Below, in pieces: positions 1-35,061 of a DNA stretch of 35,061 nucleotides. The notes beneath the pieces are model-generated. The model had not been told where the DNA came from. It did not search any database and saw only the letters and a list, made by a program, of their open reading frames with translations. Positions within the stretch are counted from its first letter, which is position 1; every line of letters starts with the position of its first letter. Position numbers and translations under genes: made by a program. The DNA comes from Eubacteriales bacterium (lineage in GTDB: Bacteria; Bacillota; Clostridia; Lachnospirales; Lachnospiraceae): assembly GCA_030533405.1 (NCBI GenBank), contig JAUNJF010000029.1, positions 1 through 35,061 on the forward strand, given 5' to 3'.

Positions 1-7
1 CCCAATG

Positions 8-481
8 TCAATGTCGATATGCCCAAAACTTGTTAATAATAAAATTAATCGGAATTGTAAATATCAAGTTAATAAAAGGAGCAATTGATACTGCTAAATT
101 TTGCGGGCTCATGTTCATGCCTTTACTAAGCAGCCACTCGGATATCGGTTTCAGGTAAGTGGAAATATTAATTACATCCAACCACAACACCAAGAGGACT
201 TCGGTCAAAATGAGTCCGGTAAAAGCATAAGACACATATGTCTTCATTAAGACCTTCCACCATACACGATGCTCCGCATCTTCGTTTTCCTTAAAAACAA
301 ACCGACTCTGCATAACGTACGCAAATAGTACGCTTAAAATGAATCCCATGATATTACACACATGAACATTTGCATGTAACAAATAATAACATAAAGAGTA
401 CACTGTATACGAAACGAGTGTATTTCCAATACCCACTAATCCAAACTTAATAAACTGTATAAATGTTTTCTTTTGCTTCAT
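8..481 (-). CDS. GtrA-family membrane protein (putative polyprenyl-phosphate-sugar flippase)
   Basis: Small polytopic protein of 157 residues with about four hydrophobic segments (near 12-33, 37-57, 76-96 and 130-150) and basic ends. The N-terminal FxxFGLVGxxNT pattern and the SRFVF motif around 60 are typical of GtrA. GtrA proteins are thought to translocate a single polyprenyl-phosphate-linked sugar across the cytoplasmic membrane for side-branch addition. The ORF is complete, with its TGA stop at 8-10. It follows the CDP-glucose dehydratase by 11 nt, with AAGGA upstream. The partner would be the GtrB-like glycosyltransferase two genes upstream (1589-2551). Family assignment is solid; the sugar carried is inferred to be the CDP-derived sugar of this module. 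No outer-face transferase is visible before the window edge. Confidence 0.88.
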   Translation of the reverse strand: MKQKKTFIQFIKFGLVGIGNTLVSYTVYSLCYYLLHANVHVCNIMGFILSVLFAYVMQSRFVFKENEDAEHRVWWKVLMKTYVSYAFTGLILTEVLLVLWLDVINISTYLKPISEWLLSKGMNMSPQNLAVSIAPFINLIFTIPINFIINKFWAYRH

Positions 482-492
482 AATCAGTTTCC

Positions 493-1596
493 TTAATTAT
501 CTTGATGTAAAAAATCTTGAATCTGCTTTTCCATACAAGCGACAATGTCTTCCTTAGCCAAATAACACTTGGTCCATTCTATGATTTTTTTCATCGTTTC
601 TTCCATATGCCATGTTGTTGTCCATCCAAACACGGATTTAATTTTAGAACAATCCAGCTTTAAGAAGTTCGCTTCATGAGGACCACCGTCATACTGATTT
701 ACCCACTCTACAGTATATCCGTTATTACAATTACTCTCGTTCCACTCCTTACAGAACAAATCAACCAAATCTCCGGTTGTCCAACAATCCAAATCATCCG
801 GTCCGACATTATAGCTTCCGGCAAAAGAAATATCTTTATACTGTTCCTGCGCAATCATCAAATATGTAACAACCGGTTCGAGTACATGCTGATAAGGTCG
901 TGTAGAAAAAGGATTACGGACAATAATCTTTCTCTCCGCTTCCACAGCTCTCACACAATCCGGAACAATCCGGTCGTTTGCAAAATCACCACCACCAATT
1001 ACATTTCCCGCACGACATGTAGTAATGGCGATTTCACGTCCATCATCCATCTTACCGGTTTCTCCCCCAAAGAAAGAGTTCTTGTAACTGCTTGTGACAA
1101 GCTCGGAACAGGATTTAGAATTTGAATATGGATCAAATCCATTTAATTCTTCATTTTCACGATATCCCCACTGCCACTCTCTGTTCAAATATACTTTATC
1201 TGTTGTTACGTTCACAAAAGAACGAACCGAAGCAGTTTGTCTTATACATTCTAATACATTAACCGTTCCCATTACATTTGTCTCATAAGTGTATACCGGA
1301 TCCTTGTAAGAATCACGCACAATCGGCTGCGCTGCCATGTGAATGACAATCTCCGGCTGTGTTTCCTTGAACACCTTCATTAAATGATCAAGATCTCGAA
1401 TATCTCCCTCCACGGAGTTGATTTCTTCCCCAACTTTACAAAGTTCAAACAAACTCGGAGATGTCGGTGCGGGTAACGCATATCCTGTTACATCTGCGCC
1501 CAACATAACAAGCAGCTTGCACATCCAAGTACCTTTAAACCCTGTGTGCCCCGTCACTAATACTTTCTTACCCTTATAAAATGAACTATCAATCAT
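493..1596 (-). CDS. rfbG: CDP-glucose 4,6-dehydratase
   Basis: Short-chain dehydrogenase of 367 residues that converts CDP-D-glucose to CDP-4-dehydro-6-deoxy-D-glucose. The Rossmann motif GHTGFKG (16-22), the TTDKVY motif (131-136) and the catalytic pair Y157/K161 (YSNSK) are those of CDP-glucose dehydratases, and length is normal. I chose ATG at 1596 rather than 1623: homology begins just after it, AGGAG lies 7 nt upstream, and the longer start would add a non-conserved extension overlapping the previous gene by 35 nt. With this start the overlap with the GT2 gene is 8 nt. It is the second step of the CDP-sugar branch, between rfbF (9306-10088) and rfbH (7962-9302), though it sits at the far end of the module. 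Confidence 0.93.
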   Translation of the reverse strand: MIDSSFYKGKKVLVTGHTGFKGTWMCKLLVMLGADVTGYALPAPTSPSLFELCKVGEEINSVEGDIRDLDHLMKVFKETQPEIVIHMAAQPIVRDSYKDPVYTYETNVMGTVNVLECIRQTASVRSFVNVTTDKVYLNREWQWGYRENEELNGFDPYSNSKSCSELVTSSYKNSFFGGETGKMDDGREIAITTCRAGNVIGGGDFANDRIVPDCVRAVEAERKIIVRNPFSTRPYQHVLEPVVTYLMIAQEQYKDISFAGSYNVGPDDLDCWTTGDLVDLFCKEWNESNCNNGYTVEWVNQYDGGPHEANFLKLDCSKIKSVFGWTTTWHMEETMKKIIEWTKCYLAKEDIVACMEKQIQDFLHQDN

Positions 1597-2551
1597 TTCC
1601 CTGCTCCTCACTATCTTCTTCAAAATTTAATCGTTCTTCCTCGATTACAAGTGGTCTGTGCATCATACGTTTATTTATACTGAGCACATACTCTCCCAAG
1701 AACCCTATGAAGAACAACTGAACAGACCCCAGCACACAAACAGTGAGCAAAATCGGCGCAGTTCCCGCTGAAAAATTATCCCAGTAAATCAGTTTTAATA
1801 TCAAATATACTAAAGCAACAACCAGACTAAGCCCTGACATAATAAATCCCAAGATAGTTGCAATTCTTAAACCTGCCTTGGTATAAGAAGTGAAACTGAG
1901 CATTGCCGCATCATATAATGTCGCCCAGTTGTTATGCGTTTTGCCCGCCTTTCTCTTTTGCTGTTCGTACGGAATATCTACGCGCTTGTACCCAAGTTCA
2001 GCAACAATTCCTCGTAAAAAAGGAGTAGAATCATCCAAATTTCTCAGAACCTCTATAAAGCTCTTGTCATACAATCCAAAACCCGTAAAATGCTCAATTT
2101 GCTCTACATCTGACAATTTCTTAATCATTTTGTAATAACGGGTTCTTAAGAATCGCATAATTTTGTTTTCTTTGCTGGACGTCTTGATTGCGCATACGAT
2201 TTTTGCCCCATTCTCCCACTCTTTGACGAGCTTTGGAATCATCTCTACCGGGTCTTGGAAATCACAACAAAGGCAAATGGTACAATCACCGGTTGTCTGA
2301 CACATACCATAATACGGTGAATTAAACTGTCCAAAATTCTTTGCGTTAAAAATCGCACGTATTTTTTTATTCTCGTCACATAATTGTCTTAAATACATTC
2401 TGGTTTTGTCCTTAGAATCGTTATCTATGAACAATATCTCATAATCATACTCCGGCAAGCTGCGACCTAGTTCATCAATTACCGCATGACAGATTTCTCT
2501 TACATTTTCCTCCTCATTGTAACAAGGAATCATAATACTAATTTTCTTCAT
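1589..2551 (-). CDS. GtrB/DPM1-like polyprenyl-phosphate glycosyltransferase (GT2)
   Basis: 320 residues. An N-terminal GT2 domain starts with MIPCYNEEEN, followed by FIDNDSKD (41-48) and the DxD-region motif CCDFQDP (95-101). The conserved RKAGKTHNN element (200-208) is typical of DPM1/GtrB enzymes. Two C-terminal membrane segments (about 231-255 and 265-290) precede an acidic cytoplasmic tail. Such enzymes move one sugar from a nucleotide donor to undecaprenyl phosphate on the inner face. The gene overlaps the upstream SDR by 14 nt, with AGAGG 7 nt before its ATG, so translation is probably coupled. Its location between the CDP-sugar genes and GtrA suggests that the CDP-dideoxy or branched sugar is the donor. 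A second, distinct enzyme of this class lies at 18686-19642. Confidence 0.9.
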   Translation of the reverse strand: MKKISIMIPCYNEEENVREICHAVIDELGRSLPEYDYEILFIDNDSKDKTRMYLRQLCDENKKIRAIFNAKNFGQFNSPYYGMCQTTGDCTICLCCDFQDPVEMIPKLVKEWENGAKIVCAIKTSSKENKIMRFLRTRYYKMIKKLSDVEQIEHFTGFGLYDKSFIEVLRNLDDSTPFLRGIVAELGYKRVDIPYEQQKRKAGKTHNNWATLYDAAMLSFTSYTKAGLRIATILGFIMSGLSLVVALVYLILKLIYWDNFSAGTAPILLTVCVLGSVQLFFIGFLGEYVLSINKRMMHRPLVIEEERLNFEEDSEEQGND

Positions 2552-3470
2552 TGGCTAACCTCTTTTTTATCCATTCTATCGTTTCAAAAATACCCTCTTC
2601 AAACGAAAAACCTGGTTGAAAGTTTGTATCCTTTTGCAATTTTTCTATATCCGCCCACAAATACATTACCTGCTTATCTGCATACGGAATCTCACCGAAT
2701 CCAAGCTTCATTGTCGGATCAATTGCATCTCTTATGGTCTCTATGTATTTACGAAGCGGCATGAAAGAACCACTACCCAAGCAATATATGCCTCGCGCAT
2801 TCTCGCAGCTTCCCAACAAAAGCAAAGCTTTTCCCGCATCTTTTGAATACAGATAATCCCACTTCTGTTCTCCGTATGTCAAAGCCGGAATTTCACCCTG
2901 CAGCAGCTTTTTGATTGTTGTCGAAATCATAGTATTATCATTGTCATATGGACCATATACACTGAGCACCCGAGCCCAGACGAATCGCATACCCAACTGC
3001 TCACATACCACAGCACTCATCTGTCCCGCACAAAGCTTTGCCATGCCATATCCATTTTCAGGAAATGTAGGTACTTTTTCGTTTAGTTTTCCTTCATATC
3101 TTCCATACTCTGCCTGCGACCCAACACCAATAAATGCTTTACAACCCAATCGATGCGCAAGATGAATCGCATCCAGCGTATACTGAATATTCTTAAGCTG
3201 CATCTGCATATCATTTCGCCCGGCACCCATGGTTGCCGCCCAACCCAAATGAAAAAATGCATCACAAGGCTTTATATTGTCAGCATCAAATATAATAATT
3301 TCATCTAAATCACAGTCAATTAAATGAAGCAATTTGTGCTTGGGGATTCGTGCATTTCGTTTTGAGTTCTTATGAACAAGCGCATACACCTCAATCTCAT
3401 TTTCGATACACGCCTCTATTAATGCAATTCCTATTGCCCCCGTCACTCCGGTAATAGCTACTCGTTTCAT
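2538..3470 (-). CDS. NAD(P)-dependent epimerase/dehydratase (SDR), candidate final reductase of the CDP-sugar
   Basis: Extended SDR of 310 residues with GVTGAIG (8-14), Ser118 in GVGSQAEYG and Tyr141/Lys145 (YGMAK). It lacks the TDE/TDK signature of sugar 4,6-dehydratases, so reduction or epimerisation is more likely than dehydration. ATG at 3470 begins at the Rossmann motif; a TTG at 3476 is the alternative. It lies 12 nt after the kinase gene and 14 nt overlaps the GtrB-like gene. In the Yersinia yersiniose pathway an SDR-type reductase (YerF) reduces the keto group left after the ThDP enzyme adds the two-carbon branch. This gene is the best candidate in the module for that step, which is inference from context. 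Reduction at C4 of an unbranched dideoxy sugar is the alternative. Confidence 0.82.
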   Translation of the reverse strand: MKRVAITGVTGAIGIALIEACIENEIEVYALVHKNSKRNARIPKHKLLHLIDCDLDEIIIFDADNIKPCDAFFHLGWAATMGAGRNDMQMQLKNIQYTLDAIHLAHRLGCKAFIGVGSQAEYGRYEGKLNEKVPTFPENGYGMAKLCAGQMSAVVCEQLGMRFVWARVLSVYGPYDNDNTMISTTIKKLLQGEIPALTYGEQKWDYLYSKDAGKALLLLGSCENARGIYCLGSGSFMPLRKYIETIRDAIDPTMKLGFGEIPYADKQVMYLWADIEKLQKDTNFQPGFSFEEGIFETIEWIKKRLANEEN

Positions 3471-3482
3471 AAACAATTCATC

Positions 3483-4505
3483 CTATCTCTGTACTCTTCC
3501 AGATGCATCGCCACCTGCCAGCTTTTCAACCTCCGCAACCGACACTCTGTTAAAATCACCCTCAATTGAGTGCTTTAATGCAGAAGCTGCCACAGCAAAT
3601 TCAATCGTATCCTGCATCGACTTTTGTTTCATCAATGAATAAATCAATCCGGCTCCAAAACTGTCTCCGCCACCGACCCGGTCAACAATATGCAAATGAT
3701 ATTCCTTTGAAAAATATGCTTTCTGTCCATCATATAACATGGCGGCCCAATCATTATCATTTGCCGATAAAGAAGTCCGAAGTGTGATTGCAACCTTTTC
3801 AAAACCAAATCGATCAATCAACTGTTTTGCAACCGAAACATAACCATCTTTGTTCAATTTTCCATGTGTGATATCCGTATTCTCCGCCTGAATTCCAAAG
3901 ACATCCTTTGCATCTTCCTCATTTGCAATGCACACATCCACATACTGACACAAATCGGTCATAACACTTCCTGCCTTTTCACGGCTCCACAGCTTTCCAC
4001 GATAATTTAAATCACAAGAGACCTTAACACCTTTCTTTTTTGCGGTAATACACGCCTGTTTACAGACTTCCGCCAATCCATCTCCAAGTGCCGGTGTAAT
4101 ACCTGTAAAATGAAACCACTCCGCACCATCAAAAATGGCATCCCAATCAAAATCCTCCTGCGTAGCCTCAGCAATTGACGAGCCCACGCGATCATAAATA
4201 CAAACACTGCCTCTCTGACTGGCTCCCTTTTCAAGATAATAAATACCGATTCGATTACCGCCGCGCACAATCTTTGATACATCTACACCAAAGGAGCGCA
4301 GAGTATCGACTGCAGCCTGTCCGATTGCATGTTCCGGAAGCTTCGTCACATACACGGATTCTGTACCAAAATTTGCAAGAGAAACCGCAACGTTCGCTTC
4401 TCCGCCACCAAATGTAGCCTGCATCTGATCCTGTTGAAAAAATCTATAATATCCGTTTGGTGCCAAACGAAGCATGATCTCACCAAATGTAACAACCTTT
4501 CCCAT
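3483..4505 (-). CDS. PfkB-family sugar kinase, 2-keto-3-deoxygluconate kinase-like
   Basis: Ribokinase/PfkB-family kinase of 340 residues. It opens with the GEIMLRLAP motif shared with 2-dehydro-3-deoxygluconokinases, has the substrate-side glycine run TFGGGEANVA (31-40), and ends with the anion-hole/catalytic GGGDSFGAG motif (Asp281). The start is clear, with GGAGG 8 nt before ATG. It sits 3 nt after the aldolase gene and 12 nt before the SDR, inside a nucleotide-sugar cluster where a catabolic KDG kinase would be out of place. I infer that it acts on a 2-keto-3-deoxy acid or similar intermediate linked to the aldolase or ThDP enzyme. The exact substrate cannot be read from sequence. Confidence 0.85.
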   Translation of the reverse strand: MGKVVTFGEIMLRLAPNGYYRFFQQDQMQATFGGGEANVAVSLANFGTESVYVTKLPEHAIGQAAVDTLRSFGVDVSKIVRGGNRIGIYYLEKGASQRGSVCIYDRVGSSIAEATQEDFDWDAIFDGAEWFHFTGITPALGDGLAEVCKQACITAKKKGVKVSCDLNYRGKLWSREKAGSVMTDLCQYVDVCIANEEDAKDVFGIQAENTDITHGKLNKDGYVSVAKQLIDRFGFEKVAITLRTSLSANDNDWAAMLYDGQKAYFSKEYHLHIVDRVGGGDSFGAGLIYSLMKQKSMQDTIEFAVAASALKHSIEGDFNRVSVAEVEKLAGGDASGRVQR

Positions 4506-4508
4506 CGC

Positions 4509-6095
4509 TTATTCCTCCATCGATTTCTCATAAATAGATGGTGTTAAAAACCGTATCTTCATAACCTCATTAATTGCATGCAACTCCTTTGCAATTAGAT
4601 GATTACGCTTCTCCGCCACACTTGAAAAATCAAATTCCAAATTACTGTCATAATAATTAACACGTTGCTGTCCGGAATAACCGTCCATTCCGGCAATCGC
4701 AACACGCTTAACACCGAGATCAATCAAAAGTTTCAGAAGCATTACACCGGAATTATCAATGATGTCAATATCCTTTGATGCATAACTGGAAAAATTGACA
4801 ATATAATCGGCTTTTCTGTAATCCTTCATATTGGATGTGATAATACATTTGGCAGATGTTTTACCCTGAATCTTCGCATATCTTCGCATATTACTGCTAA
4901 ACACATAATCCGGTTTATATTCACCACCATCAAAGTTTAGTGCAATTACAATCGGTGCGCATTCCGCAATATATTTTTCAATACAATCTCTATTATCCAT
5001 CAGACTTCTTCCCGGTCCGAGTATCAAAATCTCCCGATCTGAAATATCAGACATAAGTTTCGATAAGGTTTCCCGATCATCAATAAAATTTTCCTGATAA
5101 TCTCGATAATACTTCTCCGCCTTGTCCTTGGAGAATTTTGCCTTGTCCTCTTTCGGAATGCCGTTTAACAATTCATTAAACGCCTTTACAGACAGCGTAT
5201 CCTTCTCCGCAAGATAAATCGCATAATTCGGATGGCACCCTGTACTTGCTGAAAGATACAATGGAAGTGAATATCCCCAAAAACGTTTCTGATAGATATC
5301 GTTCAAGTACTCATCCATGATTTCCAGCATCGGTTCAATCCGATATTTGGTATCATAATTCTCATTCATGTACTCCGCAAACAATTCCAGATTTAAATTT
5401 CCGGCACCTCGCCCCATGCCAAACACACAAGCATCGATGCAAAGGTCACGTTTTAAGTTCATCTCCACTAATGACTCTGCATTACCAAATGCCTGCTGTA
5501 AATTATTATGTGCATGATATCCAAGCGTTACCCCCGGTGCCAAATTATTATCAGCCAAGTACACCAATCGCATAAAATGCTTTCTCTTAATAAGACCAAA
5601 ACTGTCAACAATCGCCATAGCGAAAGGATTTAAGCGATTGAATTTTTGAATTCCCTCTACAAATTCCGTATCGGAATACATATCCGTTCCGACAAAATTG
5701 ACCGAAATCTTATACCCTAAATTTTGAACATACTGACAATAATCATATGCTTCATCGATCTTATCCTTTTTAAAAATGACACGAATAATATCAAGACAGC
5801 TTCCGTCACAGCGCGGTATCCGTTCTTTCGGAAGCGGTGCACTCATATCGACCATGCCGACATACTGCATCTGCTTATCTTTCGGACAAATCATCATCTT
5901 TAAAGATTCAAAATCAGGAAAAACCGCCCGATCCTCGTCAAATGTATCTCCCTTTAAGAATCCAACCTCAAACATCTCTACACCGGTCTTTGCAAGCTTA
6001 TGTCCAAATCCTTTAATTGTATCCTTACCAAATCTCCAATCATTTACATATCCACCGTCACGTAAAGTACAGTCCAATAGGTAAACTCGTCCCAT
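4509..6095 (-). CDS. HMGL/DRE-TIM aldolase fused to a Rossmann-like C-terminal domain
   Basis: 528 residues in two parts. Residues 1 to about 290 form an HMGL-like TIM barrel with the DCTLRDGG signature (8-15; Asp8 metal ligand), the metal-binding HxH (His194, His196 in GYHAHNN) and GMGRGAGN (226-233). This is the family of 4-hydroxy-2-oxovalerate aldolase, HMG-CoA lyase and isopropylmalate synthase. Residues about 350-528 form a separate alpha/beta domain beginning ILILGPGRS, with IALNF, PDYVFS and AIAGMDGY strands. It resembles the DUF115/MAF-type Rossmann fold, which is a tentative match. AGGAG precedes the ATG. It lies between the ThDP enzyme and the kinase, suggesting it makes or splits a 2-oxo acid used by them. 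Aldolase fold is confident; substrate and C-domain role are unknown. Confidence 0.83.
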   Translation of the reverse strand: MGRVYLLDCTLRDGGYVNDWRFGKDTIKGFGHKLAKTGVEMFEVGFLKGDTFDEDRAVFPDFESLKMMICPKDKQMQYVGMVDMSAPLPKERIPRCDGSCLDIIRVIFKKDKIDEAYDYCQYVQNLGYKISVNFVGTDMYSDTEFVEGIQKFNRLNPFAMAIVDSFGLIKRKHFMRLVYLADNNLAPGVTLGYHAHNNLQQAFGNAESLVEMNLKRDLCIDACVFGMGRGAGNLNLELFAEYMNENYDTKYRIEPMLEIMDEYLNDIYQKRFWGYSLPLYLSASTGCHPNYAIYLAEKDTLSVKAFNELLNGIPKEDKAKFSKDKAEKYYRDYQENFIDDRETLSKLMSDISDREILILGPGRSLMDNRDCIEKYIAECAPIVIALNFDGGEYKPDYVFSSNMRRYAKIQGKTSAKCIITSNMKDYRKADYIVNFSSYASKDIDIIDNSGVMLLKLLIDLGVKRVAIAGMDGYSGQQRVNYYDSNLEFDFSSVAEKRNHLIAKELHAINEVMKIRFLTPSIYEKSMEE

Positions 6096-6113
6096 GTTTT
6101 CTCTCCTACTTGA

Positions 6114-7946
6114 TTATTGTTCGTCCAACAATGGAATAAACATCTGTTTTTTCAGTTCTTCTCTTGGCAAAAACGGGGCCAAATCCTCTAGCGGAGGGCT
6201 GACTAAGGTTCCATCTTCCAAACGCTTTGTACTGCTCTTTGGTTCCCAGACTTGCTTTGTATCCGTAAATATCTCACAAAAAACAGGTCCCTCCGTTTGA
6301 AGTACTTCATCAACGACCTTCATCATTTCCTTGTTACTGTGCGCACTGTAGTAAGGATAACCAAAAGCCTTTGCAATCTTCTCAAATTCCGGGAACGACA
6401 AATCTCCGGATTCCTCACCAATACCAACCTTACAATGATCATGAAACAGATTATTCTGTGTTAATCGAATCGAATGATATCCGTTATTGTTAATTAAAAA
6501 CAACTTAATCGGAAGCTTATTTGTAAGAATTGTCTGCAGCTCCTGCAGATTCATCATAATACTTCCATCACCCTCAAGGCAGATAGTCGTTTTTCTTCCG
6601 CCGCCAATACAGGTTCCAATCGCAGCAGGAAGACCATATCCCATACTTGCAACTGCACTGTTATTTGCCATGCGACTACCCTTTTGAATCACGTATGCCT
6701 GGTTACCAACTACGCAACACGCACCATTTGATACTGCAGTCAAGCTGTTTTCCGGAAGTTTGCTACTCAAATATCTGATAAATGCATACACATTCGCTGT
6801 TTCACCATTTTCAATCCATTGTCTTGGAACTACAGCCGGATATTCCTTCTTCCAACGCTCGCATGTAGCATTCCACTCATCCGTTTCACGAAGCTTTTCC
6901 GGCAACATCGCATCCATTTTTGTAAGGAAATCCTTCGCATCTGCCCATATCGGCATTTCTACATGCAACGTTGGTTTCTTAAGCTCTGCCTGATCGACAT
7001 CTACCATAATAACTTCTGCCGCACGCGCCCATGTTTTCCAATTGTAACCAACCTGACGAATCGAGATTCTTGTTCCTACCGCCAAAATTAAATCTGCATT
7101 CTGAATCGCCCAGTTGCCCGGACGGTCTCCCATATTTCCTGCCCGACCACAATAAAGCGGGTGCTCATCTTCAATCAAATCCACAGCATTCCAATACGTT
7201 ACGACCGGTATATTCAGCTTTTCAGCCACTTTTCGGAACTCATCATAACCACCTGACAAGCGGATTCCGTATCCTGCATGAAAAACAGGTCTTTTGGCAT
7301 TCTTGATTTTTTCCAATACTATACGAATCGTAGTTTCATCAACAGCAGGCGGAAGCTTTGCATCATCCTCCGTCGGATCATAACCCTCCAACTCATCCGT
7401 CTCAATATACCCACCTTGATAATTTACCGGAATATCAATCCATACAGGTCCGGGTCTTCCCGTCGTAGCAAGATGCCACGCCTTTTCCAACGCATAACGA
7501 ATCTGCTTAGGCTCTTCAATCATAACTGCATATTTTGTCATATTCTCAACAGACTTTACAATATCATATTCCTGATCTCCCATCGCACGAAGCGGTGTCT
7601 CTGTATATTGCAGTGCGTACCTTGCTGTTGTATCATAACGAACCTGACCACTTATGATAAACATCGGAATCGAATCTAACCATCCTCCTACAACACCGGT
7701 TAATGCATTGGTTCCACCCGGTCCTGTCGTCACGCATACTGCAGCAATTCGATTGTCCAATCTTGCATATGCTTCTGCCGCAATCGCACACGCCTGCTCA
7801 TGATGGTTATATGTGACCTTCAGACCCTCTTTATGACCAAGTGCATCGTTTAGGTGCATCGCACCACCACCTACTACACTAAAACAATCTGTTACCCCAT
7901 GCGCTACCAAAAAATCCGCAACATAATCTGCTAATCTCTGTTTCAT
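6114..7946 (-). CDS. ThDP-dependent acetolactate synthase-like enzyme (YerE-like C-C ligase)
   Basis: 610 residues with the three-domain layout of the acetolactate synthase/pyruvate oxidase family: Pyr domain with catalytic Glu50 (YNHHEQACAIAAEAYAR), central domain around 200-340, and PP domain with the ThDP/Mg motif GDGS (459-462) through NNN (486-488). AGGAGG lies 6 nt before ATG. No regulatory subunit or branched-chain amino acid genes are nearby, and the gene is next to rfbH, so housekeeping acetolactate synthase is unlikely. YerE of Yersinia pseudotuberculosis, a known member of this family, adds an activated acetyl group from pyruvate to CDP-4-keto-3,6-dideoxyglucose. I infer the same kind of reaction here. 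The adjacent aldolase and kinase raise the possibility of a donor other than pyruvate. Confidence 0.87.
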   Translation of the reverse strand: MKQRLADYVADFLVAHGVTDCFSVVGGGAMHLNDALGHKEGLKVTYNHHEQACAIAAEAYARLDNRIAAVCVTTGPGGTNALTGVVGGWLDSIPMFIISGQVRYDTTARYALQYTETPLRAMGDQEYDIVKSVENMTKYAVMIEEPKQIRYALEKAWHLATTGRPGPVWIDIPVNYQGGYIETDELEGYDPTEDDAKLPPAVDETTIRIVLEKIKNAKRPVFHAGYGIRLSGGYDEFRKVAEKLNIPVVTYWNAVDLIEDEHPLYCGRAGNMGDRPGNWAIQNADLILAVGTRISIRQVGYNWKTWARAAEVIMVDVDQAELKKPTLHVEMPIWADAKDFLTKMDAMLPEKLRETDEWNATCERWKKEYPAVVPRQWIENGETANVYAFIRYLSSKLPENSLTAVSNGACCVVGNQAYVIQKGSRMANNSAVASMGYGLPAAIGTCIGGGRKTTICLEGDGSIMMNLQELQTILTNKLPIKLFLINNNGYHSIRLTQNNLFHDHCKVGIGEESGDLSFPEFEKIAKAFGYPYYSAHSNKEMMKVVDEVLQTEGPVFCEIFTDTKQVWEPKSSTKRLEDGTLVSPPLEDLAPFLPREELKKQMFIPLLDEQ

Positions 7947-7961
7947 GAGAATCCTCCTACA

Positions 7962-9302
7962 TTACATCCCGACTGACTCTCGAATAATCTGAGCCATATA
8001 ATCAATCATCTCATCTGTCATACCCGGATATACTCCTAACCAGAAAGTATCATTCATAATACGATCGGTATTCTTCAGATCACCAACGATACGATATCCT
8101 TCACCGGATGCTCGCATCTGATCGAAGCAAGGATGTTTTGTGAGATTACCGGCAAAGAGCATTCTTGTCTGAATTCCGTGTCCTTCGATATAAGACACTA
8201 CGTCCTTTCTATCAACGCCCTCCTTACATGTAATCAAGAAACCAAACCAGCTTGGCTTTGAATTCTCGCATGGTTCCGGAAGAATCAGCTTGCCCTCACA
8301 ACCTGCAAGTGCACGCTTCAATCTATCAAAGTTATGTCTACGTTTCTCAACAAATCCCGGAAATTTCACAATCTGGGCACATCCGATAGCAGCCTGCATA
8401 TCCGTTGCCTTAAGGTTATATCCAAAATGTGAATAAACATACTTGTGATCATATCCAAGCGGAAGCTCTCCGTACTGACGATCAAATCTGTGACCACACA
8501 AATTGTCTTGTCCGGATGCACAAATGCAATCTCTTCCCCAATCACGGAAAGAACGAATACACTTATGAAGTAATGGATTGTTTGTATACACAGCACCACC
8601 CTCACCCATAGTCATATGGTGTGGCGGATAGAAGGAAGACGTTCCAATATCTCCGATTGTACCTGAAAACTTCTCTTCTCCATCGAGTGTATAGGTTGTT
8701 CCAAGTGCATCACAGTTATCCTCAATCAGCCACAAATTGTGCTTGTCACAGAATTCCTTAACTGCTTTTAAATCAAAAGGATTACCCAATGTATGAGCAG
8801 CCATAACAACCTTTGTCTTTGGAGACAACGCAGCCTCTAACTGTGTAATATCCATATTGTACTGTGGAATCGTTACATCGATAAATACCGGTACAACCCC
8901 ATACTGAATTGCAGGAGTTACGGTCGTAGGGAAACCTGCAGCTACCGTAATCATCTCATCACCGGGTTTAACCTGTCTATCTCCCAAAAGAGGAGAAGTA
9001 AGTGCCATAAATGCATTCAAATTGGCGGATGAACCTGAATTTACCAACGAACAATATTTCACACCGAGATACTCTGCAAACTTCTTCTCAAACTCTGCTG
9101 TATATCGACCGGATGTCAACCAAAACTCCAATGCCGAATCCACAAGATTGCACATTTCCTCATGATCATAAACACGTGAAGCGTATGTAATGCGGTCACC
9201 CGGCTCAAATGGCTTTTTCTGATTGTGAAAAGTATCACAATACTCCGCAACCATACTTAATATTTCTTTTTTTGCCTGTTCTTCTGATTTATTTTCAAAC
9301 AT
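7962..9302 (-). CDS. rfbH: CDP-4-dehydro-6-deoxyglucose 3-dehydrase (E1)
   Basis: 446 residues of the DegT/DnrJ/EryC1 fold. The PLP lysine is replaced by histidine in SFYPPHHMTMGEGG (His228), the hallmark of the PMP-dependent E1 dehydrase. The [2Fe-2S] ligands known from Yersinia E1 (C-X57-C-X1-C-X7-C) are present as Cys197, Cys259, Cys261 and Cys269. A four-residue insertion after Cys197 makes the first gap X61. A fifth, non-ligand cysteine that I recall in the Yersinia enzyme is Gln here (CASGQDNLC). It removes the C3 hydroxyl of CDP-4-keto-6-deoxyglucose, on the way to 3,6-dideoxyhexoses. Its partner reductase E3 (DdhD/AscD) is not in the window. GGAGG lies 11 nt before ATG, and the rfbF stop is 3 nt upstream. 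Confidence 0.94.
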   Translation of the reverse strand: MFENKSEEQAKKEILSMVAEYCDTFHNQKKPFEPGDRITYASRVYDHEEMCNLVDSALEFWLTSGRYTAEFEKKFAEYLGVKYCSLVNSGSSANLNAFMALTSPLLGDRQVKPGDEMITVAAGFPTTVTPAIQYGVVPVFIDVTIPQYNMDITQLEAALSPKTKVVMAAHTLGNPFDLKAVKEFCDKHNLWLIEDNCDALGTTYTLDGEEKFSGTIGDIGTSSFYPPHHMTMGEGGAVYTNNPLLHKCIRSFRDWGRDCICASGQDNLCGHRFDRQYGELPLGYDHKYVYSHFGYNLKATDMQAAIGCAQIVKFPGFVEKRRHNFDRLKRALAGCEGKLILPEPCENSKPSWFGFLITCKEGVDRKDVVSYIEGHGIQTRMLFAGNLTKHPCFDQMRASGEGYRIVGDLKNTDRIMNDTFWLGVYPGMTDEMIDYMAQIIRESVGM

Positions 9303-9305
9303 TCT

Positions 9306-10088
9306 CTATGATTCCTCCCACTTCTTCCAAGGTGCTTTGTTCTTTGTCAACAAATGTTCTAATATATCCTTTTCTCTCTTTGTATCCATACATTGCCAGA
9401 ACCCTTTGTGAGAATACGACATCAACTGTCCCTCTTCTGCCAGTTTTTCCAAAGGTCCTTTTTCAAAAACAGTTTCATCTCCATCAATATAATCAAATAT
9501 CTCCGGATTTAATACCATATAGCCTGCATTAATCGGTGCGCCATCCACTGCACTCTTTTCTCGAAAGGAATGCACTGCATTATCACCACCAATGTCTAAC
9601 ACGCCTTTTGCCTGCTCCAACAATACAGAAGTCAAGGTTGCAATCTTACCATGCTGCTCATGGAACTGTACGAGCTTTGATATATCGACATCACACACAC
9701 CGTCTCCATAAGTCATCAGAAATGGCTCATTTCCTATATACGGCTGAATTCTCTTTATTCTGCCACCGGTCATGGTGTTTAGACCTGTGTCGACTACCGT
9801 TACCTTCCATGGCTCTGAATACTGATTGTGAACAATCATCTTATTACCTTGCGTAAAATCAAAGGTAATATCTGATGTGTGTAAGAAATAATCGGCAAAC
9901 CATTCCTTGATTACATGCTGCTTATATCCGGCACAGATTACAAACTCATTGTACCCATAATAGGAATACTCTTTCATTATGTGCCACAAAATCGGCTTGC
10001 CACCAATTTCAATCATCGGTTTTGGTTTGTATTCTGATTCCTCAGAAATACGGGTACCAAATCCACCTGCTAAAATTACTACCTTCAT
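9306..10088 (-). CDS. rfbF: Glucose-1-phosphate cytidylyltransferase
   Basis: 260-residue nucleotidyltransferase starting MKVVILAGGFGTRISEES, with the KPKPMIEIGGKPILWHIM motif of the CTP-specific RfbF family and YGDGVCDVDI carrying the metal-binding aspartate. It makes CDP-glucose from glucose 1-phosphate and CTP, the entry to the module below it. I place the start at ATG 10088, where homology begins, with AAGGAGG 5 nt upstream. A longer reading from TTG at 10115, behind GAGGAG, would add nine unconserved residues. It is the first gene after the ATPase/nuclease-like island, separated from it by 63 nt with no convincing hairpin. Its glucose 1-phosphate could come from the phosphoglucomutase at 13304-15064. 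Confidence 0.94.
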   Translation of the reverse strand: MKVVILAGGFGTRISEESEYKPKPMIEIGGKPILWHIMKEYSYYGYNEFVICAGYKQHVIKEWFADYFLHTSDITFDFTQGNKMIVHNQYSEPWKVTVVDTGLNTMTGGRIKRIQPYIGNEPFLMTYGDGVCDVDISKLVQFHEQHGKIATLTSVLLEQAKGVLDIGGDNAVHSFREKSAVDGAPINAGYMVLNPEIFDYIDGDETVFEKGPLEKLAEEGQLMSYSHKGFWQCMDTKREKDILEHLLTKNKAPWKKWEES

Positions 10089-10093
10089 TTTAT

Positions 10094-10100
10094 CCTCCTT
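10094..10100 (-). promoter_or_regulatory. Ribosome binding site of rfbF
   Basis: AAGGAGG on the minus strand, 5 nt before ATG at 10088. It decides the rfbF start in favour of 10088 over the TTG at 10115. Confidence 0.75.
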
Positions 10101-10151
10101 GTTTATTCCATACAATTTTCTCCTCTTGGCAAAAAAACATTCCCATCAACA

Positions 10152-10814
10152 TCAATCAGTATCCTTAAACACAAGATCTGTAAACATTTTGGGAAAAGCA
10201 ATTTCACACCCTCTTGAATTGTAACATGTAATTGTGTATGGGGCATGCGCTGAACAATTGACTTTTTTTGTTTTTCTCGGCTGAATACAGAAAAATAACG
10301 AATATATATCTTTTATTTTACTTCTTTGCAGACTATGTTTCATCAATCTTTGACATAATTGCTTTATATCAGGTCTCATAAAGCTCGGCAGCGTTTTATC
10401 CGGAGAACCAACCACCAGGCAAAATACCAAATCTCTTTTTTTCAAATATTTAGCAGCATCCGGATATTTTCCCTCATCCAACAAAAAGCTGATTGTATCC
10501 ATTATTTGATCAATCGCGTGTTTTGCTACCTGTTCAACCTTTGTACCTTTTAATTCAACCAACCATGTAATTTTTATGCCATCCTTTTTCATAGGCATAC
10601 TATATATTAAATTATCACAAATAAATTTACCTTCCGGAATATCAGCGATAAGTCCCTTATCTATCTTGACGATTTCCAAATTATATCCATTACTTACCGC
10701 AACAGGCAATAACGCCTTGCTCTCGGTTTCATCATCCTTGAGCACAAACGTTTCGCCTTGCGATATTATTTGGGAAATCTCTTCATGAAAAACACCCTTA
10801 CCCTTTTTTGCCAT
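10152..10814 (-). CDS. Hypothetical protein, possible PD-(D/E)xK nuclease-like effector paired with the upstream ATPase
   Basis: 220 residues, not a family I can name. A Glu-Glu near the N-terminus (11-12), then Asp67 (CDNLI) and about 20 residues later Glu87-Leu-Lys89 (WLVELKG) followed by a helix (VEQVAKHAIDQI) match the core of PD-(D/E)xK nucleases: acidic helix, D, ExK, helix. The C-terminal third is basic and cysteine-containing (Cys187, Cys197, Cys203), without a clear zinc motif. There is no signal peptide or membrane segment. The gene starts 2 nt after the ATPase stop, with GAGGA inside the ATPase 3' end, so translation is coupled. An ATPase plus small nuclease unit recalls antiphage systems. 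Function is inferred from motif and pairing only; a non-catalytic DNA-binding partner is equally possible. Confidence 0.6.
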   Translation of the reverse strand: MAKKGKGVFHEEISQIISQGETFVLKDDETESKALLPVAVSNGYNLEIVKIDKGLIADIPEGKFICDNLIYSMPMKKDGIKITWLVELKGTKVEQVAKHAIDQIMDTISFLLDEGKYPDAAKYLKKRDLVFCLVVGSPDKTLPSFMRPDIKQLCQRLMKHSLQRSKIKDIYSLFFCIQPRKTKKVNCSAHAPYTITCYNSRGCEIAFPKMFTDLVFKDTD

Positions 10815-10816
10815 AG

Positions 10817-12175
10817 CTAATCCTCGTTTGCATAATCCAATTCAATATTATACAGCTTCGTATATGTTTCATTAAATTCTTGAGATATTTCATCAATTTT
10901 GTATGAACAAATTTCTCTGGCTTCATCATCAAACAGATTTTCCAATTGTGCATTATTTTCATGTTGAATTTTATATGCAGATAAAGCTCCATAATGAATC
11001 ATTTTATATCTACCTATTATTTTTTCTATCTCACTCTCAATTTGTTGTTTTTCCTGGCATAACACACCTGCATAATATGCGTTATTTACCGCATTTAAAA
11101 CATACGGACTATGCGTAGTGAGCAACACTTTACTCTCATTTAAATTTGCAAACATGATAATTAATTCTACTATTTTCTTTTGCAAAGACGGATAAATATG
11201 TGCCTCCGGCTCTTCAATAATCACAAACGCTTTTTCTTTCCGCAAAATAAGAACATACAAATAATTAATCAGCCACAGAATTTCCTGCTGACCGGATGAT
11301 GCAAAATTGATTTCGATTTTGCCATTATTATTCGTTTTATCGTCAATGAGCAAATATTCCTCTCCGTTTTCAAAGAAATATTCCCCATGCAACATCTCAA
11401 TTATTTCAGCAATCAAATATTGCATATTATATTTTCTTTTTCCATCCGGATAATACTTATGCGCAGAAGAAAGCCCTTCTTTAAAATATCCACGAATATT
11501 ATCAATAATCTGCATAAATTGTTCTGTTATTAAATCCATATTCTTCCCGGCTGTCATAATTAACGATTTACTATTTGCCATAGTTGTTAATAGACTTCTG
11601 CCCGCAGGAATATAATACGTCTCTTCTTCATCATTAAAAATTTCATTTACGCTTTTCTTTATGATTTCATGATTTCGAATACGTTCTGCAGTCGCAAATG
11701 CAATGCTCGTTATTGTTTTTGCAGATGCTTCTGATATTTTTCTAACTTGTCCTTCCAGTTCACGAATAGCATAATTTAATTTTTTACTAAATCGAACACT
11801 TAAGTATTTTTTTTGTCCGTTTTTTAACGCAACATCAATCCAAATATCATCTGAAAAATGATATTTGAGATACATATCATCCTTTAAATCCCAGCTTTTC
11901 CCAAACAGTCGAACAAAAATATCCTTGAATTGTCCCTTTAATACCTTAACGCATCTCACATCTTTATTCACATTGTTGATATTGGAAATAGATATGCCAT
12001 CACTTAACTGACATAAATAATCAATGACATTTGTTTTTATCAATCGAAAGAAATATATCCCCTTTGCAATCGTACTTTTTCCGGTAGCCTGCTCGCCAAT
12101 TAAAAGATTAATACGATTGATATCCATATGAATCTCCTTAATTGGACCAAGATTTTTAATATATATATTTTGCAT
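10817..12175 (-). CDS. AAA_15/OLD-type ABC-fold ATPase (candidate defence sensor)
   Basis: 452 residues with SMC/RecF-style ATPase motifs: Walker A GEQATGKST (27-35), an ABC-like signature SSGQQE (293-298), Walker B FVIIEEPEAH (317-326) and switch histidine His355 in TTHSPYVLN. YIPAGRS (188-194) is a motif seen in the predicted ATPases of COG1106/COG4938 type. A central helical insertion spans about 130-290. It ends in a charged C-terminus without a TOPRIM domain, so it is not a full OLD nuclease. ATG at 12175 is chosen because the conserved strand starts there and GAGGAGG lies 7 nt upstream; a start at 12232 would add a hydrophobic, unconserved extension. It forms a bicistronic unit with 10152-10814. 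Related ATPases act in PARIS, Septu and similar systems; a DNA-repair role cannot be excluded. Confidence 0.83.
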   Translation of the reverse strand: MQNIYIKNLGPIKEIHMDINRINLLIGEQATGKSTIAKGIYFFRLIKTNVIDYLCQLSDGISISNINNVNKDVRCVKVLKGQFKDIFVRLFGKSWDLKDDMYLKYHFSDDIWIDVALKNGQKKYLSVRFSKKLNYAIRELEGQVRKISEASAKTITSIAFATAERIRNHEIIKKSVNEIFNDEEETYYIPAGRSLLTTMANSKSLIMTAGKNMDLITEQFMQIIDNIRGYFKEGLSSAHKYYPDGKRKYNMQYLIAEIIEMLHGEYFFENGEEYLLIDDKTNNNGKIEINFASSGQQEILWLINYLYVLILRKEKAFVIIEEPEAHIYPSLQKKIVELIIMFANLNESKVLLTTHSPYVLNAVNNAYYAGVLCQEKQQIESEIEKIIGRYKMIHYGALSAYKIQHENNAQLENLFDDEAREICSYKIDEISQEFNETYTKLYNIELDYANED

Positions 12176-12182
12176 CAAACTG

Positions 12183-12189
12183 CCTCCTC
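12183..12189 (-). promoter_or_regulatory. Ribosome binding site of the AAA ATPase gene
   Basis: GAGGAGG on the minus strand, 7 nt before ATG at 12175. It supports the shorter ATPase start rather than 12232. Confidence 0.7.
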
Positions 12190-12303
12190 GTTTTACACTA
12201 CATAATAATATTACAAATATTGTTGTTTTCATCTATTTGGAGAATACCACAACTATATAAAAATAGGAAGTACAGTTCTTTCCAAAATCATCGTTTCTCA
12301 TAA

Positions 12304-13269
12304 CTACTTCAACTCCACCGTATTCGGTGCTGTTCCATAATCATAATATATTTTTCCACTTTCCAGTATATGCTGTCTTAATTCTCCAATCGGATGACTC
12401 TCATAATACCCCGATCCTATATCCGCAAAATATGCTTCTGCACCCATACTGTCATAGTATTCTGTAAATAATCCCCAGTTTCCATGGTGACTTAGCTGCA
12501 CATATGTACTGTTTAACATCGAACCATATGTCTCCTGCATATAATTATTCATATCAAGCTTCATATCCCCGGTATACAAAAACTATCCTGAACATTGGTA
12601 AACCGCAAACAAAGCGAACCGTTATTTTGATAGTCACATTGTTCGCCTACATTAGCCTTTACAATGTCATCAAACGAATTAAACACTTGTACGTCCAACC
12701 CACAGATGTCCAACCTCTCATCGCGTTTTAAATGTACAACCTTCGGATCATTCTTTGTAAGCTCATGGTATGTATGCAACGGAGCCGTTCCCTGCCCATC
12801 ATATGGCTCTCCTTTTTCCATTACAAAATCATAATCCGTTCCATTATCATAAATCATATCAATGGTAATCCCTTGCGGATTGGCATATATTTCATTAAAT
12901 GCACCAACATGATCACTATGTGTATGCGAAATAATCCACGCATCAACATGATTGCCATGTTGTGCAATCACGTTTCGTACCGCGTCCGCATTCTCTGCCC
13001 AACCACCATCGATTACTATTAATTTCCCGTTATTTGTAATTGTGTAAAAATTTGCTACATCAGTTGTTGGGTCCGAATATTGTGTAACAAAACATTCAGT
13101 CTCACGCTCTTTGTTCTTACGATCTTGTAGTAAAATTACTATACCAAATACAAAGACACAAACACAAATAAATAAAATAATTAATTTTTTTTAATCTGTC
13201 TTTCTTCCAATTCCACTTACTAATACTAACTCTTCCTTCATTGAAAATGTGATAAGTACAATACTGCAT
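12304..13269 (-). pseudogene. Metallo-beta-lactamase-fold hydrolase broken by two homopolymer indels
   Basis: Three frames together encode one MBL-fold protein of about 320 residues. The first segment (from ATG 13269, start uncertain) ends in the charged KWNWKKDRLKK. One base too many in the A8 run at 13185-13192 shifts the frame away from a hydrophobic anchor (LIILFICVCVFVFG), a VIDGGW strand and the zinc motif HTHSDH. A second shift at the T5 run (plus-strand A5, 12578-12582) separates DSF from LYTGDMKLD and SHHGNWG, which supply the remaining metal ligands. Removing one A and adding one T restores a single frame. The protein looks like a membrane-anchored, ComEC-like extracytoplasmic MBL hydrolase. 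Either the gene is decayed or both indels are sequencing errors; homopolymer location makes the latter a real possibility. Confidence 0.8.
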
Positions 13270-13303
13270 ATGAAATATACTTTTTTATGCTCCCCCAACG
13301 GCA

Positions 13304-15064
13304 TTACATCGCATCAACAACAGCTTTCATCTCAATAAGTTTTTTCTCTGCCGCCTTCATACTTACTTCATTTACACCAAAATAGTACTTAATCTTCGGC
13401 TCCGTGCCGGAAGGACGAACCGCCATCCATGCATCGTTTTCAAGCTCATAATATAAAACATTTGATTTTGGCAATCCCGTCTTTGTCTCAGTCCCTGTTG
13501 CAAGCTCAAGCCTCGTATCTGCAGAATAATCACGAATCGCAACGACCGGAATTCCCGCTACCTCATTCAGAGGATTCGCACGAAGATTATCCATAATTGC
13601 CTGAATCTGCTTAGCACCATCCACACCCTTTAGTGTAACAGACTTTGCACCCTCAAAATAATATCCGTACTTTTTATACATATCATTCATCGCATCACAA
13701 AGAGTCTCTCCCTTGTTTGCACAATATGCAGCTACCTCACACAGAATAACAACTGCACCACAGGCATCCTTGTCTCTTGTATAGTCGCCAACCAAACAGC
13801 CAAAGCTCTCTTCCATGCCATACACATACTTGTAGGTATTCTGCTCCTCGAAGAACTTAATCTGCTCTCCGATATATTTAAACCCGGTCAGTGTCTCGAT
13901 AAATTTCAAATCATACGCATCTGCAATCGCCTTCGCAAGATTTGATGTTACAATCGTACTGCAAATTGCACCATTTTCCGGAAGTGTGCCATTTGCCTGC
14001 TTCTCACGACACACATACTCTCCCATCAATGCACCGGTCATATTCGCATTAAAACGAACATACGGATAATCCGGTGTATTTGCAAGTTCGGTATCTGCAA
14101 ATGTATGATTGGTATCCTTTACATAGATTCCGAGTCGGTCCGCATCCGGATCGGTTGCAAGCACAATATCCGCATCCTTCTCCTTCGCAAGTGCAAGTGA
14201 AAGCGCAAAACCATCCGGATTCTCCGGATTCGGTGATTTTACGGTTGGAAAATTACCATCCGGCAACTCCTGTTCCTTCACTACATACACATTTACAAAC
14301 CCAAGACGCTTCAACACCTCCTGGACAGGAACATTTCCGGTTCCATGAAGTGGTGTATACACAATCTTCAACGAATCTGTTACTTTTTCAATAACTTCCG
14401 GATGGATAACCTGTTCAATCAATTCTACATAGTAGTCTTCATCCACCGATGTAGGAACCATATTGTACAGCCCTTTTTCTACAGCATCTTCATAAGCCAT
14501 AGTAAGTACCTGATCATAACCTTCTACCTTTGCAACATGCGCCAAGATATTCTTATCATGTGGTGGCGTAATCTGTCCACCATCCTCCCAATAAACTTTA
14601 TAACCATTATATTCCGGTGGGTTATGGCTTGCCGTAATTACAACTCCTGCCACACAGCCAAGTTTTCTTACCGCATAAGATAGTTCCGGCGTCGGGCGCA
14701 AAGAATCAAAGATATATGTCTTGATTCCGTTCGCATTCAGACAAAGTGCGGTTGCCTTGGCAAACTCAGGGGACATTCTTCTTGAGTCAAATGCTACTGC
14801 AACCCCCTGATTTTTGGCCTTATCGCCAAGTTCACTAATATAGTTTGCAAGCCCTTGTGTTGCCTTCGTAACCGTATAAACATTCATACGGTTTGTTCCG
14901 GCACCAATCACACCGCGAAGTCCTCCTGTACCGAACTTCAACTCTCTGTAAAAACGGTCTTCGATTTCTTTTTCATCTTGCGCAATCGCGCGAAGTTCCT
15001 GCTTGGTTGCCTCGTCAAAATACGGTGCATCAAGCCAGAACTGATAATTTTCCTGATACGTCAT
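13304..15064 (-). CDS. Phosphoglucomutase/phosphomannomutase (alpha-D-phosphohexomutase)
   Basis: 586 residues, the long PgcA/PGM2-like form common in Firmicutes. Motifs in order: FGTGGLRG (44-51), phosphoserine loop TASHNPPEYNGYK (Ser146), the metal-binding ATDPDADRLG, the sugar-specificity loop GMEESFG and the phosphate-binding RPSGTEPK near the C-terminus. It interconverts glucose 6-phosphate and glucose 1-phosphate, feeding rfbF (CDP-glucose) and probably the UDP/dTDP-sugar routes. It lies directly after the hairpin at 15127-15168, so it probably has its own promoter in the 60 nt between. A TATTAT hexamer is present there, but I see no good -35, so I do not call one. A weak GAGG precedes the ATG. 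Confidence 0.95.
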   Translation of the reverse strand: MTYQENYQFWLDAPYFDEATKQELRAIAQDEKEIEDRFYRELKFGTGGLRGVIGAGTNRMNVYTVTKATQGLANYISELGDKAKNQGVAVAFDSRRMSPEFAKATALCLNANGIKTYIFDSLRPTPELSYAVRKLGCVAGVVITASHNPPEYNGYKVYWEDGGQITPPHDKNILAHVAKVEGYDQVLTMAYEDAVEKGLYNMVPTSVDEDYYVELIEQVIHPEVIEKVTDSLKIVYTPLHGTGNVPVQEVLKRLGFVNVYVVKEQELPDGNFPTVKSPNPENPDGFALSLALAKEKDADIVLATDPDADRLGIYVKDTNHTFADTELANTPDYPYVRFNANMTGALMGEYVCREKQANGTLPENGAICSTIVTSNLAKAIADAYDLKFIETLTGFKYIGEQIKFFEEQNTYKYVYGMEESFGCLVGDYTRDKDACGAVVILCEVAAYCANKGETLCDAMNDMYKKYGYYFEGAKSVTLKGVDGAKQIQAIMDNLRANPLNEVAGIPVVAIRDYSADTRLELATGTETKTGLPKSNVLYYELENDAWMAVRPSGTEPKIKYYFGVNEVSMKAAEKKLIEMKAVVDAM

Positions 15065-15126
15065 GGATTACCTCGCTTTCGTATTCCATTTCCATAATAA
15101 ACACCATCAATCACTATCCTTATATC

Positions 15127-15168
15127 AAAAAACAAGCGAAAAAACCGTCATTCTATCGCTTGTTTTTT
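15127..15168 (-). terminator. Intrinsic terminator, potentially bidirectional
   Basis: A 13-bp perfect inverted repeat (AAAAAACAAGCGA at 15127-15139, TCGCTTGTTTTTT at 15156-15168) encloses a 16-nt loop, with an A/T tract on each arm. On the minus strand it follows the oxidoreductase stop at 15177 and precedes the phosphoglucomutase start at 15064. It therefore probably divides this otherwise continuous locus into two transcription units. The GC part of the stem is short, so termination may be partial. Confidence 0.72.
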
Positions 15169-15176
15169 CTTCCGTA

Positions 15177-16226
15177 CTATATTGAAACATTTACAACCAC
15201 ATTATTTTTCGCTGATTCAAAGGCAGCTTCTACAATTTTCATCTGTCTCAAAATCTGCGTTGTGGTTACATATGGCTGTTCTACTCCCTCTGCCGCTTTT
15301 AACAGATTGTCCCAATAACATAATGTCATATCAGCTTCTTCAGGAATATTAATTTGTTCAATATGTTCCGGCTGTAATGGTGCCATGGTCCTGCTTGGGC
15401 CTAATACCTTCTGTCCTACTACACTGTCAAAGCCTTTTACTTCTCCCTTAATGCGTGCGACCCCGCCAATCTTTCCTGAAAAATCATCCAGCTTCATAGT
15501 GCCTCTATCACCAAACACAAACCATCTAGGAAGCTTCTGTAATGCAAATGTGCTAACAGACACTTTTGCACATACACCATTGCTTAACATCATTGTAATT
15601 TCAAAGAAGTCATCTACCGCAGGAGTCAGAACACTCAATATACGTGCATATACACTCGTTACTACCTCTGAACTATACAATTGCAGGATTTGGTCTATTA
15701 AATGAACGCCCCAATCATATAGCATTCCGCCGCCCGATTCCGGATCGGCACGCCAGCCAAAGCAAACCCCTCTTTCGCCAAAGACTCTCGATTCTATCGT
15801 AGTAATCTTTCCAATTTTGCCGCTTCTTACTACATCGCAAACCGCCCTGAAATCTGGATCCCATCTTCTCTGCTGATGAACCGTAAAGAATTTTCCTGTT
15901 TCTTCCGAACACTTGATAATGTTCTCCATTTCAGCAACTGACATCGTTGCCGGCTTTTCACACATAACATTTTTTCCTGCCTTCATCGATGCAAGCGCAT
16001 ATTTCTCATGCCACTGATTCGGCGTAGCAATCACAACCAAATCAATATCTGCACATAAAAATTCTTCTAAAGTAGAATAAATGTCCAACCCTTTTTCACG
16101 TGCATCCTCCAGTTTGTCCTTATCCGTATCAAATGCACATACCACTTTTGCATTGTCAAAGTGTGATACCTTTTCAAAATGGAAATGACCCATGTACCCA
16201 AATCCAATAATTCCAATTTTAACCAT
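15177..16226 (-). CDS. Gfo/Idh/MocA-family sugar oxidoreductase
   Basis: 349 residues. N-terminal Rossmann motif GFGYMG, the MCEKPATMS motif (catalytic lysine of the family), and GGGMLYDWGVHLID supplying the active-site Asp/His. These NAD(P)-dependent enzymes oxidise or reduce a hydroxyl of a free or nucleotide-linked sugar. GGAGG lies 6 nt before ATG. It follows an aminotransferase and a hexapeptide acetyltransferase. With those it could form a 3-keto, 3-amino, 3-N-acetyl route like WlbA/WlbC/WlbB, but the GGG...H element is more like generic members than like WlbA. The other oxidoreductase at 22805-23785 looks closer to WlbA. Substrate unassigned. Confidence 0.87.
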   Translation of the reverse strand: MVKIGIIGFGYMGHFHFEKVSHFDNAKVVCAFDTDKDKLEDAREKGLDIYSTLEEFLCADIDLVVIATPNQWHEKYALASMKAGKNVMCEKPATMSVAEMENIIKCSEETGKFFTVHQQRRWDPDFRAVCDVVRSGKIGKITTIESRVFGERGVCFGWRADPESGGGMLYDWGVHLIDQILQLYSSEVVTSVYARILSVLTPAVDDFFEITMMLSNGVCAKVSVSTFALQKLPRWFVFGDRGTMKLDDFSGKIGGVARIKGEVKGFDSVVGQKVLGPSRTMAPLQPEHIEQINIPEEADMTLCYWDNLLKAAEGVEQPYVTTTQILRQMKIVEAAFESAKNNVVVNVSI

Positions 16227-16254
16227 AATTTTCCTCCGTAGTATATATATTCAC

Positions 16255-16800
16255 CTATGATTTTTTCTCCAATTGCTTATACTCCAATTTGCACTCCGGA
16301 CACACCAGCTTGTCATCCAATTTATGACCACACTTACATACCCATCCGATTTGCTTTGCAGGATTTCCTACAACTAATGCAAAAGCAGGCACATCCTTTG
16401 TCACAACACTCCCTGAACCTACCATTGCATACTCACCAATTGTGTTTCCGCATACAACCGTAACATTTGCGCCCAAAGAAGCACCCTTTTTCACAAGTGT
16501 ATTCGAAACCTTCCAATCTGCGTTGAACGCTCTTGGATAAAAATCATTTGTAAAAGTCATAGACGGTCCTAAAAAAACATCATCTTCAACTTCAACTCCA
16601 TGGTACACGTTCACGTTGTTCTGCACCTTCACTCTATTACCAATCTTGACATGTGCATCAATATATACATTTTTACTGATAATACAGTTTTCTCCAATTG
16701 AACATTCTTCGCGGACCTGTGCCAAATTCCAAATCTTAGTGCCGTCTCCGATTGACGCATGTTCTGACACCTCAGCCGTTGGATGGATAAATATACTCAT
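16255..16800 (-). CDS. Left-handed beta-helix (hexapeptide) sugar N-acetyltransferase, WlbB/WbpD-like
   Basis: 181 residues made mainly of hexapeptide repeats (I/V-G-x-x-x-x), for example [23 protein letters not shown] and [15 protein letters not shown]. It closely resembles WlbB/WbpD UDP-3-amino-sugar acetyltransferases, which act as trimers with acetyl-CoA. The C-terminus carries a four-cysteine, zinc-ribbon-like cluster (CKCGHKL...CPEC) often found on this subfamily. AAGGAG lies 7 nt before ATG. It sits 11 nt after the DegT aminotransferase gene and 28 nt before the oxidoreductase, which matches an amino-sugar N-acetylation job. I cannot tell which amino group is modified. Confidence 0.88.
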
Positions 16801-16811
16801 AGTTTGTCTCC

Positions 16812-18002
16812 TTACTTATAGAACGCTTTTACCGATTCAATGATGTATTCCAACTCATCATCCGTTAATTCAGGGAAAATCGGCAGACATACCGTTTGTT
16901 TTGTAATCTTTTCAGCAACCGGCAAATCGCCCTCCCGGTATCCTAAATAGGCAAAGGCTTTTTGCAAATGCAACGGCACCGGATAAAATGCCGCACTTCC
17001 AACTTCCTTCGAAGCCAAAAAGTTTCCCATCGCATCCTTATCATTACACCGGAATGCATACTGATGCCATACCGATTTCACGTTTTCAATCGTCTTTGGT
17101 ATCGTAATCTCACTACACTGACTTAATTCCGTATTATAATACTGCGCAATTTCAGTTCTTCTTTTATTAAAATCATCCAAATAATCTAATTTGATATCTA
17201 ATACTCTCGCCTGAATCGCATCTAAACGTGAATTATATGCAATCAGGTAATTATAGTACTTGTACGGATTATACAACCCATCCACTGACGCATTATTCGC
17301 AAGTTCATCCTCAATTCCTTCCAAATAAAATCTTGCCTTTGCTCCGTTTTGCGCACTACCATGCTCTCTGAGTGCACGACATATAACCGCAATTTGATCA
17401 TCATCTGTAGTAATGATACCACCATCGCCAAAAGCCCCAAGATTTTTTGTAGGGAAAAACGAAAAGCACCCTGCGGTTCCAAGAGCTCCCACCATCTTCC
17501 CATTATAAGAAGCACCAACAGCCTGGCATGCATCCTCAATCACAACCAGATTATGTTTTTTTGCGATTGAAAGTATTTTGTCCATATTTACAGGTTGTCC
17601 AAATATGTGAACCGGTAAAATAGCCTTCGTCTTCTCAGTAATCTTCTCTTCAATTTTGTCGGGATCAATATTATATGTAGCCTCATCTACATCAACAAAT
17701 ACCGGAATTGCTCCTACCATTGCAATTGTTTCAGCTGTGGCAAAAAAAGTAAACGGAGTCGTAATGACCTCATCCCCTTCTTTGATTCCAAGTGCCTTTA
17801 AGGTGAGTACTAACGCATCTGTTCCACTATTAACAGCTATCGCATGCTTTACACCAATATATTTTGCAAACTTCTCCTCAAAATCTACAACTGCCTTACC
17901 ACCAATATAAGCACCGCTTCGCATCTGTTCGCACACAGCCTTCTCCACCTGTTCCTGAAGCAGCTTGTACTGTCTAGTCAAATCCAAAATATTTACTTTC
18001 AT
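16812..18002 (-). CDS. DegT/DnrJ/EryC1/StrS-family PLP aminotransferase
   Basis: 396 residues. The PLP lysine is Lys186 in [15 protein letters not shown], and [11 protein letters not shown] (154-164) holds the PLP-interacting aspartate. It transfers an amino group, usually from glutamate, to a keto-sugar nucleotide. Presence of Lys, in contrast to His in rfbH, makes it a true aminotransferase. GGAGGT lies 8 nt before ATG. It is followed at once by a hexapeptide acetyltransferase and then an oxidoreductase, an order resembling wbpE/wbpD/wbpB gene sets for 2,3-diamino sugars, and also fdtB/fdtC for 3-acetamido-3,6-dideoxy sugars. No 3,4-ketoisomerase or UDP-GlcNAc dehydrogenase is visible, so the choice stays open. 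Confidence 0.92.
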
Positions 18003-18008
18003 ATATAT

Positions 18009-18350
18009 TTACCTCCCTAGGCTGAATATAATTACGCCGACAACAATAATTAAATTACCTACTATTTTTTTCTTTGTCAGTTTTTCACCAAGCAACAGTT
18101 TACTAAGAACCATTATATACAAATACGTCAATGATTCAAGTACAGCACCATACTTAAACGGCATACCTCGATAGGCAATAATTGTAAGGACCATACAAAT
18201 CGCAGTTATAGCATAACCACCAATCACATATGGATTCACATACTCCTGTATTATCGATTTTTTTTCTTTTTGTGCGCTTTTTTTTAACAAAATTTGTGAA
18301 AAGGAGGATAACATCCCCGAAAAAATTGCAATACAATAATATTTAATCAT
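18009..18350 (-). CDS. SMR/EamA-like 4-TM protein, second of a tandem pair (ArnE/ArnF-like flippase subunit)
   Basis: 113 residues with four membrane segments; the C-terminal helix (IVGNLIIVVGVIIFSLG) is typical of the EmrE/ArnE/ArnF group. I use ATG at 18350, which overlaps the upstream SMR stop by 8 nt; a start at 18425 would give an unrelated hydrophilic leader inside that gene. In Gram-negative arn operons a heterodimer of two such proteins moves undecaprenyl-phosphate-aminoarabinose outward. Here the pair follows an ArnC-like glycosyltransferase, so the same job is inferred. A drug-efflux SMR pair is the alternative, unlikely in this context. Confidence 0.82.
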   Translation of the reverse strand: MIKYYCIAIFSGMLSSFSQILLKKSAQKEKKSIIQEYVNPYVIGGYAITAICMVLTIIAYRGMPFKYGAVLESLTYLYIMVLSKLLLGEKLTKKKIVGNLIIVVGVIIFSLGR

Positions 18351-18684
18351 CCGACGACACCATCCATATTCCAAAAATAATGATTGCTGCGCCCAAAATA
18401 TTTGCGAGGGAAATTGTTTCGCCAAACAAAATCACAGACCAAATCAAATTAAATATAACCACGACTCCCTTGCTTGCCATGGCAGTTACAAGAGAAAAAT
18501 GTTTCAAAACCTGCTGCCAGAAAATGGCATAAACACCTAGGCAAATAAACTCTAGTCCAAAGAACACAACAATCTTTATCAGCATTGATTGTGAGGCAGC
18601 AAATTTCGCGCATATCGTGGATGCGGAATATATTAACAGTGCAATGTACAGCAAACAATATTTTTTTATCTTTTGAACTGTCAC
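18343..18684 (-). CDS. SMR-like 4-TM protein, first of a tandem pair (ArnE/ArnF-like flippase subunit)
   Basis: 113 residues with four predicted membrane helices and the LGAAIIIFGIWMV C-terminal helix of the SMR superfamily. I prefer GTG at 18684, since AAGGAG lies 8 nt upstream; the GTG at 18693 has the Shine-Dalgarno directly against it and would overlap the preceding gene. It begins 1 nt after the ArnC/GtrB-like stop, and the next SMR gene overlaps its end by 8 nt. Three-gene coupling implies that synthesis and translocation of one lipid-linked sugar are linked. The two SMR proteins differ in sequence, as expected for an asymmetric heterodimer. Confidence 0.8.
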   Translation of the reverse strand: MTVQKIKKYCLLYIALLIYSASTICAKFAASQSMLIKIVVFFGLEFICLGVYAIFWQQVLKHFSLVTAMASKGVVVIFNLIWSVILFGETISLANILGAAIIIFGIWMVSSDD

Positions 18685-18685
18685 A

Positions 18686-19642
18686 CTATTCACTCCTTGT
18701 CCCTTTTATCGTCTCAACACTTGAAACCAAAAAAGCAGGACGTTTTCTGGCAGCATCATATGCTCTCCACAAATACTCCGCAATAATTCCCAAAGATATA
18801 TTTGTGACTCCAAATCCAAGTGCCAATACACTTACAATTGTGGAATAACCAATTGGTACAGCAGGATTCATAACTTTGTTTACTAATGTCCAAATCCCTA
18901 CTAAACATCCAAGCATAAAAAAACATACACCAATAATACTTACCAATCGAATTGGCATAAAGGAAAAAGAAACAAACGAATCAATAAACAATTTAATTTT
19001 CTTTTTCAAGGTCCACTTTGATTTACCGACCATTCGCTCATTATAATCTAGCGCAATCGTACAATTCTTATATCCAGCATCCATAATTTGAAGCATGATC
19101 GATGAATTTGATTCTATGTTTTCATTCAAAAAATCAATTATCTTACGATTAAATACAATATTACTAATTCCTCCGGAAGCATAGTTTGAAACAGCATACT
19201 TTCTCATTAATGCCGAATAGATCTTCGAAAATAATCTATTCGCAAAAGATACTTTTATAGTATTCTTTTCTATGTAGACAGCATCATAGCCTTCCTCTAT
19301 CTTCTTATATGACATGGATAAAAATTCGAGTGGCTCCTGTAAGTCACTTCCCATCCATGTACATATGTCATAGGTTGCATGTTGCACACCCGCCCTTATC
19401 GCGGCATGCGAACCATAGTTTTTTGAAAAAGTAACAATTTTCACCTTTTCTATATTTTCAAATTTATATTCTCTTACCAAATCGCTAGTATTATCTGTGG
19501 AACCATCATCTACAAAAATTATTTCCAGCGGATAATCTATTGTTTGGGCAAATTGATTCACAGTATCACAGTATTGTTTTATCCCATCAACCTCATTTAA
19601 ATATGGTACCACAATTGACATTCCCGAATGTTTTCCAGTCAT
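18686..19642 (-). CDS. ArnC/GtrB-like polyprenyl-phosphate glycosyltransferase (GT2)
   Basis: 318 residues: GT2 domain with IVVPYLNEVDG (10-20), VDDGSTDNT (44-52), the DxD-region MGSDLQEP (97-104), and the conserved ERMVGKSKWT (202-211). Two membrane segments follow at about 232-255 and 266-292. It should transfer a sugar to undecaprenyl phosphate on the inner face of the membrane. The ATG is 14 nt from GGAG, a long spacing, so initiation may be weak or coupled to the upstream formyltransferase 10 nt away. Followed directly by two SMR genes and preceded by formyltransferase, SDR and aminotransferase, it mirrors arnC in an arn-like order. The donor is inferred to be the formamido sugar nucleotide made by those genes. 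Confidence 0.9.
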   Translation of the reverse strand: MTGKHSGMSIVVPYLNEVDGIKQYCDTVNQFAQTIDYPLEIIFVDDGSTDNTSDLVREYKFENIEKVKIVTFSKNYGSHAAIRAGVQHATYDICTWMGSDLQEPLEFLSMSYKKIEEGYDAVYIEKNTIKVSFANRLFSKIYSALMRKYAVSNYASGGISNIVFNRKIIDFLNENIESNSSIMLQIMDAGYKNCTIALDYNERMVGKSKWTLKKKIKLFIDSFVSFSFMPIRLVSIIGVCFFMLGCLVGIWTLVNKVMNPAVPIGYSTIVSVLALGFGVTNISLGIIAEYLWRAYDAARKRPAFLVSSVETIKGTRSE

Positions 19643-19652
19643 AATATACTAT

Positions 19653-20579
19653 TTATCTCCTTTGTAATGATTCAAACCTCACATTAAGTGATTTAATAAT
19701 ATCTTTTATATTCTTTCTCTCTCCCTCATATTCAACCTCAGTAATTACTACTCCTTTTGAATCACCACAAACGACTAGTATTCCTTCTTCTAAAAACATA
19801 CCCATCTGACCTGGTGTACCATAATAAACATAATCAAACCTTTTTGCCTTCCATACCGTTATCTTTTTTCCATTAAAATATGTATATGCCCCAGGATAAG
19901 GTATAGATTGCGCCCTAATAAAATCATACACCTTCGTTGCTGACATATTCCAATTTATCAATCCATCCTCTTCAATTCTCTTTGCTCCATATGAAGGGTC
20001 CTCATTTTTTTGCTTGTAAGGCTTGATTTCATCTTGTAAAATCAATAAATATACCTCATCTAATACATTTAACAATTCTTTGTTAATCTTCTCAATAACA
20101 TCAGAAATATAATCATCTGATGCTATTTCAACTTCTCCCGTTGCCCATATATCTCCTTCATCCATTTTATCCGTAAAACTAAACAAAGAAAAACCCGCCT
20201 TTTTTTCTCCATTTATCATTGTCCAAACGAGTGGCGCAAAGCCTCTATATTTTGGCAGCAACGAATTGTGAACTCCTATAAAGCCCATCGGAACACTATC
20301 AATCACTTCTTGGTCGATTAAATAATACCATCCTAAAACAAAACATAAATCTGGCTTAATGTCAGAAATCACCTTATTCATCTCTCTGGCTTTTGACAAT
20401 ATAAAAATCGGAATTTTCTCTTTCTCGCAGAAAGAACAGTACTCATCATAATAACTTCTTGTATCATCTCTATCATCATATGTGATACAAGCGACTATCG
20501 ATTCACTATTCAACTGAAATAATTTTTTTAATACACTAAATCCTAACTCTTTACTTCCAATAAATGCTACTCTTTTCAT
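19653..20579 (-). CDS. Sugar N-formyltransferase-like protein (ArnA N-domain/Fmt family)
   Basis: 308 residues: a formyltransferase domain (1 to about 200) and an Fmt C-terminal-type domain (about 210-300). The motif HNSLLPKYRG places His104 and, further on, Asp140 (KMDEGD) at the same positions as the ArnA catalytic His104 and Asp140. The third catalytic residue, Asn102 in ArnA, is Gly here (IGVHNS), with an Asn shifted to 105. It should use N10-formyl-tetrahydrofolate to formylate an amino sugar, not methionyl-tRNA, because it sits between an SDR and a lipid-sugar transferase. Its ATG overlaps the SDR stop as ATGA. In ArnA these two activities are one fused protein; here they are adjacent genes. 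The Gly102 substitution leaves activity uncertain. Confidence 0.85.
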   Translation of the reverse strand: MKRVAFIGSKELGFSVLKKLFQLNSESIVACITYDDRDDTRSYYDEYCSFCEKEKIPIFILSKAREMNKVISDIKPDLCFVLGWYYLIDQEVIDSVPMGFIGVHNSLLPKYRGFAPLVWTMINGEKKAGFSLFSFTDKMDEGDIWATGEVEIASDDYISDVIEKINKELLNVLDEVYLLILQDEIKPYKQKNEDPSYGAKRIEEDGLINWNMSATKVYDFIRAQSIPYPGAYTYFNGKKITVWKAKRFDYVYYGTPGQMGMFLEEGILVVCGDSKGVVITEVEYEGERKNIKDIIKSLNVRFESLQRR

Positions 20580-21544
20580 TTGACTTTATCCTTCATATAC
20601 CAATCTAACGTCTTCTTTATTCCTTCTTCAAAGCCAACCTGTGGTTCAAATCCCAGTATTGTCTTAGCTCTCTTTGAATCTGCACATAAATTTCTCACAT
20701 CACTTGTTCTTGCAGGTCTGTGTTCCCATTCCCCTGTATAGTTCATATAATCGCATATACCCTGCAACAATGAATTGATAGAAATATCTTTGCCAGAGCC
20801 AAGATTGATAATCTTGCCTCTTGATTCTTCCTTCTCGTATGCTAATATCAATCCTCTTACAGTGTCCTCTACATAGATAAAATCACGAGTCTGCTCGCCA
20901 TCTCCCTCCACCATAGGCATTCCACCTTCTTTTATCCTTCTTGCTGTTGCAGGGATAATTGCAGCTAAAGAGCCTTCTGCATTTTGTCTAGGTCCATAAT
21001 TATTAAATGGTCTTACGATAGAGATATCAAGCCCTAATACTTTATAAAAACTATGTACCATCAAATCTGCTGCCGCTTTGCCAGCCGCATATGGAGTAGT
21101 CGGGTCAGTTGGATGATTTTCATCCATTGGAGAATACTGCGCTGTACCATACGCCTCCGAAGATGAGGTGTGAATTAATGTCTTGTATGCCCCAACTTTT
21201 AATAGCTCTAATAATGTGTTTGCAATTTCCACATTTACCATATATGCATCAAAAGGGTTAAAGAAAGAATAATTAAGAGCTATAGTCGCCATATTGAACA
21301 CTACTTCAATCTCCTCTTTCTCCATAATTGCCTGGAGCACACCAAAGTTTCTGGCATCATCTCGATATAGTACAAAGTTATCATGGGATAATGCATCTTG
21401 TATATTTTCCATTTTCCCAAGGAAGAAATTATCCACACAAACAACCTTTGCAGCTCCTCTCGCCAAAAGCCCATCACATAGATGACTGCCGATAAAGCCT
21501 GCACCACCTGTAACTAACACATTTTTTCCTATTATTGATGCCAT
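20576..21544 (-). CDS. NAD-dependent nucleotide-sugar dehydratase/decarboxylase (extended SDR)
   Basis: 322 residues with GGAGFIG near residue 14, the SSSEAYG motif and the YAAGK Tyr/Lys pair. The SSE form (not the TDE of RmlB) fits UDP-glucuronate decarboxylases, the ArnA C-domain and GDP-mannose dehydratase-like enzymes, which yield a 4-keto sugar. VRPFNNYGPRQ and GDGEQTRDFIYVED are standard for this group. AGGAG lies 8 nt before ATG. It overlaps the formyltransferase by 4 nt and follows the aminotransferase by 16 nt, consistent with keto formation, amination and formylation in one pathway. Whether it decarboxylates UDP-glucuronate or dehydrates another sugar nucleotide cannot be decided by eye. 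Confidence 0.88.
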   Translation of the reverse strand: MASIIGKNVLVTGGAGFIGSHLCDGLLARGAAKVVCVDNFFLGKMENIQDALSHDNFVLYRDDARNFGVLQAIMEKEEIEVVFNMATIALNYSFFNPFDAYMVNVEIANTLLELLKVGAYKTLIHTSSSEAYGTAQYSPMDENHPTDPTTPYAAGKAAADLMVHSFYKVLGLDISIVRPFNNYGPRQNAEGSLAAIIPATARRIKEGGMPMVEGDGEQTRDFIYVEDTVRGLILAYEKEESRGKIINLGSGKDISINSLLQGICDYMNYTGEWEHRPARTSDVRNLCADSKRAKTILGFEPQVGFEEGIKKTLDWYMKDKVK

Positions 21545-21560
21545 AATTCGCTCTCCTACT

Positions 21561-22784
21561 CTACATATTATCTATTTCTTCTCTAATCGTCTGTACAACT
21601 CTTCTCTGATCTTCATCACTCATCTGTACATAGAGTGGCAAAGTAATGGATAAATGATCACACGCATACGCATTTGGATAATCCTCCGGCGCATATCCAT
21701 ACGTATTTTTATAATATCCCAACATATGTACCGCATGTGTACCCTGCCTTGTAGCAATGCCCTTATCCTCAAGACGCTGCAACAAATTATTACGATATTC
21801 TCCGCCTTTTTTTGTATCCGCAATACCCAGCCTATCACAATTTAACATGCATACATAAGACTGATATGTATGGAAATATCCCTCCGGTACAAATGGTGTA
21901 ATAAGCTCCGGCAATGTATCCCGAATCAACTGATCGTACAATGCCGCTTTTTTTCGCTTCTCTTCAACAATATAATCTAATTTTTTTGCCTGTGCAAGTC
22001 CTACTGCACCTTGGATATCCGTCATACGATAATTATATCCGGCCTCATTAAATTCCGGGAGCAAAAATCCCTTTCCCTTGTGTCGTGCATCCGCCGAAAC
22101 TGTACTTCCGTGTGTTCTAAGTTCCTTCATCCGTTTTGCCAAACCTTCATCGTCGGTCAAAACCATGCCACCTTCCCCTGTTGTAATGGATTTTCTAGGG
22201 TGAAAGCTTACACAGGACGGATTGCCAAATGCCCCTTCATGAACACCGTCAATCATAGCCCCAAGCGCACAAGCAGCATCTTCTATTACCTGTAAATTAT
22301 ACTTCTTTGCTAATTCGTTTACTTTATGAATATTACAGCATAAACCAAATTCATGAACCGGAACAATACCCCATAAGGTATTTCCCGTCTGACTATTGAT
22401 AAGTTTACCATCTTCTTCATGATACTGCTTATCTAAAAGACTCTCTAACTCCTCAATATTAATATTGAAGGTTTCCCGATAAATATCTACAAAAACCGGA
22501 GTAGCACCGGTCTCTACAACCGCATTCGCTGTAGCAACAAAAGTAAATGCAGGTACAATTGCATCCATGCACGCTTTCAATCCTTTTGCCACCATTGCAA
22601 GATGAAGCGCTGATGTACATGATGTAGTTGCAACACCATAGGCAATTCCTTCATGCTCGGAAATTGCTTCCTCAAATTTCCCGACCATCGGTCCTTGCGC
22701 AACCCAGCCAGATGCCAAAACCTTCTCAACTTCTTTTGCTTCCTCATCCGTAAAATAGGGAATTGTAACCGGAATATTACTCAT
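21561..22784 (-). CDS. DegT/DnrJ/EryC1/StrS-family aminotransferase (ArnB/VioA-like)
   Basis: 407 residues. PLP lysine Lys198 in SFHPRKSITTGEGG; VIEDAACALGA (166-176) provides the PLP-facing Asp. An extra segment around 118-140 (after LESLLDKQ) lengthens it relative to the related protein at 16812-18002. I chose ATG at 22784: GGAGG lies 8 nt upstream and conservation begins there, whereas 22799 adds five residues over the Shine-Dalgarno. Likely reaction is amination of a 4-keto (or 3-keto) nucleotide sugar made by the neighbouring SDR (20576-21544) or oxidoreductase (22805-23785). Order aminotransferase, SDR, formyltransferase, lipid transferase, flippase pair matches an arn-type pathway. Confidence 0.9.
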   Translation of the reverse strand: MSNIPVTIPYFTDEEAKEVEKVLASGWVAQGPMVGKFEEAISEHEGIAYGVATTSCTSALHLAMVAKGLKACMDAIVPAFTFVATANAVVETGATPVFVDIYRETFNINIEELESLLDKQYHEEDGKLINSQTGNTLWGIVPVHEFGLCCNIHKVNELAKKYNLQVIEDAACALGAMIDGVHEGAFGNPSCVSFHPRKSITTGEGGMVLTDDEGLAKRMKELRTHGSTVSADARHKGKGFLLPEFNEAGYNYRMTDIQGAVGLAQAKKLDYIVEEKRKKAALYDQLIRDTLPELITPFVPEGYFHTYQSYVCMLNCDRLGIADTKKGGEYRNNLLQRLEDKGIATRQGTHAVHMLGYYKNTYGYAPEDYPNAYACDHLSITLPLYVQMSDEDQRRVVQTIREEIDNM

Positions 22785-22804
22785 TTGTTTTTCCTCCATT
22801 TATA

Positions 22805-23785
22805 TTATGAAATCATTGATTTTTGAGCCCATTCTAACACTTTCATTACACGAAGAGATGCGTCCGGACCGGAAAGAGACTGCTGCCCAGTCTGTACGCA
22901 ATTCTCAAAGAACTCTAAGCTGTTTTGCAAGGAATCCTCAAACTCGATATTCGGAATATAGATGTCACCACGTCGATTTAAGAATGCGTAATCTGCATAT
23001 TCCTTCGCCGGGATTACGTCGATTCCACAGTCATATATTTTTACCTTTTCATTGCTCATGTCGTCAAATATAACCATCTTCTTTGTTCCGGCGATTACCG
23101 TTTGACGAACCTTAAGCGGCGACACCCAGCTTGATTTTAAATGTGCAATAAAACCATCATATTTCATGGTCAAATATGTAAGCGTTTCCTGTCTGCCAAA
23201 TGGAGTTTCACCAAATGCGGACAAGCTCTTTGGCTGCATGCCTCCGGAAATCCAATCTATTACTGCCACATCATGTACTGCCAAATCCATCAATGCATTT
23301 ACATCCTTACGAATCGGTCCAAGATTTAATTTCTCTACATCAAAGTATATTAAGTCGCCTAAATCACCTGCATCATACATCTTTTTAATATACCGATAAT
23401 AAGGATTATACAGCATAATATGATCGCAATGCAAAATAACATTTTTCTCCTTTGCACGCTCCAATAATTTAATAGAACGCTCAACAGTTGTTGCTAATGG
23501 CTTCTCCATAAATACATGCTTACCCGCTGCCATAGCCTTCATGCCGATATCAAAGGTATTTTCTGTTTGCGTTGCTATAACGAATGCATCAATCTCATTA
23601 TCATCTAAGTAGTTTTCATAATTATCGCTGATTTCAACTGAATCCGGCAACTCCCGCCTTGCCTTTTTGGCACGCTCCGGCAATATTTCACACAATGCCT
23701 TAAATTCAAACTTCTTTGAAGCAACTAATTTTTTTGAGATATTGGCACCCCAATATCCATATCCAACCTGTACTACTCTTAGCAT
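22805..23785 (-). CDS. Gfo/Idh/MocA-family oxidoreductase, WlbA/WbpB-like
   Basis: 326 residues: Rossmann motif GYGYWG, VFMEKPLATT with the family lysine, and KLNLGPIRKDVNALMDLAVHD, a pattern I associate with UDP-N-acetylglucosaminuronate 3-dehydrogenases (WlbA/WbpB). ATG 23785 is preferred because AGGAGG lies 5 nt upstream and the Rossmann strand begins there; the reading from 23830 would add 15 charged residues. It precedes an aminotransferase by 20 nt. A 3-keto product for amination is plausible. Other genes needed for a diamino-uronate (acetyltransferase, aminotransferase) exist at 16255-18002, so the two sets may cooperate. Substrate is inferred, not shown. Confidence 0.87.
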   Translation of the reverse strand: MLRVVQVGYGYWGANISKKLVASKKFEFKALCEILPERAKKARRELPDSVEISDNYENYLDDNEIDAFVIATQTENTFDIGMKAMAAGKHVFMEKPLATTVERSIKLLERAKEKNVILHCDHIMLYNPYYRYIKKMYDAGDLGDLIYFDVEKLNLGPIRKDVNALMDLAVHDVAVIDWISGGMQPKSLSAFGETPFGRQETLTYLTMKYDGFIAHLKSSWVSPLKVRQTVIAGTKKMVIFDDMSNEKVKIYDCGIDVIPAKEYADYAFLNRRGDIYIPNIEFEDSLQNSLEFFENCVQTGQQSLSGPDASLRVMKVLEWAQKSMIS

Positions 23786-23826
23786 TTTGTCCTCCTGTAC
23801 ATTTGTACGTTTCCTTTCCTTATCTT

Positions 23827-25254
23827 TCAATTTGAGTTTTTATAGAATACGCCCAATTTGTATTGTTTCATAAGCTCAACTGTATTTCTTACTTGTTCAG
23901 GATTGTCTGCCTGAAATGAAATTAATTCCTCATCAGATACTTCCTCGATTTGATACATATTTTGAATCAGGGAATCAAAAAGCATTCTTCTATATGGTGA
24001 TATTTTCTTTTCTTCTAAATAAGAACGCCAAAACAAAACAATAAGGACTCCAGACATTAATATTCTGAAGCAATATCTTAATTTTGATCTTATACTTTCT
24101 TTATCCCACAAGGAACAATTACCAAATACTAAGCATAATCCAATCAATCCCAATTTAGATTGAAATGCATAACGTGATGTACACATATACATTATACCAT
24201 AATTTTGACCTCTCCCATATGACAATAAAACACCAACCATTAACGTATATAGAATAAGCATAATACCGATATATGAATTAAATTTACTCCTGTTAACAAC
24301 AAATAAAATTAACGCACATAACATTAACAAAGCGATAATACTTCCAGCAACATAACATTTTACAAGTCCATCGGCTTCAATAATACTAACATGAAGAACA
24401 CTTGCTCCTAAAAATAGTAGTATTCCCTTTGCAAAATCCCCATTAATCAAAGATTGAATAAATTCAGAAAAACCATTTCCAGATTTATCAACCCCTTTCA
24501 CACCATACATATATAGATAACTAGATATCAAGATTCCTGTCAAAACAATAATATATTTCCACAGATTTGTCATCCTCTCGGCTTTGTAATTTAAAACAAA
24601 ATTAATAATTGCACATACACCAAGTGCAAACACAACAGCCGGAAAAAAAGCTGAATAGATTAAACAAATACATCCACCCAATCCAATCGTGTAATATATT
24701 ATTACGTTTAATGGTGTTTTACCAATATTATTTAATATTCTGTCACCGAACCATAAATTACAGACAATAAAAAAACATATTATCGAAAATGGCGCATAAA
24801 ATTCAATTGTTTTTATTTCCCACTGAACAGGATTAAAAAGTATTATTGCTGTTAACGCAATAATTATCTGGCGAATAATCGCATTTTTTTTCGAGTCTTG
24901 AGAGAAATCCATTTTACTAACAATAGAAATAAATAACAACGTCGTTAAAAATGTAATAATTGCGCCCAAGAAAATAAACACTCTCGTATTCCAATGAAAC
25001 ACCTTAACATTAATATAAAATAGAAAATACGTCAAAAAGGCACGTTGTCCGTTTATTGACTCCCAAAAGTCATTAAACGATATTCCCCCATTATACATCT
25101 TGTATAGATAATCTTCACCATATCTCCAGTAATCCATAACCGGAACATTTGCTGTTGTGTTTGACAAATAGATTAATTCAACAACAAAGCAAAATAAAAG
25201 CACAACAATTCCAAATTGATTTTCTCTGCATAATTTTTTAAACTTCTCTACCAT
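23827..25254 (-). CDS. Polytopic membrane protein, possible GT-C-type glycosyltransferase
   Basis: 475 residues with about 10-12 hydrophobic segments. After the first helix (14-31) comes an outside loop with acidic/aromatic residues, VPVMDYWRYGEDY (Asp41, Glu47, Asp48) and NDFWESINGQR. An acidic residue in the first external loop is where GT-C enzymes such as ArnT and Pmt keep their catalytic Asp. The last 70 residues are hydrophilic. I cannot name the family with certainty. Position upstream of the arn-like genes suggests the outer-face transferase using the flipped lipid-linked sugar. The 5' end is odd: ATG 25254 has no good ribosome site, while a better-placed ATG near 25280 (after AAAGGA) is out of frame by one base at an A6 run. 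A Wzy-type polymerase is an alternative. Confidence 0.72.
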   Translation of the reverse strand: MVEKFKKLCRENQFGIVVLLFCFVVELIYLSNTTANVPVMDYWRYGEDYLYKMYNGGISFNDFWESINGQRAFLTYFLFYINVKVFHWNTRVFIFLGAIITFLTTLLFISIVSKMDFSQDSKKNAIIRQIIIALTAIILFNPVQWEIKTIEFYAPFSIICFFIVCNLWFGDRILNNIGKTPLNVIIYYTIGLGGCICLIYSAFFPAVVFALGVCAIINFVLNYKAERMTNLWKYIIVLTGILISSYLYMYGVKGVDKSGNGFSEFIQSLINGDFAKGILLFLGASVLHVSIIEADGLVKCYVAGSIIALLMLCALILFVVNRSKFNSYIGIMLILYTLMVGVLLSYGRGQNYGIMYMCTSRYAFQSKLGLIGLCLVFGNCSLWDKESIRSKLRYCFRILMSGVLIVLFWRSYLEEKKISPYRRMLFDSLIQNMYQIEEVSDEELISFQADNPEQVRNTVELMKQYKLGVFYKNSN

Positions 25255-25313
25255 TTTTTCGATATGCTCGTAAACATTTTCCTTTCATTGTATTTTCCGC
25301 ATTCACATCTATA

Positions 25314-28300
25314 TCATTTCAAATCAAGTTCAAGGATATCAACTGCTTTTTCCTCAGTAAAATACCTTCGGATAAATATTTCCCCTGCATCAGACATTTC
25401 TTTTAACTTATCATAGTCCTCATACAACGAACAAATGATATCTACCATCTTATCCACATCGTCCTCTACAACCATATTACCCATCTGATCATCCAAACCT
25501 TCTGCTCCAATAGTTGTCGTAACCAGTGGAATTTGGAAATACGCTGACTCCACTACCTTTCCTTTCACACCAGCCCCGACACGAAGCGGAACTACCGCCA
25601 TCCGACTGGTACGATATAACTCCTCCAGCTTATCATCCGGTACAAACCCAAGAATCTTAATGTTGTCACTGGCAAGTTCCTTAACCTCCTGAGGAACACT
25701 ACCACCGGCAACATACCAGACCATATCAGGGTACTTCTTTAAAATCTTAGGGAACACTTCCTTACCAAACCATACAACTGCATCTATGTTTGGTGGATGT
25801 CCAAATCCACCAACATACATGATATTGTTACGAGTGCTAAAATCTTTGTTAATACCTTGTGGTAATTCGTTATAAATATATAGTGGAATATTTCTTACCG
25901 GTGTATCAGGAAATGCCTCCTGCATAATTTTCTGTTCATAATTACCTACCACATGTCCCACATCTGTTTTCTCAAACAATTCATATTCAATCTTCTTCCA
26001 CTTCTCAGATGACTTTAGTTTCTCCTCGTCGCCTGTCAGTTCATATTCTCTGCGTTCACGAATGTGATGTAAGTCATGAGCAAAGTACAAAATTTTTGCA
26101 TTGGAGTATTCTTTCACTATATCAATATATTTTATCGAAATATGTGGTCTTTGCAAATATATATAATCAAAATAATGTGCATTCTCTTTTAACCACTGCT
26201 TCCAATTATTATAGTAATAATTTCCGTAAAGAACCTCAATTCCCATTTGATTCAGTTCCTGTGTATATGGCTGATGCGGATAGAAGTTATCACCTAAAAA
26301 CGTTACCTGCATGCCCATCTTTACAAACATTTGTAAATACATGAATGTACATTTTCCGCCGGCATCCTTGTCGTGATGCGGTACATAATGGTCAATGACC
26401 AGAATATGCTTTTTATCTCTGCTTCTATCCTTCGCCAAAAATACTTTCTCTCCATTTGGGAAATGCTCATCCTTCAAGATAGTCTTCCATTTTTCATAAA
26501 ACTTCTTCTGATTGACAATCTGATATTCCTTCTGTCCGGAAGAAGTATCCGTTCCATTTGACACACCTTCAAAATGTACCACCTGAGATAATGGCTGATA
26601 CATTACTTTATATCCATGTTTCCGGACCTCAAAGGCCAAGTCCGTATCCTCATAATATGCAGGAGCATATCTATCGTCAAAACCACCAATCTCCTCCCAC
26701 AGAGACTTTCGAATCATAATTGCCGCTCCGGAAATGTAATCTGCTTCCTTCACATAATTAAACTCTGAATCTAATGGGCTTTTCTGGTTTCCATAATTCC
26801 ATGCGGAACCATCCTTCCACAAAATTCCTCCAGCCTCCTGCAAGGCTCCATCCGGATAAAGGAGTTTTGAGCCAACCATTCCAATTTTCTCATCTCTATC
26901 CATCAACTCTAATAAACTACTAAGCCAATTTTCCTGTACCTGTGTGTCGTTATTTAAGAAGAAAATATAGTCTCCCTTCGCATATTTTGCAGCATTATTA
27001 CAATTTCCAAGAAATCTCATATTTTCCGGAGTCTTAGCCACAACAATATTTTCTACAATGTGTTCAATATCTTTTGTCAAGTCTGTAGAACAATCATCTG
27101 CCAAAATCACTTCATAATCAATACCCTCTGTATACTTAATGATACTCTTCAGACAATTATAGGTATAATGAAACTGATTATAAACAGGCAACACAATAGA
27201 AACCAAAGGCTTTTCACACTTTGGCAACTGTAATTTCTCCACATCTGAAAGAGAAAACATATGCTCATTTACCCGGAACAAATCCAGCTTGATACGCTCA
27301 ATTTCTTCCCCCGCGTTTACGGTAGCCGCATCCAGTCTGTTGGAAATACTCTCTGCACTTTCTGTTTTCATATAGTGAAGTGTTCTTGATATTCTGGAAG
27401 GTGTGCACTTTTTAAGCATATAAATTGGATGCTTTAAAAACTTCTTGCCAAACTTTGCCACCAGCCTTCTCTTGCTCCCCTGCGGAAACATCTTGTCCTT
27501 TAATTTCCACCAAACTTTCAACACTCGCACTCCTTTTGAGTTCAGCAGATTCACATAATCTCGCTCTTTCTGTAACAACTGATCAATATGTCCATCCTTA
27601 CAAATAATCTGATTGTCCTTCTCTTGCAGCTGATTGTCCTTCTCTATCAATTGATTTTCCTTCAGATTGAGCAATTGTTCTCTCTCTTGAATCATTCTAT
27701 CTTTTGATTCAATATCACTTCTTAAATCCTGAATTACAATAGAACTCTGCCGTAGTTCGGCTTCCAAATCCCATTTTTCCTGTCTTTGAGCCCTAATGAA
27801 CTGCTCTTTTTCAAAAATATATTCCGACTCTCTAATCAACGATTCGTCTATAACTCTCCCTGAGAAATCAATGGATTCAAAATCATCTATCATCTCAAGG
27901 CTACTTCTGTACTTTTTGATTAACGCTAATGCTTCTTCTTCATTTTCACTATTTCTATCTACAATTATCTTTTTTAACTCTATAATAGAATGTTTTATTT
28001 CCTCCAAGCGTTGTGCCAGTTCTTTTTTTGACTCTACCAGTAAATCTGTTCTGCCAACCCTTTCCTCATACATTCCCTTAAATTTCTCAGAATTATGAAA
28101 AGATGCACCTTTTGCATTACCCATATAACCAATTGGCACCACATCTTTTCTGATACCGGCTATCGTTAAATGCATGCGTCCACTAATCAAAACATCCACA
28201 TAAGAAAGCACATGCAGTAATTCTGCTTCCCACATAAGTGAATCCATTATATAATAATCTTCAATTTCCAATTCATGTAATACAGTCTCTGCAAGCATTG

Positions 28301-30023
28301 CATATTTTGCATCAGCATAATGCCCTCTCCATTCCTTTGTATCATGAGGAATGACTACAACACATGCATCTGGCAAAACTTCTTTTAATGTCTCAAGTAC
28401 ATCTGACACATACTGTTTTCTCTGTTGATCATCCGGATTAAAATAAAATCCACTGCAAGAATGTTCATTAAAATTAACACCTATTACAGTTTTTCCCTTT
28501 TCTTTCATATCTTCCAAAAAAGCTCTTGCCTTTTCAGATCGTCCAGTTATAACAGTCTCACTCAAAAATGCCAAGTCAGGGAAAAAGTCAGCATGCAATC
28601 CGGTTTGTCTCTCAAAATTCTCTAATGATTTTTGATCACGCAGATGAAATCTTAGTCCCGCTCCTATGTTAATAATCTGCTTTAATATTTCTATGGATGC
28701 ATGCTCCCTAAATGAACACGAAAAAACATCGACGATTCCGCCCATGTCAATCACTTTCTCTGCTGCCTTCAATCGATACAATCCATTTTCATCACCATAC
28801 AGACCATCCATAATGTCTGCACCAATAATCACCATGTGTACCGGCTCTGTTATAGACTCTGTCAACTGCTCCAGCGGTACATATCTTTCTGCAAACTCAT
28901 CTGTACGATCTACAATCCATCCCTTCCATTGTTCATCTCTTGGAGTGAACAAAGTAATGTTAGCACCCTTCAATAAATTCAAGGCACCTCTAATCATTGC
29001 TTCATCACCCTTACTGCCTACACCATCCGATGGAACAATAATGACATTCTTTCCCTGAACAGCCTTAATAGTATCTTTATTCAGCTTATCAACGTATACC
29101 TTACCATCTACATTCAAATATTTCTCAGCTACATATGAAAAATCATGATTCTTATAATCCTCCCAAAACTCATCGTATTGAGCAGGCTTAGAAAAACATT
29201 TTGTCAAACACTGATTACCGGGAAGCGCATCTGAAATATCACGTTCTACAAATGTAATGTCTTTTTTAATCGCATCAAAATAATGTTTCCCTTTATCCGT
29301 ATTGCACATCACAAGAGAAATACCCTCATCCGTATCTTCCATATCACCATTTCTTGATTCAAATCCCCAGAAATCTCCTAATGTAATATCTGCCACACGC
29401 TCTGTTGATGCATACTGACACTGATAACATCCCTCTGTTAAAAAGTAGCAATCCTGAAAGCCTTTGCTATACGGATCAGTTCCAAAGACTTTTTCATGAA
29501 TCTGATTATCCTCAAATTCCGCCCTCAAAGCAAAATTCTTCCATCCTGTTTCTTTTCTTCTGAAGTAGAATTTTTTCAATTTTGAATCATAATTTTTCTC
29601 AAGATATTTAATATATTCTTCGAAAATTCGAGCTTTTGGTGTCCCATGACACACTAGGTCACAGGTCAATAAATTCTTGTACTCTTTATCCAAAAAGCGA
29701 TATAAACCATCCACCTGACAAGGTGTCCCACTAAATAATACTTTCACACCTTTTTCAAGCTGTTCCTTAATTACTATATAACACCCGAAAAGATCACTTT
29801 TAACATACTTTGACCCTCTCATTTTAGCTAAATCTTTCTCATTATCTGCAACACTATGAAAAACCTTTCCTTCTGCGTCCATTACAGCACCACAGACAAC
29901 ACCATTTTCTGCAAAAATTGCATTTGCAAGAGCAGTAAAAATGCAACCCGAAGAACTTTTCATTCGAATTTCTTGTTTGTTATTATATGCTGCATACACA
30001 GTTGCTGTTGACTTTTCGCCCAT
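25314..30023 (-). CDS. Four-domain fusion: FrhB-like, polysaccharide pyruvyl transferase, GT2 and GT4
   Basis: 1569 residues in one uninterrupted frame. Residues 1-310: coenzyme F420 hydrogenase beta-subunit (FrhB/FdhB)-like, with SSGCIF, SGTPCQVDGL, CDLVCHGTP and CYQC...ITLGDFW, but without the N-terminal ferredoxin cysteines. Residues 325-690: polysaccharide pyruvyl transferase (GSKGDEAM, FHLRDQKS, VLISGRMHLTIAG). Residues 735-825: coiled coil with a DNQ heptad repeat. Residues 938-1190: GT2 (SIVLPVYNQ, ADDCSTD, LNNDTQV, YEDTDLAFE). Residues 1205-1565: GT4/GT1-like (AGGKCTFMYL, MYVGGFGHPPN, VVPLRVGAGVKGKVVES). ATG 30023 follows GAGGTG; the longer TTG start at 30035 covers that site. It is 13 nt after the GT2 gene. 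It probably adds two sugars and a pyruvyl ketal at the cytoplasmic face; the FrhB-like role is unknown. Confidence 0.9.
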   Translation of the reverse strand: MGEKSTATVYAAYNNKQEIRMKSSSGCIFTALANAIFAENGVVCGAVMDAEGKVFHSVADNEKDLAKMRGSKYVKSDLFGCYIVIKEQLEKGVKVLFSGTPCQVDGLYRFLDKEYKNLLTCDLVCHGTPKARIFEEYIKYLEKNYDSKLKKFYFRRKETGWKNFALRAEFEDNQIHEKVFGTDPYSKGFQDCYFLTEGCYQCQYASTERVADITLGDFWGFESRNGDMEDTDEGISLVMCNTDKGKHYFDAIKKDITFVERDISDALPGNQCLTKCFSKPAQYDEFWEDYKNHDFSYVAEKYLNVDGKVYVDKLNKDTIKAVQGKNVIIVPSDGVGSKGDEAMIRGALNLLKGANITLFTPRDEQWKGWIVDRTDEFAERYVPLEQLTESITEPVHMVIIGADIMDGLYGDENGLYRLKAAEKVIDMGGIVDVFSCSFREHASIEILKQIINIGAGLRFHLRDQKSLENFERQTGLHADFFPDLAFLSETVITGRSEKARAFLEDMKEKGKTVIGVNFNEHSCSGFYFNPDDQQRKQYVSDVLETLKEVLPDACVVVIPHDTKEWRGHYADAKYAMLAETVLHELEIEDYYIMDSLMWEAELLHVLSYVDVLISGRMHLTIAGIRKDVVPIGYMGNAKGASFHNSEKFKGMYEERVGRTDLLVESKKELAQRLEEIKHSIIELKKIIVDRNSENEEEALALIKKYRSSLEMIDDFESIDFSGRVIDESLIRESEYIFEKEQFIRAQRQEKWDLEAELRQSSIVIQDLRSDIESKDRMIQEREQLLNLKENQLIEKDNQLQEKDNQIICKDGHIDQLLQKERDYVNLLNSKGVRVLKVWWKLKDKMFPQGSKRRLVAKFGKKFLKHPIYMLKKCTPSRISRTLHYMKTESAESISNRLDAATVNAGEEIERIKLDLFRVNEHMFSLSDVEKLQLPKCEKPLVSIVLPVYNQFHYTYNCLKSIIKYTEGIDYEVILADDCSTDLTKDIEHIVENIVVAKTPENMRFLGNCNNAAKYAKGDYIFFLNNDTQVQENWLSSLLELMDRDEKIGMVGSKLLYPDGALQEAGGILWKDGSAWNYGNQKSPLDSEFNYVKEADYISGAAIMIRKSLWEEIGGFDDRYAPAYYEDTDLAFEVRKHGYKVMYQPLSQVVHFEGVSNGTDTSSGQKEYQIVNQKKFYEKWKTILKDEHFPNGEKVFLAKDRSRDKKHILVIDHYVPHHDKDAGGKCTFMYLQMFVKMGMQVTFLGDNFYPHQPYTQELNQMGIEVLYGNYYYNNWKQWLKENAHYFDYIYLQRPHISIKYIDIVKEYSNAKILYFAHDLHHIRERREYELTGDEEKLKSSEKWKKIEYELFEKTDVGHVVGNYEQKIMQEAFPDTPVRNIPLYIYNELPQGINKDFSTRNNIMYVGGFGHPPNIDAVVWFGKEVFPKILKKYPDMVWYVAGGSVPQEVKELASDNIKILGFVPDDKLEELYRTSRMAVVPLRVGAGVKGKVVESAYFQIPLVTTTIGAEGLDDQMGNMVVEDDVDKMVDIICSLYEDYDKLKEMSDAGEIFIRRYFTEEKAVDILELDLK
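27586..27669. repeat. 21-bp tandem repeat coding for a coiled-coil heptad
   Basis: About four 21-bp units (core ctgattgtccttctc on the plus strand) are best conserved at 27607-27648 and decay on both sides. They encode seven-residue units of the form KDNQLQE in the coiled coil of the fusion protein, residues about 787-815. In-frame slippage would lengthen or shorten the linker by one heptad without breaking the protein. Confidence 0.75.
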
Positions 30024-30036
30024 TTTACACCTCAAT

Positions 30037-31050
30037 TTATTCCGCTTTTATATCTCGAATAATAAATGATAACTCCCGTATATCTCCATTACCTGGTTCA
30101 AAAAAATAATGATTACAAATCTCTACACGAATCAAACTATTTTTATCCACATCAAATTCCCAAGAAAACAACCCATTCTGTATTGTTTTTGATATCTTAA
30201 AATCTCCTATTATGATATCACTTGTTACATCTCCACAATTTTCAATTTCTGGAGACCATAAATCCATCACAAGTTTTCCTTTCTCTCCCGTCTGTATATG
30301 AAATTTAATTGTCTTACCGCACCAATTATCATCATATATTCCATATATTTTCAACATGTTATGATAATCTGATCCAACCCTGTTATCAACATTTTTTTTA
30401 ACAATCACGCTGTTATCATATTGACCTAATCTTCTCTTCCAAATTGTCTTATCATCCATGCCTTTTGCATTTTTCCATCCATCCCCTGATTTTCCACCAA
30501 AATGATATATCAAATCATCATGTTCTTTGATTGCGATTACTGAATAACCTTGACTTAATACTCCCGCTTCTAATCGACTTAATCCTCCCCACCATGCATA
30601 ATCTTCATCTAATCCATAGCGATCGAACAATTCTTTGTCCACCAACATACAATATCCATCTGCGACTATAGCTAGTTCTGCAGTAACACACAAACCATAG
30701 CTTGAAATTCCTTTTTTATGTTGAGCACTTAATTTAACCAACCAATCAGGATTCCTAATCTCTACATCTGAATTCAACAATACTATATATTGGCTATCAA
30801 TATCTGCAAGCTTGGATGCCATGTTGTTTCCCTTTGCAAACAAAACATTCTCCCCATAAAACACAACATGCTCGCAATAACCCTTTTTATAGCACTGATA
30901 AATTACATCTTTTGTCTCTTCATCTGATGCATTATCCCATACAATAATACTCATTTCCTGACGATTACTTGAGATCTGCAATGATTCTAATGTAATTTTT
31001 ACATATTCACTTGAATTATGAGTCAAAATAATTACACTATATTTCTTCAC
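30037..31050 (-). CDS. GT2 glycosyltransferase with a beta-rich C-terminal extension
   Basis: About 337 residues. A GT2 domain occupies 1 to about 205, with SVIILTHNSSEYV, VWDNASDEE, the DxD-like LLNSDVEI and a late DEDYAWWGG acidic motif. The remaining 130 residues (IYGIYDDNWCGKTIKFHI onward) look like a beta-sandwich module seen on other Firmicute glycosyltransferases, with alternating hydrophobic strands and no catalytic motif. No membrane segment. The ATG at 31056 is only 1 nt from GAGG, too close, whereas GTG at 31050 has 7 nt spacing, so I use the latter; conservation begins after both. It overlaps the end of the ABC ATPase gene and is followed 13 nt on by the large fusion gene. Sugar specificity unknown. 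Confidence 0.85.
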   Translation of the reverse strand: MKKYSVIILTHNSSEYVKITLESLQISSNRQEMSIIVWDNASDEETKDVIYQCYKKGYCEHVVFYGENVLFAKGNNMASKLADIDSQYIVLLNSDVEIRNPDWLVKLSAQHKKGISSYGLCVTAELAIVADGYCMLVDKELFDRYGLDEDYAWWGGLSRLEAGVLSQGYSVIAIKEHDDLIYHFGGKSGDGWKNAKGMDDKTIWKRRLGQYDNSVIVKKNVDNRVGSDYHNMLKIYGIYDDNWCGKTIKFHIQTGEKGKLVMDLWSPEIENCGDVTSDIIIGDFKISKTIQNGLFSWEFDVDKNSLIRVEICNHYFFEPGNGDIRELSFIIRDIKAE

Positions 31051-32470
31051 TCTCATACCTCATTTGCTCTACTTTTTTCCCATCCATATTCCATGAATGA
31101 GCAATAATATTTACTCCTGAACTATGTTTGTTAAATGTCTCAACCTCAAACTGCACTAAACTATACAAAGTGTCAAGTTTTGATTCTGTTGTTTCAATAA
31201 TAAAATCCAACATATATTTCTCTTTTAATAAGGTAAGCTCATTTATTTTTAATTCCAAAGTTCCATGATTTTTAAATGGAATTTCTTTTCCATTTTCCAA
31301 CTTTACAGAAAATCCAGCACAATAAATCCAATCTGCTCTTGTTATACATACAGACACACTTCCCTTTATGTCTGTATCAACTTTCTTCTCATACTCGATT
31401 TCAATAATCATTTCATCCCCAGTTTTAAATTTCTGACATTCCTCCCTGTCTCCATTCAATAACCGCACTTTTGTGAATACAACCTCTCCTGTCCCCTCTC
31501 TTCTTGCATCGGGACCACATTGCTTACATATATCTCTACATGTTAAGTTGAGTTTTCTTTTCTGTTCGTCTTTCTTCTTTTTTTCTTCCTCTTGTTTCTT
31601 CTTTTCTATTTCTTGTTGACGAGCCTTTTCTTCCTCTTTCCTTTTTTGTTCTCTCTCCGCCTTCTCCTGAAGCTTTTTCTCCTCTTCCTCTTTCTTCTGC
31701 ATCACATACTCTTGCTCTGCACGTTCTAATCGATCATATTCCATAGACTCTAAATACTTTTTACATATTTCTCTTGGTGCTCCATCCTCTTTTATGAGTC
31801 CTTTTTCAATCCAAATTGCACGATCACAAATCTTTTCTACCTGCGACAAGGCATGCGAAACTATGACAATTGTTGTTCCATTTCGTTTTACATCACGAAG
31901 CTTCTGGAAACACTTTTCCTGAAAGTTTACATCGCCTACTGCAAGAATCTCATCAATCAATAACACATCCGCATCCACATTGATGGCAACCGAAAAAGCC
32001 AGTCTCATATACATACCGGATGAGTATGTACGGACCGGGTTATCAATATATTCCTCCAATTCCGAAAAACGAATGATATCATCTAACCTCTCATCTATCT
32101 CCTTTTTTGTCAGACCAAAAATTGATGCATTGATATATATATTCTCTCTGCCTGTCATATCCTCATGAAAACCGGCCCCCAGTTCAATCAAGCTGGACAC
32201 CTTGCCATTAATCTCTACCGTTCCCTCATTCGGGTAAATGATACGATTCAGAAGCTTCAATGTGGTACTCTTGCCACACCCATTTTTACCGATAAGTCCA
32301 ACAGCCTCACCCTTTTTTATGTCAAAGCTCACTCCGTTTAAGACCCAGCGGTCCTCATGTTTATTTCGATTTGCAAAGATCAAACATTCTTTGAGCATGT
32401 GCCCCTTGTCGAAATAAACCTTAAATTTCTTTTTCATATTGCGCACTTCAATGGCATTTTCTGTATTCAT
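31037..32470 (-). CDS. wzt: ABC transporter ATP-binding protein with Wzt-like C-terminal domain
   Basis: 477 residues. The ATPase domain (1 to about 240) has Walker A GKNGCGKST (61-69), signature YSSGMYMRLA (149-158), Walker B VLLIDEILAVGD (169-180) and switch His206 (IVSHAL). An extended, highly charged Lys/Glu linker covers about 245-306. A Wzt_C-type beta-sandwich (325-470, beginning GTGEVVFTKVRLL) follows; in Gram-negative Wzt this domain recognises the end-modified O-polysaccharide. It energises export of the lipid-linked glycan with the permease at 32470-33246. Stop and start overlap as TAATG with that gene, with GGAGG 7 nt upstream. In Gram-positive TagH-like ATPases the C-domain is often different, so a glycan-reading Wzt_C suggests ABC export of a terminally modified chain. 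Confidence 0.93.
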   Translation of the reverse strand: MNTENAIEVRNMKKKFKVYFDKGHMLKECLIFANRNKHEDRWVLNGVSFDIKKGEAVGLIGKNGCGKSTTLKLLNRIIYPNEGTVEINGKVSSLIELGAGFHEDMTGRENIYINASIFGLTKKEIDERLDDIIRFSELEEYIDNPVRTYSSGMYMRLAFSVAINVDADVLLIDEILAVGDVNFQEKCFQKLRDVKRNGTTIVIVSHALSQVEKICDRAIWIEKGLIKEDGAPREICKKYLESMEYDRLERAEQEYVMQKKEEEEKKLQEKAEREQKRKEEEKARQQEIEKKKQEEEKKKKDEQKRKLNLTCRDICKQCGPDARREGTGEVVFTKVRLLNGDREECQKFKTGDEMIIEIEYEKKVDTDIKGSVSVCITRADWIYCAGFSVKLENGKEIPFKNHGTLELKINELTLLKEKYMLDFIIETTESKLDTLYSLVQFEVETFNKHSSGVNIIAHSWNMDGKKVEQMRYESEEI

Positions 32471-33246
32471 TACAATTCCTCCGCAAAATTCCTTGACATT
32501 TTCCGGAATGCATATACTCCGATTATTAACACGACAAGCCCAAAGCCTCCTGCCAGCAACAACGTCTTCATCGCCGGTATTTCTTCATAGTACAGTATTT
32601 GTTGATATGCCTGAATAACAGGTGTCATCGGATTTGCAAAATATACACCACGGAGATTTTTAGGAACCATATCAACCGTATACATAATCGGTGTTAAATA
32701 AATCCATGCCATCATGATTACACCAACGATATGTTCCATGTCACGAAAATAAATAGTAAGTCCTGATACGATCATAGTAAAGCCTAATGCCATAATATAC
32801 TCGATAATCATAACTATCGGTAAAAACAACAATGCCAAGACATTAAATCCTCTTCCTGATATCAAAATAACGGCAAATATCATCACAAAACAAAATAGCA
32901 TGTTAATAAATGCACTTGTAACAAATGATATCGGTAATACTTCCCTTGGAAAATATATTTTTTTGACCATCTCAGATTGATTTTTGACACAGGTTGTTCC
33001 CGCACCAACTGCTGTACTAAAGAAAATCCACGGGATCATACCACTAATCAAAAACACATAAAATTGTTCAATTCCTGTTCTCATAATAAATTGAAACACA
33101 AACGTATAAACCAGAATCTGGCACAATGGATTAATAAAAGTCCATAAAAACCCAAGCGCAGAAGCCTTATATCTGCCTCGTAGGTCTCGTCTTACCAGAC
33201 TGATTATCATTTGTCGATAGTCATAGATTTCTTTTAGTTTTGTCAC
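32470..33246 (-). CDS. wzm: ABC-2 type polysaccharide export permease (Wzm/TagG-like)
   Basis: 258 residues with six hydrophobic segments and the family N-terminal amphipathic region YDYRQMIISLVRRDLRGRYKASALGFLW. The SMIPW-like segment (ISGMIPWIFFSTAV) and the YLTPIMYTVDMVP motif are typical of O-antigen/teichoic acid exporters. I choose GTG 33246: GAGGAG lies 8 nt upstream and it overlaps the preceding glycosyltransferase stop as GTGA, giving coupled translation. The ATG at 33315 would add 23 non-conserved residues and a 73-nt overlap. It works with the Wzt-like ATPase that follows. Confidence 0.92.
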   Translation of the reverse strand: MTKLKEIYDYRQMIISLVRRDLRGRYKASALGFLWTFINPLCQILVYTFVFQFIMRTGIEQFYVFLISGMIPWIFFSTAVGAGTTCVKNQSEMVKKIYFPREVLPISFVTSAFINMLFCFVMIFAVILISGRGFNVLALLFLPIVMIIEYIMALGFTMIVSGLTIYFRDMEHIVGVIMMAWIYLTPIMYTVDMVPKNLRGVYFANPMTPVIQAYQQILYYEEIPAMKTLLLAGGFGLVVLIIGVYAFRKMSRNFAEEL

Positions 33247-34394
33247 AGCTTTTTCTCCTCTATCGCATACATCTTCGTATATATTCCAATTATCTTGTTG
33301 GCTATGGAACTCCAATTATACCGCTCATCCACAAACTGGTACCCTTTGTTTGCCATGATACCCAATTCAGCTTTTGCATCATACGCTTTTTTCATAGCTT
33401 CTGCCAACGATTCAACATCGTTTGCTTTACAGATGAATCCTTTTTCATCATCCACGATTTCCAAGAACGCAGGTATATCCGTCACAATCGGGGCTTTTTG
33501 ATGCGCATATGTTAACTGAAGTACACCACTTTGATACACTTCCTTGTAAGGTAGCACACAAACATCTGACGCACTATAGTAAACATCCACAAGGTCATCC
33601 GGAATATAACATATTTTCTGAATCACCGAATCACCCATTTTGTTTTCTTCTATTATTCTTTCACATTTACTGTAGTCAGACTTCCATACACTTCCTGCAA
33701 TTACCAGCTGCGTATGTTCTCTCATATCAGTATTATCCCTTAACAAAGTCGCATATGCCTCCAGAAGAATATCCACACCTTTTACATCCTTAATTTGTCC
33801 AAAGAAAAGGAATGTAAATTTATTTTTCATGTTTAATTCTTTTCTGGAGCATTCCTTGTCCAAAACTCTTGCAAAGTTTAAAAAATGCCCATGCGGCACC
33901 AAATCGACTTTCTTATGATTATCCGGAAATAATTCATGGAATTTGTTGATATTATCCTTTGTCTGAATAATCAAAGCATCGACCAGATTATACATTTTTT
34001 TGTAATACGGATAATCATAACACTTTTTATTAAAGGGAAGTATATCATGAATGGTAAAAACAATTTTCTTGTTCTTTTTCTTTATTTTTTTTAAAAAATA
34101 ATAATCAAGCGGAGAAAAAATCACCCACTGAATGTGTATCAGGTCATACCCCTCGTCCAACATAGACAATATTTTTTTCCATGAACGATAATAATTAATC
34201 AACTTGCTGACTTTGCTAATATTTTTTTCATCTGTATTGAACATATTTGTGTACGGACACTTTAACATTTGATTATCTTCCTTTTTATCGATAACCATGT
34301 TAATATCTATCCCCTGCTCAAAAACGGAATTCGCCAAGCTGTATGAATATTTATAATTTACTTTAGCTATTTGGTCAATCAACAATACCTTCAT
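33243..34394 (-). CDS. GT4-family glycosyltransferase
   Basis: 383 residues with the GT-B two-domain layout. The N-half contains YDLIHIQWV and FTIHDILPFN; the C-half has FLFFGQIKDVKGVDILLEAY, a CYIPDDLVDVYYSASDVCVLPY stretch and YQSGVLQLTYAHQKAPIV, where E/S-rich donor-binding residues of GT4 are expected. No membrane segment. ATG 34394 is chosen because the first beta strand (MKVLLID) begins there and AAGGTG lies 5-6 nt upstream; the reading from 34436 adds 14 residues. It overlaps the preceding gene by 20 nt and the permease by 4 nt. It probably adds one of the early sugars of the exported glycan at the cytoplasmic face. Confidence 0.9.
   Translation of the reverse strand: MKVLLIDQIAKVNYKYSYSLANSVFEQGIDINMVIDKKEDNQMLKCPYTNMFNTDEKNISKVSKLINYYRSWKKILSMLDEGYDLIHIQWVIFSPLDYYFLKKIKKKNKKIVFTIHDILPFNKKCYDYPYYKKMYNLVDALIIQTKDNINKFHELFPDNHKKVDLVPHGHFLNFARVLDKECSRKELNMKNKFTFLFFGQIKDVKGVDILLEAYATLLRDNTDMREHTQLVIAGSVWKSDYSKCERIIEENKMGDSVIQKICYIPDDLVDVYYSASDVCVLPYKEVYQSGVLQLTYAHQKAPIVTDIPAFLEIVDDEKGFICKANDVESLAEAMKKAYDAKAELGIMANKGYQFVDERYNWSSIANKIIGIYTKMYAIEEKKL
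33255..33260 (-). promoter_or_regulatory. Ribosome binding site of the export permease
   Basis: GAGGAG on the minus strand inside the last codons of the preceding glycosyltransferase, 8 nt before GTG at 33246. It decides the permease start. Confidence 0.68.
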
Positions 34395-35061
34395 TACAGA
34401 CACCTTTTGCTTCAAATAATTTCTCATATTTGTCAATTATTACTTTCATAGAATACTTTTTCTGCATTCTTGTTCTTGCCATTTCACCCATCTGAAGCAT
34501 TTGCTCTTTTGACAGCCTCTCTACCCTTTGAATCAATGATTCCAAACTACCGTCTTCGTACGAAAAATAGAATGCCGTTTCACCGGCAACTTCTTGATTG
34601 AAGCCCACGTCAAAAAGCAGGTTGATATTTGTAGCCGACAAAGCTTCCAATAAGCTTGGATTTGTTCCGCCTACAGAATGTCCATGAATATATGCATATG
34701 CATTCTTCCTTATACAAAACAACAATTCTTTATCATATATGGTTCCGACAAACTTTATTCGTTCGTCTTTCGTAAATCCGGTTTTTTTTACCAGACTATT
34801 ATAAAAATCATTTCTTTCAATGTTCGTCACCAATACCAGTGGTTTTTTGGTACTTGATTTTAAATATTCCCGAATAATTAATTCATAATTGTTTTCCGGA
34901 ACAAATCGCCCGACAACCAAATAATAGTCATTTGACTGTAATCCATTTTTGCTCAACCATTCCCGATACCGGTCATCACAATTGTTTTGTACACAATCCT
35001 TCGCACAATATGCAATGTATATGGTCTTGGGGTTAAATTTTATATATTGTTCTATTATATA
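34375..35061 (-). CDS. DUF1972-type rhamnosyltransferase (WchF/Cps2T-like), 5' end cut by the window edge
   Basis: The reading frame stays open to base 35061, so the gene is partial; only about the last 228 residues are seen. An internal TTG at 34956 is not a real start: upstream codons continue the family sequence (FNPKTIYIAYCAKD, then YREWLSKNGL). YYLVVGRFVPENNYE, KFVGTIYDKELL, YIHGHSVGGTNPSLLEAL and the GFNQEVAGETAFYF segment are characteristic of beta-1,4-rhamnosyltransferases of the DUF1972/GT4 group. These often add the second sugar of capsule repeat units or rhamnan. It overlaps the next gene by 20 nt. It implies that dTDP-rhamnose is used, although no rml genes lie in the window. Confidence 0.87.
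   Translation of the reverse strand, partial: YIIEQYIKFNPKTIYIAYCAKDCVQNNCDDRYREWLSKNGLQSNDYYLVVGRFVPENNYELIIREYLKSSTKKPLVLVTNIERNDFYNSLVKKTGFTKDERIKFVGTIYDKELLFCIRKNAYAYIHGHSVGGTNPSLLEALSATNINLLFDVGFNQEVAGETAFYFSYEDGSLESLIQRVERLSKEQMLQMGEMARTRMQKKYSMKVIIDKYEKLFEAKGVCNEGIVD

Follow-up and report, generated by a model that had tools for sequence, protein, structure and literature searches.

A YerE-like carboligase operon with a fused aldolase and a KDG kinase in a Lachnospiraceae genome, possibly for a long-branched 3,6-dideoxyhexose

Gene content and layout of the operon

Nine minus-strand genes occupy positions 8-10115 of the window (the whole 35 061-nt stretch of DNA analysed) and form a single operon in which neighbours overlap or are separated by at most 18 bp (Table 1). 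The genes named in a previous sequence-only reading (RfbF, RfbG, RfbH, the ThDP enzyme, the SDR, GtrB and GtrA) are real and lie on that strand at or near the positions given for them. Most fall inside the interval 493-10088 delimited at the time, GtrA being just outside, but two genes between those for the ThDP enzyme and the SDR had been overlooked: an aldolase fusion and a protein resembling 2-keto-3-deoxygluconate (KDG) kinase. The internal ATG at 10088 is likely the true start of RfbF. The order RfbF-RfbH-ThDP-aldolase-kinase-SDR-GtrB-RfbG is kept in another genome of the same genus (L259) and at locus L144, so the gene set is no chance assembly. A second complete operon with its own ThDP enzyme (L227) brings the number of separate ones in the genome carrying the window to two. 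A Wzm/Wzt polysaccharide export system is encoded in the same window.

Table 1. Operon genes and one additional gene of the window
Product	Position	Strand	Main evidence
RfbF, glucose-1-phosphate cytidylyltransferase	9306..10115	-	TIGR02623, 371.7 bits (cut-off 300.25)
RfbH (E1), CDP-4-keto-6-deoxyglucose 3-dehydrase	7962..9302	-	PRK15407, 717 bits (cut-off 423)
YerE-like ThDP carboligase, JanthE group (predicted)	6114..7946	-	8rph match and tree
Fused aldolase (HMGL/DmpG-like pyruvate aldolase + sialyltransferase/MptE-fold domain)	4509..6095	-	
PfkB kinase, KDG kinase type	3483..4505	-	2afb match and kinase tree
SDR (NAD-dependent epimerase/dehydratase family), presumed branch-ketone reductase	2538..3476	-	PF01370, 3e-35
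GtrB-like GT2 polyprenyl-phosphate glycosyltransferase	1589..2551	-	PF00535, 1.2e-23
RfbG, CDP-glucose 4,6-dehydratase	493..1623	-	TIGR02622, 438.3 bits (cut-off 278.45)
GtrA-like membrane protein, flippase candidate	8..481	-	PF04138, 4.8e-18
Phosphoglucomutase/phosphomannomutase, possible glucose-1-phosphate source, apart from operon	13304..15064	-	PF02878-PF02880

RfbF, RfbG and RfbH all exceed the curated cut-offs of their equivalog models, in agreement with the CDP-3,6-dideoxyhexose module proposed earlier. In RfbH, a His stands within YPPHHMTMGEGG where aminotransferases have their Lys. RfbH was found in 44 of the 48 genomes with the ThDP enzyme versus 12 of the 146 without it (P = 9e-28); at 28 of 80 genome loci it was not found (at least 55% identity) in the stored stretch, many of these stretches ending at contig ends. 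A Fer2 reductase partner of RfbI/E3 type is absent from the operon, and a search for PF00111 at E 0.001 was negative in the assembly, whose completeness is 95.8%; a control search found this domain in 12 of 14 genomes. The missing reductase touches on the electron donor of RfbH and was counted against the long-branch reading presented below.

The SDR gave weak matches in PDB and NCBIfam searches, neither of which returned a close characterised relative. The presence of an SDR agrees with the sequence-only reading; a YerF-like role for it is putative. For GtrB, the PgfS and undecaprenyl-phosphate transferase models match, both below their cut-offs. As had been stated, no branched-chain amino acid genes were found among the 29 window proteins scanned. 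A Gfo/Idh oxidoreductase draws a 21-bit KARI_N match, apparently owing to a Rossmann fold common to both.

The ThDP enzyme and its relatives

The motifs of the ThDP enzyme are intact, as previously noted: E50 is present, and GDG at residues 459-461 is followed after 24 residues by N, in keeping with GDG(X)24-27N. Its match to JanthE (8rph; 429.8 bits, 1.5e-127, 38.5% identity over 592 columns) exceeds those to IlvB (231.8 bits) and to 5ahk, which we take to be PpYerE (225 bits, 27.8% identity), and it scores 325.3 bits with the acetohydroxyacid synthase (AHAS) model, below the cut-off of 538.35. A quick tree with long branches flagged was built from 108 representatives of 195 aligned rows, the alignment leaving out matches covering at most 90% of the query, ORFs of at least 720 residues and duplicate loci. 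In this tree the window enzyme is placed outside acetolactate synthase (SH-aLRT 99-100), which is the outcome of the phylogenetic check proposed with the sequence-only reading, and 5ahk, a long branch and the sole row of its type, falls outside the group of JanthE and the window enzyme (SH-aLRT 100). Family scores and tree both speak against a housekeeping acetolactate synthase; a likely one is encoded elsewhere in the genome (C53) and is 28% identical to the ThDP enzyme. Pyruvate oxidase and other decarboxylases were all weaker among the best 60 matches. Searches at E 1e-60 against named phage (7 records) and plasmid (15 records) sequences gave no match above 30.7% identity; where the matched region was annotated, its name was acetolactate synthase, ilvB or ilvG. 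By these comparisons the ThDP enzyme is YerE-like, as is its nearest characterised relative, and ketone carboligation is its predicted reaction. The match to YerE proposed earlier is supported as regards the family, with a genome-wide tie to RfbH, but weakened as a direct match: the enzyme groups with JanthE and aldolase-linked relatives rather than with 5ahk.

It also has Asp for Phe in the active site. Asp124 occupies the position of JanthE V121, where acetolactate synthase and 5ahk carry Phe, and Asp is found there at all 80 genome loci. Cultured strains with a related ThDP gene include Eubacterium xylanophilum ATCC 35991 (L203) and Lachnospiraceae strain 1XD21-87 (L201). Of 80 viral contigs with relatives of the enzyme, 61 encode an aldolase-type or NeuB-type protein no more than three genes away, namely DmpF + DmpG (19), PanB (17), NeuB (15), HpaI/HpcH (7) or HMGL (3); the listing picks the longest ORFs, so that some neighbours were possibly missed. 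The pocket residue is Asp at 13 of the 15 NeuB-linked viral loci and V, I or T at the DmpFG- and PanB-linked ones; the viral exceptions are the HMGL-linked L034-L036 (Phe), the HpcH-linked L039 (Asp) and two NeuB-linked loci (Gln). Arg297 was considered as a binder of donor phosphate and dropped, as its counterpart in JanthE, P293, has been linked to FAD and Arg also occurs in 5ahk and two AHAS rows.

Fused aldolase, KDG kinase and the distribution of Eda

The N-terminal part of the fused aldolase (residues ~1-276, the fold reaching ~324) is HMGL/DmpG-like; its PF00682 fold with Asp and HxH, which we take to be metal-binding, places it in the superfamily of HMGL-like pyruvate aldolases. DmpG models are the best among named models, TIGR03217 scoring 62.2 bits against a cut-off of 286, and the Pfam scan gave no PF07836 (DmpG_comm) match. 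Residues ~345-528, when modelled alone, adopt a sialyltransferase/MptE fold; Foldseek with the whole protein gave no clear match for this part among the matches listed, and Pfam MptE-like models match weakly in 9 of 21 fused-aldolase members (best 3.4e-4).

The kinase matches the KDG kinase 2afb over residues 3-340 (391.3 bits) and nests among kinases of uronate clusters (L228, L258) in a tree that includes a duplicate and an outlier of half length (L203); a member of its clade sits in a pectin/uronate cluster (L230/L258), and a paralogue 68% identical to it belongs to the hexuronate operon of the same genome. The kinase is present at only 6 of the 80 ThDP loci. At one locus (L163) the order is ThDP-Eda-kinase instead of ThDP-aldolase-kinase; no Rfb gene was found within that stretch. 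A HAD phosphatase lies beside or near the aldolase at 5 of the 80 loci (L148, L200, L207, L209 and L210; one representative checked) and accompanies it also in L260; another HAD-type protein follows the ThDP gene in L161, L165 and L168, all without aldolase. A phosphatase catalyses the opposite of the kinase reaction and could be reconciled with a KDG/KDPG donor only if dephosphorylation took place elsewhere in the pathway.

The fused aldolase and Eda are distributed in a complementary manner. Among 79 genomes with the ThDP enzyme, Eda occurs in 5 of the 22 with the fused aldolase versus 49 of the 57 without it (P = 1.8e-7), and the association persists when stratified by taxon within the three largest groups, which hold 64 of the 79 genomes (P = 2e-4). 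Sixteen independent pairs on the ThDP tree yielded on average 11.4 opposite, 0.2 same and 4.4 tied outcomes; when only well-supported branches were used, 4 pairs were left (2.9 opposite, 0.1 same, 1.1 tied). Eda was likewise found in 19 of 20 relatives having the ThDP enzyme (at least 54% identity) and no close aldolase versus 93 of the remaining 172 (P = 2e-4). Of the 17 genomes that have the aldolase but lack Eda, 4 were found to have a KDG kinase, always at the ThDP locus. Neither a close aldolase nor Eda is present in 8 of the 79 genomes, six of which also have no KDG kinase; one of the eight (G202) has a 35% identical aldolase beside the ThDP gene. The genome carrying the window has Eda and a second KDG kinase too, so its fused aldolase is not the sole source of KDPG. 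Uronate degraders may also differ otherwise, which bears on the Eda result.

Predicted pathway, alternative donors and known systems

The complementarity of aldolase and Eda, together with the KDG kinase, points to KDG or its 6-phosphate (KDPG) as the carbon donor and hence to a branch of up to five carbons at C-4. This suggests that the branch originates from a sugar acid formed by an aldolase, whereas the yersiniose pathway takes it from pyruvate. The reading we favour, with confidence a little short of even, is that the operon makes a CDP-3,6-dideoxyhexose with such a long branch. RfbF, RfbG and RfbH would provide CDP-4-keto-3,6-dideoxyglucose; the fused aldolase would join pyruvate and glyceraldehyde (or its 3-phosphate) to KDG or KDPG, and the kinase would convert KDG to KDPG. 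The ThDP enzyme would then decarboxylate the sugar acid and place the remaining five-carbon acyl unit on the C-4 ketone, the SDR would reduce the ketone of the branch, and GtrB/GtrA would load the sugar onto polyprenyl phosphate, from which it would be attached to the polysaccharide that Wzm/Wzt exports.

A yersiniose-type product, as first supposed, would have a two-carbon branch from pyruvate, the aldolase and kinase either supplying pyruvate by splitting KDPG or being unrelated. This is less likely than a long branch and, taken alone, improbable. YerE does use pyruvate with the same acceptor according to a review, the SDR gene directly follows the ThDP gene with neither aldolase nor kinase between them at 26 of the 80 loci, and KDG kinase and aldolase could degrade KDG in genomes without Eda. 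However, the ThDP enzyme groups with JanthE rather than with 5ahk and has lost the Phe at the V121 position, a pyruvate-fed route has no need of a dedicated aldolase or a KDG kinase, and pyruvate as donor, being a central metabolite, would leave the complementarity with Eda without an explanation. The aldolase might instead act on another aldehyde (e.g. glycolaldehyde, lactaldehyde or acetaldehyde, free or phosphorylated), the kinase acting on its product. ErwE and JanthE accept acids of this kind, HAD-type phosphatases rather than kinases accompany the aldolase at the loci listed above, and the best named models of the aldolase are those of DmpG, albeit below cut-off. We consider this unlikely: the kinase closely resembles KDG kinase and has a clade member in a pectin/uronate cluster, it is Eda, a KDPG aldolase, whose distribution complements that of the fused aldolase, and the operon has no acetaldehyde dehydrogenase. 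It is very improbable that the ThDP enzyme is inactive on the CDP-sugar and that the product is an ordinary unbranched 3,6-dideoxyhexose; the loci where RfbH was not found, and the genes not always adjoining, would fit this, but the genome-wide co-occurrence of ThDP enzyme and RfbH argues against it, as do the two separate complete operons of one genome, each with its own ThDP enzyme.

A wider reading, which is tentative as a whole, would have the YerE-like branch of gut Clostridia place a five-carbon chain from KDG/KDPG on C-4 of CDP-4-keto-3,6-dideoxyglucose to give an eleven-carbon sugar. Donor supply would be modular, uronate catabolisers relying on Eda and KDG kinase and others on the dedicated fused aldolase, whose sialyltransferase-fold domain may hold a cytidine nucleotide; and the residue matching V121 of JanthE (Asp versus V/I/T/F) would separate sugar-acid from short donors, with exceptions, viral members included. 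The linkage of ThDP clade to aldolase and the complementarity of aldolase and Eda would allow the donor to be predicted from a single active-site residue together with the genomic surroundings. If true, an unusually long-branched surface sugar of many gut Lachnospiraceae becomes directly testable, and ketone-accepting carboligases with polyhydroxylated donors become available.

Longer-branched sugars made via YerE-like enzymes, erwiniose and caryophyllose, are already known. In open-access PMC literature, nothing beyond one review was found to link a KDG kinase or an aldolase to branched sugars. In the papers cited (PMC12247030, PMC12188165 and PMC8541089), JanthE takes long 2-oxo acids, and 4-hydroxy-2-oxovalerate as well when benzaldehyde is the acceptor, P293 being linked to FAD in the JanthE paper; ErwE favours functionalised acids such as 4-hydroxy-2-oxo acids and has CDP-4-keto-3,6-dideoxyglucose as acceptor, the same onto which YerE transfers from pyruvate (review).

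The window enzyme shares with JanthE (Janthinobacterium sp. HH01) the conserved Y297 and K567 and the decarboxylase type, but has GDG where JanthE has CDG, and Asp for V121, Met for Y268, Arg for P293 and Asn for M406; JanthE groups with DmpF/DmpG-linked viral relatives, whereas the window enzyme groups with Clostridia relatives having Eda or the fused aldolase. With the YerE/yersiniose A system (Yersinia pseudotuberculosis; PpYerE, Pseudomonas protegens) the operon has in common the RfbFGH route to the acceptor and a ThDP branching enzyme; it differs by the loss of the pocket Phe and by the added aldolase and kinase. The fused aldolase differs from DmpG (4-hydroxy-2-oxovalerate aldolase) in its score far below the TIGR03217 cut-off, in having neither DmpG_comm nor a DmpF partner and in its extra C-terminal domain. 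Eda (KDPG aldolase, PF01081) belongs to another Pfam family, but the overall reaction proposed is the same, the distribution is complementary and Eda replaces the aldolase in L163. If the long-branch reading is right, the locus would resemble that of ErwE and erwiniose (Pectobacterium atrosepticum), likened here by description, with which the caryophyllose and gastriose enzymes are grouped, also by description, as near systems.

CDP-sugar genes and their partners in the operon

RfbF, RfbG and RfbH, which form the route to CDP-4-keto-3,6-dideoxyglucose, exceed curated equivalog cut-offs, and the product of the operon that contains them (table below) is very likely a branched CDP-dideoxyhexose. 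The genes named in the sequence-only reading stand, but an aldolase and a kinase were left out of its list. The former is an HMGL/DmpG-like pyruvate aldolase with a C-terminal sialyltransferase/MptE-fold domain (fused aldolase); the latter is a PfkB protein of the 2-keto-3-deoxygluconate (KDG) kinase type. The order of the operon's first eight genes is identical in a same-genus genome (G015, locus L259) and at another genome locus, L144.

Features of the window
Feature	Position	Strand	Description
Nine-gene head-to-tail operon	8-10115	minus	RfbF, RfbH, ThDP enzyme, fused aldolase, KDG-type kinase, SDR, GtrB, RfbG, GtrA
KDG-type kinase	3483-4505	minus	operon gene between fused aldolase and SDR
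Fused aldolase	4509-6095	minus	operon gene between ThDP enzyme and kinase
ATPase pair	10152-12232		AAA_15 ATPase and unassigned 220-residue protein, between phosphoglucomutase and RfbF; GC lower
Aminotransferase region	15177-23830		two DegT aminotransferases, two Gfo/Idh oxidoreductases, hexapeptide transferase, formyltransferase
Multidomain protein	25314-30035		1573 residues; FrhB/FdhB-like, pyruvyltransferase, GT2 and GT1 domains
ABC exporter	31037-33315		Wzm/Wzt-type, with Wzt_C domain

As for the surroundings of the operon, the exporter points to ABC-dependent polysaccharide export, the aminotransferase region possibly serves an N-formylated or acetamido sugar of the same glycan, and the ATPase pair may be a defence-like insertion.

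Of 194 related genomes, 48 have the ThDP enzyme (E at most 1e-90), 56 have RfbH (E at most 1e-110) and 44 have both (Fisher 9e-28); the ThDP enzymes of the four genomes lacking RfbH (G004, G005, G023 and G027) show 36–41% identity. In the best 80 of 582 named loci, whose ThDP enzymes are at least 67% identical and many of whose stretches are cut by contig ends, RfbH was present in 52, SDR in 46, GtrB in 33, and RfbF, RfbG and RfbH jointly in 32; 21 of the 80 have the fused aldolase and 6 the kinase. L196, L198, L201 and L202 show a different arrangement, ThDP-RfbG-RfbF-RfbF-RfbH, in which the two RfbF-like proteins are distant (40–50% identity); no close aldolase, KDPG aldolase (Eda) or KDG kinase was found in the genomes of the first two (G246 and G248). 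A Fer2-domain protein was not found in the whole assembly to which the window belongs, despite RfbH being present twice.

Placement and pocket of the ThDP enzyme

The top solved relative of the ThDP enzyme is JanthE (PDB 8rph, 429.8 bits), followed by IlvB (231.8) and 5ahk (225.5), which we take to be PpYerE. A quick maximum-likelihood tree was built from 108 of the 195 rows, with a program warning of long branches; in it, a group holding JanthE, the window enzyme and viral relatives excludes acetolactate synthases and 5ahk (SH-aLRT 99–100). The phylogenetic check proposed earlier supported a position outside the acetolactate synthases and weakened the direct match to YerE.

The JanthE paper gives 8rph as the JanthE structure, and the JanthE residue numbers of the literature (V121, Y268, P293, Y297, M406, C458 and K567) map onto the 8rph sequence shifted by one. 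The V121 column holds Asp throughout the window clade (80 of 80 genome loci, L144–L223), Met in the second ThDP enzyme of the same genome and Phe in 5ahk and three acetolactate synthase rows.

Aldolases, kinase and the carbon donor

It is fairly probable that the donor is other than pyruvate; that it is KDG or its 6-phosphate, KDPG, is a tentative reading, falling a little short of an even chance. In 79 genomes with a window-type ThDP enzyme (the L201 genome left out; some assemblies are small, 1.3–1.4 Mb, and probably incomplete), Eda (PF01081 over cut-off) was found in 54 and the fused aldolase (at least 54% identity) in 22. Eda was present in 5 of the 22 genomes with the fused aldolase versus 49 of the 57 without it (p = 1.8e-7), and KDG kinase (E 1e-70) in 8 versus 40 (p = 0.0095). 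Four of the 17 aldolase-positive, Eda-negative genomes have the kinase, always at the ThDP locus (L144, L147, L156 and L160). At least 16 changes of aldolase state are required on the ThDP tree, and 16 independent pairs, drawn on a tree most of whose branches are poorly supported, gave means of 11.4 opposite, 0.2 same and 4.4 tied; supported branches alone gave four pairs (2.9 opposite, 0.1 same and 1.1 tied). By taxon, the association gave p = 0.0024 in Lachnospiraceae, 0.010 in unplaced Clostridia and 1.0 in Oscillospiraceae, and p = 2e-4 when stratified over all three (64 genomes). Among 22 relatives with a ThDP enzyme of at least 54% identity (a cut of our own), Eda was present in 19 of the 20 lacking a close aldolase, and in 93 of the remaining 172 genomes (p = 2e-4); in the one Eda-less exception, G111, a 37–38% identical aldolase adjoins the ThDP gene.

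The two distributions complement each other, and our reading is that a KDPG-type acid, supplied by either Eda or the fused aldolase, is required by the ThDP enzyme. This is contradicted by the genome of the window, where both are present, and 8 of the 79 have neither Eda nor a close aldolase, although in one of these (L152) a 35% identical aldolase adjoins the ThDP gene. Free KDG as donor would leave the kinase unexplained; with KDPG, the substrate of a phosphatase would be the product that already carries the branch. A HAD-IIA phosphatase (one representative scanned) accompanies the aldolase in L148, L200, L207, L209 and L210, and in L260 the aldolase and ThDP genes are separated by one for a HAD-like protein; in L161, L165 and L168 another HAD-type protein is near the ThDP gene and the aldolase is absent. 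By our naming, L261 (7246-9458) has a 38% identical fused aldolase, then a HAD-like protein and, downstream, a phosphonopyruvate decarboxylase-looking protein; no ThDP relative was found in that stretch.

The kinase matches KDG kinase 2afb over its full length (391.3 bits). In a 39-row tree it groups with the kinases of L229, L144, L147, L160 and L156, each adjoining a ThDP gene, in a set (SH-aLRT 99) that also holds one kinase of a pectin/uronate cluster (L230/L258; its other genes named by reading). The L163 and L213 kinases, likewise adjoining ThDP genes, are placed elsewhere with weak support, which suggests that they may have been recruited separately. In L163 the ThDP gene is followed by one for an Eda-type aldolase (PF01081, 125.6 bits) and then by the kinase gene; no Rfb genes were found in this stretch, and a 39% identical fused aldolase lies on a different contig of that genome. 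The window's genome also has a 68% identical kinase paralogue (L228), in an apparent hexuronate operon with Eda.

A second operon, viral relatives and known enzymes

Contig C59 of the same assembly (L227, 3046-10833) carries a further complete operon of the branched CDP-sugar type, in which RfbG, RfbH, GtrB, a short HMGL aldolase of 273 residues, another ThDP enzyme, an SDR and RfbF are consecutive. This ThDP enzyme is 42% identical to that of the window, and therefore the organism probably makes two CDP-sugars with different branches.

Contigs assigned to viruses commonly carry YerE-like ThDP genes; 109 cases were confirmed, of which 80 (L034–L113) were retained. An aldolase- or NeuB-type gene lies within three genes of the ThDP relative in 61 of the 80 and is absent in 19; the neighbours are DmpF with DmpG in 19, PanB in 17, NeuB in 15, HpaI/HpcH in 7 and HMGL in 3, many contigs being near-copies, so that independent cases are fewer than these counts. 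When one representative of each of six neighbour types was scanned, DmpF, DmpG and PanB exceeded NCBIfam cut-offs, and HpaI, HpcH and NeuB exceeded Pfam cut-offs only. Phage structural-looking proteins, by our reading of the sequence, are near the ThDP gene in L085 and L091. The CDG cysteine of JanthE is found in all 19 DmpFG-linked enzymes and in nine without such a neighbour. Of the 15 NeuB-linked enzymes, 13 share Asp in the V121 column with the window clade and two have Gln; exceptions to the proposed rule that Asp here marks sugar-acid donors are L034–L036 (HMGL-linked, Phe) and L039 (HpcH-linked, Asp).

JanthE itself is placed in the ThDP tree with L052, L068, L069 and L072, each DmpFG-linked, which makes 4-hydroxy-2-oxovalerate a possible natural donor; JanthE is reported to take this acid in vitro with benzaldehyde as acceptor. 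A KDG/KDPG donor, the fused aldolase and its complementarity with Eda were not found reported in our searches of the open-access literature. Crystallisation of P. protegens YerE is in print (PMC8541089), and a review (PMC12247030) already covers YerE-like enzymes, their use of long-chain donors and sugars with longer branches.
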